From assembly GCF_039555335.1 (NCBI RefSeq), contig NC_092644.1, positions 50,729,281 through 50,793,280 of the forward strand: a DNA stretch of 64,000 bases. Reading direction: 5' to 3'. Within the stretch, counting starts at the first letter, position 1. Every line of letters begins with the position of its first letter. This document shows, piece after piece, positions 1 through 64,000 of the stretch. The DNA is from Amphiura filiformis. Taxonomy: Eukaryota; Echinodermata; Ophiuroidea; Amphilepidida; Amphiuridae. A model generated the notes under the pieces. It saw only the letters and a list, made by a program, of their open reading frames with translations. It was not told where the DNA came from and did not search any database. A program made the position numbers and the translations under genes.

Positions 1-1090
1 ACTTCGGTCGTGATCGGACCGTTCATTGCGAAACAAAATATTGCGATGTAGCCTACTGAGAAAGCAACATGATGATTCCTCCTATTCTCCATATGATGAA
101 CGAGTGAGTGGTGAAAACACGAATGAACGATCAAAACAAAGATTAGATGTGAAAATGGATGAAAACCATGATGCAATAATAATAATAGTAAAAGGCACGA
201 AAGTTACATAGGCCTAAGTATTTTATGTCAGTTATGATTATACTAGTATTTTAGTGTCAATTATTTATAAGCCTATATACTATAGCCTGAACATGCAAAC
301 GACTTAACGCCGACCCACTTTCTATGCTTCCAAATCTGGGTGTTTCATATACCTAGATATGGATGACCTGTATAATGTGTGCTCGTTAACGGAAAAGTGT
401 TTTCAATAATTTAATTTACCGGGCACAAATCATTGAGCAGAAACTATAGAGGAAAATAATGAGAGACACAAAAGGCACAAAAGAAACATAGGGCTATGTA
501 TTTTATGTCAATTATAAGCTATTATAGTAAGTATTTTGTATTTATGTATAGGCCTAAGCCTATTATGGCTAGCCTGAGCTGAACATGCAAACGACATAAA
601 TCCGACCCACTTTCTACGCTTCCAAATTTGGGTGTTTAATATGCAAGACCTGTATGTGTGCTCGTGAATAGGAAAAATAACGAGCATGCACAGAAGAAAA
701 GTGTTTTCAATAATTTAATTTATCATGTTTATAGGAGGCACAAATGTGATATCAGCAGAAACTATAGAAGGAAATAATGAGAGACACAAAAAGCACAAAT
801 GAAAAAAAAACACGTAGGCCTAATAAATATTTTTGACAAAGTGCCATTATGTATAGGCCTAGGCCTATATCTGAACATGCAAACGATATAAAGCCGACCT
901 ACTTTCTATGCTTCCAAATCTGGGTTAATATACCTATGTGTGCTCGTGTAGGCCTATATGAAAAATAACTAACTCAGAAAAAACTAGAAAATTGTTTTCA
1001 ATAATTTAATTTATCATGTTTATAGGAGGCACAAATGTGATATTACCAGAAACTAGAAGATAATAATGAGAGAAACAATAAGCACGAATG
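1..1090. repeat. ~293-bp tandem repeat, about 3.5 copies
   Basis: The phrase GAACATGCAAACGA recurs near 289, 580 and 872. It is followed each time by CCGACC-ACTTTCTA-GCTTCCAAAT, then TGTTTTCAATAATTTAATTTA and an AGAGACACAAAA segment. Copies are diverged with small indels. The array may begin before the window. No coding potential is seen. Confidence 0.85.
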
Positions 1091-1892
1091 GAAAATGTCT
1101 ATATGAAACAAGTAATATAGGATTAAGATGACTATTATATTGACCCGTTTAATTAAGGACCAAGAATAGAGAAAATATAGAAAATTAAAACCAGATCTTA
1201 AATCAAGGTGTATGAAATAGATTGGGAAGGCTATGTCTACTATAGGCCTATACATAATTATTATCATGATTATAATAATCATTGTCTGTGCATGTAGCTC
1301 ACTGGTCTATAGGCCCCTATGGATGAAAGAAAAACAAAAATGTGCACGAATTGAGAAAAAACGAGCAAAGAATGAATAGTAAGACTGATAGAATGGACGA
1401 ATGAAATAATTAAATAGGCAAAATTATGGTAAGGCCTATAATAATACGGTAATCGTTAACTTTACATGTAGTCCTACGTGAATGAAAGAAAACTAAACAA
1501 GAATGTGCACGACTATAAGGAAAAAAACAAGCAAAGAATACTAAAGACTGGTTGAATGGATGAAATATTCCCCGTTACCCATCAACGTGCCTGCGGTCGG
1601 GATAATAATAATTATAGCTAAATTAGGCAAATTCTTCAAATGGGTAACACCGTGCATCATGATTATATACGTCTGTCTTTTCTGTGCAGTTGGCACCACT
1701 AATCGTTTTTCTGTTACTAGCAAAGTAGAAAATGACGTCTCTGACGGTCTCTCAACTAAACAGACACAATCTTGCCAAATTTCGTTTCGGCCCAAGTCAA
1801 TATAAAAATATTAGTATGAAATAATAACTAGACTGTAAACGACTGCAAAAAAAGACAAACACGTTATAGCGCCACGGTCATTACCGCGTCCG
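1091..1892. other. Intergenic, nothing recognised
   Basis: AT-rich sequence with several TAGGCCTA motifs and diverged scraps of the preceding repeat. The open frames near 1541-1805 overlap on both strands and look like chance. Confidence 0.4.
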
Positions 1893-1895
1893 TTA

Positions 1896-2117
1896 AGGTC
1901 CGTTCATACTACCACCGCATTTGCGATGCGTTGCTTTGAGATTATGCGATGCAGTGCGTTGTCGCACTGCAAACTACTGCATTGCGATATCGCAATAAAG
2001 TTAAATACATTTTAACTTGGAAATGCGACGAGTTGCATTGAGTTGCGGCAAAAGTAATCGATATATCGGCATCGCAAAGCAACGCATCGCAAATGCGGTG
2101 GTAGTATGAACGGACCT
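1896..2117. mobile_element. TTA-flanked MITE (Harbinger-like)
   Basis: Terminal inverted repeats over 40 bp long begin AGGTCCGTTCATACTACCAC on the left, with the complement at the right end. The element is flanked by TTA at 1893-1895 and 2118-2120, the target duplication expected of PIF/Harbinger elements. It split a local GC-rich repeat (ATAGCGCCACGGTCAT on both sides). Confidence 0.85.
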
Positions 2118-2120
2118 TTA

Positions 2121-3430
2121 GGCCCATAGCGCCACGGTCATCTCCGTTAGGTCATTCTCCACGGCCGTTTGGCCTTTTTTGCACTAACGGACGCGTCCAT
2201 TACAACGGCCGTTACGGGGTTTTGAGTAGGCTAACTTAGATACCTGCAGCTTATGTATTAGCGTAGGCTATGATATAAATCAATAAATATAGGCCGACAT
2301 TTGTATTGACATCATTGAGTTAAAAATCCCGCCTTAAAATTGTTGGCATATTGAGAGGATTAGGACACAGCGTAAGATGTGCCTTGGTGTTTAAATCAAT
2401 CATAATTGGTCCGTGATTGACAGGCAAGTCGCAGAAATTAAGAACAAAATTAGTCATGATAACTGTCAATTACAATTATCAAAATCATATGTAAGAATAC
2501 ATGTACATATAAATGTATTTGAAACATTATAAAAAATACAAAATTATATAATTAAAACAATAGAATTTCAATTAAAGATATATATAATAAGTTATTGTAG
2601 AGAGTTGTAACGCGCATATCAAGCTATATGAGGATGAATAATTATCTGAGATTAATTTTTTTAAATTGTTATAAGATTTATATCTTTGATTATTTTAGAA
2701 CATCACAGTTTAGAATGACCAGAAAACTTTTCTGACAGTTGTTACTATAATAATATTTGGCAAAGAATAACCAAATTAATATTTGATCGAAATCGTATTG
2801 ATACTGGGCTTTAACCAGTTTTGCAAACAAAATCATTGTATTTTTCTTCTTCGCGGCACTGCCTCCCGATATACACCTACGTCGCAAACACAAAACACGG
2901 GCCCGTAATTCTCGGGGTCTTAATCAAATTGAGAGCATACTAGGCCTACTTGTCAAGCAATCGATCGTACATCAGTGTGTAAGGCACGCGGCCGCGGGCC
3001 CAGGGACTTGTCAAGCAAGGTACGCATTTGCTTCGGTGTGTTCTGGCACTTTTGCGTGCTTTGATTGAACACATTCACACCCGGCGTTTTCGTGGAAGTG
3101 GCAGCAACCTATCCGCCGCTAGCACCGCGCGGTGCAAAAAGGGGGCGAAAGTCAGTGCACAGCAAAACAAAACATTTCAAAGCTGCTGCTGGCGTTTTTT
3201 CTTCTCTGATTTAATGCGTTTATAGGACTGCAAGTTTTGAAAGTTTTGAACATCTCAAACTTAAAACTGACTTTGAGTCGGTAAAATAAAAATAGGGGCC
3301 TACACAAAACTCGCAAGAGTTTTTTGTTGTTTTTATTTTCTTTTATACGGTAGGCCTATGTTCTGTTTTGCCATATATTATATAAATTATTATATTTAGC
3401 TATTTGAGCCTACAATGATTTCCTTGACGG
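2121..3430. other. Intergenic, nothing recognised
   Basis: A GC-richer patch at 2960-3180 contains GCGGCCGC and several CpGs amid AT-rich sequence. It could be a small CpG-rich island, but I see no adjoining exon. Confidence 0.3.
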
Positions 3431-3496
3431 AACTGTTATGTTTGATCGTATTGATTCAGTGGCATTGGTCGCATGCGCACTACGGCAACGTTACAC

Positions 3497-3610
3497 AGTG
3501 AGTCAATTGGGGCGAACTGGTCGTGGTATGTACGTGTACGTGTATTGGGGCCCCGGATTGGGGCGAACTGGTCGTGGTATGTATTGTGTATTGGGTGAAC
3601 CTTTTTGGGG
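3497..3610. repeat. Short direct repeats with GGGGCGAACTGGTCGTGGTA
   Basis: The 20-mer occurs at about 3508 and 3559, with a partial GGGGCGAA at 3607. The intervening GTACGTGTACGTGTATTGGG is also partly repeated. Non-coding. Confidence 0.7.
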
Positions 3611-3839
3611 CGAATGTGTTTCGGGGTGAGACGTCTCGCATTCCAGAGAATGTGATAACGAACTGTGTCGAGCGGTGCCTGGTGTTGAGTTTAGGCTGTG
3701 CAATAATTATGAACCCTGGGGGAGGGTAAAATTGGGGTGGGAAGGGGAAAACATTTTAGGCACACATTCATGCATTCATGGGCGCATTTTAAATAAAACG
3801 CTCTAAAAAGGCTTCGGAAAACAGTACGGAAATGCTTTA

Positions 3840-4515
3840 ATATGCAAATGTTCATGCTCGCTGCGCTCGCAACATATATCTAGACCATATAGGCCTAAGG
3901 TTTGCAAATTGGGATTCCAAAAATTTGGCATATGCAAGGGGGGGCAAGCGATATTTTGGCAGGTCGAAGGGGGGGTGATTTTTGGCGGGCCATTTGGAAA
4001 TTTGTGTAAGAGGCTGGGGGTAAGAGGCTTCTGGGTTATTCCAGATTGTCAAACCCATACACAAAGAATAAGGGGCTGTGCAATAATTATGTGTAGGCCC
4101 TACCCTGGGGTGGTGAATTCTCACCTAATGGTCTGCCAAAATTGCTTGCCCCCCTTTTAGCCATGCCAAAAATCTTTCCCCCCTTTTGACGTGCCAAAAA
4201 CCTTTGCCCCCTTTTGATGTGCCAATAAATCTTTCCCCCTCCCCCCTTACACATGCAAGATTTTGAGGAACCCAAATTTAAAACCTTTAATATATACATA
4301 TAGTGCGAGCGCAGCGAGCAGGACATTTTGCACATTTGAACGTGTTCGTAACGTTTTCCTACACCTTTTTAGGGCATAATATAGAAATGGTGCCCAAAAT
4401 ATCTGTGCCAAAAATCACTTGCCCCCCCTTTCGACCTGCCAAAAATCGCTTTACCCCTCTTTCGACCTGCCAAAAATGCTTGCCACCCCTTTTGGCCCCC
4501 CCCAAAAAAATTATG
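3840..4515. repeat. Compound dispersed repeat with GCTCGCTGCGCTCGCA foldback
   Basis: TGCTCGCTGCGCTCGCA at about 3854 is inverted as TGCGAGCGCAGCGAGCA at about 4303. Between and after them are ~30-bp purine/pyrimidine units of the type GCCAAAAATCTTTCCCCCCTT. GGCTGTGCAATAATTATG occurs at about 3694 and 4073. It looks like a degraded inverted-repeat element. Confidence 0.6.
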
Positions 4516-4672
4516 CTATAGGCCTACTGTACCTCTTTCATTGTCATAAAAACATTACATAACGATCTATAATTTTTCTTATTGCACTAATTATCTGTCT
4601 TTGTTGTCGTTCTTTTTTCTTTCTTTATTTCCCTTCTTTTTTATTTTAATACTATTGTTATTTTGAGCTTTT

Positions 4673-4697
4673 GCCAGTTGCTTTTTGAGCAACTGGC
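4673..4697. other. Perfect 10-bp hairpin
   Basis: GCCAGTTGCT and AGCAACTGGC form a perfect 10-bp stem around the 5-base loop TTTTG. It is isolated, with no gene next to it, and could be the core of an old repeat. Confidence 0.6.
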
Positions 4698-5257
4698 ACT
4701 GTTGCAAACAAACAATTATTTTGTGGTGGCTTTATTATTCTTACGTCATTTCATAAATATTCATAAAGGCTGGATGAGCTGGCTAAATCCAGAAATTTCG
4801 ACTTTCCTTCCGCATTGATTTCCGAATTTTTTTCAGTGTGAAAATGGACGCTGTTGAGAAAGTTCCGCGTTTGTCACGCTGACAAAGTGAGTCAGTTTTA
4901 CTGTTAATGCCGCTTTCAGTGGAAGCGTGCCTTTATTTGCCATAAAAGCTTGCTGTGCAAGTTAATATTTACTGGTTAAATTAACCGCAATGATGACGAG
5001 GTAAGTGCCGTGTATGTTTGAAAACATGAAATGTGAACGTCATGAACGTGAATTATGTACATGTAAGCTTACTCACGTACTGCATGACCGGTTGCCATAA
5101 TCATGACAATTCTAATAACAACAAAGTCAATGACACATAGCATGCACATGTGCATGATGATACAATATTGGTCCGCACGTTGTGCATGTATTCAGTTGTT
5201 CGACGTATACCCCCATGCCCTGCACTGGTCTATTAAAGTTCAACTCAAATGGTACCC

Positions 5258-5436
5258 CAGTCAGTGGCGTAGCGTCATAGGGGCACAATCCCCAATCGAT
5301 CTGAAATTTTTCAAAATCCCATAGGAAAATGGCTGAAAAATGGCTTGTGCTCCCCCCCCCCCCCATCAGACCCGGTGCCCCCCAATTATGGTTGTTACCC
5401 CCCCCAATTTGATGACCCACGCTGTGCCACTGACTG
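5258..5436. mobile_element. hAT-type MITE, 179 bp
   Basis: The ends are CAGTCAGTGGCGTAGCGT and the near-complement ACGCTGTGCCACTGACTG. Exact 8-bp target duplications TGGTACCC lie at 5250-5257 and 5437-5444. An 8-bp duplication and CAG...CTG ends are the signature of hAT elements. Too short to encode a transposase. Confidence 0.88.
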
Positions 5437-6269
5437 TGGTACCCCTTAGTTCACCACGTAAACTTGTATGGCTCAAAATTCGGACCGCTCGCCAATAAGT
5501 TTACTGACATAGCGTATTTCCAGGCGGTTGATGTTTTTTTCATACTCACATACAGTCCACAGGTGTTCCAGAGAAAGTCATTAATATATCCTGCTACTTC
5601 ACAAAATAAAACAAATTCTCATTACGGAGAAATTTCAGTGAAAAATACGTGCCCATATGACTCTACGGCACTAGACCAATCGCCATTCTAACTTCCGGTT
5701 TTTGAGAGCAGTTTTGGGACACTTTGACCTCTGACATATATCGGAAAAATTGACGTAATTATTATTAATTTTCTTAATATTGTCATAATGTTGATCATTA
5801 AAAATACTAAATAATTAATTTATACAATACTAATATTTTTTATATTTGTTTTAATTATTGTAAAACATTTTAGATTATATTTTGTATGCATACAAAACCC
5901 AATATTTCTGAATTCAGGTCATCTACGTCCATGACGGCATTGATTGAGGTCAATTTCCATAATTCGGCAAATCGACTTACATAGGATTACACAGAGAGAT
6001 ATTTTGCCAAAATTTGACCATTTCTATTTAGCTTGGCCCTACTTTGTCTGCGCAATACATGTATGAAAAAGGACAGTCTTAAGTAAGTAAATGTACAATG
6101 ATTTTGATGTTTTGATGTTTTGGGAGACTGGGAGGGTTCAGAACCAAAAAAGGATGGAGCCTATTCTTGACTGTGTAATATTCCTTCACCACATTATCGT
6201 AAGGTAAGAGGCTTATACGATGGACAGATAGTATCAGTTTGTGAATGAGGACATCGTATAAGTTCCTTG

Positions 6270-6370
6270 TACTAGGTACCCCTGCTGCATTGGTCAGCTA
6301 AGTTCAACTAAAATGGTACCCCTGCACTGGTCAGCTAAGTTCAACTAAAATGGTAACCCTACACTGGTCG
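6270..6370. repeat. ~39-bp tandem repeat, about 2.5 copies
   Basis: Units of the form CTGGTCAGCTAAGTTCAAC plus TAAAATGGTACCCCTGCA repeat here. A related unit lies at 5218-5260, where the hAT MITE at 5258 inserted. Confidence 0.65.
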
Positions 6371-7551
6371 GTTAAGCACTGATAGGCATGTTCACAAAAT
6401 TTTCAAGTAGGATATTTCACATGGAAATTATTTTGTTTAAAAAGGTGATTATTTAACTTAAAAATGAGGGGTCAACCATGTCTGTAGGTCAAAACTAGCG
6501 AAGTTATGGGCATATGTCTGTTTTTAAAAACTGCACTTTTCTCGACCATCATTCACAATGCCTTACAATGACTTACTGTACAAAAAATGCATGTAATGCA
6601 TCATTTTTACCACGATGATCCATTTTAAACAAAGGCGATTTTATTTTATGAAATCTAACTTTCACTGCATGCTGACTTCTGTATCAAGGATAAAGTACCA
6701 GCACTTTTTAGACTGTGTCGTCAAGTTTCTGGTGTCCAAATTTCAAATTTTTGTATTTCCCTATGGGGATTACACAGTTAAGCCATTGACTATGAGCTAC
6801 TGTGGTCCAAACTTTTTGGATTGAATGTCGCCCTCTATAATAAGCAATGTGGACATGTCTAGCACTGACCTTGAAATGCAATGAACATTTCTGGTCACTT
6901 GACAATGTTTGAGTGGTGAAGAAACACTGCTCCTAAAATGTTGTTTAATAGAAGCAAAAGTAATTGGTATGAAAAACTTTGACAAGAAAACCTTAGAATT
7001 TTGAGCTTAAAAAAAAGATTAGGACCAGTTCCAACCTTTTTTGATGGAAATAAATTTGATTGATTGATTGTGACGTGTCATGTCAAAAGGAGACACTTTT
7101 GGGCAGGATCGTAAATGGAGAAATAGCGAAAAATCTGCCCGGGAATGATTTTTTTCACAATTTGGGTTTGTTGCAAATTTGTGATGTTAATAATGTTAAA
7201 AATATTTTGCTGGAGGACAAACAATGCACTGTGCACTGTACTGAGCAATGGGAGAAATTCAGGTTCATGACAAACTGGCCATGAAAATGTTCAATTATCT
7301 CCACTTTTATATTAATTTTTCATCACAGGATTTGTTCAGAATTATTTCTTTATATTTTCAGCAAAAAAATAAAATTTTAATGATGAAATTGTGTTTCAGA
7401 GACAGATTTTAATGTCTCAGAGCATGACTTTGCATTGAAACAGTGCAGAAAACTGAGCTTGCTTGTCCTCCACCACGCTTGACTGATTTCAGCATAGGTC
7501 ACTTAGTTTGACCTATTGACCTACTGTGCAAGGGCCCTATAGTGACATTTA

Positions 7552-8527
7552 GGGGAGATTGGGGTTAGTTGAAACATTTTTCACAAAATCGTCTTTTTAA
7601 CGCAAAACCGATTACTTTCAAGAAACACTAACCATATCAGTATAAACATATACATACATGCTACAAATACAGCCTTAAACTTTATTGGACCTGCTTATGA
7701 TTATTCATATAATCCAATTTGAAAATTTGAAAAAAGTGTTTCAACTAACCCCACCCCTGGGGTAAGTTGAAACATACGGTGGGGTTAGTTGAAACACGGC
7801 TTGTAAAAATTTCAAAATAATTATTATTGTGTTGTTAGGGTTATACTTCCCTTGAAGGCACCCTTTAACATACAATCAGTGTGAAAAAATGAATAAATAA
7901 ATATGTGGGAGTGCGGGTCAATACTTTGGACACAAAGTGACAAGTGTCACCATGGACCAAAATATGAGAAGCCTAAAATATTATAAAACATACTTTCTGT
8001 GTGCACTTTTTGCTTGTATTATTGCTTTTTAACCATATTAAAGCAATATTGAAGAAATGGTAAACATGTTACAAATTTTTAAAAACTCAAATTTTTAACC
8101 ATATTTTTCTATGCGATTTTCACGCTTCAACTAACCCCACCTCAAAAGTTTCAACTAACCCCGATGCCTACTTTTACATTTCAAAGTTCATTACACAAAA
8201 TAAGAAATACAATAAAACTTTTATTTAACATTATTCTGGGACTTACTACTAGTGCTTATGATACTCAAAAATAATCCCCTGAATCTTTGAACAACATGGA
8301 GATAACGCATCTTTTCTGAGGGGCATAAAATTAGTCAGTAAGTCAAAAAACAGATATTCCTTTCCCAAGCCAACACTGGTGGGGCATCAGTGCTGTTTCT
8401 AATTTGGTGGATGACCCTTACTAATACCTATTACTAGGTGCCAGTATTTTACCAAATTAATTTTTTGTGTCAGAAAAAAATACAATGTTTCAACTTACCC
8501 CACGTTCCAACTAACCCCAATCTCCCC
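7552..8527. mobile_element. Inverted-repeat element with GGGGTTAGTTGAAAC motifs
   Basis: The ends are GGGGAGATTGGGGTTAGTT and its complement, flanked by TA on both sides (7550-7551, 8528-8529). Inside, GGGGTTAGTTGAAAC or its complement recurs near 7563, 7737, 7782, 8127, 8148 and 8488. TA flanks suggest a Tc1/mariner-type target, but the superfamily is uncertain. No transposase frame is visible. Confidence 0.75.
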
Positions 8528-8944
8528 TATGCACTTGAAACAAGAGGTGGGAAGTCCAGAATTGATTGATTGATTGATAGGCAACCCCTCCACCTGTTCA
8601 ACCATTGTAATCCAATCAATAGATTATCTCTACTTATCTAATTGACTAATAAGACCAAATTTAAAGTTATCAAGTGGTCATATCAATCAGATATGTGAAT
8701 AGGGATTACCAGGCTGAGATGTTACTTCGCAGCTAGAATACCGGTATTACTGTATATTCAAAGCTTGAATAGTAAAATAAACTTTATCAAGGATTAAAGG
8801 GGCATTTCGTGATCCACAGCCTCATCCCCCCACTTTTCCCCAAAAAAGTTGAGATTTTTACACCACTGGATACCTCTGGCTATATAATGTTTATGTACCA
8901 AATATTTCTTGCAGATTCGTTTAGTAAAAATATCGCCAAATTTG

Positions 8945-8974
8945 AATTTCGTTCTGGTGCACCAGAACGAAATT
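8945..8974. other. 30-bp perfect palindrome
   Basis: Each half is AATTTCGTTCTGGTG and its exact complement, with no spacer. It sits centrally in a 260-bp dispersed repeat (about 8797-9060) that starts GGGGCATTTCGTGATCC; a related CCTCATCCCCC segment recurs near 61024. Confidence 0.8.
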
Positions 8975-9079
8975 ACAACACATTGTCTATGGAGCAGTGT
9001 AATACACATAATCATGCATAACTCGCAAACGCAAAATCGGAATCCTCCTTTAATATACATGTAGGCCTTGTCTGCATCC

Positions 9080-10180
9080 AGCGTTCGAAATAAGTGGTTG
9101 TCCGGTTGTCCGGGACAACCACAATGAACGTCGGACAACCCAAAATGCTGGCGGCAGTTGTCCGAGGAACAACCATAAAAATGTGTACCAATGTTACAGA
9201 GTAAGCTTACCATAAAATGCATTGCATAAATCTTGAAATGTTCAGAAGAAATCATGACTAAAAATGTTGTTTTCCCATAAATTTGTAGCAAGTATTTTAT
9301 AAACATCATGATAACCTTGGCCTTTACCAGGTGTGCAATATCAAGCGGTACACAAGCTAGCTAGCACATGGCCGGGCCCCTGGTAACCTCATGACCTGAC
9401 CAGAGTGACCTGACCTCTGACACCAGTCTCTGACATCACGGCTTTCAAGACCCCCCTAAAGCTATACCCTGACATGCATAGAAAATTAGAAACCCATAGG
9501 TCCGTATGCACAAAAGAGTTAGACCGGATCTAAAGTTAGACCTGGTTTAAGTGGAATTTAGTTCCAGGAGGAAAGACATTTTCCTTTAAATTTGCTTAAG
9601 TTATTTAGTATTATTTTTGATCTTTGCATTTAAATTCTGAATTTGCTAGCTACTCTAAGAAGGAAACAATAGTAAAGGACCATTCCTGATGGAACTAAAT
9701 TCCACTTAGACCAGGTCTAACTTTAGACTCGGTCTAACTCTTTTGTGCATACGGACCATAGAAACCCAATGAGCTCATGAATAATTAATGAGATACTTTA
9801 TCAATGGAGATGTTCATGTTTACGTCTTTTGACTTCTTGAAAAGAATGAATTCTGCCCGGGGGAATTCTGATGCTTTTAAGCATAAAATCCAGCACAAAT
9901 TTATATGAATTTATTGATGATAAATAAATGATGGACATTAAACCTGTATTTTCTTGGATATATTTGATATTTTATAATAGCAACAAGGTGAGTTTGGGAA
10001 AGGTGTGTGACATGTGAATATTGACGGCAGTGTATGTTTTTTTAAACTTGCAACTTAATTTTTTACGGCACAAAAAGTTCATTATAAATTTCGGACAACC
10101 AAAAATATTTTCGGACAACCAAATATCTTTTTGAGGTTGTCCGGCGGACAACCTCAAAAAAAATTCTTAATTCGAACGCT
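9080..10180. mobile_element. 1.1-kb element with 10-bp target duplication
   Basis: Ends AGCGTTCGAA and TTCGAACGCT are exact complements. GTCTGCATCC is duplicated at 9070-9079 and 10181-10190. The sub-ends are rich in GGTTGTCCGG/CGGACAACC repeats. A 9-11-bp duplication is typical of Mutator-like elements. It hosts another MITE (9499-9757) and encodes no recognisable protein. Confidence 0.85.
9499..9757. mobile_element. MITE nested in the 9080-10180 element
   Basis: About 67-bp inverted repeats start GGTCCGTATGCACAAAAGAG. The element is flanked by ATA on both sides (9496-9498, 9758-9760). A single arm of the same family lies at 47075-47148. It must be younger than its host element. Confidence 0.85.
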
Positions 10181-10190
10181 GTCTGCATCC

Positions 10191-13139
10191 ATGAAAATTT
10201 AATTTTAAAAAGAGAGAAAAATCAAAATATTAAAATGATCATGGGGATGTTTATTACAAACTTTCAATAAAAAAAGCTTAAAAATCACAGCAGAAATCTG
10301 AAGTACAAATGTATCAATCACTTCAGGTTTGTTTCCTGGTTCAAATCCAAGATGGCGGCGCCCATGGAATATGTGTCCTATTATTGCGGTAAATACTACA
10401 ATCTGTAAAGTGCATTTTAAGCATATGATTTACTTTTAATAATTTGCCACAATTTGGCAATGAACTGGATGGAAGTTTAAGTTAGAATAGCTCTTGTCAT
10501 CAGGGACTGTCTTTTGGAATTTTTAGGAGAGCATTAAATAGCTCTTCTGGAGCCTCCAAGGAGAGCTGTTTTAGAGTATTTACAACAGAATGTAAAGAGA
10601 GAATGGTCAACTAAGGAGAGCAGTGGAGAGCGATTGCTCTCGCTCTCCTCAAAAGGCGGTCCCTGTGTCATGTAATCTAGCATATTTGTGATGGCCAAGT
10701 TTTAAAAGCTTTTACATGCGCCTGGAAATGTTTGCATTTTGGTTACCTTTTCATTGAAAAAAAATGGAGGGGAGGGGGGCATTTATTAGAGGAGAGGCAT
10801 TTATAGAGGAAATACTGTATACAGTTCTCAAACCACAAGTGTTGCCTGCTTCCGCGAATGAGGATTCAAGTTGTACTATCCATTTAAATTGCATAACAAG
10901 TTGACCTCAAATGACCTTTGCAGCATGAAAAATATACTGAAAAAATATCTAAGATAAAGACTGGCAACCAATAAGGTAAAGATCAAGTGTAACACTTCAT
11001 TTCATTTCATTTCATTTTATTTAGGATTCAAACCAAGGATAAAAAACACAGAAAAGAATACATTTAAAAGCACACTTATTTCCACTGTGGTCCTTGATGA
11101 GCCTAAGACTTAAAGGTACAAAAGATTGATTTAATTCTTCAGCTACTGAAAGTTGTAATTGGGTTTTCTTAGTTGTTGATTGGCTCAAGTGGTAATGTAT
11201 CATGTTGAATAAGCAGAATGTCATATCAATTATCAAACAAGCAGACTGAAAGGTACATGTATGTTGGAATAGATTATTCAGATAATCCCGAGCATGAACA
11301 TTAAGCTCCATTGTTTTCCACAGAAAGTTCCCTCCCATGCCTCAAGACACTACACAGGTACATACGGCTGTCAATCATGTTATCAATATCATGGAGATCT
11401 CCTTTTGACAATGCTGTCTTCCTGTCAATCATTTCAATACTCAGTCAGTCTTGGTTTAAATAAATTTCCACTAGCTAGGCAACAGCAGATCGCCTCAGCA
11501 TATTTATTAATACAGGAAACCCATACCGTAGCCTTAAGCTGAATGTATACTGGATTGCTTTTGCAGAAAAGCGATTCTCACACATGGTCACTGTTTACTT
11601 ACATTTCCAGAGCGTCGAGCCGATCAATCGATTCAAATCGCCGAGGCAAAAACGACTTCGCTTTTGCAAGTTGAAGAAATCTCAACTTCCCAGCGATATC
11701 GCTTGACACGTGAATGCGTCAACCAATACAACCAACTGGATCTATTATTTTGCTAATTAATTTACCTTTCTCAATTATTAAATTTTGGTGATGAATTAAT
11801 TCAAAACAATAATTATTGACAGCAACTGATGTTTTAAAATGTATTTTGTGGCATTTAGAATATTTTAATTGTCGTCTGCAATCGCTATCGCCGTGTAAAG
11901 TATAGATGCAAAAGCGACGAGCGATGCATCACAAAATTGTGTTGCGAAATAGCCTCAACAGCCAATCAGAGACAAGTGTGTTTCAACGCAGTAAATACAC
12001 GATGTTCACATACAATGCATAAAATATGTTCTCATTCAAAGGTTTACTGCAAAATATTATATAGGTACATGTATGAGAGGCAAACCGTTAACACATTTTT
12101 TAGTCAGCCAAATTTGTTTTTGAATCTTTTTGATGAAAGTCAATCTTTGACAAGATGTAACTTTACTACGGAAAGTGATATGACAAAAAGGTTTTCAGTT
12201 TTGGCTTTGTTTACTCAAGGGCTTTAATTTGATATATCAAATGATGCAGTTTGATGGCAAATTTGTATTCACCTAGCATACCTATGTTATATAAATCACA
12301 CATGTATGCGCACCCAGCAAGGCAAAAACTCAATCCCTGCTGTACAATCCCCGGTCGTGCCTTTTTGAAGAAATTTGAGGAACTGGGTTTTTCCTTCACA
12401 GTTTTCAGAAATTTCCAAGATATGTCATGCATGGTTGCTAACTTTTCAGAATTTGAGATTACAGGGGCATACCGGGATGGAAATATTGTTTACTGACTAA
12501 GAATGTTAATGATTTTTTTCCTTACCCAGACGCTAGAGAATCTTTAGAGTTTGGGGGTAGGGAAGGGACACAAACAAATTTTCTCGGACTCTATTTTGAC
12601 GATGCAAGAGATTTTACTTCCATGTCATGAGATAATATTACTACCTTGAGAGACTTTATTACCTTGGCATGAGAAAGTGCCTGAATATGTGAGACTCATG
12701 CTGAATGCATGAGAGTTGGCAATTCTGGTAATATTTGATTTTAAAGTAAAACTAGGAAGTACTTTGCCATATATTTGTAAATTTGAATAAAAAAGTTAGA
12801 TGGGTAAAGTTTCCAGATTTGGGAAAAACGTGTAAATCAGTTAATCAGCTTGTGCTTTTTTTAGTATGAGCTTGGAACGGTCCATGGATTTCCCATGGAT
12901 TAGCCTGTGTCCCTCACGGACCTATCTGGGTAAACAAACAAACAAACAAACAAACAAAAGTAAATTAATAAAGAATAAAAAAAAAAGATATTGCAGTTGA
13001 GGATACCAAGGATCACTCAAGCATGAAATATGTCGCAACCAAACAAAATTGGTAAACAATCATTTTTTTTTATTTCCTGTTTAATACTAGGAACTTTTTT
13101 AATGAATTACAGTAGGGTTCCCACTTCTATATACTGTAC
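10191..13139. other. Intergenic, no gene recognised
   Basis: Features seen are GAGAGC-rich short repeats at 10550-10650 and an ATTTC microsatellite at 10998-11022 that heads a retroelement-like tail on the minus strand. A region at 11535-11930 holds related GCGATT/GCAAAAGCGA words, possibly an old foldback. AAAC repeats lie at 12931-12957. No supported exon. Confidence 0.4.
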
Positions 13140-13147
13140 ATTGTAGA

Positions 13148-13312
13148 CAGGGTTCGATTTAACTGATGTTGTGGAGCAAAATGCTCCCCATTTTGGACAA
13201 CCTGCTACACAAAATTCAGCTTGTATAGCAATTTTTTACAACGAAAACGTATACATGCTAAATATTATAAGAACATCGCCTAAATAAAGTTTTCGCTAAA
13301 AATCAAACCCTG
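13148..13312. mobile_element. hAT-type MITE, 165 bp
   Basis: The ends are CAGGGTTCGATTT and AAATCAAACCCTG. Exact 8-bp duplications ATTGTAGA lie at 13140-13147 and 13313-13320. Confidence 0.88.
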
Positions 13313-13579
13313 ATTGTAGAGTACAGTAAACAAATTTAACTCGGACAGACTTGATGCAGTTGGACTACCATAGCGTACTATATTGCCTCTCACAACAGGA
13401 CGTACATAATGTAATGGAAGAAGCAATCCTGTGTTGGTTGTGTCATGCTTTGTTTACCAGACATTCAAAGGTTACAAGTTCACTAACGGTTATTTGTTCA
13501 CTGACAGATTTGTAAATTTTGAATGATAACACAAAAGGATGTTTATTTGTATACGTTGTAATTGTGTGTGTGTAAAATC

Positions 13580-13890
13580 TTTATCCTGTATGTCTATGAT
13601 TGATTGATTGATCAATCAATTTATTTGTTTATTTTATTTATTTATTTATTTATTTATTTGTTTGTTTGTTTGTTTGTTTGTTTGTTTGTTTGTTTGTTTG
13701 TTTGTTTGTTTGTTTATTTATTTATATTTAATTATATCATTTGTTTTTCATGTGTTTATTATCATTAGTTAATTTGTACCATCATTTATTCATTTCCTTG
13801 TTTGTTCATTCATTTACTTGTTTGTTTGCTTGCTTGTATATTATTTTGTTTGTTTGTTTGTATATATTTGTTTGTTTGTTTGTTTGTGAA
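13580..13890. repeat. TTTG/TTTA microsatellite
   Basis: A long run of TTTA then TTTG tetranucleotides, preceded by TGATTGATTGAT and followed by interrupted TTTG units. The open frame across it is only repeat translation. Confidence 0.95.
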
Positions 13891-15516
13891 TGCATTGTAT
13901 TAAATTTAGAATACCCTGCTAAAGGTTTTCATTTCAATGGGGACTTCTACAGGATGTGCCGTGTGTTTACACTTTTGAATGTCACAACATTTTCATGGTC
14001 AAAATGCCAGGGTATTAGAAAAATAAATTAGAGCATTATGTAACATTGTTGATCAATAATCTTTATACTGTTGCAATATAGTGGTCACATGTAAGATTTC
14101 CGAGAAAAAAAGGGCAACTTTGTGTCACGGCCTTGAATGGACTAGTCCAAGCTAGTGTGTATTGTGATTCATACTGGAATCAACAGTATCCTGTTAAAAC
14201 TTTGGGTGACACTGAGTGGCACTGTAATGACAACTAATGATGAGTGTCTGATTTGTTGACGTTTGGAAAAAATACTTTCAGCTCAGAATCATCATAATTA
14301 CATTGATATCTGAATACAGACTTCACGTATGTTTGATTTCAACAAGAGCATGCAGTGTAGGCAATTAAGGTAGGGCACACAATAGTTGACATAGAGTCAA
14401 AATGTACTGTGTGTGATTGGACCAAGCTATGGATAAGTGAATTATGTGTACTTTTGCATGTCTGAAGTTCAAAATTGGGACAACAAAAGATTATATTTAC
14501 GCACTATAATAATACGACTGAAAGACATTTGAATGCTATACAGTATATCCATTGTAATGATCCAGAGCTTGAAATTAATATGTCAAATCATTAAAAACAC
14601 ATTTTGCTACAAAAAATGACATGGCCGAATAACATCGCATGGTCTGACAACAGAGATCCTGTCAGATCCGTATACACTGTACATAATGTTAGAGAGGTCT
14701 GGAACAAAGGTTAGACTGAACTTGTGTTTCAAGCAATCCGAATAGAGCTTCCTGAATATGTTTTATCTCTACATGTACTGTGGTTGTACAATACATCTCT
14801 AGTACATTTCCTGAATATATTATAGCGTGTGTCCAACGTTAGTAATCACAATATGAAAATCAGTTATTGTACATGTATTTATCATCAGAAGGTACTATAC
14901 ATAATTAGTTCGCTTCAAGCTTGGTTGTGAAATCAATGCTTTTAAGTGGTTACGTCGCAAGCGTGCCTACAAACCCTCTTGCGTGCGTAAAACGGGGATA
15001 CATTTCCGATTCTATACCTATAAACAGGGGATACGCCTGCAAACGGGGATATCCCTGGTTTACTTTTCATGCTAATGGGGCTATTATACAACCCCCAGAG
15101 GGCGCTAAACACATTAGTTTGGCATCTATAGGCCTGCATAAGGGGGGTGAGATCCCCTATTGCATAGTACAGAATCCGACCAATCTGATTCCATACTATT
15201 TAACTGGTGATACACACACATGATTTTTTTCAGCAAAGTGGGGATAATCAACATATGCAATGCAACATAGCATAGCGCATTTGGATAGTCTCGGCTGGAT
15301 AGTTACACACACATATCCCCACCTGGCATGTTTACAAGTAGGGGTGTATACATGTGTGTACACTCTGCACAATTAACTTTGTATGCACGATTCGATATTA
15401 TGACCAGCGAAATATGCACATACGTCACTACCAAATTTGAGATGAACCAAAGAATACATGTAGTTGATGTAGTTGATTTTCTCTTAACAAATTACCGCCT
15501 ATTTTCTGTTTTTCAG
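13891..15516. other. Upstream flank of Roquin, nothing certain
   Basis: This should contain the Roquin promoter or an upstream non-coding exon, but I cannot locate either. 14990-15350 has scattered GGGGATA words of a degraded repeat. No CpG island is visible. Confidence 0.35.
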
Positions 15517-15592
15517 TTGTTCAAACCAAGACTTCAAAAGACACTGATGTGACGGGTATCAAGCAATCAATCAAGCAAGCAAGCAAGCAATC
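15517..15592 (+). other. RC3H1: Roquin 5'UTR part of the first coding exon
   Basis: A pyrimidine-rich tract ending in TTTTTCAG at 15516 precedes this stretch, so it looks like the untranslated start of the first coding exon, joined to an upstream non-coding exon that I cannot place. It contains short AAGC/AATC repeats just before the ATG. An in-frame-free leader and the match of the following codons to Roquin N-termini make 15593 the preferred start. Confidence 0.45.
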
Positions 15593-15727
15593 ATGCCTAT
15601 GATTCAGACACCTCAGTGGACAGAGTTCCTGTCTTGTCCTGTGTGCTATCATGAATTCAATGAGAACATTAGACGTCCCATCAGTCTGGGATGTGGCCAC
15701 ACAGTGTGCAAGACATGTCTCTCACAG
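15593..15727 (+). CDS. RC3H1: Roquin exon 1: RING finger, first part
   Basis: Residues 1-45. The start [18 protein letters not shown] is closely similar to the vertebrate Roquin N-terminus. RING ligands visible are C15, C18, C34, H36, C39 and C42; the final pair comes from exon 2. The exon ends in phase 0 at a CAG|GTGAGT donor. The RING confers ubiquitin E3 activity in the family. Confidence 0.95.
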
Positions 15728-18700
15728 GTGAGTTAAATAACGTGTCGTCATTGGGCAGGAAAAACCTCCTATGTATTTATGGCCCTTGAATATGTTTAAA
15801 ACAAAACTGCCAAGAAGTTACATAGGAGGTTTTGCTTTAAACATGTTCAGGGGCCAATGACACATAGGAGGTTTTTCCTGATCACCGATGATGTACCAAA
15901 ATGGTCACATTTCCAATGGCATTCATAACCTCCCATTAAAAAAAAGTATAGTTATTTATAGTGTGCTACGCACAAGCACAGCACCTAGACGTTGATCCAC
16001 AAGCCTCGGCACACTTTACAGGTTGTCGCTGACAACTACTAATATCATTCCACATACCAAAAACAACAACACAAGGACTTGCAGAGAGTTTGAAAAATCA
16101 TACTACCAGAGCAAATTGCAATATTGCAAGTTGAGCGTGTAGGATAATGATGATGGTGTCCATCTTGATGTGAGGAGAGACAACATCTTTGTCTCTTCTC
16201 AAGTTACGGGTAACGTCATGTTGGATTTCACAGTGGCAGATTCAAATCAAGTGTGTTTACATGGTTGGGTCGGCAGCATATGGACAAATCATGTTTGTAT
16301 CATGTATACACCCGTGTATAGGTTAGTGCATGCAATTTAAATCTGCTACTGTAAAATCCAACATTGCATTACTTTCAACTTGAGATGATACACACGTAAC
16401 ACACTATACAATTACTTCTTAAACATTTCAAATGAAAAAATAAAGTTTTGAAATGCACCCAAAAAAAAGTAGGCACCGGAGTTTTTGCGGTTCGCAAAAG
16501 CGCTGACATTTTCAGCGCATTTGGGTGTCCACAGCGCATTTTGGGTTCCATCGAGAATGTTCACGATTTTGACCCATCGATAAGCTTAAAGTTAAAACTT
16601 ACGATTTTATGCCCCAAATCGGCAGCATTTACAAGAAAATTCTCGCAATATTGGTTCTAACTTCACTTATGTACATCAAAATACAAATAACGATCATTAA
16701 ACCAAGCATAATGTGGGGAAATTTGCCCTTGCTTTCGACATTGTGATCGACGATTTGTGATGGTCGCCATCTTTATTTTTTATTTTTTCCAGAAACTGTA
16801 AATGAACCGGAAGTCGTTCGTAATTGATTGACAGGCCATGGTTTTACCGATGTTTTTCTCGTGTTTTGCATTGATAACATGGGATCACGCATTTTAGCGC
16901 ATTTTGACCTATTTTTTGGCGCATTTTCGCGCATTTTGAAAAGTGGCCAGCGCTTTTTGCCGTTTTAAATCGCGCGAAACTCTGGTGCCTACCCAAAAGC
17001 TTCTATTGTGAATAATTTTAATACCATTATCTTCCATTGTGAATACTTTTAATACCATTCTCATGCCATGGAAGCATCTTGGATGTGCAATGTACAGGAA
17101 AGGGAAATCCCCAGATATGGGATGTATGGACGAAGTGTTCAAATGTAATGTACATGAATACATGGTTGAACAAATTCATTACATTGATCGGTATGTAGTA
17201 AAACTCAGTAAACAAGGACTTAGTAGCATCTGATCCAGAAATTGCACTTTCTTTTATACGTTTCAGCAACCACTGTTGCCTTTATCTTGATGAGTAGTGA
17301 CTGCTATGGCAACCGATGCAAGAAGTACCTCTGGATCAGATCCAAAGACCCTTGTCTACTGAGTAATGTATACATGTATGCATGCCATGGACATTAATTT
17401 ACATCTACATGTAGATGTATGTTATTATAATAAATATAAACTTAATTTTCACTAATTCATGATGTTACCACTTTCTGTAGTTGCAACGAAAGCAGTGCCC
17501 ATTTGACCAGTCACCAATCACACAAGACATTGATGATCTGCCAGCGAACTACGCCCTCCTACAGCTTGTGGGAGCTGAAGTCACGGTGGAGGAACAGAAG
17601 ATACCTGCTAACGTGGTATCAAAATACATGAAACACTATGCTGAAGCTAAGGCCTGTATTGAAGAACTTGCCCTGTATCTAAAGCCATTAGGTAAGGATG
17701 TGTACAAAATTTGTTGTGGTGGCAGCAGGGATGAGATTTCTCCTTGGATACTATTTCAAATTTTCACCTTTGTACAAAAGTATACACTTAATCTGAGGAG
17801 CCAAGTGATGGTCAGAATTCATTCTGCCATTACTGGAGGGCATCGGCACCAAACTTGTGTTGTACCTGCCCAATTGGGTGGAAAAGCCCTGCTTCAAAAT
17901 CAATCTTATTATTGTATTGTATTGTAAACTTTCAGCATCCTTTTGTCACATGGGTGATGGAACACAGTTTAAAATTCCCGCAAATCATGCATCATTTCAC
18001 ATTTCATGTTGGATGCCCCCCATCAGTGGCTGCCATTGAGGTGTAGAAATGTGTGGAATCCGATTTGTCTATAGGAGATCATTTATTTTTCCTTCTTTTT
18101 TGACCTTTTGCTCCTTTTTGGCAAAACTCCTGCTTCGTGCCTGTGGTGGTCATCAGTCTGTTTGACCTTGCATGGAACAAACAATCCTGTTTTTCATATT
18201 ATGCATATCAGCACTATGCTGAAGCTAAGATGTGTATAGAAGAACTTGTCCTGTATCTGAAATCATTAGGTAAGGCTTTGCCTACCAGAATGGAATAAAC
18301 CAAGAGAATAAATCAATGTTGTCTCATATTGCAGTAGTGCACTATATCTATTTCATATCAATTTCCCCTCATGATCTGTATCCCATAGATTTTGGATCCA
18401 AATTTCAGACTGGAAGTTTGTGCCATATTATAGTCCATGTATATCTGTAGGGCACAGTCACTTAACCCGCTACAGATGTACAGCATTTGATTTTGCTTAT
18501 ATCACACATGGATGCTACTGTCTCAAGAAGGCAAAATAGACTATAGACTAAATGAAGTCCAAATAGAGGGCCAAGTAGACAAATAGACTAAATGAAGGCT
18601 AAGACTAATAGAAGGCTAATTAGGCCAAATATACTAATAGAAGGCCAAATAGACTAAATGAAGTTTAGATTGTGCCTTAACAAGTGTCAGTATTATTGGC

Positions 18701-21700
18701 CCTCATTTTAGAGAATTTTTTTACCCATGAAAAGAGTTTGGCAGTAACGAATTGCAATTTGTATAGATATGAAACGAATTTTGGGATTAATTCATGAAAT
18801 TTAGAAATAAATGATGCAAGCCATAGCACTTTATTCATAAGGCCTAATATTATAAGTTTTTAAACACTTGAGAAAGTTCTTGCAATTGCTGGTTCTTAGC
18901 CGTGTGATTTGACACGGAATAACAGCTCTTCACATGCTCTACGGTGGGAGACTTGTATGCGCTATTTGAACCAATCAAAGGTGCATAGCAAAGGGCCTCA
19001 TCGATTCTAAGCCCTAGGTAATTCCTTGTAAAATGTAGAATTTAATTTCATTAAAATTTGGTATACTTTATGATTAATATTTTTATCTGAATTAAAGTGT
19101 TTAAGAATGATGTCGCCCTTGTTATATGAGACAATAGATGCATGACAGGGGCTAAAAACAGTACCTTAATTCTCTAAATTGAAAAGTCATGGCATTTCAA
19201 AGTTGAAAACTGGTGGGTTTATTTCCTTCAACATATAAGACAAGTTTTCCAGGAAATGAAAAATAACTCTCCTTTTTAGTTTGTTACTATGGAAACAGAT
19301 TTATTTCCTTCCCTGTCTGTTTGTGTTCTGAGAAAAGTTTCACTTTGTTTTTCCCTTACTATATAAAATGTTCATCAAAAAGCCAGAATCCATCAAGGAA
19401 TTTTTATATTGTGCACAAAAAGGATCCTTATACTTGCAACAAAGGCCATTTCTTTTAAAAAACACTAAAACTAATTTATAAAAGTGGTCGATAGATGGCG
19501 AATTATGTTTTGTGTATTTTGTGTATTTTGATACATCATTCAGCACATGCAACTTCATTACCCCTAGTTATACCAATTCAGATAAAAAAAAGAGAGCATT
19601 TCAAAAGTAACTAATTGTGGTATATTCCTGTTCAGGCCATTTCCCACTGGCTTTTGTAATGGGCTTGTTACAGCATGACAGATTATCACTCAGTCACTGC
19701 GCTCATCAAAGGTTCTTTTTTTCTCATTTTTAGACTTAATTGCAAAGAACCACAAGACCTGTTGACATAAAAATGGAATAATATGTGACACGATCAAGGG
19801 AAATGAGTCGGATGTCGCTAATATTGATTTTGAGATATTGGCAAAGAAAGTGTTAAAATTGTTTTGTTTTATATTGTTTTTAGCAATTGATAAATTGACG
19901 TAACTTCACGAAGAAAAGTCGTATCAACATGGGATTTTCAGTTTCTGAAAGCTCTAAATGTCCTCCTTAGAAACATGTGTACAACTCATTTTCAAACAGG
20001 GCCGACATGCGACTCATTCCCCTTGATCATGTCACATATATAACTATAAGTGGTAATTTATGCAAGGGTTTTATTACCTGAATAGAGGTTTGGTCGCAAA
20101 CTACGCACAAATATAAACCTTTGTCATATATAATAACATTGATTTTTATAAAAACATGAATTTCACAAAAATGCCAACATGCACAACTTTAGGTATCTTT
20201 TGTTGGACTACTTATTATACTGAGTTTTGAAAAAGGACTTCGCTTGCTGTACTTTTAAGGGCAGCCAAGAAGGGAGTAAAACCACCAAAACTTTTTCTCA
20301 TGCATGGATTTAATTCAAGGATACCAGTCCCAGTGAAACATCACCGATTTCATCACTTAAATAGACAAGGTATTATAATTCTTTTACAAGAAATTTGGGG
20401 ATTATATACATTCAAGCTAGTTTCAGGATTTCTGATTAAAATGTTGTACAGTTTCCTCAACGCTGGGTAAACTTTCTATGCATACATTTGCCAAGTTTTG
20501 AAGATATACTGCAATAAAGAATTCATATGACTATTGTTTAAAAGTTCTTCTTCCTGAATCTGTTAATGATAATATTGCATTTATGTCATATTTGTGGCTG
20601 AAAACACAACTAACATGATTACCAGTAGTTCAGTTGGATATATTGGGAGGGGGTACACCTAATGAAATAGCAAGGACTCTTTCATGAATTGTATTTCCCT
20701 TCTTGTAAATAACTATCCAACAAATGTGAAAAGTCAAGTAAAAGATAACTTAATAATTAACTTTTAACTTATTATTACGTATTAGCTTTATTTATAATTT
20801 ACCTCCATCTAAAACATCATTTTGACCCCGTTTTACTGCGACAATTTTGTGAGAACAAATTCTTAATTTTTAGCCCATCATCATCATCGTCTACGCTTTC
20901 CGGCTATGTTGCCATTGCGCAGGCTACTACTGCTCTCCCAGCTATTCTGTCATTGGTCTGTGTAAGAGTTTGTTCATCTACTTCTTTCTGCATTTGCGCC
21001 ACCCACTGGTTTTGGGCGTCCGACAGGACGCTAATTTTTAGCCCACAAAGGTGAAATTGTGTGTTTACACTATTTGGGACATTATTTTGGGTGTTAGGGG
21101 GATTGAAATTTTCTTGGGGGTTGGTTGAGTTAGCAAACCCAATCAATGGAGTTTAACCCCCCCTGCAAAAAGACCACACTGGTGCTAGGAAATTGGTGTT
21201 CTTGTTGTCAAAGATTCCAAATTTGAAAATTGCATAAGATTTGGAGCATCAAAATTCTTGGAAACAGCCATTTTATGATCGGTGTGAGGGCGCTTTACTT
21301 TAAACATGCATACATTCTATCAACAGGAAATTTAGTGATGTAACAATGAAGATAATCATATGTAGCACCTGCTCATGTAATATTTATAGCAGGTATGTTA
21401 ACATTTATCACTATTATTCCACAGGTGTTGGTGGTGCTGGTAGCAGTAATTGCATCCTGAGTCGTCCCATGCAGCGCAAGCTGGTCACCCAAATCAACTG
21501 TCAACTTGTGGAGGAAGAAGAGGCGTTCAAGAGCCATGCGTGCAGCCAGATCTATTGGAGAAAGAACAGTGACGGAGTTGATGCTGCAACACCAGAACAC
21601 GCAGCAGTTGTCTGCTAACTTATGGGCTGCTGTAAGAGCAAGAGGTTGCCAGTTTCTAGGGCCTGGTGAGTAGGAATACATTACATGATCTAGTTCACTC

Positions 21701-24700
21701 AAGTTCATATTCTTGGGGTATTGTTATGGGGCTGTTAGTTGCCAAACAACCCGGGATGTTCGTTTCTTTACAGCTAGCAGGAGGAAAATGTCCCAACTTT
21801 GAAATAAACTTAAGATTGTGTTTCCACAGTTAAGTAACAAGTAATAGCAAACACCCCCCCCCCTGTCTCCCACACACACACCCCATATGTAATAAAGACT
21901 CAAACTAGGCAATGTTTGGGCCCCACTTGACTGTTGACAAATTGTATGACATTATGGAATAATGTTGTGGTAGATAATCTTGCATATGCAATGCATATGA
22001 TACTGTTGATGATTCAATACCAGCTGCAATAGCTGTTGTTAAGGGCTGGGGTATGAACGTTTGGACAGTATTTATTTTGGGACATTAGAACACATCAGAC
22101 ATATCGAATTGCATTCTGAATACGAAGAATGTCATTCTGAGATCAAATAATTTTGATTTTTTGAAATTCGCAATTTAATACACATTTTATGGCAAATCAT
22201 TAAAAATTGATATTTTTGATATTTAACAGTACTCAAGTAAACTTTATAAATCTGATGATTTATACTTAAAGTGTATGTAGGTGGGATGAAAAGCCGACGA
22301 TCAATTGAAAATTGGACCTTTTCAGATTGAATATATGGATTTTTTTCCAAAACACCAAAAAAATTAGGTCTTTTTGGGAAAAAATCCATATCTTCAATAT
22401 GAAAGGTCAAAATTTTCAATTGACGTCGGCTTTTTCTCCTGCTACATACACTTTAAGAATAAAGTGTAAGAATAAGGGAGAGCGTGGCGCAATGGTTAGG
22501 GTACTTGCCTTTAGTGCATGAGGTCCCGGGTTCGATTTCAGTGTGGCGATTTGCTGGGATATTGACTTGGAAAAAAAAAATCTGAAATTAATTGGCAACT
22601 TCTGTAGATTAAATTCAGACTTCCGCTCTCCCCCTGGTTCATTTAGAATTGGGCAAACGAATTATGAAAGTACTCCGTCCTTCGGAGGGGACGTTAACCC
22701 GTCGGTCCCGTGTACAGAGAGCCATACCTGTACATGTATCTCGCAGCCAGTTTCGAAAAGAGTAGGGTGTTAACCCCTGACTGTTCCCAACCCGCCTCGG
22801 TGTTCAAATGGACCCCAATGGAAATAAGCTTCACTAGAGGCTTTCTTGGGTTATCCAGGGTTGTCCAAACCCGAACAAATCAAATCAAATCAAATATATC
22901 ATTAGATTGATATAATTTACTTCGAAGACTGTTATATATCAAAAATTTGAAAAATATCAAATTTTTATAATTTGTCATAAAATTTGTATTATATCTTGAT
23001 TTTCAAAAAATGAAAATTATTTGATATCAGAAAGACATGCTTCGTATTCAGAATGCAATTCGATAGGTCTGAGGTGCTCTCATGTCCCACAAATAATACT
23101 GTTGAAACGCAATAAACGCTCATTCTAGATCCCTTAAGGAAAATAATCAAATTGCCAATAACAAACTTTTGAACTTTATGCTTTGCTCAAACAGCCATGC
23201 AGGAAGAGACACTAAAACTGGTGCTTCTCGCATTGGAGGATGGCGCTGCTCTGTCACGCAAAGTTTTGGTGATGTTTGTGGTACAGAAACTGGAGCAGCA
23301 GTTTCCCCAGGCATCCAAGACCAGTGTGGGTCATGTTGTTCAGTTGCTATACAGAGCATCTTGTTTTAAAGTAACCAAGAGAGAGGAAGAAAGTTCTCTG
23401 ATGCAGCTCAAGGAAGAGGTAAGTTCAAGTTGTCATTTAAAGTAAACTTTTTAATACCTCTGTGCTGCGTGCCGAGCGTTAACACAGAAATGATAAACCA
23501 TCACGCTGATTGGCTGATCAACGGTCATGACCAGTGGATAAAATATAGTACCAGCCCAAGGTTTTAAGCAAGAATATGTGATAACTTGGTTGTAACCTTA
23601 TGTAATCTTAAATCCTATGATACAACATAAAGTCAGTCTCCAACTTATATCACAAACTTTCTCTTTGCAGTTTCGTAATTACGAAGCCCTGAGACGTGAA
23701 CACGATGCCCAGATAGTACAGATAGCAATGGAAGGTGGTTTGCGCATCTCACCAGAGCAGTGGTCATCTCTACTGTATGGAGATCTCAACCACAAGTCTC
23801 ACATGCAGTCTATTATTGACAAGGTAAATTTGCTGCAGAAGTAATTGAACTACTGTAAAACCTCGCCTGCAAGCATATATAGTGTTTTTGATGAAAGCTA
23901 GATTAATATGATACATGCATATATATGCCAATATAATAGATTGGTCTTACAATAATACTTATTTGTATATGCTTAGATCTGTAATTTATTTGCTCAAATT
24001 CCATAATGGCACCTGGATTAATTTATCTTTCATCAGAAGCTCTCTATATGCTTGTAGACGAGGTTTTACGGTATTCCATGTGAAATCTACTATACCCCTG
24101 TGGAAGATTTAAGAAAAGTGTATCACAGAGGGAGTTTGCTTATCAAATTGAATTGTTTGTGGTTAGTTATTTTGAAACCCATACTCCCTCTGTATATGGC
24201 TTTACCTTTCCAAATAGAATAGGCTAATAAGGCAGTTGAATTACAGGTCTTTAAGTGCACATATTTTGATCATTGTGTTATAGTATTTGAGCAAACACTT
24301 TTGTCCATTTACAGTTTCAGTAAAGTGTTACCTATTTTGTTTGTTTATTTGTTTTTATTTTTATTAACAATAGCCAAGCTTTATGCAGAGCTGCCAACTC
24401 TTCTTGATCCTGCAGAAGACTTCCTCATTTGCCGACAATCTTCTGTCTTTTGCAAAACATATTAAATCTTCTGCATTTGCAGCCATCTGGCTAAATCTTC
24501 TGCATTTGCAGCCATCTGGCTAAAAAATCAAAACAAAATCAATTATACGCCACTGTCATGTCCTTTTGCAAAAAAAGAAAAGGTTGAGTAACCTTGGAAA
24601 GGCATTTTAAGGGTCTCAAAAAGCTAACATCCAGGAGCTTTCGGGCCGTTGCCCTTGGCACGTAAGGGCATCTTGAGCTTTTTTACACTTCACAGAAATC

Positions 24701-27700
24701 TTCTGCATTTACATATTCCAATGTTGGCAGCTCTGCTTTATGTCATTTTAGATATTTCTTGTGATTATTGTACAACATAATTGAATTCAGTTCAAGTAAT
24801 ATTAAAGTAGACACTGATTGAATCTGGACTTTGTTATGTTTAATCCAGCAGCTTCAGACACCGGCATCATTTACCTCCAGCATACAAGAGCTAACCATCG
24901 CTTTACAGAGATCTGGTGACCCAGCCAATCTTGGTAAACTGAGAGACCATCTCAAACTATTGGCCAATATCAATCCTATTCCAGGTAAACTGTCCTGACA
25001 TTTATCTCAGATAAGAATTAACTATGCTAACATGGCAGGGTCCGACTTCTCTACTTTAGTTCTATGGTTATTTCCAATCACCTCAAACTATTGGTAAATA
25101 TCAACCCTGCTTATATGTGTAAGCCTATAGATAATAAGCTTTTGTAATTGTTTTGTTATTATGTGTGTTTGTTTATGCACGGCCCTAAGAAAGAACAACT
25201 TTTGTTGAATTGGGCTCCAGGTTGAAATAAAAAGCCTAATACATTCATTCATTCATTCATTCATATTTTATTTCCATAAAAATCAAAGACATTACACAAA
25301 AAAATATATATAAACACGGTACATATGGAGGAAAAGGCTGGAAGACCAAAAAGGTCGGAAAGTTAGCCTTTCCCTGAAATCAAATGAAATTAACAAAATA
25401 AAATAAACAGGTTGTATCAAAATGATTGGTACCCATCCATTTTGATGTTCATTGAAAAACCCAGCTGCCTCCTCCAAGTGCAATATTGGATACGTTTGTA
25501 ATGTCCAGAATGTATAGTTTATGACTTATTATACAATTAATCTACAACTTATGTGGATCTTATGTTGAATTTTGATGTGCCAGACTCATCCATTATCAAT
25601 GAAAGCTGATGGGTACCAATCATTTTGATACAGCTTTTGTACTATGTTGTATTCCAGTCAGTGGTCATGGCAGTTATCTGAGCCATAATTAACTACTGAC
25701 TTTTAAATTATTATTTAAAGATTTTCTGTACAAAATATTTTGTCTAACTGCATCTCCATATGATCCAATATAAATATGTGATGATTTGTCATAGGCCTAA
25801 TACCATAAAAACTTGATAGTTAGCACATGTGCTTACTATCCAGCACTTTTAAAAACATGCAAAAATGAAGAGCATCACCTAAGTGAAAAGGGTTTTGAGC
25901 AAATCATTGATACACATAGTTAGATACGAACAAGTAAACCTGCAAATTTGTGTCTTAACCCCATTAACTCAGTTGGTGAAGCGCTGGACTTTGGTACAAT
26001 TTGCATGTTTTTAAAAGCGCTTGATAGTAAGCACATATGCTACAAGTTTTTACGGTATATCATGTCTATCATGTAAGTAACCTGCTCTGAAAGTGTCAAT
26101 TCCTTATCCTTGGTGTACTAGGCCATATTTGATAGTCTTATCTTGTGATAAGTACAAACATAGTTTTATTTTGATTTTTGATGTCAGATCTTGTCTTTAT
26201 CAGATTGATTTCACATTTTGCCATTTGTCTGCTTCAATAGGACTTCTATACTTTGATCAGCTCATAATCGGCGGGAATTGTTAAGCTTTTACCACTACGC
26301 CGAAAAGTAGACCCACTTTAAGAGTGATTTAGTTGATCCGTTTGATCTATATTGTGTGTGTTAAATAAAGTAGATAAAGTATAAGACTTCAAGTAATAAT
26401 TTGTGATGCTTCTGGCGAGATGTCACAAGGCAATTCTCAAAATAAAATAAATTGATATTAATCCGCGATGTTATAAGGCTTGTCGTTTACGAGCTGATCA
26501 AACTATATACTCTATATGTTCCAAAAATGCACAAACCTGAATTTGAGGATGTTTAACTGTTCTGGTTCAGTAACTTGCTGTAGAAGCTATTAATGCTATG
26601 GTTTGTCACACACACATTGTTTTTATACTGTTTTGTTCAAAGAACAGGAACTGAAATATGATCTTTTGTGACGTAAATGCGATCTTTTGTGATGCATTTC
26701 CATGGAAATCCAACAGGGAAGAACGAAAATTGTTTTTCTTAGTAAGAATTTTCATCACATATATCATTTTTAATATAAATTTCATTTATAATTCTTTTCA
26801 ACCTGAATTTTATGCATTATATTTATAATGTTGGCATGTATTACTACTAATATTTTGTGTTTTTTGTGAAAGACTAACAAATTTGACATAAATCGTCAGG
26901 CTTTAATTGGTATATTTTATTCATGTGTTACAGAACTAGAACTACCAGCCTGGGAGGATGTTGAATACGCTATGATTTCAACCAAGATAGTAGTCCATGG
27001 CTTAGTTGAGTTTATCTCCCATCACAGCCACACTAAAAAGATACTTGAACAACAGGTAGGTTAACCAAGAAAATTTAAAAACTTCCAACAGAAACGGAAG
27101 GCAAATGAATATATTTTTATCAGCTATTATATTCGGTAACCAACTGTCACCATCCTCGGGCAGTAAGGCTACCAATAGGTAGGCTGGTAATCTGCTACTT
27201 ACAGGGGTATACAGTCACTTGCCAGCAAAAATAGATTTCAATTTGAATATCAAGCAAATTCAAGTAGGTTTATCCACTTGTGTATCAGTTTCAACTGAAA
27301 TTCAACACAGGTATTTACGTTTTTTATTTTGATGTCTATACACAAACAGCCTCATCAGTAGGACTCCAGTGATGAACCGGTTTAAATGTATGTTCTTTTG
27401 TCAACCTTATATGACCTTTTGTCGACGTTTGATGTCCTTTTGCTGACCCTTAATCACGGTTGAGCACTGGAACATGTTTTCTGATTTCAATGACTTCTTG
27501 CTCAGGACAAGGTATTTTTAAGGTGTTTTCAGGGTCAAAAGCTTTACTCCAAATATACTCCAGCGCTCAACTGTCATCAAGGACTTGAGTGCCCTTCATT
27601 ATATAATTTTGATTATCTGGCTCTTCTTCATCACAGAGAGTGTTTGCTTGCAAATGTAGTCTGCTCTTGGGATGCCTAGAGCACTTGCAGTACTGTTTTC

Positions 27701-30700
27701 ATCTGCCTTTGATCTCTGTCCCTTCAGTCAGAACTCTCCCATTCTCACCCTAAAATAAGGGTGAATGTGAATGGTTAACATAAATTATGATCTTTATTTT
27801 GTATTTCCTTCCTTGTAGCAAACCCAAAACATCAAATACAAGACAAGTATGTGCCGTGACATCACACAAAAAGGAGGTTGCCCTCGTGGCAATAACTGCA
27901 CCTTTGCTCACTGTGAAGATGAACTGGACAAGTAAGTTGGCAATGGGCTTTGTTAGACAGTGGTGAGGGGGATGGGGAGAGACTAAAATAGGCTGATTTG
28001 CATGATTTTGTAGATGAAAGGGGTGGTCTCACTCTTCCCACCCCTGCCTTAAAAATGTTGTTCAAATGCAAACTTGAAACCAGACACGAGTCATAGCTAC
28101 ACTGTAATAAAGCCACGATTTCTCTGTGTTACAAAATTTAAAATCTGTGTTACAAATTGGACGATTTCCGTGATTTTCCGTTTTCCACTATAAAGCACTG
28201 AAAAGTTAAAACAAACATGTTTTAAAAGTGTATTTTGATTTACCTTTTAGTGTAGTATGGCCAGAATCTTGCATTGTTGACCTAGAGTTAATGCTAGAAT
28301 GGATTGTTTATTGGTTGATTACTGCTATATAATCACTTTTCTTTGTTTTATTTTGCACAACACAAAACAACATTTTACACAGTTTTTCACTATTTTGTGG
28401 CATTTTCAAATTTCTGTGAGCAAACCCCGAATTCCGTGAATTTTTCTGTTCTTCCGTATCGCCGAGAAATCGTGGCTTTACACTATAGGAACCTTCACAA
28501 CCCATATAATGAGTAATGCCCCTCAAATCAGTATTATTGTACAATATATTATATTTAAGTAAATTAGACCATAATTCAACATTTTGTGTAGCCAGTTGCT
28601 TCAAAAATGAAATGTATATGTGATTAAGTAGTCAAAACCAATGCTTCACAAGTCAAGTACATATTTTGTCTTTCTGTAATCAAGCCACAGTTGTTTCTTT
28701 CTTTCACTCAAGGTACCGTTCCAAAAGTAGACGTTTGCTTTCTACCATCAACCGTCAGAATAGCAACCAGAGTGTGCGGTCTACCATGTCACAGTCATCT
28801 ATGATTGGTGGGAGAATGTTGTCACGTGGCATGTCGAGTCCCCCATTGGATAAATACATAAATACAGCTGCAATAGTAGACCCAGAGGCAGATGATGGAC
28901 TCATCAATGAGAGGAAGATGACAAGGTTGGTATTAAGGCCCAACTAATAATAGGATTGGATGTTGGATCGACCCGATATATGTGTTATTGGTAAACTATT
29001 GGATCAGCAGAAATGTGTTAACCCCCTGAGCACTACCTGCCGATCTAGTATTACCTCTGATTGGTCAATTACATGATATCTTCACTTCAATCACCAATCA
29101 GAATGGAGCTTTGCAAATAATTCATCCCAATTTTTTTGCGTGGTGAAATTATTCTAACAATGTTGCTGATTGGGCCAATTGATAATGAAAACTTCTTTTT
29201 GGCCAATCGGCAAGTAGTTCTCAAGGGGTTAATGCTTGCCAAGAATGCTTACCAATATCATGATGAGTCTACTCCATCCTTACAGGTTGCATTGTTTTGA
29301 TAGGGGTTTGATATAGACATTCATCATTATGTCTATTCCATCCTCACCTGAAAATGTGTGCAAAATCAGTGAACTTCCCTGTTGACTTCCCTTTCAATCA
29401 GTGTCAAATTTATAAGAAATTATTGACCATTTTAATTTCAGGGATGCTGTTTTGGGGTACAGTCCACATCATGGCGTAATCTCTCCAGAGCCTGATGAAC
29501 GACCTGGTAAATATCCACCACACGCTATGGGAGACATGCAAGTACCATATAGACCACCTGACCATTATGGTAAGTTTGAAGTCCTCATAGATCCTCATAG
29601 AGTAATAGCTACTCCCCATTCTAGAAAAATACTGAGATTAAAAAAATATTATTGTTTTGCCAAAATAAACAGCTAAACTCATTTAGTTAATTCTAATTGG
29701 CAATAAAAGTTCAATTTCACTGTTTGGCCAAATTTATGAACCAAAAATGTGCATTTTAGGGTGTTTTTCACATGCTGTGATAATCAAGTCTAAAGACTTG
29801 TTATAAGTCTAATATCAATTTATTCATTCTGATTTTTGGAAAAGACATGTTTCATTCTTATAACTAATCGTTAACTAAAGTAACACAAAAAAGTGAAAAT
29901 TAGAGCAAAATTGCCAAAAATGTTAGAAAATATTTTTTTTTCAGATTTGTCAGATTTTGGTGAAATTTTAGGGTAATTTTAACCTCCAGAAAAAAAATGT
30001 GCAGCCGACCAACCTACTTGAAAGGTTTGTCTGCCTGTAGAACAGGGTGTGTTTTTTGGTCACCTAATGTACAATTTTACAATATGTAATGGTTAAATTT
30101 TTCAAACCTGATTCATTTTGGCATATTTGTAATTTTTACATTTCCTAACTTACACTTAAATGGGTTGGTCATGTCAACAGAGCAATTTGGACATCATTTT
30201 TATTTTCAGACATGAAGTTCCCCATAGAACTCCACTTAAACAGCTAACATAAGACGATGGGTATTTCTTTCACTTGACCTTGTTATTGCGGCTTAAAATG
30301 GACAAAAATCATCCCTGACAGTTATAACAGCAAAATTAAAATATGCTGGAATTCATATATAATGGCTTTAAATACTAACTATTCACCTTATGCCCTATTT
30401 GTATTTAATAGATCAATATGGTAGGGATCGTCATGGTTACCCAACTGGAATGCCACCTACTCCCAGCACACCGCCACCACATCCCTCGTCTACCACTCAG
30501 TATGGACGCATGCTGCATGGTGTCCCAAAAGACCAGTATATAACCAAACCACCTGTATACAGACACCAAGATAGTGGAGACGATTACATGCATCCACCAC
30601 ATGTTATCAACAGAGAGTCTCATCCTTCACCCCTCCACTATGAAGGGGTCAGGAGGGTGCCGGATCATCCAGGGCCAATGCTCAGATACCCATCTCCCCT

Positions 30701-33700
30701 GCACTCTGATCATGACACAGATCGTTATCATCATGGACACTTGTTGAGCGACAAGTCGGATGGATTTCAGGAGGATCTGTCGGCTTTCTCAAGACATGAC
30801 AACGGGTGGACAAAGAGTGAAGAGTTGGAATATCCGTTACAAGATTTAGAGAGGAATGAAAAGGTCTGTTGAAATGTTCTTGAGATGAAAATGTTAAAAT
30901 TGTGTCTAGGTTTGAAGTGGTAATTAAAGAATAAATAATAGTAAATTTTGTTTTTACTTTTTACTATCCTCTATCCTATGTATAGGAGTTGTGAGTAGAT
31001 TTTTTTTATATTTAGCAAAAATTAAGTTACCAGCATGAAAACTCCCCTTATTCTAAAATGAACAAAACTTGCTTACAACTTCAGTTGTGCTTACTACGAT
31101 CATGTACATGTATTACGCAGTAGGCCTATGCTTGCATCATGCTACATGCTACAAGCCTCAACAAGCTTGTTACATGTACATGATGACATGGTCTATCACC
31201 TCATAGACAACACCCAGGAACAAATCAAATTTTAGTGCATAAACAAAACAAGCTAACCGCACCCACTGACTAAGGATGGCAATTAACATGTCCTTTTCCT
31301 TTTTCTGTTTAGGCACACGATAAAACAAAGATGAGGCCATTTCTAAATAGCATAGAAACACCAGCTAACATCCCAACCAACCTGGTAGAGCTACAACAAC
31401 GCCAGAAAGAAATTGTTGCCAAACTCAACGATTACCAAGTGAAATCCCCTTGGGAGCATTCTGCTCTTACTACAGTAGTATCATCCAACCAAGGAAGGCC
31501 TAAAAGCTCTGTTGTAATTGACGAGGCAAGGAGACGCCCCGCCCATACAACGTCAAGGCACATCAAGCTACGATGCAACCCACGGATATAAGTACTTTGA
31601 TCCCTGGACAAGCACGGCACCTTTTGTGTTCTTTAAGCCAGTCAAAGAACTTAATACAAAGTATACAATGACAGTAAGCAAGTCGCAAATCAAACATGTT
31701 TCTGCCAATGAAACTGAACAGATGGCACTAGAGAAACCACACCAAGGTAAAGAACATCCAGAATTCACTAATATGGACTTAGCAGAGCTGAAGAAAACCT
31801 TGGAGAAAGTTAAGTTGCAAGATCACCACACTGGTTGCACACATTTTGAGCGTAGCCAAGAGCTTAACCAAGAACTGAAGAGGCGAGAGCACTGTGGAAG
31901 ACCAGACTTGCCTTGCACCGATCCGTCTCATCATGTTGTCTCCCCATTCATTCAGGAAGAGTACATACCTCAGATATGGGGTCCACCTGTCTCAAGAGCA
32001 TCACGTACATCATTCAAAATTACACCCCCTGTTAAAGTTAATGCAGGACCAACTGGTCCCGGGGGTGGTGCACCATGCACGCCAGTGAGTTTTAATTGGA
32101 ATAATCAGATGGTGCCAGTAGCTGGCCAGTCACCAGTAGCAGATAAAAATTTGGACATGAACATGTTCCATAGAGACACTATCAACAGAGAAGATATCCC
32201 CAGAGACAATGTCCCCAGAGGCGATATCCCCAGAGACACTGTCCCCAGGGACGAACCTAGAGACGCTGTCACCAGAGACGCTATCCACAGAGACGCTATC
32301 CACAAAGACGCTATCCACAGAGAAAGTATCCACAGGGAGGCAGTGATTGTGACTTCAGTGGAGCAGAGGTAGGTAGCTTAAAAAATTGGTAAATGAATTT
32401 GCCTAGTGAAGACTGTACAATAATTGCATCCACTACAAGAGATAGGAGTTGGCAGGGTTGGGATTATGGTTGTGTGTGGTGTTGCTCCATTGTCAAGTAT
32501 CATGTGTGGTAAATGGCCTTGAAATTCACTAAATCTTATACAATCTGCATAAAATTACTTGTTATCAATTCAGTGTCAATATTGCTACTTTATGGAAGGA
32601 ATAATTCAGACATTAAAGCAGGGCTTGTCAATTATAATTACTGCTGGGTCATGGAGGGCCAACTACATGTCAAAGATCTGTGTTTGAGGGCTAAATCACT
32701 GACCCGTCTTTGAAATCAGAGACGTCCGTGAATTACGAGTGCCTCCGAACTGATATCTTCCACAATTGGAATGAGTATTTCAAATGGAAGTTACCAAATT
32801 GTCTATTCTACTTGAAACCCATACTCCCTCTGTGGCAAACTTTAGCTACATATTCCACAAGGAGAGTGTGGCTTTCAAATGGAATACCGTAAAACCCTGT
32901 CTACAAGCATATAGTGTGCTTCTGATGAAAGCTACATTAATCCAGTCGCCATTATGGAGTTTGAGCAAATTAATTACGGATCCAAGCATATACAAACAAG
33001 TATTATTTTAAGACCGATCTATTATATTGGTATATTAACGCTTGCTTCGAATTAATTAAGCTTTTATAAAAAACACTATATATGCTTGTAGACGGGGTTT
33101 TACGGTAGTCCAATTACTATGATACAGCCTTTAGTGCATCCGAAGTTTCGTAAAGTTTAGTGAAATGGACCCCTGGTGATTGATAAAGATTTGCCTTCCT
33201 GGAAATGAATGGATCAGTGTACGTTTTATAAGTAGTTAAGATGATTAAATGTGGTTAAAATGAAAGAAATGAAGAGGGAAAAACAATTGGGTGGGACGTA
33301 GTGAATATCTTTTTTTTACTTTTGCTTTATCTTTGCATTCCATGTTTCATATTTCTGTTTCATGTTTCATATCTCTCTTGTTTCATATTTCTGCAGAAAT
33401 GAATCTGGAAATCCAGTTAAGACTCAACTAGAGTTGGAACATGAGTTGGCTCAAGTCAAAACAAAGATTGCCCAACAAAAGACTGCCAAGGTAAGATTTT
33501 TTCCACAAAAAAAAATGGTTTTGACATTTGACCAAAAATTCCATTTCGAAACGGCTGCAAGTGTAGACTATGAAATACAAGCCCTGATTTGTAAGCTAGC
33601 ACATAAGTGATTGGTGCATGGGTATGTAACAAAGGCATATTAACCAATCAGAACATTGCATACAAAAGTGCTAGGTACCCTGCAAGAATCATCAATGGCT

Positions 33701-36700
33701 GCCATTCATGCATCGAGCAGTGAATGCCAGCAAAGACAATAGTTTCATGATCAGTTTGAGCATGGAATTTTTAAATATGGCTTGGACTTTGTCAACTCAA
33801 AGTTCCAAAACAGATCACAAAGGAAGCAATCCTTCAAACCAGAGTATTCCATGAAATGGAAATTCATACAATCATCTCAGAAAGGAGAAAATCATGCACG
33901 ATGTGCAATTTGTAGTGTGGATTTTCAGCATTGCTCACATGTACAAGTTGCAGTGGATCGTATAACATTGTACATAAGCTGGCCAACGCTTGATATTTTT
34001 GGAAAATGTGTTTTTTTATTGAAAAATGTGACTTTTGGGATTTCAGAATACAGTTATTTTGTGATCTCAAAGGTTGGCAGGTCTGCCTTCTCTAATTCTA
34101 AGAATAAGAGAGGTCTAGTAATAACTACATCTTTGTGAGAGCCATTTCAATTTGTAACCTCCTTTATGGAAGCATTTGGTCATAGATGAAAGAGACATAA
34201 ATCACAAGTAGTTACACAACGGGTAAAGTCCCTTTGCTTTGATGGAAACTGAGTCTTGCATATTTACGAGAACCTATTGTTTTATCGACTGTGTCCACAA
34301 ATTTTGCTCATAGTTGGATGCCTAAGAGATGCATTTAAACAAATGATTTCAAGACACTGCGCTTTGATAAATATGCGGTCACAGAGTGGGCATAGCATTT
34401 TCCAGTTCACACTCCATGGAACTATTGGCCGTCATTAACAGATGATGCTGGACTTTGCCATTTGGTGCACCATCTATTTCTTACTACAGTCTAAGAAAAA
34501 TTGTTGGAACAGTTTAAAAGATCTTAATGGATATGTCCCCCTTCTACCCCGTACTATGTTATAATGCATAACTTGCTCATCTTCACCATATCTTCTCCCA
34601 ACATTGATTGGTGGGGATAGCGGAGGGCGTCTATGGAAGATGAACATTGAGGCAACACTATTATAATTCTTGGTTTCCAGAAGAACATGGGAATTAGAGT
34701 AAGTGTTCAAACACATTTTTCTAAGATTATAGCCTATGTATCTGGTTCTTAAAAGAAACATGAATACATGGTTTTTACTGTACTATTTTTTGCAGACGGC
34801 TAATGATGCATTTTTGATACAGCGTGAGAGCAGGGCGTTGGGAGAGACACGTCTATCTATGCCCCCACCGGACATAACACACCTGCAGGTAGGTCATTAG
34901 TTATTTAATTTTGTGGAATTTCTGTTAAGTGTATAAAAACAAATAAAAACAGTCGGCTCTCAACACGCGATATTCAAAATTCCTGCGCTGAAATTGTCTA
35001 AGTGCAATGACGTAATGGTTATTTGTGCTCAATTATCGTCAGCCTTCATTGTATTACTGGGACGTCATTGCGCTCAACAATTTCGGCGCCCGTGAATATT
35101 GAATATCTCGTTTTGAGAGACAGATGTTTTTATTTGTTTTTATGGTCATTATGAGTTTGTTTTAAATAAAACCATGTGATTCGTGCTTGATAATTATTTT
35201 TCTTACACATAAGGCATACTGTTGTGATTGCCGGAGACCACTTTTACAGTACACTTGAAAAAGATTTGCAGATGTGTTTGTAGGATTTGGTGCATGACAA
35301 TCCTGCATAAATAGGTTACTAACAATTGTAGCAAACAAGAAGACTCACAATAGTTGTTACTAGATGTAATGTGATTTAATGGAAAGAATGTACTTTTTGT
35401 GTGTTGTTATTTTCATGCCAAAATTCCCAAAAGATAAAACTCTTAAAGGGATTCTCCGGCAATCATAACATTATGCTTTATATGTTAGAAAAATAATTAT
35501 CAAGCATGAATCACATTGTTTTATTTAAAACGAACTCATATTGATAAACATGTAAAAGTCCAATTATGCCATTTCATTGATATCTTTTTCTGATAATTTC
35601 ATTTAGGTTCAGAAAGATATGGAAATAGCCAAGAGACTACAAAGTGAAGAGTTCAAGGGTGCCAGGCCGCTGTCACCTGACTCACCTAACACCTTCACCA
35701 TGGATCAAGACTTTCCACCTCTGGACAGGGACATTTTGGTAAGTTTTAGAATCAAAAGAATTACGGCAGATGTGTGTCCAATCTATGATGAATCAGAGAG
35801 TTGGTAAACTAGTTGGGATAAAAAGTTTGTAAAACCATTTAAGATATCTCAAATGGGGTTCATACTGGCATGTATAGAATTGCTGGCGTTAAAAAGTGTA
35901 ATAATTCAACTTAAACCGTGAAGTAGGTAAAACTCCAGTGGATTTGCTGTAACAAATGAGTATTGGAAGTTGGTACAAAATGGAAACAGTTTTGGAGACT
36001 TGGTAAATTGGTAAGTGAAGAAACATTGAGCAGGCTGACTGACACTCGTAATAAAAACTGCAGGTGAGGCGACAAAAAAAACCCACTGTTCTATGGACAG
36101 GGACAAGTAAGGTCATTTAGTCAGGATTTTGTTATTTAAAGTTAATAACTTAAAAATCACAGATGAACGTTGGAAAAATGTGACCAAAAAATCATGCAGC
36201 TAAAATGGTGTTTTTTTAATATTTCTATTCGAACACAAACCTTACTTACCCTCCTTCGTCTCATCATTCATCTCTATCACAGGAGAATCAAGCTAGAGAC
36301 AAGAGACTATTAATACATGAGCAGCAAGCTAGGGACATAAGGCTATCACAGGAGCAGCAAGCTAGAGAGAAGAGACTATTACAGGAGCAGCAAGCTAGGG
36401 ACAAGAAGTTAGCAGAACAAGTCCATCGGTATGAGCAGGAAAGAGCCCAACGTTTTGAGCAGGAAAAAGCCATGAGAATGAGATCATACAACCAGAGACG
36501 TCCACGCTATGATGATGACATGTTGCATCAAGGTCATGCGCAGCAATATCAGCAGCAATGGCAGCAGCAACAGCAAAGTCATCAGCAGCAGCAGCAAAGT
36601 CATCAGCAACGTTATCAGGAGCAACAGATACGACAACAACAAGAGCAGGAAGACCAGATGCTGGCACGACAGGTGGCACGGGATGAGGCTAGAGCCATAG

Positions 36701-36768
36701 GAGTTAGGCTGCCACCAGAAAACAAAGGATATAGAGGCGGTGCTTCAGCATATCCATGGCCAAAATAA
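15593..36768 (+). CDS. RC3H1: Roquin (RC3H) gene, 16 coding exons
   Basis: This is the orthologue of vertebrate Roquin-1/2, a cytoplasmic RING E3 ligase and RNA-binding protein that binds stem-loop decay elements in 3'UTRs and recruits deadenylation machinery. Coding join: 15593-15727, 17481-17691, 21425-21665, 23195-23418, 23671-23823, 24852-24984, 26934-27055, 27819-27931, 28713-28925, 29442-29569, 30412-30863, 31313-32368, 33397-33490, 34796-34888, 35607-35738, 36283-36768. All introns are GT-AG and all phases match. The sum is 3986 nt, or 3984 (1327 residues plus stop) after skipping one surplus base in exons 3 and 12. Domain order: RING 15-54, HEPN/ROQ about 85-400, CCCH finger 418-437, Pro/His-rich linker, coiled coil 1061-1091, MIU-like motifs near 1126-1137 and 1290-1301. 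Human RC3H1 and RC3H2 are about 1130 and 1190 residues. The two frameshifts mean the assembled sequence does not encode the full protein as written. Confidence 0.93.
15757..15880. mobile_element. Small foldback MITE in Roquin intron 1
   Basis: CAGGAAAAACCTCCTATGT and its complement ACATAGGAGGTTTTTCCTG bound the stretch. A second inner pair (GGCCC-TGAATATGTTTAAA and TTTAAACATGTTCAGGGGCC) extends the hairpin. It starts about 30 bp after the RING-exon donor. Confidence 0.75.
16198..16385. mobile_element. Foldback MITE in Roquin intron 1
   Basis: CTCAAGTTACGGGTAACGTC and the stretch to ATTCAAAT are inverted as ATTTAAAT to TTACTTTCAACTTGAG, about 50 bp per arm with mismatches. Target duplication not resolved. 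Confidence 0.65.
16469..16992. mobile_element. MITE in Roquin intron 1
   Basis: Left end GTAGGCACCGGAGTTTTTGC and right end GCGCGAAACTCTGGTGCCTAC are imperfect inverted repeats. The interior holds several GCGCATTTT/CAGCGC words. Target duplication ambiguous. Confidence 0.7.
17481..17691 (+). CDS. RC3H1: Roquin exon 2: RING end and HEPN start
   Basis: Residues 46-115 plus one base. It supplies the last RING pair C51 and D54 (sequence QCPFDQ); an Asp ligand at this place is characteristic of Roquin. It then runs through LLQLVGAE into the start of the HEPN segment ([19 protein letters not shown]). Acceptor TTTCTGTAG, donor G|GTAAGG, phase 1. The open frame continues to 17927 only as intron read-through. 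Confidence 0.95.
18212..18269 (+). pseudogene. Partial duplicate of Roquin exon 2 in intron 2
   Basis: This 58-bp stretch encodes [19 protein letters not shown] and is a diverged copy of the last 58 bp of exon 2. It is preceded by a usable-looking acceptor (CATATCAG) and keeps the donor (G|GTAAGG). Six of 19 codons differ, three of them silently. Its phases are 0 in and 1 out, while exon 2 ends in phase 1, so adding it after exon 2 would break the frame. It could be a dead exon fragment or a rarely used poison exon. Confidence 0.8.
19784..20036. mobile_element. TA-flanked MITE (TGTGACACGATCAAGGG family), copy 1
   Basis: The ends TGTGACACGATCAAGGG and CCTTGATCATGTCACA are inverted repeats flanked by TA (19782-19783, 20037-20038), as in Tc1/mariner-derived MITEs. 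A second copy, in opposite orientation, lies at 37853-38085. Confidence 0.82.
21425..21665 (+). CDS. RC3H1: Roquin exon 3: ROQ domain start, with a +1 frameshift
   Basis: Residues 116-195. The first part reads [19 protein letters not shown] and continues to QLVEEE in one frame. The rest reads [17 protein letters not shown] and on to CQFLGP in the next frame. Both halves match Roquin strongly, so one surplus base lies within about 21511-21523 (GAGGAAGAAGAGGCG). Read literally the frame ends at a stop at 21619-21621. Acceptor TTCCACAG, donor G|GTGAGT, phases 1 and 1 once the base is skipped. An assembly error in the purine-rich run is the simplest explanation. Confidence 0.92.
22043..23133. mobile_element. 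TTAA-flanked foldback MITE, copy 1, split by a SINE
   Basis: The ends are GGGCTGGGGTATGAACG on the left and GATCCC on the right, each next to TTAA (22039-22042, 23134-23137), the piggyBac-type target. The arms are long imperfect inverted repeats covering most of the element. A related 660-bp copy lies at 45270-45929. This copy is about 430 bp longer because a tRNA-SINE entered at its centre. Confidence 0.88.
22474..22896 (+). mobile_element. tRNA-derived SINE
   Basis: A pol III A box (TGGCGCAATGG, 22485-22495) and B box (GGTTCGATTT, about 22529-22538) stand at tRNA spacing near the start. The element ends in AAATC repeats. Comparison with the 45270 MITE copy, which runs straight from CTTTAAGAATA to TATCATTAG, shows this block is an insertion. 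Its body includes a CCTCCGTCC/GGACGTTAACCCGTCGG segment. Confidence 0.85.
23195..23418 (+). CDS. RC3H1: Roquin exon 4: ROQ RNA-binding core
   Basis: Residues 196-270. This is the most conserved exon and reads without gaps against the mammalian ROQ domain. M197 corresponds to mouse Met199, the residue mutated to Arg in the sanroque allele. R217/K218, K237 and R258 correspond to human R219/K220, K239 and R260, which contact the stem-loop RNA. Acceptor CAAACAG, donor GAG|GTAAGT, phase 0. Confidence 0.96.
23671..23823 (+). CDS. RC3H1: Roquin exon 5: ROQ winged-helix end
   Basis: Residues 271-321. It carries [20 protein letters not shown] and QWSSLLYGD, nearly identical to vertebrate Roquin, ending SIIDK. 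Acceptor CTCTTTGCAG, donor AAG|GTAAAT; 153 bp, phase 0 at both ends. Confidence 0.96.
23851..24073. mobile_element. MITE, TACYGTAAAACC family, copy 1 (intron 5)
   Basis: The ends TACTGTAAAACCTCGCCTGC and the complement of TACCGTAAAACCTCGTCTAC are inverted repeats that include a terminal TA. It starts 28 bp after the exon 5 donor. A second copy lies at 32885-33107 in intron 12. Confidence 0.82.
24386..24735. mobile_element. hAT-type MITE in Roquin intron 5
   Basis: The ends are CAGAGCTGCCAAC and GTTGGCAGCTCTG. CTTTATG is duplicated at 24379-24385 and 24736-24742 (8 bp if the boundary G is counted once). The interior repeats AATCTTCTGCATTTGCAGCC. Confidence 0.85.
24852..24984 (+). CDS. RC3H1: Roquin exon 6: C-terminal HEPN segment
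   Basis: Residues 322-365. It reads LQTPASF followed by [17 protein letters not shown] and LLANINPIP, as in the family. The acceptor is a tandem CAGCAG: using 24848 instead of 24851 adds one Gln. The vertebrate sequence (IIDKLQTPASF) favours 24852. The exon ends in phase 1 at a G|GTAAAC donor. Confidence 0.94.
25180..25500. mobile_element. Two LINE-like tails meeting at an ATTC microsatellite
   Basis: TTGGGCTCCAGGTTGAAATA followed by AAAGCCT and ATTC repeats (25243-25263) looks like the 3' end of a non-LTR element on the plus strand. The following TTTATTTCCATAAAAATC segment resembles a similar tail on the minus strand. No coding part is left. Confidence 0.4.
26934..27055 (+). CDS. RC3H1: Roquin exon 7: end of HEPN region
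   Basis: Residues 366-406. The segment [20 protein letters not shown] aligns with the vertebrate WEQLENGLVAVRTVVHGLVD and closes the folded N-terminal half. Acceptor TGTTACAG, donor CAG|GTAGGT; it enters in phase 1 and leaves in phase 0. Confidence 0.92.
27819..27931 (+). CDS. RC3H1: Roquin exon 8: CCCH zinc finger
   Basis: Residues 407-443 plus two bases. The ligands C418, C427, C433 and H437 form a C-x8-C-x5-C-x3-H finger ([22 protein letters not shown]), preceded by the usual YKT basic lead-in. The finger aids recognition of AU-rich RNA in this family. Acceptor CCTTGTAG, donor AA|GTAAGT. Confidence 0.96.
28108..28480. mobile_element. MITE in Roquin intron 8
   Basis: TAAAGCCACGATTTCTC at the left and GAGAAATCGTGGCTTTA at the right are exact complements. 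The interior holds TTCCGTGATTTTCCG-like words related to the element at 50825-51163. Target duplication not resolved. Confidence 0.72.
28713..28925 (+). CDS. RC3H1: Roquin exon 9: basic Ser-rich linker
   Basis: Residues 444-515. It starts [11 protein letters not shown] after the finger, like the vertebrate KFRKMNKRL, and becomes a Ser/Met-rich linker ending INERKMTR. Acceptor ACTCAAG, donor AG|GTTGGT (weak); phase 2 at both ends. The donor is chosen because it rejoins exon 10 in frame. Confidence 0.85.
29442..29569 (+). CDS. RC3H1: Roquin exon 10: proline-rich linker
   Basis: Residues 515-557 ([17 protein letters not shown], ending RPPDHYG). It is a low-complexity Pro/His/Tyr-rich segment with no strong family match beyond composition. 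Acceptor AATTTCAG, donor G|GTAAGT; enters in phase 2, leaves in phase 1. Confidence 0.82.
30412..30863 (+). CDS. RC3H1: Roquin exon 11: Pro/His/Tyr-rich region
   Basis: Residues 558-708. Disordered sequence rich in Pro, His, Tyr and Asp, comparable in position and composition to the vertebrate Roquin region that contacts deadenylase factors. No catalytic motif is visible. Acceptor TTTAATAG, donor AAG|GTCTGT; enters in phase 1, leaves in phase 0. Confidence 0.83.
31313..32368 (+). CDS. RC3H1: Roquin exon 12: long linker, with a +1 frameshift and a 15-bp repeat
   Basis: Residues 709-1060. The first frame gives [20 protein letters not shown], matching the vertebrate LDELHRRRKEIMAQLEERKV. From about 31518 the next frame carries the protein (YKYFDPWTS, like YSQYSPWSCDT) to the donor. 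The switch must lie between the stop of frame 2 at 31515-31517 and the stop of frame 1 at 31592-31594; the C run at 31537-31540 is a good candidate. The end is a degenerate five-residue repeat (RDAIH/RDTVP type) at about 32172-32340. Acceptor TCTGTTTAG, donor AG|GTAGGT. Confidence 0.88.
32885..33107. mobile_element. MITE, TACYGTAAAACC family, copy 2 (intron 12)
   Basis: Ends TACCGTAAAACCCTGTCTAC and GTAGACGGGGTTTTACGGTA are inverted repeats. Both ends match the copy at 23851-24073; the interiors have partly diverged. Confidence 0.82.
33397..33490 (+). CDS. RC3H1: Roquin exon 13: coiled coil
   Basis: Residues 1060-1091. [19 protein letters not shown] aligns with the vertebrate Roquin coiled coil LRLELQQLNHQISQQTQL. 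Acceptor TTTCTGCAG, donor AAG|GTAAGA; phase 2 in, phase 0 out. Confidence 0.88.
33491..34795 (+). other. RC3H1: Roquin intron 13, nothing recognised
   Basis: Open frames of up to 118 codons (33782-34138) occur but lack family similarity and splice context. No repeat boundary is clear. Confidence 0.4.
34796..34888 (+). CDS. RC3H1: Roquin exon 14
   Basis: Residues 1092-1122 ([20 protein letters not shown], then [10 protein letters not shown]). It weakly resembles the segment after the coiled coil in vertebrates. 93 bp, phase 0 at both ends, with clean TTTTTTGCAG acceptor and CAG|GTAGGT donor. The exon could be skipped without a frame change. Confidence 0.78.
34933..35143. mobile_element. Foldback MITE in Roquin intron 14
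   Basis: ATAAAAACAAATAAAAACA then CGGCTCTCAA and GATATTCAA on the left are inverted on the right (TTGAATATCTCGTTTTGAGA, then TTTTTATTTGTTTTTAT). Arms are about 50 bp. Confidence 0.78.
35149..35541. mobile_element. Second foldback MITE in Roquin intron 14
   Basis: An arm of about 90 bp beginning ATGAGTTTGTTTTAAATAAA is inverted at 35455-35541 with about 85-90% identity. It lies immediately after the 34933-35143 element and ends about 65 bp before exon 15. Confidence 0.78.
35607..35738 (+). CDS. RC3H1: Roquin exon 15: MIU-like motif 1
   Basis: Residues 1123-1166. [12 protein letters not shown] at 1126-1137 fits the ubiquitin-binding MIU pattern (acidic, hydrophobic-Ala-x-x-Leu, acidic), as in CCDC50-type proteins. 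An acidic/hydrophobic stretch follows ([12 protein letters not shown]). I recall no such motif in vertebrate Roquins. Acceptor CATTTAG, donor TTG|GTAAGT; 132 bp, phase 0. Confidence 0.78.
36283..36768 (+). CDS. RC3H1: Roquin exon 16: charged repeats, polyQ, MIU-like motif 2, stop
   Basis: Residues 1167-1327. It begins with four ~11-residue repeats of the form [11 protein letters not shown], probably one long helix. A Gln/His-rich tract follows, then [12 protein letters not shown] (1290-1301), a second MIU-like motif, and the end AYPWPK before TAA at 36766. Acceptor CTATCACAG. Together with exon 15 this resembles the C-terminal architecture of CCDC50 more than vertebrate Roquin; the similarity is by motif, not alignment. 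Confidence 0.8.
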   Translation, partial: ENQARDKRLLIHEQQARDIRLSQEQQAREKRLLQEQQARDKKLAEQVHRYEQERAQRFEQEKAMRMRSYNQRRPRYDDDMLHQGHAQQYQQQWQQQQQSHQQQQQSHQQRYQEQQIRQQQEQEDQMLARQVARDEARAIGVRLPPENKGYRGGASAYPWPK

Positions 36769-36776
36769 ATTGATAC

Positions 36777-37086
36777 TAGGGCTTAACCGATAATGTATTG
36801 ATATCATATCAGCCTGATATTATCGGTATCGGATCGGATCGGATATTGGTAAAAAAAACCTATTCTGAAGTGCTAGGATCATTCACAGTTAATTTGAAAA
36901 CAAATTTGGATAAAAATTACGAATAAATTACAGTTTGTTATCCTTAATATGCAAACCATTAACTTGTGTTTGCCTCTTCATCTTTTTTTATTTATTTTAT
37001 TTTTTACCGATATCGGATCGGATACCAGCCGATATTATAAAATCCATATCAGATCGGTAGACAAATGCCATTTCGGCTGAGCCCTA
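36777..37086. mobile_element. hAT-type MITE directly after the Roquin stop codon
   Basis: Ends TAGGGCTTAACCGATA and TCGGCTGAGCCCTA are inverted repeats, with ATATCGGATCGGAT-rich arms. Exact 8-bp duplications ATTGATAC lie at 36769-36776 and 37087-37094. The left duplication begins on the base after TAA. Confidence 0.9.
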
Positions 37087-37852
37087 ATTGATACCTTAGA
37101 TTGCCACCTGTAAAATGTGCTGAGGCTTATGGATCAACATCTGGGCGTTGTGCCTGCGTAGCGCACAACCAAGAGCCTTGTGGTACAACAGCTTCCAGTG
37201 AGCTGTGGAGATATGTGGTGGCTGAGAGAATTGTGACTGCATAAAAATGTTATTCCTGTGACGCCAGATATCTGCCATCATGTTTGCACAGGCCTTTTTT
37301 GATGGTTTCAGCATTTGATCCTTCACGCACAAATGCAAAACACATGCACCAACGCATTTTAACAGTTGTGTGATGGGCTGTGCTCTACATGTAATGTCCA
37401 AAACATTTACACGCAAATCGATGTACATTCAAGATGGCGACAGGAGGAATAACCTCTATTGTGGATGGTTATAGTAGATTGATATAGGATGTGGGTGCTG
37501 TATCTATTGATTAAACATATCAGTTGTAATAGTGCACTAACTGATGTTAAGACACAGAAGTTTTAAAAAAAATGACACAAAGACAGATGACACAGGTACA
37601 CATGTAGTTCTAGGTGAGTGTATATGGTCAGCAGAATAACAGGAAGGGAAGGTTTAATTAACTAATAAAAGTTGTAATATAGTAGTATGCCTGTGAGCAT
37701 AACCGAGAGTGTACATAGTATGGTATGTATTATCGTGCTATAAAAAACATCATAAACTTTGTGATCACTTGTTTGAAAAATTATAATAATTCCTGGTAAA
37801 CTGTAAGAATACAGCCATTCATGTTATCTTCACTATCTTGTGAATACACAAA

Positions 37853-38085
37853 TGTGACATGATCAAGGGGAATTAGTCACATGTCGACCCTGGTCGAAAA
37901 CGAGTTTTACATTTGTTTCTGAAGAGGACATTTAGAGCTTTGAGATACGGCTTTTCTTTGAGAAGTTACATCAGTTTATCAATCGCTGAAAACAATATAA
38001 AACAAAAATATTTTAACACTTCCTTTACCAATATCTCAAAATCAATATTAGCGACATCCGACTCATTTCCCTTGATCGTGTCACA
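37853..38085. mobile_element. TGTGACACGATCAAGGG MITE, copy 2
   Basis: TGTGACATGATCAAGGGGAA and TTTCCCTTGATCGTGTCACA bound it. The interior matches the complement of the 19784-20036 copy. TA flanks are not preserved. An open frame of 70 codons inside is chance. Confidence 0.8.
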
Positions 38086-38775
38086 AATGGTATGTTGCTA
38101 TATAACTTCTATTTCAAAAAGCTAAATGAGCTTTACATGTATTGCCAGCATTTTGTAAACCAGCATGAAATTATTTTCTCTTAAAATAATTGTACTTACA
38201 CTATGTAGCATATACACATGTAAATTGAGTGATTGTATACATTTTCTAGTAATACATAATTTTAACAAGTTGCTGTGATAGTTTAAGTAGATTTTACTGA
38301 TCTACATTTTTCAATCTGAATGTGTAATAATGGTATTATAATACTACTACAACCAAACATGATCAGCTGAAAACAATTGTCAACCTATCAGAGTTTGTCT
38401 ATTTACTCTGCCAGTTTAATCTTTGTCGGATAAAAATACATAAACTAACAGTTCTTGCATTTATGGATGGGTGATAGTAAAGTATGTTGTCATTCCTTAT
38501 ATGGTGTGGTTTTCAAATGGAAGCGTCTTGTTAGAATTACTAGCTCAACCGGCTAGTGTCAAAGAGTTCAGTTACAGCCTTGATGCTATCCATACAAGAA
38601 AATATTGATTTCATTGTAAATATTCAAAAGTACCCTTAAGAGAGTAGCATGTATACTCTGATTATTAGTAATTAATCATTTGATACTAATTCCAGTATAT
38701 TCAACCCACTGCCATATTAAGCACAGAATTGTAATATCCACCTGTCAATGGACAAGAAATAAAAAATCATTACTA

Positions 38776-38932
38776 CAGTCTGTCTAGTCTGAAGTACAAA
38801 ATACCGACGTGGACGCACTCATTGTGCCGACTTTGAAGGCACGTATACCTGCAGCAGAGACGCAGCACTATGCACTGTTTACGCGCTGTGTATGCGCGCG
38901 TTGTCACTTTGTACTTCAGAGTGGACAAACTG
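38776..38932. mobile_element. Small GC-rich inverted-repeat element
   Basis: CAGTCTGTCTAGTCTGAAGT and ACTTCAGAGTGGACAAACTG are imperfect inverted repeats, with a CpG-rich centre (CGCGCGTTG). CAG...CTG ends suggest hAT, but the 8-bp flanks do not match exactly. Confidence 0.6.
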
Positions 38933-39291
38933 TACTTATATTGATTTTGTAAAATTGAAAAGTGCAGTGTAATTTGTTGTTTTAAAACAAATAATATTTA
39001 AAGCTGAAGTAAATCGTTTCCTTAATTCTTCAAAGTTACATTCTGTGACTGTGTGTTACTCATATGAGCATGATCGCAAAAATGATAAACGGTCTCACTG
39101 ATTGGCTGATCAATAATTGTGCCAGCAAGACAGTTGACCTGTGGTTGATGGTGATTATCAAGCACGTAGAAGGGGCAGAGATTTTGTCTCTTGTATGCAC
39201 TCGATGATCAGCACCACGTACCCAGAAATTTGAATAATTAAGAAGTTAACTTTATAGGCTGATAGAAGGCTATGACCTTAATCTTCCACGC

Positions 39292-39418
39292 AGGGAATGT
39301 GAATTTCAAATAGGGTTACCTGAATGAGTGACTCCATTTGAAATTTACACCCCTGTGTGGGAGATTAAGATCATGACTTTCATAGGGGGTGTATGGATTT
39401 CAACTGGAATAGCCCATT
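39292..39418. repeat. Dispersed ATTTGAAAT/CCCCTGTG repeat
   Basis: TTTGAAATTTACACCCCTGT and the flanking AATTTCAAAT/TTTCAACTGGAATAG words match diverged pieces at 24071-24225 and 32770-32885. Probably an old foldback family. Boundaries are soft. Confidence 0.5.
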
Positions 39419-39419
39419 T

Positions 39420-40728
39420 GGTGCAAGCTTGTTTTGTAGAGTTTCTGAATTGATATTATGAGATAATTGCTGACTATATTTTGCTTCTTAAAGTGAGTGT
39501 TTGTGGATTAGCTCCCCAAGATTTCTATGCTATTAATAGTAGTATAATAAGATATGGTGTCCAGAATATATTAATTTGGAATCCATTCACCGCATTGATA
39601 TGCTAAGTCATTTTATTTTGTTGGGTTATTACCTAAACAAATGGGTGGGGGAGAGTGTATGTATTTTCCCCTAGGCCTTTCTTGATATTTTGAGAGGGAT
39701 AGTTATTTAAATTTACTTATTATTACATTTTATTATCAATCATGTACAATAAACTGCAAGATTGTAGCAATCTTTAAAATGTGTAGAATTCTATCATGCT
39801 TAAATGCAAATGTAGTGCAGGAGTATGAGCATGTACATCTACAAAACGTGTGATGGAGATTTTGATTTTGAGTATGTTAAAGACAGACCTTGCAGGATAT
39901 TGTTGTTTCCTTCTCAGATCCTTCAGTGTGCAATAGTATGTCATACTCTGTCCATTAAAAGGTGGAACATGATCTACACAAACAGGGCAATGGTCATGAT
40001 GCTACATGAAGAACTTGGTTCCAACCCATGTTAAGTCCACAAACACATGTTATGATTTACCTGTGCGATATTGCAATGGGTTGTGATGCTATAGTAATTT
40101 CAGTTGGATGCACCATTACAAAGCAAACAGTGGATGGATGCACAGTAACAATAGGGCCTACTGTGTGAGGCCTTTGGTTCCCAAATGAGAACAATAGTCT
40201 GCATATTGTTAAGCAGCATTGTTGTGGTAAATAATGGCTTAATGATGGTACAACTCGATTGTTGCTAATGTCAAACTTGTCAAAGTAATTGTGATTGTAT
40301 CACACAAGTAAATGAGAAACATGTGGTTGTGGACTCAGCATGGTTTGGAAACAAGCTCCTCATAAGTATACACACCTATACTGTCAGATTCCTTTTGCTG
40401 CAGACCTCAGAGGTACACTCCTGCCCAGCTACTTTGTTGCTACTCTAGAGTATCAGTGTAGTACCAATATTGTACCAGTGTGTGTACTGTATGTCTGATT
40501 CCAATGTGAATACCCAAAGAGTACCAATAGAGAAGCTGTACCTATGGGGGCATCATTAATAGGAATCTAGTAGTGTATGTTTATGTGGCTGTTGTTGGAA
40601 CTGGAAGATTTGAGCAAAAAGGGATGTGCTTTAATGTTAACATTGTCATAAGTTTGCTGCAACATATTAATGATAGCTTGTCTGCGTTTATTACTAAGTA
40701 GATTCATCAGGTATGTTGGTAAACATAA
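39420..40728. other. Intergenic, nothing recognised
   Basis: No supported exon or repeat boundary. The 69-codon frame at 39825-40034 has no recognisable features. Confidence 0.4.
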
Positions 40729-41109
40729 AAGATTTCATTTAAACAAAACAAAACTTAAAACTCTTATGGTTTTGCCTATCAGGGTCGGTAGGCCTCATCA
40801 GAATGATGGTTGTTTACCTTACTTCCGGTTGAGCGAGTGAGCAGTCTATGTCATCAATTGGGACAATGCTAAAATTCTTTGCAAGGAGGACGATGCTAAC
40901 AGAAGAAGAATCAAGAACAGAGACAAGGGGGCCCACTTCCTTAGACACGTGTATGATCCTCTCCTGGCTAATAATACACCCTCTTCAGTCGGGATACGTC
41001 CAACCGGAAGTAAGAATCTACAACCATCATTCTGTTGATGCCTACCAACCTTAATAGGCGAAACCATAAATAGTGAGTTTTAAGTTTTGTTTTGTTTAAA
41101 TGAAATCTT
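40729..41109. mobile_element. Foldback element, ~110-bp arms
   Basis: AAGATTTCATTTAAACAAAA on the left is inverted at the right end. Inner pairs include CTTACTTCCGGTTG with CAACCGGAAGTAAG and AATGATGGTTGT with ACAACCATCATT. Coding potential none. Confidence 0.8.
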
Positions 41110-41406
41110 TGATAATATTGTCTGCATATAGTATGTGAAGAAAAATGTATATGGGGGCATTAAATCAAGCTAGAAACATCTAGGTTATTTATTGTATGAT
41201 AATCACTTACAAGTGCACTTGTAGTTAGTACTATGCCTAGGTAGTAAAAGTCTGATGTGAGTTTTATGCATATATTTAAGTAAACAATGGATAAGGTAAA
41301 CTAATCAAATCCATAAAGATGGGGAGAGTTATAGGTTCCCACATTTTATTGCATGAGAAATTATGTAATCATGCAGATTTGACCCCAGTTGGTAATTCTG
41401 CATAAA

Positions 41407-41656
41407 GCCAAAAAAAGTTTTGTCTCAAAGCTTGCGCGCACATTTGTAAAATCGCAAGATTTGAAAACAAAGAATTGCAGACATTTTTTTTATTTCAAAT
41501 TTTTTTTTTTTTTTCTGGAAAAATTCGGCGACAATCAGGTTTATTTTCTCAAAATACCATAAAAATGCCAAGTCGGGAATAAAAAAAAAGAAAAATCGCA
41601 TTTCGCATTTGTTTTCAAACCACTCGTGAGCTTTGAGACAAACCTTTTTTTTTGGC
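41407..41656. mobile_element. MITE with GCCAAAAAAAG ends
   Basis: GCCAAAAAAAGTTTTGTCTC then AAAGCTTGCG on the left; complement on the right (GAGCTTTGAGACAAACC then poly-T and GGC). Interior AT-rich. Confidence 0.75.
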
Positions 41657-41792
41657 CTAATCATATTATAGTATTAATTAAAGTTCTTACAGAATGGTTT
41701 TACTGTAATGTGTGTTTGTTTTACGTAACAAACAAGTTGAAAAAATGTTTTTTCTCTTGATTTTGAAGAAGTTCATCAGGACTGATATATTT

Positions 41793-41884
41793 TATAATCA
41801 AGTGGCAAAATATGTTTTGCAAGAGCAGTGTAAATCTATGAGTCAATACTGGACTTGCAAAACATATTTTGCTATTTGATTATA
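41793..41884. repeat. Short foldback, ~30-bp arms
   Basis: TATAATCAAGTGGCAAAATA to TGCAAG pairs with CTTGCAAAACATATTTTGCT to GATTATA around a 30-bp loop. Confidence 0.75.
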
Positions 41885-42231
41885 AATTGAGAAAATGTTG
41901 AAAAATTACTTGTTTCAAGTTAGACATGTGCAATGCAAAGGAGATCTTTGGTGATGTTCAGGGAATTGCATTCTTGAGTTCTAGTTTTAATAGATGTGTA
42001 TCTGGTTTTTAAATTGTGTTTATTTGGCTGAGGTTTATTTGAGTTTAAAAAAGAAAATAATTTCAAATTACTAATAAAATACAATATCTACAGAAATATG
42101 GGAGTGCTCTATATCTGGATTTAGGTGTAATTCTTGAATATTTGAGTTTGGTTTGTAATGTGCCAATGTATACCATGTTAACATATTGTGAGCAGGTATC
42201 CAGTAAAGGTGACTTGATAACGGCAAATATA

Positions 42232-42472
42232 TGTGACACGACCTGGTGCATGGGGGCCAAAGGCGGCAAATTTGAAACGGAGATAAAGGTAAAAATATGG
42301 AGTAAGAAAATAGACATCAAAAAACTTTGTAACTTTAGAACCAAGTATGCTAGACCTTTGGTGTTTTCAGTAGATGATAACCTATTGTATGTATATTGTA
42401 TAATGTAATAAGTACAGTAACTCAACTTTTAAAAATGCCTCCTTTAGCCCCCATGGACCAGATCGTGTCACA
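42232..42472. mobile_element. TA-flanked MITE with TGTGACACGA ends
   Basis: TGTGACACGACCTGGTGCAT and ATGGACCAGATCGTGTCACA are inverted repeats followed inward by GGGGGC/GCCCCC. TA lies at 42230-42231 and 42473-42474. Its terminal 9 bp match the 19784 and 37853 family but the body does not. Confidence 0.83.
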
Positions 42473-43264
42473 TACATGAAAAGTGATATATTTCCTGATG
42501 CACAATTTTGACATGAGACAAGTGATTTTTCATCAAGATTGGGTGCAATGTACCCATATGATATGAAGGATACAAGTAAATGATAAAATGTCTGATGAAA
42601 GCAGTGACATTTATTTGTTTGATAAAAGTGTACTTATGACATGAATGGCTTGAAAAGAGTTAAATATTTTGCTGTGACTTTCATGATGAACTCGGGTTTA
42701 TCGGCAGAAAATACATACTGCCAAAATGTAAAGTAGATTGTTAATGTGCCAATTTGCTTTTGTTAACAATAACTACAACTTGTCATGCAAGTGTATATAG
42801 CAATCTCTCACTGCTAAACAAAGACAATGTATGATGTTATTTAGTTGTGTGAATTGTGCGAGAAATGGTTTTATTCTATGGATAAGCAATGGTAATTTAA
42901 TTAAATAATGGAAAATATTTGCAAGTTGGAGTGGTCAATATATTACTAAGTTATTGGCTTGTGTACTTGCCTTTTCAGTTGATTTTTTCAGTCGAGGATA
43001 TTTGGTGTGAAATTAAGACACCTTAAAACAAGTAGTTTTAATATGCCAACAAGAAAAATTGCACCAAATTAAAGTTAAACATAATACATAGAAAAGATGT
43101 ATCATTGCATAAGTGGAGGACTTGGAACCAGTATTGGCCATAGCCAACATTACTTACAGGTGTGTGACCTGATTGATGGCCTCCCCCCCCCCACATTAAA
43201 AAGTGCACAATGGCTCTGGAAGGGGGATAAGAGATTTGGTCTGATCATTATTAGGTAGCCCTTT

Positions 43265-43660
43265 GGCAAACCTACGTCAATGCTCCTTCCTGACAGAGTC
43301 GAGATTGTAGCCACCAAAAGCACTTAAGTATGTTTCAAGAGCTCCACCCAGGATTATTCTACAAGCTCTTTTTGAGTTGCTTAAGTGTCCTACGACTGTT
43401 TGGCAGAAATGCTTGAATGCCACACAACATTGGCATACTCAAAAACTGGTCATACATAGCCACTGTACAGGACACCAAGCCTTCTATCAAAACCAAATCT
43501 CTCGGGGGTTCAAAGCATAAAGAACATCTTATTAGCCTTTGTTATCGTATTATCGATCTGTGAATTCCCTTTGAGGTTGCTTTGCAGAAAAAATCCAAGA
43601 CATTGGCTTCATGTATGACAGTGGCTTGTTACCCATTCTTAAGGCGCTGTACTGGTGATT
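43265..43660 (-). pseudogene. LINE reverse-transcriptase tail, copy A (dead)
   Basis: The minus strand encodes a decayed version of the same C-terminal LINE segment seen at 49765-50180, with stops and indels. Words such as the complement of GTTGCTTTGCAGAAAAAATC and GCCACTGTACAGGACACC correspond block by block. It resembles the end of CR1/Jockey-type ORF2 proteins. Confidence 0.65.
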
Positions 43661-43680
43661 GTCTATACTAGAACAGACTT

Positions 43681-44977
43681 AGAGGGCCTGACATTTGGAG
43701 TTTAACTTGAGCAAATTATTTTGGAGGGCCTGGCATTTGCAGGGGCGTAACCAGACCTGACCTTCCGGGGGGGCAAGATTGAAAAATTTCCCAATTCTTG
43801 ACCAAAAGTCGCGAGCGTCTTGCCGCGGAGCGTTAAACGGGTGGGTTCCAGGGGCCCCCCTTATAGGGGCCCTGGTGGGGTCCAGGGGCAAAGCCCGGCG
43901 GGGGTCAAGGGGGCGGAGTCCCCCTGAAGCTCCTGGTTTTTGGCATATTAGAAGCTAAAAATCAGTGTTTCAGAGTACAAATTTCAAATTCCTCTTTCTT
44001 TCCCTTTTCTCTTCTCCTTCCTTTTCTCTTCTCCTTCCCTTTTTTCCCTCTTTTTTCTTTTCTTCTTTCCCTTTCTCTTCTTCCCTCTTTTCCCTTTTTT
44101 CTCTTCTCCTTCCCCTTTTTTTTTCTTTTTTTTTTTCTCCTTCTTTTCCCCTTCCCAATTTTTTTTTTTTTGCTCTTCTTCCCAGTTTTTTGTGTCCGGG
44201 GCAGCTGCCCTGCCACCCCACTGGTTACGCCACTGGGCATTTGGATGGGTTCAACTTGAGCAAATTATTTTGGAGGGCATGGCATTTGGAGGGGTTTAAC
44301 TTGAGCAAATTATTTTGGAGGGCATGGCATTTGGAGGGATTTAACTTGAGCAAATTATTTTGGAGGGCCTAACATTTGGATGGGTTTAACTTGAGCAAAT
44401 TATTTTGGAGGGCATGGCATTTGGAGGGGTTTAACTTGAGCAAATTATTTTGGAGGTCATGGCATTTGGATGGGTTTAACTTGAGCAAATTTTTTTGGAG
44501 GGCATGGCATTTGGAGGGGTTTAACTTGAGCAAATTATTTTGGAGGGCCTGACATTTGGAGGAGTTTAACTTGAGCAAATTATTTTGGAGGGCATGGCAT
44601 TTGGATGGGTTTAACTTGAGCAAATTATTTTGGAGGGCATGGCATTTGGAGGGGTTTAACTTGAGCAAATTATTATGGAGGGCATGGCATTTGGAGGGGT
44701 TCAACTTGAGCAAATTATTTTGGAGGGCCTGACATTTGGATGGGTTTAACTTGAGCAAATTATTTTGGAGGGCATGGCATTTGGATGGGTTTAACTTGAG
44801 CAAATTATTTTGGAGGGCATGGCATTTGGATGGGTTTAACTTGAGCAAATTATTTTGGAGGGCATGGCATTTGGAGGGGTTTAACTTGAGCAAATTATTT
44901 TGGAGGGCATGGCATTTGGAGGGGTTTAACTTGAGCAAATTATTTTGGAGGGCATGGCATTTGGAGGGGTTTGGTGA
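43681..44977. repeat. 45-bp minisatellite, 17 units, interrupted by a MITE
   Basis: The unit contains AACTTGAGCAAATTATTTTG then GAGGGCATGGCATTTGGAGG. One unit precedes the MITE at 43740-44235 and 16 follow, spaced exactly 45 bp from 44251 to 44926. Because 45 is divisible by three, long open frames (LKLNPSKCHALQNN repeats on the minus strand) arise; I do not treat them as genes. Copy B has a single unit at this place. Confidence 0.93.
43740..44235. mobile_element. hAT-type MITE inside the minisatellite
   Basis: Ends CAGGGGCGTAACCAG and CTGGTTACGCCACTG are inverted repeats with one mismatch. GGCATTTG is duplicated at 43732-43739 and 44236-44243. The interior has GGGGGGCAAGATTGAAAAAT, GC-rich GGGGCCC words and a 200-bp pyrimidine tract (43985-44175) of TTCTTTCCC type. 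Confidence 0.88.
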
Positions 44978-45269
44978 ATTGATCGGAAGTCACAAATCCA
45001 AGGAATAATGACCCCACATACTCTCATGGAGATTTTGTCTCGACAAAAATAGTGTGGTCAACTAAATTAAACAACTTATGAAATATGTTAGGACTCTGCC
45101 CCCAATAAGATAATAAATTAAGTCCACCAAATAATAGGTTTTATAAAATTGTCCACTTCTCTTGGGGAGAGTACAACATAAGGTACATTATAGATCTATG
45201 CTCTCTCCCTGTCTCCACTAATAGTGTAAATAGTGAATATATGTATCAATTATTACTAAGCATGCTTAA

Positions 45270-45929
45270 GGGCTGGGGTATGAACGTTTGGACAGTATTT
45301 ATTTTGGGACATTAGAGCACATCAGACATATCAGATTGCATTCTGAATACGAAGAATGTCATTCTGATATCAAATAATTTTGATTTTTGAAATTGCAATT
45401 TAATACACATTTTATGGCAAATCATTAAAATTGATATTTTGATATTTAACAGTACTTGAAGTAAAATTTATAAATCTGATGATTTATACTTAAAGTGTAT
45501 GTAGGTGGGATGAAAAGCCGACGATCAATTGAAAATTTTGACCTTTTGTATTGAAGATATGGATTTTTTTTCCCAAAACACCAAAAAAAATTAGGTCTTT
45601 TTGGGAAAAAAATCCATATCTTCAATATGAAAGGTCAAAATTTTCAATTGACCGTCGGCTTTTCCTCCCTGCTACATACACTTTAAGAATATATCATTAG
45701 ATTTATATAATTTACTTCGAGGACTGTTATATATCAAAATTTGAAAAATATCAAATTTTTATAATTTGTCATAAAATTTGTATTATATTGTGATTTAAAA
45801 AAATGAAAATTATTTGATATCAGAAAGACATGCTTCAGATTCAGAATGCAATTCGATAGGTCTGAGGTGCTCTCATGTCCCACAAAAAAATACTGTCAAA
45901 ACGCATAATAAACGCTCATTTTGGATCCC
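45270..45929. mobile_element. TTAA-flanked foldback MITE, copy 2 (uninterrupted)
   Basis: Ends GGGCTGGGGTATGAACG and GGATCCC sit between TTAA at 45266-45269 and 45930-45933. The arms (for instance ATCAATTGAAAATTTTGACC and its complement) are inverted. Copy B of the duplication has only CATGCTTAAGAATTAT at 50585-50600, the empty site with a single TTAA. Confidence 0.93.
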
Positions 45930-46474
45930 TTAAGAATTATAAATAAATTGTATTTAGGTTTTATAATTTGATCAAAGGTAAATGGCAAACCTTGTATTTT
46001 CATCATGTTTAAACAATTTTGCAAGATGGTAAGCTTTGATAAGAAAATGTTCAACAAATGTGAGTGATAAATGATTGCTTCAGTGGAAAATAAGTATCAA
46101 TCTCATATACATTTTCCTAACACAATAAAAGGATATCTGTGTGAACAATTTCTGGATTTCATTGTGGTCCTGTTTCACAGAGTCAATAGGGGATTGAGTG
46201 GTAAATCAAATATAATCGTAAGTCTTTGGGAAATGGCTTTTTCTTTGGCTGGTGAAATCATTTTTACAACGTTGGAAGTCGGACTTAATGTGCACAATTT
46301 TGCATATTTACCTTTGATCAAATGTAGAAATAAGTAGTATGTAGTGTTGCATTTACATATATGCATAACTTCCTTGTATAGTCCACATGCCTTCCTCGAG
46401 GCAGTAAATTAGACATTGGATTTATTTTTGCACTTATTTTAGAAAGCAAAATAATACTTTTAGGCTACTCAAAT

Positions 46475-46638
46475 TTGGTACACTCACCGGAGCGCTTTCA
46501 CCGGGTAAATCAGCGTCTTCAGCGGATGTTATTGCTCTGAAGATTGTTGTTGCTAGTGATGTAGTACTAGGACACCTCCGATAACATTCGCTGATGACGC
46601 CAGTTGACCCGGTGTAAGCGCTCCGGTGAGTGTACCAA
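46475..46638. mobile_element. Palindromic MITE, 32-bp ends
   Basis: TTGGTACACTCACCGGAGCG then CTTTCACCGGGT on the left; ACCCGGTGTAAGCGCTCCGG then TGAGTGTACCAA on the right. It is absent from copy B of the duplication, so it is a post-duplication insertion or was lost there. Confidence 0.8.
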
Positions 46639-47074
46639 GTAATGACGATATTATTTAAAGTATGCATTTTCAGAAAGGAAATAACACAAGAAATTTCTTT
46701 TAAAATGAGCATTTTTGAGAAAGTTGCCAAATTTGATTTTACTTAACTGACTGGGGGAAGCTATATGGAGTATAGCAAAGTATCAATTTGTTGTTAAATA
46801 TGTGAATCACAGACTAATCAGCCAAATTCCCTGTGCTTTGTGTGCTGTGAATTTTGGCATATTTATGAGGCCGAATTGTTCGATCGTGCCATGTCTAACA
46901 GATCACACCAGCATTGCATGCCTTATAACGTGAGAGAGCGTATCTCCGTAAAAATATGCGGTATGTGCATATCAGTCAAGTTTCTCGCACCTCTTTGAAC
47001 AATTGGCCCCATTTTTTATATCCTTGTTTTTTGCCGTAAAATCAGAAAGCTAGGCATCATCGGTTAGAATCTTA

Positions 47075-47148
47075 GGTCCGTATGCACAAAAGAGTTAGAC
47101 CGGGTCTAAAGTTAGACCTGGTCTAAGTGAAATTTAGTCCCATCAGGA
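47075..47148. mobile_element. Single arm of the GGTCCGTATGCAC MITE
   Basis: It matches the terminal ~70 bp of the element at 9499-9757 (GGTCCGTATGCACAAAAGAG onward to CCCATCAGG). The opposite arm is missing nearby, so this is a truncated copy. Confidence 0.8.
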
Positions 47149-47545
47149 TGTTAGATGAGACGATTTATCTGTTACTTGGCTTGATGCAATTATCGTAAAG
47201 ATATAAAATACTAAGAGAATGTCAAATAATGGTCATGTCTGCATTTTGTATTAACAATGTGAGTAACAAGTGTTTTAAGAAGTAGGTTTCCTGTACAGTG
47301 AAATAAATAAATCATTAAATAAATCCAATGTGAAAATCTATGTGTTTGTGTATATTATGATTTTTGTCCCCTCTCTAACTGATCCCAGACCTAACCTTGG
47401 ATGCCTCCTATGGAGCAGAGTGGGCCGTGGGCCAAGCCAGGCTGGGTAACAGATAGGGTACCCCACTCAAACTACCCTGGCAAGGTTATCAGGGCTAGAT
47501 TTTGAATGAGATCTAGAAACAAAATATTCTGGTTTAGCTATTAAA

Positions 47546-48000
47546 GGGTTGGGGCGCCCGGGCAAAGATACAAAATGGTATAATTAAAGACAGAGATAAA
47601 AACAATTTATCGCGTCTGATGTCACGGTCAATTACGATCCTTGATTGGTTTACACAGGTTAATCGGCGCGTAAAAGGAAGACCGATCTATCAGGTGCTGA
47701 TCGGAGAAAAGGAATAGCAGCAAATGGCGAAAAATTACGTACTTTTACAAGGCAAAAAGCAGCTTTTCTAGGCATTGTGGACATGGTGCCTTCGGTTAAG
47801 AAAGTTTCCTACTATAAACTTTTGAGATGGTTTGCATGTTTCAAGGTGCAAAATTAACAATACGGCACCCGGTTATAAATCTGCGTTCAGCAAGTCATCA
47901 CGACACTTGTAAACAAACCGTGCTCGAGTTTGATTGACAGATGACGTCAGACGCGATAAATTGTCTTTATCTTTGTCTTTCATTATAGCGCCCAAACCGG
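47546..48000. mobile_element. MITE with GCGATAAATTG arms
   Basis: The left AAAGACAGAGATAAAAACAA then TTTATCGCGTCTGATGTCA is inverted at 47943-47985. Outer ends GGTTGGGGCGCCC and GCGCCCAAACCGG also pair. The left arm has about 30 extra bases. Confidence 0.75.
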
Positions 48001-49179
48001 AAATTATTAATTGTTGACCCAAACATTTTTTTGCCCAGAGCGCTCAAGAATCTAAAATGGGGAGGGGGGTCTAAAAGTTAATTACAATTTAAACAGATAG
48101 CGATTGAAAAGCATGGTATTTTAGCTGTATTGTCCCCACTTTGGAAAGGGGACTATGAGCTCCAAAGTAAGTATGATGTAGTAATCAGCAATTATTCCTT
48201 GGCAAAAGCGGCAATAAACACTCAATGACATAAATCAAGACAATTGACACCATGTTGTAATTGTATCTCTATATAAATATGATACTTTGTAAAGATTTTT
48301 TTAATTGAATACCATTTCTTTGCTCACCACATTTACATATATAAACAAAAAGTCATAATAATAGTATATTGTTATCATTATTATTGCACAAAATTAATAA
48401 TCAGTAGTAATGCTGCCTGTGTTTTTGAACAAAATTAACAAAGAAAAATCATGACAGGCGTGACATTTTTCTTTCTACATAAAAGCACTAAGTGACCAAA
48501 ATCCTGGATGCTCTAAATTAGAAGCTGCCGGTGTGACGTCATTGTCAGTCATCTTGTGGGTAAATCAATACTTTGCCTTCAAGTATAAAAGACAATCATT
48601 GTAATAACCTAGAGAAGATAACAGAGATTTGCACCCATGACAATAAAGGGGTACGACAAGATGGCCAAAGGCTGACAACCTCTATTGATATGACCCTGAA
48701 GTTCACAAAATTGAATTTTGGATGTGACTTAAATAACTATAACTTAAATGGAAGTATCTATAAGATTGCATTCATAGGCTTGCATGGGGCCTTGAAAAGT
48801 TGAATTGTGAGGCCTGACAGTATCATAAGTAAGCCATTGTTAAGTTGTTAAGTACTCGACAAATTGCAACATAACAGGTGGCCAAATTCCCCATATTATT
48901 ATGATTTAATCATAACCCCTCTATAAATTAAACAAGTTGTATCTTATACTACAAGATGTACCTAGATCTTGGTCCAGCTGGTGTCAGACACGATGTGAAG
49001 GCTTTCAGGTGCTGAACATTCACCCATGTTTGCACAGAATATACTCGGCTATTGGTTCAATGAGAAGTTACAAAAGCATTGAAATTTGCTGATACAGCAA
49101 TGCATATCATGTTATTAATAGATAAATGAAAGAAAGTTAGCTTTTCTATTTTTTTAATTCGTAGGCAGAATAACCTTGC
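48001..49179. other. Spacer between duplication copies, nothing recognised
   Basis: AT-rich, no supported exon. The 76-codon frame at 48573-48803 has no family features. Confidence 0.4.
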
Positions 49180-49764
49180 AAGTTAAATATTTTGCTGTGA
49201 CTTTCATGATGAACTCGGGTTTTATATCGGCAGAAAATACATACTGCCAAAATCTAAAGTAGATTGTTAATGTGCCAATTTGCTTTTGTTAACAATAACT
49301 AAAACTTGTCATGCAAGTGCATATTGCAATCTCTCACTGCTAAACAAAGACAGTTTATGATGTTATTAGTGGTGTGAATTGTGTGAGAAATGGATTTATT
49401 CTATGGATAAGTAATGGTAATTTAATTAAATAATGGAAAATATTAACAAGCAGGAGTGGTCAATATAATATTATTACTAAGTTATTTATTGGCTTGTGTA
49501 CTTGCCTTTTCAGTTGATTTTTAGTTGAGGATATTTGGTGTGAAATTCAGCAACCTTAAACAAAACAAGTAGTTTTTAGGTGCCAACAAGAATATTGCAC
49601 CAAATTAAAGTTAAACATAATATATAGAAAAGATGTGTCCTTTGTTGAAATGGAGGATTCGGTACAGTACTGCCTTGCCCCCTCCCTCGTTTACCCCCAT
49701 TAAAAGCGTACAATGGCTCTCTTTTCTGGAAGGGGGATAAGAGATTTGGTCAGCTCAATATTAG

Positions 49765-50180
49765 GTAGCCCTTCAGCGGAGCGAATCCATGACAATGCAC
49801 CTTCCAGACCCCGGTTCCAGACAGAGAGTCAAGCTTGTAGTTACCAAAAGCACACAAGTATAGTTCAAAGGTTCCACCCAGGATTGCTTTACAAGCTCTT
49901 TTTTAAGTTGCTTCAATGCCCTTGGAAAGTTTGGCAGAAATGCTTGAATGCCACGTAATATCGGCATACTCAAAAACCGGTCATACATAGCCACTGTACA
50001 CAACACCAAGCTCCTCTCTATCAAAACCAAGGGTTCAAAGCGTAAATACCATCTTATTAGCTTTTGTTATCGTATTATCGATCTGTGCATTCCATTTAAG
50101 GTTGCTTTGCAGAAAAAATCCAAGACATTGGCTTCATGTCCCGGGCTTCATGTATGACAGTGGCTTGTTACCAATTCCTA
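49765..50180 (-). pseudogene. LINE reverse-transcriptase tail, copy B (dead)
   Basis: Read on the minus strand from about 50125, one frame gives SNLKWNAQIDNTITKANK, then GFDREELGVVYSGYV, FEYADITWHSSISAKLSKGI and KRACKAILGGTFE, broken by stops where Arg/Gln codons are expected. This is the characteristic C-terminal end of a non-LTR retrotransposon ORF2 (CR1/Jockey-like). Only the tail remains, and no endonuclease or palm motif is visible. Confidence 0.82.
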
Positions 50181-50824
50181 AGGTGCTGTGCAGGTGATTG
50201 TCTGTACTATAACAGATTTGGAGGGCCTGACATTTGGAGGGGTTTATCTTGAGCAAATTATTTTCAGATCATTTGGTGAATTGATAAAGCTGTTAAACTT
50301 GACACATTGCTTCCTATCATAAGGGAAGTCACAAATCCAAGCAATGATGACCCCATATATTCTCATGCAGAATGAGATTATTGTCTCGACAGAAATAGTG
50401 TGGTCAACTAAACCAAACGCCTTGGGAAATATGTTAGGACTCTGCCCCCTGATGAAGATAATAAATTAAGTCCACCAAATAATAGGTTTTATAACATTGT
50501 CCACTTCTCTTGGGGAGAGTACAATATAAGGTACCCACTAAAAATGTAAATAGTGAATATATGTATCAATAATAAGTTACTAAGCATGCTTAAGAATTAT
50601 AAATAAATTGTATTTAGGTTTTACAATTTGATCAAAGGTAAAAGCTGAACTTTGTATTTTCATCATGTTCATTATTGCTTAAACAATTTTGCAAGATGGT
50701 AAGCATTGATAAGAAAATGTTCAACAAATGTGAGTGATTAATGATTTCTTCAGTAGAAAAATAAGTTGAAAGTATAAATCTCATATACATTTTCCTGATT
50801 CAAAAAATGGTTGTCTGTCTAAAC

Positions 50825-51163
50825 TAGAGTGGCAAGTTTTCCGTGTCACGGAAAACCGGACAAATTCACGGAATTTCAGAAAAAAACCCCGGAAAACACA
50901 GAAATTCGCAGAAAACATGTTTTTTTCCTTGAGAAAAATTAAAATGAAGAAAAAAAATGAGATGTGAGGTTAAAGTAATGAAAATAAAGCCCATCTTCAA
51001 AGATATCAGGCTTAAAACAGCTAAAAAGATAATGCAAGTAACTTCTTTTTACCCTGAATGTGAACACGGAATTGAAATTACATCACGAAAAATCACAGAA
51101 TTTACCACGCACAGAAAATCGCGGAATTCGATGTTTTAAAATCATGGAAAACTTGCCACTCTA
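50825..51163. mobile_element. hAT-type MITE in copy B
   Basis: Ends TAGAGTGGCAAGTTTTCC and GGAAAACTTGCCACTCTA are inverted repeats. Exact 8-bp duplications GTCTAAAC lie at 50817-50824 and 51164-51171. The interior repeats CACGGAAA/TTCACGGAATTT words. Copy A lacks this block. Confidence 0.92.
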
Positions 51164-52154
51164 GTCTAAACAACATCTGGATTTCATTGTGGTCCTGTTT
51201 CACAAACACTTTAAGATTGATCTTAGGTTTGATACAATTGGGGATTATGTGTGGTAAATCAAATATATGATCAATCATAAGTCTGGTCACAGCTTTGTCT
51301 GACCCATGAAAATATGTCTTTTATATGCTGGTAAAATTAAAGAATTCCATAATTTTTACATTGTGTTGGAAGTTGGACTTAATGTGCACAATTTCGCATA
51401 TTTACCTTTGATCAAATGTAGAAATAAGTATTATTTACAAATATGCATAATTCATTGTAGCTATGTATCAATTTCTTGTTAAAATATGTGAATCACAGAC
51501 TAATACAGACTATTTACAAATAGTCAAAGTCCCTGTGCTTTGTATGCTGTGAATTCTCGCATATTAATTCATGAGGGCTGATTGTTTGATAGTGCTTGTC
51601 TAATAACAAATTACACCAGCGTTGCATGTAGGGTTGTGATTTTGGGGCTATTTTGTGCCCGGTTATCTATTTAATTTACGGGCGGTTACCCATGGTACAA
51701 GTTTCACCAGGGATCAAGTCAAAGTGGAGTGCAAAATTTGCACTTTTTTTTTAAATGGTCTCCAAACAGTTATGTGTATGTAACAATGATTGAAAATATA
51801 TACCTGCAAAATATTAAATGTAAACACCAGCTGTCTTTCACATTGAACTCTGGCCTCATTGTAATTGGATTTTGGCTTCTATACCACAGGGAGTAAGTTT
51901 ATCAACTCACTATGATGCCATTCAACTTTGCAGGCAAACTTTTCAAGCAAACTGGGTCATGGCAAGGCATGTATATACAAAATAATGTATGCGTGTCCTA
52001 TAAAGTGAGAGCATTGTGTGTCTCCGTACAAATATGCGGTATGTGTGTAACAGTTATATCTCTCGCACTTCTTGGGATGATTGGCCCACATTAACAGGCG
52101 ATGCTGGGACCTGTTTGTGACTGGTCTGTATGTGATGTGTATCATTAATATTAA

Positions 52155-53267
52155 CTAGGCGGTTACCCGTATTTCGCGCTTCTCGGCTGTCATAGTTATT
52201 GGCTTTTGCAGATCTCAAAATCGTTGACCATGGATGACCTAACAAACGCAAACCTGGGCTTCCTTGGCCAAAGTTACACCCACCGACCAAGTTTGAGCTC
52301 CATGAGCAATTTGAAATCTTTGTTTTTTGACCTATGACCTCTCAACCGTAGGTCTGACATAAAGGTCACAATGGAACTTTTGTTTGTTAGTCCAATTTCC
52401 ACCTACCCACCAAGCATGAGCTCCATAGGCAATTTGAAATTTTTACCTTTTTGACCTTTGACCTCTTAACCGTAGGTCTGACAAAAAGGTCACCGTGGAA
52501 ACTTTTGTTTGTTAGTCCAATGTCCACCCACCTACCAAGTTTGAGATCCATAGGGACAATTGAAAATTTTGACATTTCTTGACCTATGACCTCTTAATCG
52601 TAGGTCTGACGAAAAGATCACCGTGGAAACTTTTGTTTGTTAGTCCAAGGTCCACCCACCCACCAAGTTTGAGCTCAATGGGAGCAATTTGAAATTGTTA
52701 CCTTTCTTGACCTATAACCTCTTAACTGTAGGTATGATGAAAAGGTCACCATGGAAACTTTTGTTTGTTAGTCGAAGGTCCACCCACCCACCAAGTTTGA
52801 GCTCCATAGGGGCAATTTGAAATTTTTACCTTTCTTGACCTATGACCTCTTAACCGTAGGTCTGACAAAAAGGTCATCGTGGAAACTTTTATTTGTTATT
52901 CCAAGTTCCATCCACCCACCAAGTTTGAGCTTCATAGGGGCAGTTTGAAATTTTTACCTTTCTTGACCTTTGACCTCTTAACCGTTGGTCTGACAAAAAG
53001 GTCACCGTGGAAACTTTTGTTCGATAGTCCAAGGTCAACACAATGGCATGGCTAGATTTGCCATTTAAAGTATTTGAATTTAGACTTCAATTGAACTTGA
53101 CCCCGTCCTTGACCTTTGACCTTAAAAAATATAAACTCGTTCTTCCGCATACCAAGCTGCACCCACCCACCAAGTGTGAGCCCCGTATGACCTACGGTGG
53201 CCTCACATTAGCAGTCACAGACAGACAAACAGACAGAGAGACAGAGAATAGCGTATTATTATATAGA
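52155..53267 (-). mobile_element. Non-autonomous Helitron, 1.1 kb
   Basis: On the minus strand it begins TCTATATAATAATACGC at 53267 and ends GGGTAACCGCCTAG at 52155, flanked by A and T as Helitron insertions are. A short CGG-GTAA-CCG hairpin stands just before the CTAG end. The subterminal GTCTGTCTGTGACTGC recurs at the start of the Helitron at 63160. It encodes nothing. Confidence 0.85.
52300..53030. repeat. ~127-bp tandem repeat inside the Helitron
   Basis: CTTAACCGTAGGTCTGACAA recurs at about 52346, 52469, 52598, 52725, 52852 and 52981. Each copy continues through GGAAACTTTTGTTTGTTAGT, CCACCCACCAAGTTTGAGCT and GACCTATGACCTC. Six or more copies, moderately diverged. Confidence 0.92.
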
Positions 53268-53639
53268 TATTTGAGTATTGATATAGAATAATAATGCAAG
53301 TGTGAAAGTAGGTTTATGCTGAGAATCAAAGGTTGCTGGTAAAATCAGAATCATTACATACATTTACTAAAAAGAGTGCACCATACAATTATGCAGGATA
53401 GCCGATTGGTTGCTCATATTATGAATACGACAGAGTACCGAATAAAAGTTACTATAAACCGTCCATATCTAATGTGTGAAGTGCTTCAGGCGATTCACGA
53501 TCCAGTACCACCAGTGTGTGTACTATTCTGATATATGTACTCCAGATAGAGATCAAGCTTTTGTATCATTTTATTCTGTCAACAGGGGGCGATGTTGAAA
53601 GCAAGAGGAGTGAAAGCAAGTGGAGTACATGTACACAGG

Positions 53640-53770
53640 CGTTTCGCGCATCCGGATGCCCACTGGATGCCCACTGGTGGTCCACTGGATGTGACATCCG
53701 GTGTCACTCCGGTTTAGGCACATCCAGTTGACAACCAGATGTTGACATCTGGTGTGACACTAGATGTCAA
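53640..53770. repeat. Short CACTGGATG/ATCCGGTGT repeats
   Basis: Clustered GGATGCCCACTGG, CCACTGGATGTGACATCCGG and related words give local direct and inverted repeats. No gene. Confidence 0.5.
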
Positions 53771-54009
53771 TATGTGGTGGACTGCTAGTATTGGAAATCA
53801 AGCGGACCACCAAAAGTGTGCATCATGTTGTCTGCTGTTTGCATACATTAGGTGGCCTGGTTGTTGTGGTTATTTGGAAAGCTAACACAACAATGATGCC
53901 ATATTTGGGCATACCAATTCTCATTTACAAGTCACGTGACCAAAATCTTAGCTAAAACGTCAAAAAACCATGATTTTTGTGATTTTGATGAAAATCAATG
54001 GGAAAAAAG

Positions 54010-55445
54010 GTTTTAAATAGGCCTAAGTCTAACTCCGTTATTTTTTTAATCTTGGATCTGAAACTTTGCAGATTTATCAAGGTTGATAAAAACTTACCAT
54101 ATAAAGTAACATAAAGTGAAACATATATTTTCGCTATCTTCTGTTTCCATGGTAACGTGTTTAAAATCCACAGATTTGGTAAAAAATGAGTCTAACTTCG
54201 TTATTTTAAGAAACTCGAACCTGAAATTTTGCAGGTGTGTCAAGGTTGATAAAAGCTAACCATATATAGTAAAATAAAGTGAAACATATATTTTTGCTAT
54301 CTTCTGTTGCCATGGTAACGTGTTTAAAATCCACAGATTTGGTAAAAAATGAGTCTAACTTCGTTATTTTAAGAAACTCGAACCTGAAATTTTGCAGGTG
54401 TGTCAAGGTTGATAAAAGCTAACCATATATAGTAAAATAAAGTGAAACATATATTTTCGCTATCTTCTGTTGCCATGGTAACGTGTTTAAAATCCACAGA
54501 TTTGGTAAAAATGAGTCTAACTTCGTTATTTTAAGAAACTCGAACCTGAAACTTTGCAGGTGTGTCAAGGTTGATAAAAGCTAACCATATATAGTAAAAT
54601 AAAGTGAAACATATATTTTCGTGATTTCCTGTTGCCATGGTAACGTGTTTAAAATCCACAGAGTTGGTAAAAAATTAAGTTTAACTCCGTTATTTTTAGA
54701 AACTCGAACCTGAAACTTTGCAGGTGTGTCAAGGTTGATAAAAGCTAACCATATATAGTAAAATAAAGTGAAACATATATTTACGCTATCTTCTGTTGCC
54801 ATGGTAACGTGTTTAAAATCCACAGATTTGGTAAAAATGAGTCTAACTCCGTTATTTTTAGAACCTCGAACTTTGCAGGTGTGTCAAGGTTGATAAAAGC
54901 TAACCATATATAGTAAAATAAAGTGAAACATATATTTTCGCTATCTTCTGTTGCCATGGTAACGCATTTAAAATCAACAGATTTGGTAAAAAATGAGTCT
55001 AACTCCATTATTTTTAGGAATTCGAACCTGAAACTTTGCAAATATGTCAAGGTTGATCAAATCTAACTATAAACAGTAGAATAAAGTGAAACACATGTTT
55101 TCGTGATTTCCTGTTGCCATGGTAACGTGTTTAAAATCCACAGAGTTGGTAAAAGATTAGTCTAACTCCGTTATTTTTAGAAACTCGAACCTGAAACTTT
55201 GCAGGTGTGTCAAGGTTGATAAAAACTAACCATATATAGCAAAATAAAGTGAAACATATTTTCGCTATCTTCTGTTGCCATGGTAACGTGTTTAAAATCC
55301 ACAGATTTGGTAAAAAATGAGTCTAACTCCGTTATTTTTAGGAATTCGAACCTGAAACTTTGCAGGTGCAAGGTTGATAAAAGCTATACATATAGGCTAT
55401 AGTTTTAAAAAAAGTGAAACATATATTTTCGCTCTCTTCTGATGC
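54010..55445. repeat. 163-bp satellite, about 9 copies
   Basis: The landmark CCATGG of TGCCATGGTAACGTGTTTAA is at about 54147, 54310, 54473, 54635, 54799, 54954, 55117, 55279 and (degenerate) 55444. Spacings are 162-165 with one of 155. Each unit also carries CTCGAACCTGAAACTTTGCA and AAGGTTGATAAAAGCTAACC. Open frames on the minus strand repeat with the unit and look spurious. Confidence 0.95.
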
Positions 55446-56237
55446 CATGCACAATGTCAACACCCTATATTATAAATATTTTTGTGTCAGTTCCTGCAGA
55501 ACTGACACCTTCTCCTATTAGGTTTGACGATCACGTGACAATTCGAATCATCATATCGAAATATCACGTGATCTGTAAAAAATATCAATATCAATATCAA
55601 TACTATTCGTCAATTCAGCCCCAAACCAATTCGCCCACATGCTAATTCGAACCCTGTATATTGATGTACACAAAAGGTTGGCCAAATTTAACTATTTCGT
55701 GATTTTCTCCATAACCGTTGTTTTTACACCAAATCTGTATATTTAGATGCCTTGATGTCTTGCATTCGGTCACAAACCAATTCGTTGTACTTTGTGCACT
55801 TAATCCTCTATCTTTTAAACCAAATATCCTAAAGAGTCGTGTGATATGTCGAACTTTTCCTCTGGTCATAAAGAACAAAAAAAGTCAGCGTTCGCGTATC
55901 TGTGCGTAGCCGCAGTTTGTGGCCCTCACAACACGGTCCTAGGAAATGGAATATTACTGATAAATATATCCCGGGAAATATATAAAGATGGCAAAATCAG
56001 TAAACCAGTTTAAGTTACAAATAAAGAAAAGTCTAATAAAAAATTACATCTAATATTTAGGCATTATTTAATGACCTCACACATCCCCACCCATCTCTAC
56101 CCCAACTATCAATTTCGTCTGTGAACTGTAGAATGTCTATATGAAATGTTATAAATATTTATGATTGGTTCTTTCTTTGCATGTTCTTCTCCTCTTTCTT
56201 TTTTCTTTTATTTGTTAACCTTGTGTAATATATTGTA
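55446..56237. other. Flank between satellite and Helitron
   Basis: No gene. TATCAA repeats at about 55583-55605. GTCGTGTGATATGTCGAACT at about 55837 nearly matches the window's last bases (63968-64000), so a dispersed repeat is present in both places. Confidence 0.5.
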
Positions 56238-56280
56238 CTAGAGCCACATCGCGGTTATAGTCTACTGATAGACTAATTAA
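56238..56280 (-). other. Helitron 3' terminus hairpin and CTAG
   Basis: TAGTCTA and TAGACTA form a 7-bp stem with loop TCAG, followed by ATAACCGCGATGTGGCT and CTAG, with T outside. The hairpin-CTRR arrangement is the Helitron termination signal. Confidence 0.72.
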
Positions 56281-56524
56281 TTAATAGCAAATTAAGTAGG
56301 GGGGGGGAGGTGGACCCCAGTTGACCTTTGACACGACCCCTGCAAAATGTTCCAAAATGGATTCTGGTCATGAGTTAAAGATGTAAGTTAAGAATTACAA
56401 CATAAATATGTTATTCATGTAGCGAGATAAAAGTATTAACCTATAAATACCATGAATGTAAGTTTGATATAACACAAAGTTCATTATTATGGCATGGGGA
56501 GATTAATATAAAAGTTTACCTTGA

Positions 56525-58054
56525 TTACAGGATGGAATGGAAGACGATATTTGAGGTGCAATGATTGTTGTTTACGCTTGCCATTTGAGTGAGCTGCTGG
56601 TGATCGATGCAAACAGCAAGTGCATGTTTTGTGCGCACTCTGCTAAATGCCACATACAGTTGTCCATGTGTAAATACTGGATTTGGGAGGTAAATGCCAA
56701 CTTTATCCAAGGTTTGGCCCTGGGCTTTGTTGATGGTCATGCTGAAGCAGGGACGAATGGGGAACTGTTTACGGATCATGATGAAAGGGAAGTCCGAGTC
56801 ACGTAGGTGGAATGGAATTCTGGGAAGAAAGACAGTGGTGCCTGTGCTAGTTCCAGTGAGAATTTCTGCTTCAATCATATGGTTTCCAAGTGACTTGATG
56901 AGGAGTCTAGTGCCATTACGTAAGCCTTCTGATGGTCCAGCTTGGAGGTTGCGTAATAGCATAACAACCATGTTGAGTTTGAGTATTAGTTGGTGTGGAG
57001 GCATTCCAGAAGGAGTTAAGGAATTCAAGTATTCTAGTGGAATTGCAAGATTGCCATTGTCTTCCTGTACTTTGTCAGCACTTAAGTATGTGCGAGGTAT
57101 TCCTGGAAAGGATTGGACGCAGGAAGTATTGATTTTGTCCATATGTTCATTTAGTGGAGTGAGAATGGAGCGGTGTGCCATAAAATATGGATCTTGGTAG
57201 CCATCCTGAAGATTAGGAAAGATCTTCTTAATTAGTGATGCGAGGTTTGGTTCAATGAATTCAGCCGGTATTTCCATGATCTGTGTATTGGTGGGATCGA
57301 CTGTGTCATGTTGCCCATTTCCTATTTGAAGGAGGAAATTGGAGAATTCCACTTCATCTGAGTTTACACGCATGTTGATTGTTAATGGTAGTTGAGTGCA
57401 ATGTGCCCACAATGGGCTCCGTTTGATGGAGCTATCCATAATGGCTGCCTCACTTCCATGGCGAACAACTGGTAGGATTTGACGTGTGTCTCCTCCAAAA
57501 AGTGCAATACATCCACCAAAGGGTTGTTCACTGTTGCGCAAGTCTTGCATAGTACGATCAACGCATTCCACAGCATGGCGATGAGTAGCCATTATTTCAT
57601 CCCAAACGATGACTTTAGTCCTGCGAATTAGAGCTGCAAGGTGACTTTGTGCTGGAATACGACACATAGATGTGTCAGTAATTGGGATCGGGATTTTGAA
57701 CCGACTGTGCGCTGTTCGACCCCCCTCCAAGTTTTCAGCTGCTAATCCTGTTGGCGCCACGGCTAATGCGATTTGGCCCTGTGCTCTGACAGCGGCTAAG
57801 ATTGTAGCCAGCAAAAAGGTTTTTCCATATCCACCGGGTGCATTAATCATGACTATCTTCTGCTCTGATGTTCCTGCAACAGCAGACATGACTGTTTGGA
57901 AAATACTTTGTTGTTGCTCGTTGAGTTGTGGAAAATGTTGGGTTACAAAATCTCCTTGCACAGTTGTATTGTATAATTCTTGTTGAATTATTGGCAGCTG
58001 AAGTTGGGCACGCTGAGTGTAGTCCGGGAGGGAATGTCGGGGAAGTCTTGCAGG
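56525..58054 (-). pseudogene. Helitron exon 6, second part: Pif1-like helicase
   Basis: An open frame of 478 codons from M at 57961, though the true protein enters from upstream (QLQLPIIQQELYN). Walker A is APGGYGKTF (the family usually has GGTGKTF); Walker B is VIVWDEI. FGGDTRQILPVV, LTINMR and INKAQGQTLDKVGIYLP with LYVAFSRVRT complete the SF1B helicase motifs. It ends SNIVFHSIL before TAA-like stop at 56525-56527. The frame itself is intact. Confidence 0.92.
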
Positions 58055-58752
58055 AACTGTTCATGCCTTTTAACAATGTATCCAGTGACAATAGTACCTG
58101 ATTTGTAATTTGTGAAGGAGTAAGATGAGGGCGTGCGAGGTCATCACTCATGTGCTCGTTGAAAGTATTCCACAAATGTGCAGGATTGGCTGGTGCACAG
58201 TATACCAGAATTATTGCAAATAAGCGGCGAATTTTGCATGGCATATCTTGGAGGACGCTTTCATTCAGACATCGTTCCCATTCAGCATCATCATCAAGGA
58301 GACCCATTACAATGGCAGTTTGTTTATACGAAGGGTACGTAGTACCATGTACTGTCTTGAGGTCATTGTAGCACGTAGCTCATGGTATGTGATGTAAAAG
58401 CATTCGTAAGTAGTGGCGCTCTCCCTGTGCAGGATTAGTTGAGTAGACTCTAGCAATGCAGTAGTTGGATGTTTTGCGAGGGAGCCACCTTTTATTTGCC
58501 GCATCCCAACGATAGTGTACAGGGAATTGATCGTATGTATGTTGTCTTGCTTCTGGATGATCTTCATTGAACTTCATCCAGGCTGTAAGGGTGGTGTTTG
58601 TATTCCTATCCAGGGCAATGTCTTCTTCGCCTTCTTTGAAGATGACTGTTTGCTGGTTTTCTTCATGCACTGCCAGACGTACAATTGGTGGGTGTCTGCC
58701 ATGTGTGGGGAACTCAAACATAGACCATGTTGCAGTTGATGCTGTAATCCAC
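58055..58752 (-). pseudogene. Helitron exon 6, first part: linker with premature stop
   Basis: RWITASTATWSMFEFP, CIARVYSTNPAQGERHYLRM and LLHHIP lead to TGA at 58379-58381. The same frame continues ATCYNDLKTVHG, MGLLDDDAEWERCLNE and RRLFAIILVYCAPANPAHLW, all expected family blocks. So the stop is a nonsense mutation, probably from CGA or GGA. Two further frame changes lie at about 58020-58070. Confidence 0.87.
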
Positions 58753-58913
58753 CTGTATTGATACAATAGAGAAGGATAAGAGGAATAATTGAAATGTGTT
58801 TGGTACTGCATTATGCATTGTTGTGTGGTTTAGCAATGATGAGCAGAAGTGATAAATTATTGATTGGAAGCAGGCGCTAATATGAAGAAGGAAGAGGTAA
58901 TGAAACAACGTAC

Positions 58914-59662
58914 CGTGATGAAACGTAGTTGGTGATTTCATCTGTATTCTGTTGTTCTGTCTTTTCAATGCCCACAGAAGCCATGTCAGCACCCTTAGTG
59001 ATGTATTTGTAGAGATACTTCACGTTTTTAACACTACCACAGACCTCAGTGTTGATGTGCGCATTGTATTTCAGGAGTAACCACGGGTTGTATGGAACTA
59101 CCCAGCGATTGTCAAAGCGGAAACCATTTTTGTCATGGAATGTGCCATCATTTGGTCTTGCATATAGTGCAAATCCATCTTCTGATAGGGTTGTAGTGCT
59201 GCAGAAATCTTTGGGGTATTTGGCTTTACATTGTCCATTTATCATGCATGGAGAGTTTGGGTTGAATGTTCCACACGGACCATGTAGCATAGACTGGGTG
59301 ACTATTTTGTGTAATTTGGGCATAGTGCCGGGATCTGGAATGAATGCCCATACAACGCTTTCTACCCATTCAGGAGTTAATGGTTGTTGAAGTATGGCTA
59401 GGAGGTGAATATGTTTCAGCGATCGCTTTTGCTCTTCTAGGGTCCAGCAGTAGGCTTTGATGTTTCCGAGCATGTCATTAGTAAAAAGATCTTTGAAGAA
59501 CTGTTTTAGTTTCAGGTGGAAGACTCGGTTGACTATGTCTTGTCTGTCTGTTGCTGTTTGGCCTGGTTTGAGCTTCTCCACTATTTCAGTCCATCTGGGG
59601 TTGCATGTGAATGTAATAAACAACTCCGGTTTTCCAAACCATCGAACTAAGGCCATAGCATC
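58914..59662 (-). pseudogene. Helitron exon 5: Rep nuclease
   Basis: DAMALVRWFGKPELFITFTC NPRWTEI opens the Rep domain. The metal-binding His-x-His lies in KHIHLL (about 59410-59425). The catalytic double-Tyr region is KYLYKYITKGAD (about 58985-59025). The frame is open throughout 249 codons. Acceptor TTCTGCAG, donor CG|GTACGT. Confidence 0.92.
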
Positions 59663-60015
59663 CTGCAGAATAAAGTGTTGGAAAAATTCAGGTGACAATT
59701 GTGTAATATAGTTTTATAAAACATGTACATCCGCCGCTTTTGAGTATGTTCCTCGGAACTGGAAAGGTGTGAATTGGGAAGGGGTGGCAACTGGCGGTCT
59801 TCAAATCGCATCAGATGTTCATTGATTGCAAAATATGCCAATTCGGTAAATGACTCATGCTAAGGTGGAAGCATTGAGGCTGATGCTTTGCTTCGAAAAT
59901 CGCGAAATTCTAGTTGAAATATATTTTGTTATATGTCATTTATTGTTAGTTTTATTATGACATGCTATTTGTTGATTAGATTATAAGTGTGAAACATTAT
60001 GGAAGTCAATATTAC

Positions 60016-60279
60016 CTGGTAGAGCTCATGCATTTGGCGAGGTGAGCCATGGAAAGTCGATGGAAGGATAACTCGTGTACCTAGCTGTTGTTGGTTATTG
60101 TTGTGTACAGCATCTGCAAGACCTTGGTATAGTTCTGCTCTGAGCTGGCTTTGGTTGTACCGTAGGAAAGGAGTGTTTCGTTTTCAGTTTTACACCACAT
60201 GTCAGCTAGATATTGCTGAAATAGACGTCCACCCTGGTGCAAAATGTTCAATTCGCCGTCATGCTCCATAAAGCGATAT
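60016..60279 (-). pseudogene. Helitron exon 4, with a one-base deletion
   Basis: LHQGGRLFQQYLADMWCKTE then, after a frame change near 60165-60173, FLRYNQSQLRAELYQGLADA and RVILPSTFHGSPRQMHELYQ. Both halves are strongly Helitron-like. The downstream frame is recovered only if one missing base is assumed. Acceptor TTTTGCAG, donor CAG|GTAATA. Confidence 0.88.
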
Positions 60280-60426
60280 CTGCAAAATGTGAGAATATCT
60301 ATAGTGGGTAAGACTACTGGTTATATTCACATTAGGTAATTTTTGTGATTATATAAAAGTAGTGACTGAGTATGTGTTTCTTGAAACAACTATGGCTGCA
60401 ATGGTGCACTATGAAAGGGAAATTAC

Positions 60427-60508
60427 CTGTAGTACTTCCGTGTTGTTAGCTTTTTTTGTCCCGTAGATGACTGTCTTTTAAAGGTGTCTATATCATAGCC
60501 TTTGTCTC
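60427..60508 (-). pseudogene. Helitron exon 3 (82 bp)
   Basis: GDKGYDIDTFKRQ to KLTTRKYYR, corresponding to the short basic stretch after the YPLLF.HG motif in the family. Acceptor CTTCCAG, donor AG|GTAATT. Phases match both neighbours. Confidence 0.82.
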
Positions 60509-60651
60509 CTGGAAGAAAAGGAAATCATGAAAAATTATTGTGGCATTGGGATGATACTCATTGCTAAATTGAGATAGAGCATGTTAGGATTTTGATAAAA
60601 CTTTACAGTTCTGAAGGGTGTTGTAATGTCCTTGTGAAACATAATACATAC

Positions 60652-60922
60652 CATGTATGAAGAGTAAAGGATAAGCAGTAGGATCATACATTGGATGCAA
60701 TTCATGTATGCGCACTGTAGTCAAGCCATCTGGATGGTCTGTTGCTGTCTTGTACAGGATTACATCTCTGTGATGTCCTGGCTGCATTTGCTGGACTTGT
60801 GGGATGACGATTGCAATGTCATTGCCGGTTGGGAGATTATACCTTCGTGGGTCTGGTGTGCCAGTACCTTTGAGAACCAAGCAGACATTTGTAGTAGGTT
60901 GCTGCTGTATGATATGTGCTGC
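60652..60922 (-). pseudogene. Helitron exon 2
   Basis: AAHIIQQQPTTNVCLVLKG, then DPRRYNLPTGNDIAIVIP, RDVILYK and LHPMYDPTAYPLLFIHG, typical of the Helitron N domain. Acceptor CCACAG at 60923; donor G|GTATGT; enters in phase 0 and leaves with one base. Confidence 0.88.
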
Positions 60923-61367
60923 CTGTGGTTAATGTATTGGAAAGTAAAGGTTATAGTGATGCTAAAATAAGAAGAAATGAAAAGTACATAGATCTATATG
61001 AAAAGGGTGTGACCCGACCGACTGCCTCATCCCCCATTTATCTTCATCGAAACTGAGATTTTGGTATGAGAAGAAATATTTTCTCATTACCTAGTAAAAT
61101 TTAATGCCCAGGCAGGTGCCCGGGATGTTTCCTTTAGATGCATGGTGTTAACAAAAACGTGCTGAATTGTGGTAACCACACTGGAAGTCTATGTAATATC
61201 CTATTGCTGGAGCAATACAACTCAAACTTTGGAAACATATATATTGTTTGAATGGTAGGCCTCAATGTCAGCTATATAGAAAACAGAACATGAAAAGATT
61301 GGACAATGCTCCTTTAAGGTAGGTAGTCAGAATATGTAAATAGAAAATGCATAATATGTAATATTAC

Positions 61368-62487
61368 CTGCACATATTTCTGCGCAAATGGATTGTAGGT
61401 ATGCATGAGGTCCTGGAGAAGTGTGAGGGTATCTCGGTTCATATCCTTGTTCCTCGCATGTCGATTGTCTAATTCATGTTCTGTGTCGTACACATACAAT
61501 TGACTGAATGCTGGAGGTGTACCACTGTTAGGCATGATAGGGCCTGCTGCATGGTACATCTGACCATTAATCTTGTAAACCCATGGTCCAGAATTCCTGA
61601 ATTGGAAAGTGCTTCCAAGATCAACACCAATTGAAGAAAGTGCCAAAGCAGAATTGTACTTTCGGATGTGTTGCTTGAAATCTCTGGCATTCGAATCAGT
61701 CTTCATAAAGAGATCTGCTAATGGTTCTGGTGGAGGCTTGATTGGTGGTAAGGAAATATCTCCATAGGAACAACATAAGGAGAAAGTGGCATTTATTCCT
61801 AGGCGACCTTTATGAGTTTCCCCCGAAAACATGACTGCTTTGCATGATGAGCATAGTGTTGTTGATCCAACATTGAGTGGAACAACATGCTGCTCATCGA
61901 AAGTGTTCCTGTTGACCTGAGCACAATGTTTCTGCTTTTGTGCTTTGGTTTTGTTCCGATGGTATGTGGCATCCTTCTGCTTTACTGCTTCACGCTGTTC
62001 TGCTGTTTGAGCCGCCCGGGATGCACGTTTTGCTGCTGCACCCTTCTGTTTTGCTGCGTCATGCTGTTCTGGTGTTTGAGCCGCCCGGGATGCATGTGCT
62101 GCGGCTGCCTTTTTCCGTTTTGCTGCGTCATGCTGTTCTGCTGTTTGAGCCGCCCGGGATGCACGTTTTGCTGCTGAACCCTTCTGTTTTGTTGCATCAT
62201 GCTGTTCTGGTGTTTGAGCCGCCCGGGATGCATGTGCTGCGGCTGCCTTTTTCCGTTTTGCTGCGTCATGCTGTTCTGGTGTTTGGGCCGCCCGGGATGC
62301 ACGTGCTGCGGCTGCCATTTTCTGTTTTGCTACGTCATGCTGTTCTGGTGTTTGAGCTGCCCAGGATACACGCTTTGCTGCAGCATCCTTCTGTTTAATG
62401 GCTTCATTCTGAGCTGGTGTCAACGTTTTACGGTATTCCCTTTTTTTAGCAGCTGTTGTTTGACTGTTGGACATTTCATCCATGGCT
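61368..62487 (-). pseudogene. Helitron exon 1: repeat-rich N-terminus and start of Helitron-like N domain
   Basis: Start M at 62483, shortly after a likely acceptor (GCATAG at 62488). Residues about 20-190 are seven tandem ~22-residue repeats of the type AAQTPEQHDAAKRKKAAAAH. Then CSSCKAVMF, CCSYGDISLPPIKPPPEPL, HIRKYNSALALSSIGVDLG, INGQMYHAAGPIMP, SQLYVYD and DLMHTYNPFAQKYVQ follow, the standard Helitron N-terminal order. Donor CAG|GTAATA, phase 0. Part of a defective element. Confidence 0.88.
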
Positions 62488-62599
62488 CTATGCAAAGAAA
62501 AAAATAAAAAACAAAGAAATAATATCATAAATATTTTTGGTGCAAAAAAAATGTTTTGAAATGTCGAATAAGATGAACTAAATTGAAACTGAAATTATA

Positions 62600-63130
62600 A
62601 TAATGTGACCCTAGTCTCCGAGAAAAGAGGTAAATAAGAAAATGGGCCCCCCTGTAGGACTCAATGCAACAAAGTATAAAAAGTCCCCCGTAGGCCTACT
62701 TTCATCTAACACCCACATAAATAAGAAAATGGGCCCCTGTAGGACTAAATGCAACAAAGTATAAAAAGTCCCCCGTAGGCCTACTTTCATTTAACACCCA
62801 CACACCCACCCCACACACGTAGGACTACTCAGTAAACAATAATAAGGAAAATGGGCCCCTGTAGGACTACGTGCAACAAAGTATAAAAACGTCCCCCATA
62901 GGACTACTTTTATCTAACACCCACCCACCCCACCCCATACACGTAGGACTTCTTAGTAAATAATAATAATGTGTGATTAAGCATGCACAACCTATGGGGA
63001 GTAAGAGAGACGACCCCCCACCCCGGTGGGGGCCGGGGTCAGATGACATAAACTTCCTACTACGGCCCCCCCCCCACCCCGGTGGGGGCCGGGGTCAGAT
63101 GACATTAACTTCCTACTACGGCCTCACATC
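62600..63130. repeat. Tandem repeats in the Helitron 5' leader
   Basis: ATGGGCCCCTGTAGGACT is repeated near 62642, 62731 and 62852, with AACAAAGTATAAAAAGTCCC in each unit. A second array of two 59-bp units (CACCCCGGTGGGGGCCGGGG then TCAGATGACAT) lies at 63013-63125. The palindromic CACCCCGGTGGGG could form a strong hairpin. Confidence 0.85.
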
Positions 63131-63160
63131 AGCAGTCACAGACAAACAAACCTAAATAGA

Positions 63161-63650
63161 TCATGTTTGATATCTCTTACCTTGTTAGTTATCACACCTT
63201 CTAGTTAACGCTCAGGAACTCTTGCTCTTGGTGTAATTAAAGTAGATGCATCAAAGTAGATGTGATCCCAATATTATGTATTATCTGAGCTCTCTTTATT
63301 GTTATCAAAGCAGTATTCACTAATGTGAGAAGTCATGTGAGAAGTTATGTTATAGTGAATGCTTGTCAAATGAGGAGCTTGGACCAAATACTTTGCTTGG
63401 ACTAAAAGAAGTAAGTCTTGTATCAAACATATTTTTGTTCCAACGCACTTTCTGCCAACCCAAGAGACAGATTCATTCCCGTGACCTTTACCCACTACAT
63501 ATTTCATTGGACATAGAAGTAAGTTTACATAGAAGTAAGTTTACACCACTGCCAACTCACTTTTTGCCAACCCAAGAGACAGATTTGTTAGTGGTTTGAG
63601 GCTGGCTGCCCATGTTCCAAGTAAGAAGTTTTCACTTTTTGCCAGTAGTG
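63161..63650. repeat. Flank with GCCAACCCAAGAGACAGATT repeats
   Basis: The 20-mer occurs at about 63453 and 63559; TAGAAGTAAGTTTACA occurs twice at 63516-63545. These are short local duplications with no gene. Confidence 0.6.
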
Positions 63651-63660
63651 GTTTAGTGGT

Positions 63661-63795
63661 TTGAGGCTGGCAACCCATGTAAAGACAGAGATATCCACAG
63701 ACCCATAGACCGAGAGCTCTGTGTTAGAGGCTGGCAACCCATGTAAAGACAGAGATATCCACAGACCCATAGACCGAGAGCTCTGTGTTAGTGGC
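63661..63795. repeat. Two-copy 65-bp tandem duplication
   Basis: GAGGCTGGCAACCCATGTAA to GACCGAGAGCTCTGTGTTAG is present twice with essentially no differences, so it is recent. Confidence 0.9.
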
Positions 63796-63799
63796 TTGA

Positions 63800-64000
63800 T
63801 GTTGTAGCTTAAGGCAGTGTAAGGGGGTGCTCGCTTCAGGCCTTTGGGCCTTTTGAGCATCTCCTCATTCAAATTTTTTTTTGTCTTTTATATATTTTGT
63901 ATGTCGATTTGAATGAAAATAAAATGATGATGTATGATGATGATGATGTACATCATTTCCTACAGAGTCGTGAGATATGTCAAACTTTTCCCTTGGTCAT
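63800..64000 (+). mobile_element. Probable LINE 3' tail with GATGAT microsatellite
   Basis: GGCCTTTTGAGCATCTCCTC, an AT-rich stretch with TCGATTTGAATGAAAATAAA and a terminal ATGATG run resemble the 3' end of a non-LTR retrotransposon. No coding sequence is present upstream, so it is a 5'-truncated copy. Confidence 0.4.

Follow-up and report, generated by a model that had tools for sequence, protein, structure and literature searches.

A candidate ubiquitin-reading tail with MIU-like motifs in a Roquin orthologue from Amphiura filiformis

MIUs have been described as single helices whose central alanine occupies the Ile44 patch of ubiquitin (PMC2699339, PMC5426901, PMC4942677). Several proteins that carry such motifs are relevant to the locus reported here. 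RNF168, a RING E3 ligase, carries two MIUs, and replacing the central alanine of its MIU with glycine reduces the amount of ubiquitinated protein that is held (PMC2699339). Both RNF168 and RNF169 take part in the response to DNA damage, where histones are the proteins that they act on or read. MINDY-1 is a deubiquitinase, with an activity opposite to that of a RING E3. It binds K48 chains through MIUs in tandem, and its cleavage of long chains depends on these MIUs; altering Leu-Ala in the MIU likewise lowers the amount of ubiquitinated protein held (PMC4942677). Finally, Rabex-5 (RABGEF1) is a Rab5 exchange factor that has a ubiquitin-binding zinc finger in addition to its MIU (PMC2699339).

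Roquin silences messenger RNAs and also has a domain that attaches ubiquitin. Vertebrate Roquin-1 and Roquin-2 and the amphioxus Roquin combine RING, ROQ, and CCCH domains with proline-rich and Q/N-rich parts and mostly a C-terminal coiled coil; the three domains and the proline-rich and Q/N-rich parts are also seen at our locus. A 42-residue C-terminal motif is common to the human, zebrafish, and amphioxus proteins (PMC11172303). The mouse protein ubiquitinates itself through its own RING, and RING activity governs its localization or entry into stress granules (PMC4716841).

The window analyzed here is a stretch of 64,000 nucleotides from Amphiura filiformis (NC_092644.1) whose intron-exon structure is eukaryotic. 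On its + strand, we rebuilt a Roquin gene of sixteen exons that spans positions 15593 to 36768. The pattern GT(A/G) fits 13 of the 15 placed splice donors, and the donors of exon 9 (GTTGGT) and exon 11 (GTCTGT) were set by eye. An N-terminal RING finger is present over exons 1 and 2 (Pfam zf-RING_5, E = 9.9e-10), with seven Cys/His positions seen (C15, C18, C34, H36, C39, and C42 in exon 1 and C51 in exon 2). The ROQ RNA-binding domain lies within HEPN and is matched by the Pfam models ROQ and ROQ_II (PF21206, E = 3.7e-47; PF18386, E = 4e-34). Furthermore, exons 3b to 8 match the solved Roquin-1 structure 4TXA in the PDB (E = 1e-149), and the CCCH zinc finger is matched both by Pfam zf-CCCH_4 (18044; E = 4.5e-6) and by Roquin-1 chain 8RHS in the PDB (E = 2.1e-11). 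Because the RING, ROQ, ROQ_II, and CCCH features that define Roquin at its N-terminus are found together with the 4TXA match, the gene is a true Roquin (RC3H) orthologue, and the first-pass annotation of this DNA was correct to call it one. The coordinates of its parts are collected in Table 1.

Table 1. Exons and motifs of the Amphiura filiformis Roquin gene (positions within the window)
Feature	Position	Strand	Content and evidence
Exon 1	15593-15727	+	Start codon and first part of RING finger; zf-RING_5
Exon 2	17481-17691	+	End of RING and region after it; GT/AG sites, Pfam RING
Exon 3	21425-21665	+	Start of HEPN/ROQ; frame break near 21511-21521
Exons 4-6	23195-23418, 23671-23823, 24852-24984	+	ROQ and region after it; PF21206, PF18386, 4TXA
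Exons 7-8	26934-27055, 27819-27931	+	End of ROQ/HEPN region, CCCH zinc finger; zf-CCCH_4, 8RHS
Exons 9-12	28713-32368	+	Low-complexity, proline-rich middle; frame break near 31530-31545 in exon 12
Exon 13	33397-33490	+	Putative coiled-coil segment, 18 residues noted; phase 2 in, phase 0 out
Exon 14	34796-34888	+	Second half of the putative exon 13 coiled-coil segment, 16 residues noted
Exon 15	35607-35738	+	MIU-like helix 1, acidic/proline linker
MIU-like motif 1 (strong)	35616-35651	+	Exon 15, 12 residues
Exon 16	36283-36768	+	EQQARD helical repeats, Gln-rich tract, C-terminus, stop
MIU-like motif 2 (weak)	36400-36435	+	Exon 16, end of repeat array, 12 residues
MIU-like motif 3 (weak to moderate)	36652-36687	+	Exon 16, 12 residues; strict pattern match
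AATAAA, possible polyadenylation signal	36922-36927	+	

The tail of the protein comprises exons 13 to 16, which join in phase to give 268 residues. Exon 15 is bordered by the acceptor tttcatttag/GTTCAG and the donor ATTTTG/gtaagt, and exon 16 runs from the acceptor tctatcacag/GAGAAT to a TAA ending at 36768; the joins into both exons are phase 0 and fall at consensus splice sites. We also scored coding potential with codon usage trained on exons 1 to 8, 11, and 12 (or parts of them). Exons 15 and 16 reached 0.279 and 0.34 per codon, and none of 2000 noncoding windows, each of 44 codons, scored above the highest value of 0.168. These windows came from the introns and from sequence downstream of the gene, regions that had also trained the background. 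Exons 13 (0.18) and 14 (0.313) are both shorter than the control windows with which their scores are compared. Since both joins are phase 0 and codon use matches the rest of the gene, it is unlikely that exons 15 and 16 belong to another gene.

No Pfam family matched the tail up to E = 10, a search that returned two chance matches only and whose HMMER filters can drop weak ones. CCDC50 carries MIU-like motifs among coiled coils, and Pfam includes a CCDC50 model. The kinship with CCDC50 that had been proposed for this tail found no support, in that CCDC50 was not among the Pfam matches up to the same threshold, with the same caveat about filtering. In the PDB, exon 15 (searched as 45 residues, including one intron codon) matched nothing, and exon 16 gave two chance matches (E = 0.11 and 2.6). 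Therefore, shorter queries built from the motifs were needed. No relative was confirmed among 57 and 4 candidate stretches from two collections of bacterial, archaeal, and viral sequences, and because of what these collections contain, this result has no bearing on conservation in animals.

We also compared the tail with that of human Roquin-1, using a provisional comparator sequence that makes the results a lead only. Exons 13 and 14 align with what we take to be its coiled coil (score 57, reached by 0 of 1000 shuffles, the best of which scored 55). The rest of this human comparator gave no significant match, with 154 of 1000 shuffles as good for exons 15 and 16 and 831 of 1000 for exon 15, in line with an earlier remark that vertebrate Roquins end differently. 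That remark also agrees with the divergence of Roquin C-termini described in PMC5303829.

To describe the motifs, we used the pattern [DE]xx(LIVMF)Axx(LIVMF)xxx[DE]. The tail, with its 268 residues, contains three matches, and the other five protein pieces (1066 residues) contain none. When the tail was shuffled 20000 times, at least one match appeared in 299 shuffles, at least two in 1, and three in none; 5000 shuffles of all 1334 residues gave at least one match in 293 cases, two in 14, and three in 1. A stricter pattern that ends in two acidic residues holds for motifs 1 and 3, and it was matched at least once in 26 of the 20000 tail shuffles and twice in none. Each of the three motifs has a hydrophobic residue, a central alanine, a second hydrophobic residue three positions later, and acidic flanks, and they sit in stretches free of proline and glycine that are 23, 79, and 55 residues long, respectively. 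Motifs 1 and 3 are the two peptides that the first-pass annotation had singled out, and both do carry the MIU-type pattern in the last two exons. The third pattern match, motif 2, was absent from that annotation.

Six MIUs taken from PDB alignments served as comparators: those of Rabex-5, myosin VI, RNF168, and RNF169 and two of MINDY-1. The Rabex-5 sequence was read from PDB 2FID/2C7M, and the myosin VI chain is one that we take to contain a MIU. Around the central alanine of the exon 15 motif, 9 of 15 residues are identical to the Rabex-5 MIU, giving a score of 43 that was reached by 0 of 3000 tail shuffles (best shuffle, 39). Rabex-5 itself is not known to have an RNA-binding domain. The MIUs of RNF168 and RNF169 show no special closeness to the Roquin-tail motifs, and when the tail was scored against them, 333 and 735 of 3000 shuffles, respectively, did equally well.

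The three motifs differ in how far they exceed the bare pattern. The mean score of motif 1 against the known MIUs is 26.5, which falls within the range of these MIUs among themselves (22.0 to 27.6), and only 33 of 10000 random 12-mers constrained to the pattern score as well. Motifs 2 and 3 have mean scores of 19.3 and 20.8, both below the known-MIU range, and these were equalled by 1056 and 631 of 10000 constrained random 12-mers, respectively. Likewise, their best single scores were equalled by 1675 and 2531 of 10000. The resemblance to MIUs that had been claimed for both named peptides is thus strong for the one in exon 15, whereas the one in exon 16 goes barely beyond its pattern.

A profile built from the three motifs was then compared with 177635 PDB sequences. 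Rabex-5 entries ranked first and second (E = 3.5e-4 and 7.3e-4) and myosin VI third (0.64), and the remaining two of the five matches, histone H3.Y (1.0) and enoyl-CoA hydratase (4.7), are unrelated. The exon 15 motif alone gave three matches, all with weak E values. The best of these was MINDY-1 chain 5MN9_C (0.12), which has 7 of 12 residues identical to the motif and whose MIU is presumably the second of the two in MINDY-1; the other two were Rabex-5 (0.41 and 0.42). Seven matches were obtained with a profile of motifs 1 and 3, namely Rabex-5 twice (1.6e-3 and 1.8e-3), MINDY-1 (0.053), and four unrelated entries. The same three motifs matched no family when searched against Pfam.

Because the motifs had been picked by pattern, we also ran control profiles. 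A profile in which the core was kept and the flanks were shuffled did not retrieve Rabex-5 but still matched ZFAND2B (0.33), which we take to be a ubiquitin binder, and myosin VI (0.53). Its top matches were two unrelated entries named 4D2, with E values of 0.0076 and 0.013. Therefore, the PDB result is due in part to the preselection of the pattern, and E values near 1e-3 offer no large margin. A further control used triples of random motifs that kept the core residues and matched the tail in composition. Summed over five known MIUs, the score of the profile of the three observed motifs was 81.6 bits, which none of 400 such triples reached (mean, 26.0), and its best single score was reached by 1 of 400. 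For the individual MIUs, the observed score was reached by 0 of 400 triples for Rabex-5, 1 for myosin VI, 3 for RNF169, 16 for MINDY-1, and 30 for RNF168. On the strength of the constrained-random and profile controls, the predicted MIU likeness of the tail exceeds the bare pattern, and it is owed mostly to exon 15.

These comparisons suggest a reading of the locus that we favor, if tentatively. This Roquin orthologue may end in a C-terminal effector tail that reads ubiquitin through a MIU-type helix encoded by exon 15, with two more degenerate copies encoded by exon 16. On this reading, the tail would be a new combination of known parts, most likely serving as a ubiquitin-reading effector. 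A RING E3 with a ubiquitin-binding tail had been put forward as a lineage-specific architecture. RNF168 already provides a working precedent for the Roquin tail as a RING E3 with MIUs (PMC2699339), so the combination would be new only for Roquin.

The tail might instead recruit CCR4-NOT, as in other Roquins, with short amphipathic helices that bind either CAF40 or the NOT module and with the MIU likeness of exon 15 being incidental or secondary. The C-termini of human Roquin1, human Roquin2, and fly Roquin all recruit CCR4-NOT even though their sequences are not conserved, and the CAF40-binding motif of the fly protein is a single amphipathic helix detected in Drosophila species only (PMC5303829). 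We looked for the spacing of this helix, defined from the contact residues given in that paper as hydrophobic residues at positions 0, 5, 8, 12, 15, and 16. No fly-type CAF40-binding motif was found in the tail, where at most 4 of the 6 positions agree anywhere, and three other protein pieces reach 5 of 6. Since CAF40-type motifs are not conserved between lineages, the explanation survives this result, and another CCR4-NOT motif unlike the fly spacing may be compatible with it. Nevertheless, CCR4-NOT recruitment leaves the Rabex-5 match unexplained, and we consider it rather unlikely, although it is the foremost alternative. Recruitment of CCR4-NOT and reading of ubiquitin could also coexist in one tail.

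The repeats of exon 16 bear on a different explanation. The EQQARD repeats and the Gln-rich tract described in the first-pass annotation are real, and the former are encoded by a 33-bp tandem array at 36274-36406 that yields four 11-residue units. Across all pairs of the four units (nine codons each; the pairs are not independent), differences at codon positions 1, 2, and 3 number 6, 6, and 17, and of the 21 codon pairs that differ, 9 are synonymous and 12 non-synonymous. The excess at third positions fits a coding array under mild constraint. The array begins nine bases inside intron 15 and straddles its 3' splice site, and the acceptor CTATCACAG/GAG recurs at the junction of copies 2 and 3, at 36343 inside exon 16. 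The splice site itself therefore falls within the repeat, and splicing to an alternative acceptor in frame is possible. Motif 2, which forms the final unit of the array and is the sole unit with alanine at the central place, may have become MIU-like by drift.

From such repeats, one could argue that exons 15 and 16 form a coiled coil or a single alpha helix, charged and rich in Gln, that serves self-association and that the MIU pattern arose by chance from helical repeats rich in Asp, Leu, Ala, and Glu. The origin of motif 2 within the array fits this account, as does the finding that neither exon 16 motif is clearly superior to pattern-constrained random peptides, and Q/N-rich and coiled-coil parts are general in Roquins (PMC11172303). 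The exon 15 motif, on the other hand, lies outside the array, and its match to MIUs goes beyond composition both in the Rabex-5 shuffles and in the constrained controls described above. We therefore regard a purely structural tail as quite unlikely.

Two frame breaks interrupt the rebuilt gene. The first lies in the HEPN/ROQ region of exon 3, in a GAA/GAG run where the frame changes after LVEE, and it is likely an assembly error, the other possibility being a broken gene. The second lies in exon 12 at the run CGCCCCGCCC. Both sit in short low-complexity runs and resemble assembly errors. In addition, exons 10 and 11 are out of phase at the splice sites found (29601-30425), which reflects a missing exon or site, or a third break. 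Given the two breaks and this junction, the full-length product is putative. A Roquin copy that is decaying or duplicated, with a tail that yields no working protein, would account for these three defects, but this account is very unlikely, given that RING, ROQ, and CCCH are well kept, that 13 of the 15 placed donors fit GT(A/G), and that exons 13 to 16 are open and coding by score.

Other repeated and mobile elements were seen in the window. Exon 12 also contains a 15/30-bp tandem array (32172-32335) encoding repeats of the RDxIP/RDAIH type. A minisatellite of about 45 bp units occupies 44372-45005 and reads on the - strand as LNPSKCHALQNNLLK repeats. A Helitron-type transposon lies at 56528-59713 on the - strand; its 56528-58060 frame encodes a PIF1 helicase (PF05970, E = 2.4e-63), and Helitron_like_N (PF14214, E = 4.5e-34) is found in 58880-59713. 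A further long frame is found nearby at 61317-62594.

If the tail does act as a ubiquitin reader, a mechanism can be proposed. The exon 15 helix would use its central alanine (the A in EIAKRL) to bind the Ile44 patch of ubiquitin and make the main contact, and the two exon 16 helices, carried on a long charged helix beside the Gln-rich tract, would add avidity. We infer that the ubiquitin so read may be on Roquin itself or on its partners. The tail could thereby tether the enzyme to ubiquitinated proteins, chiefly to ubiquitin attached by the enzyme's own RING to the enzyme itself or to its neighbors, and this hold might promote self-association and retention in RNA granules. Counting against the proposal, self-ubiquitination of mouse Roquin is independent of the residues after 484 (PMC4716841).

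Among the literature matches listed for the Roquin C-terminus and ubiquitin binding (titles and abstract openings), there was no report of a ubiquitin-binding Roquin tail, and none of those listed for Roquin with MIU or UIM (the best 10 of 68) names Roquin. Similarly, Roquin was not named in the best 15 of 6956 matches listed for the protein in echinoderms, sea urchins, molluscs, amphioxus, or hemichordates.

A broader extension of the proposal is more doubtful. In this lineage, Roquin would be an RNA-binding E3 with a tandem MIU tail that links mRNA repression to both the writing and the reading of ubiquitin. By ubiquitinating itself, Roquin would become clustered on its targets and gathered into granules, something that the vertebrate proteins manage without or have lost.

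In our view of the field, the role of the Roquin RING is less settled than the roles of the protein in RNA binding and CCR4-NOT recruitment. If binding of ubiquitin should fail, the tail would be another divergent Roquin effector tail like those described in PMC5303829. If the proposal is true, the ubiquitin reader built into this Roquin would offer a natural and easily mutated handle on the role of the RING, and a single Ala-to-Gly change should uncouple ubiquitin reading from ubiquitin writing.
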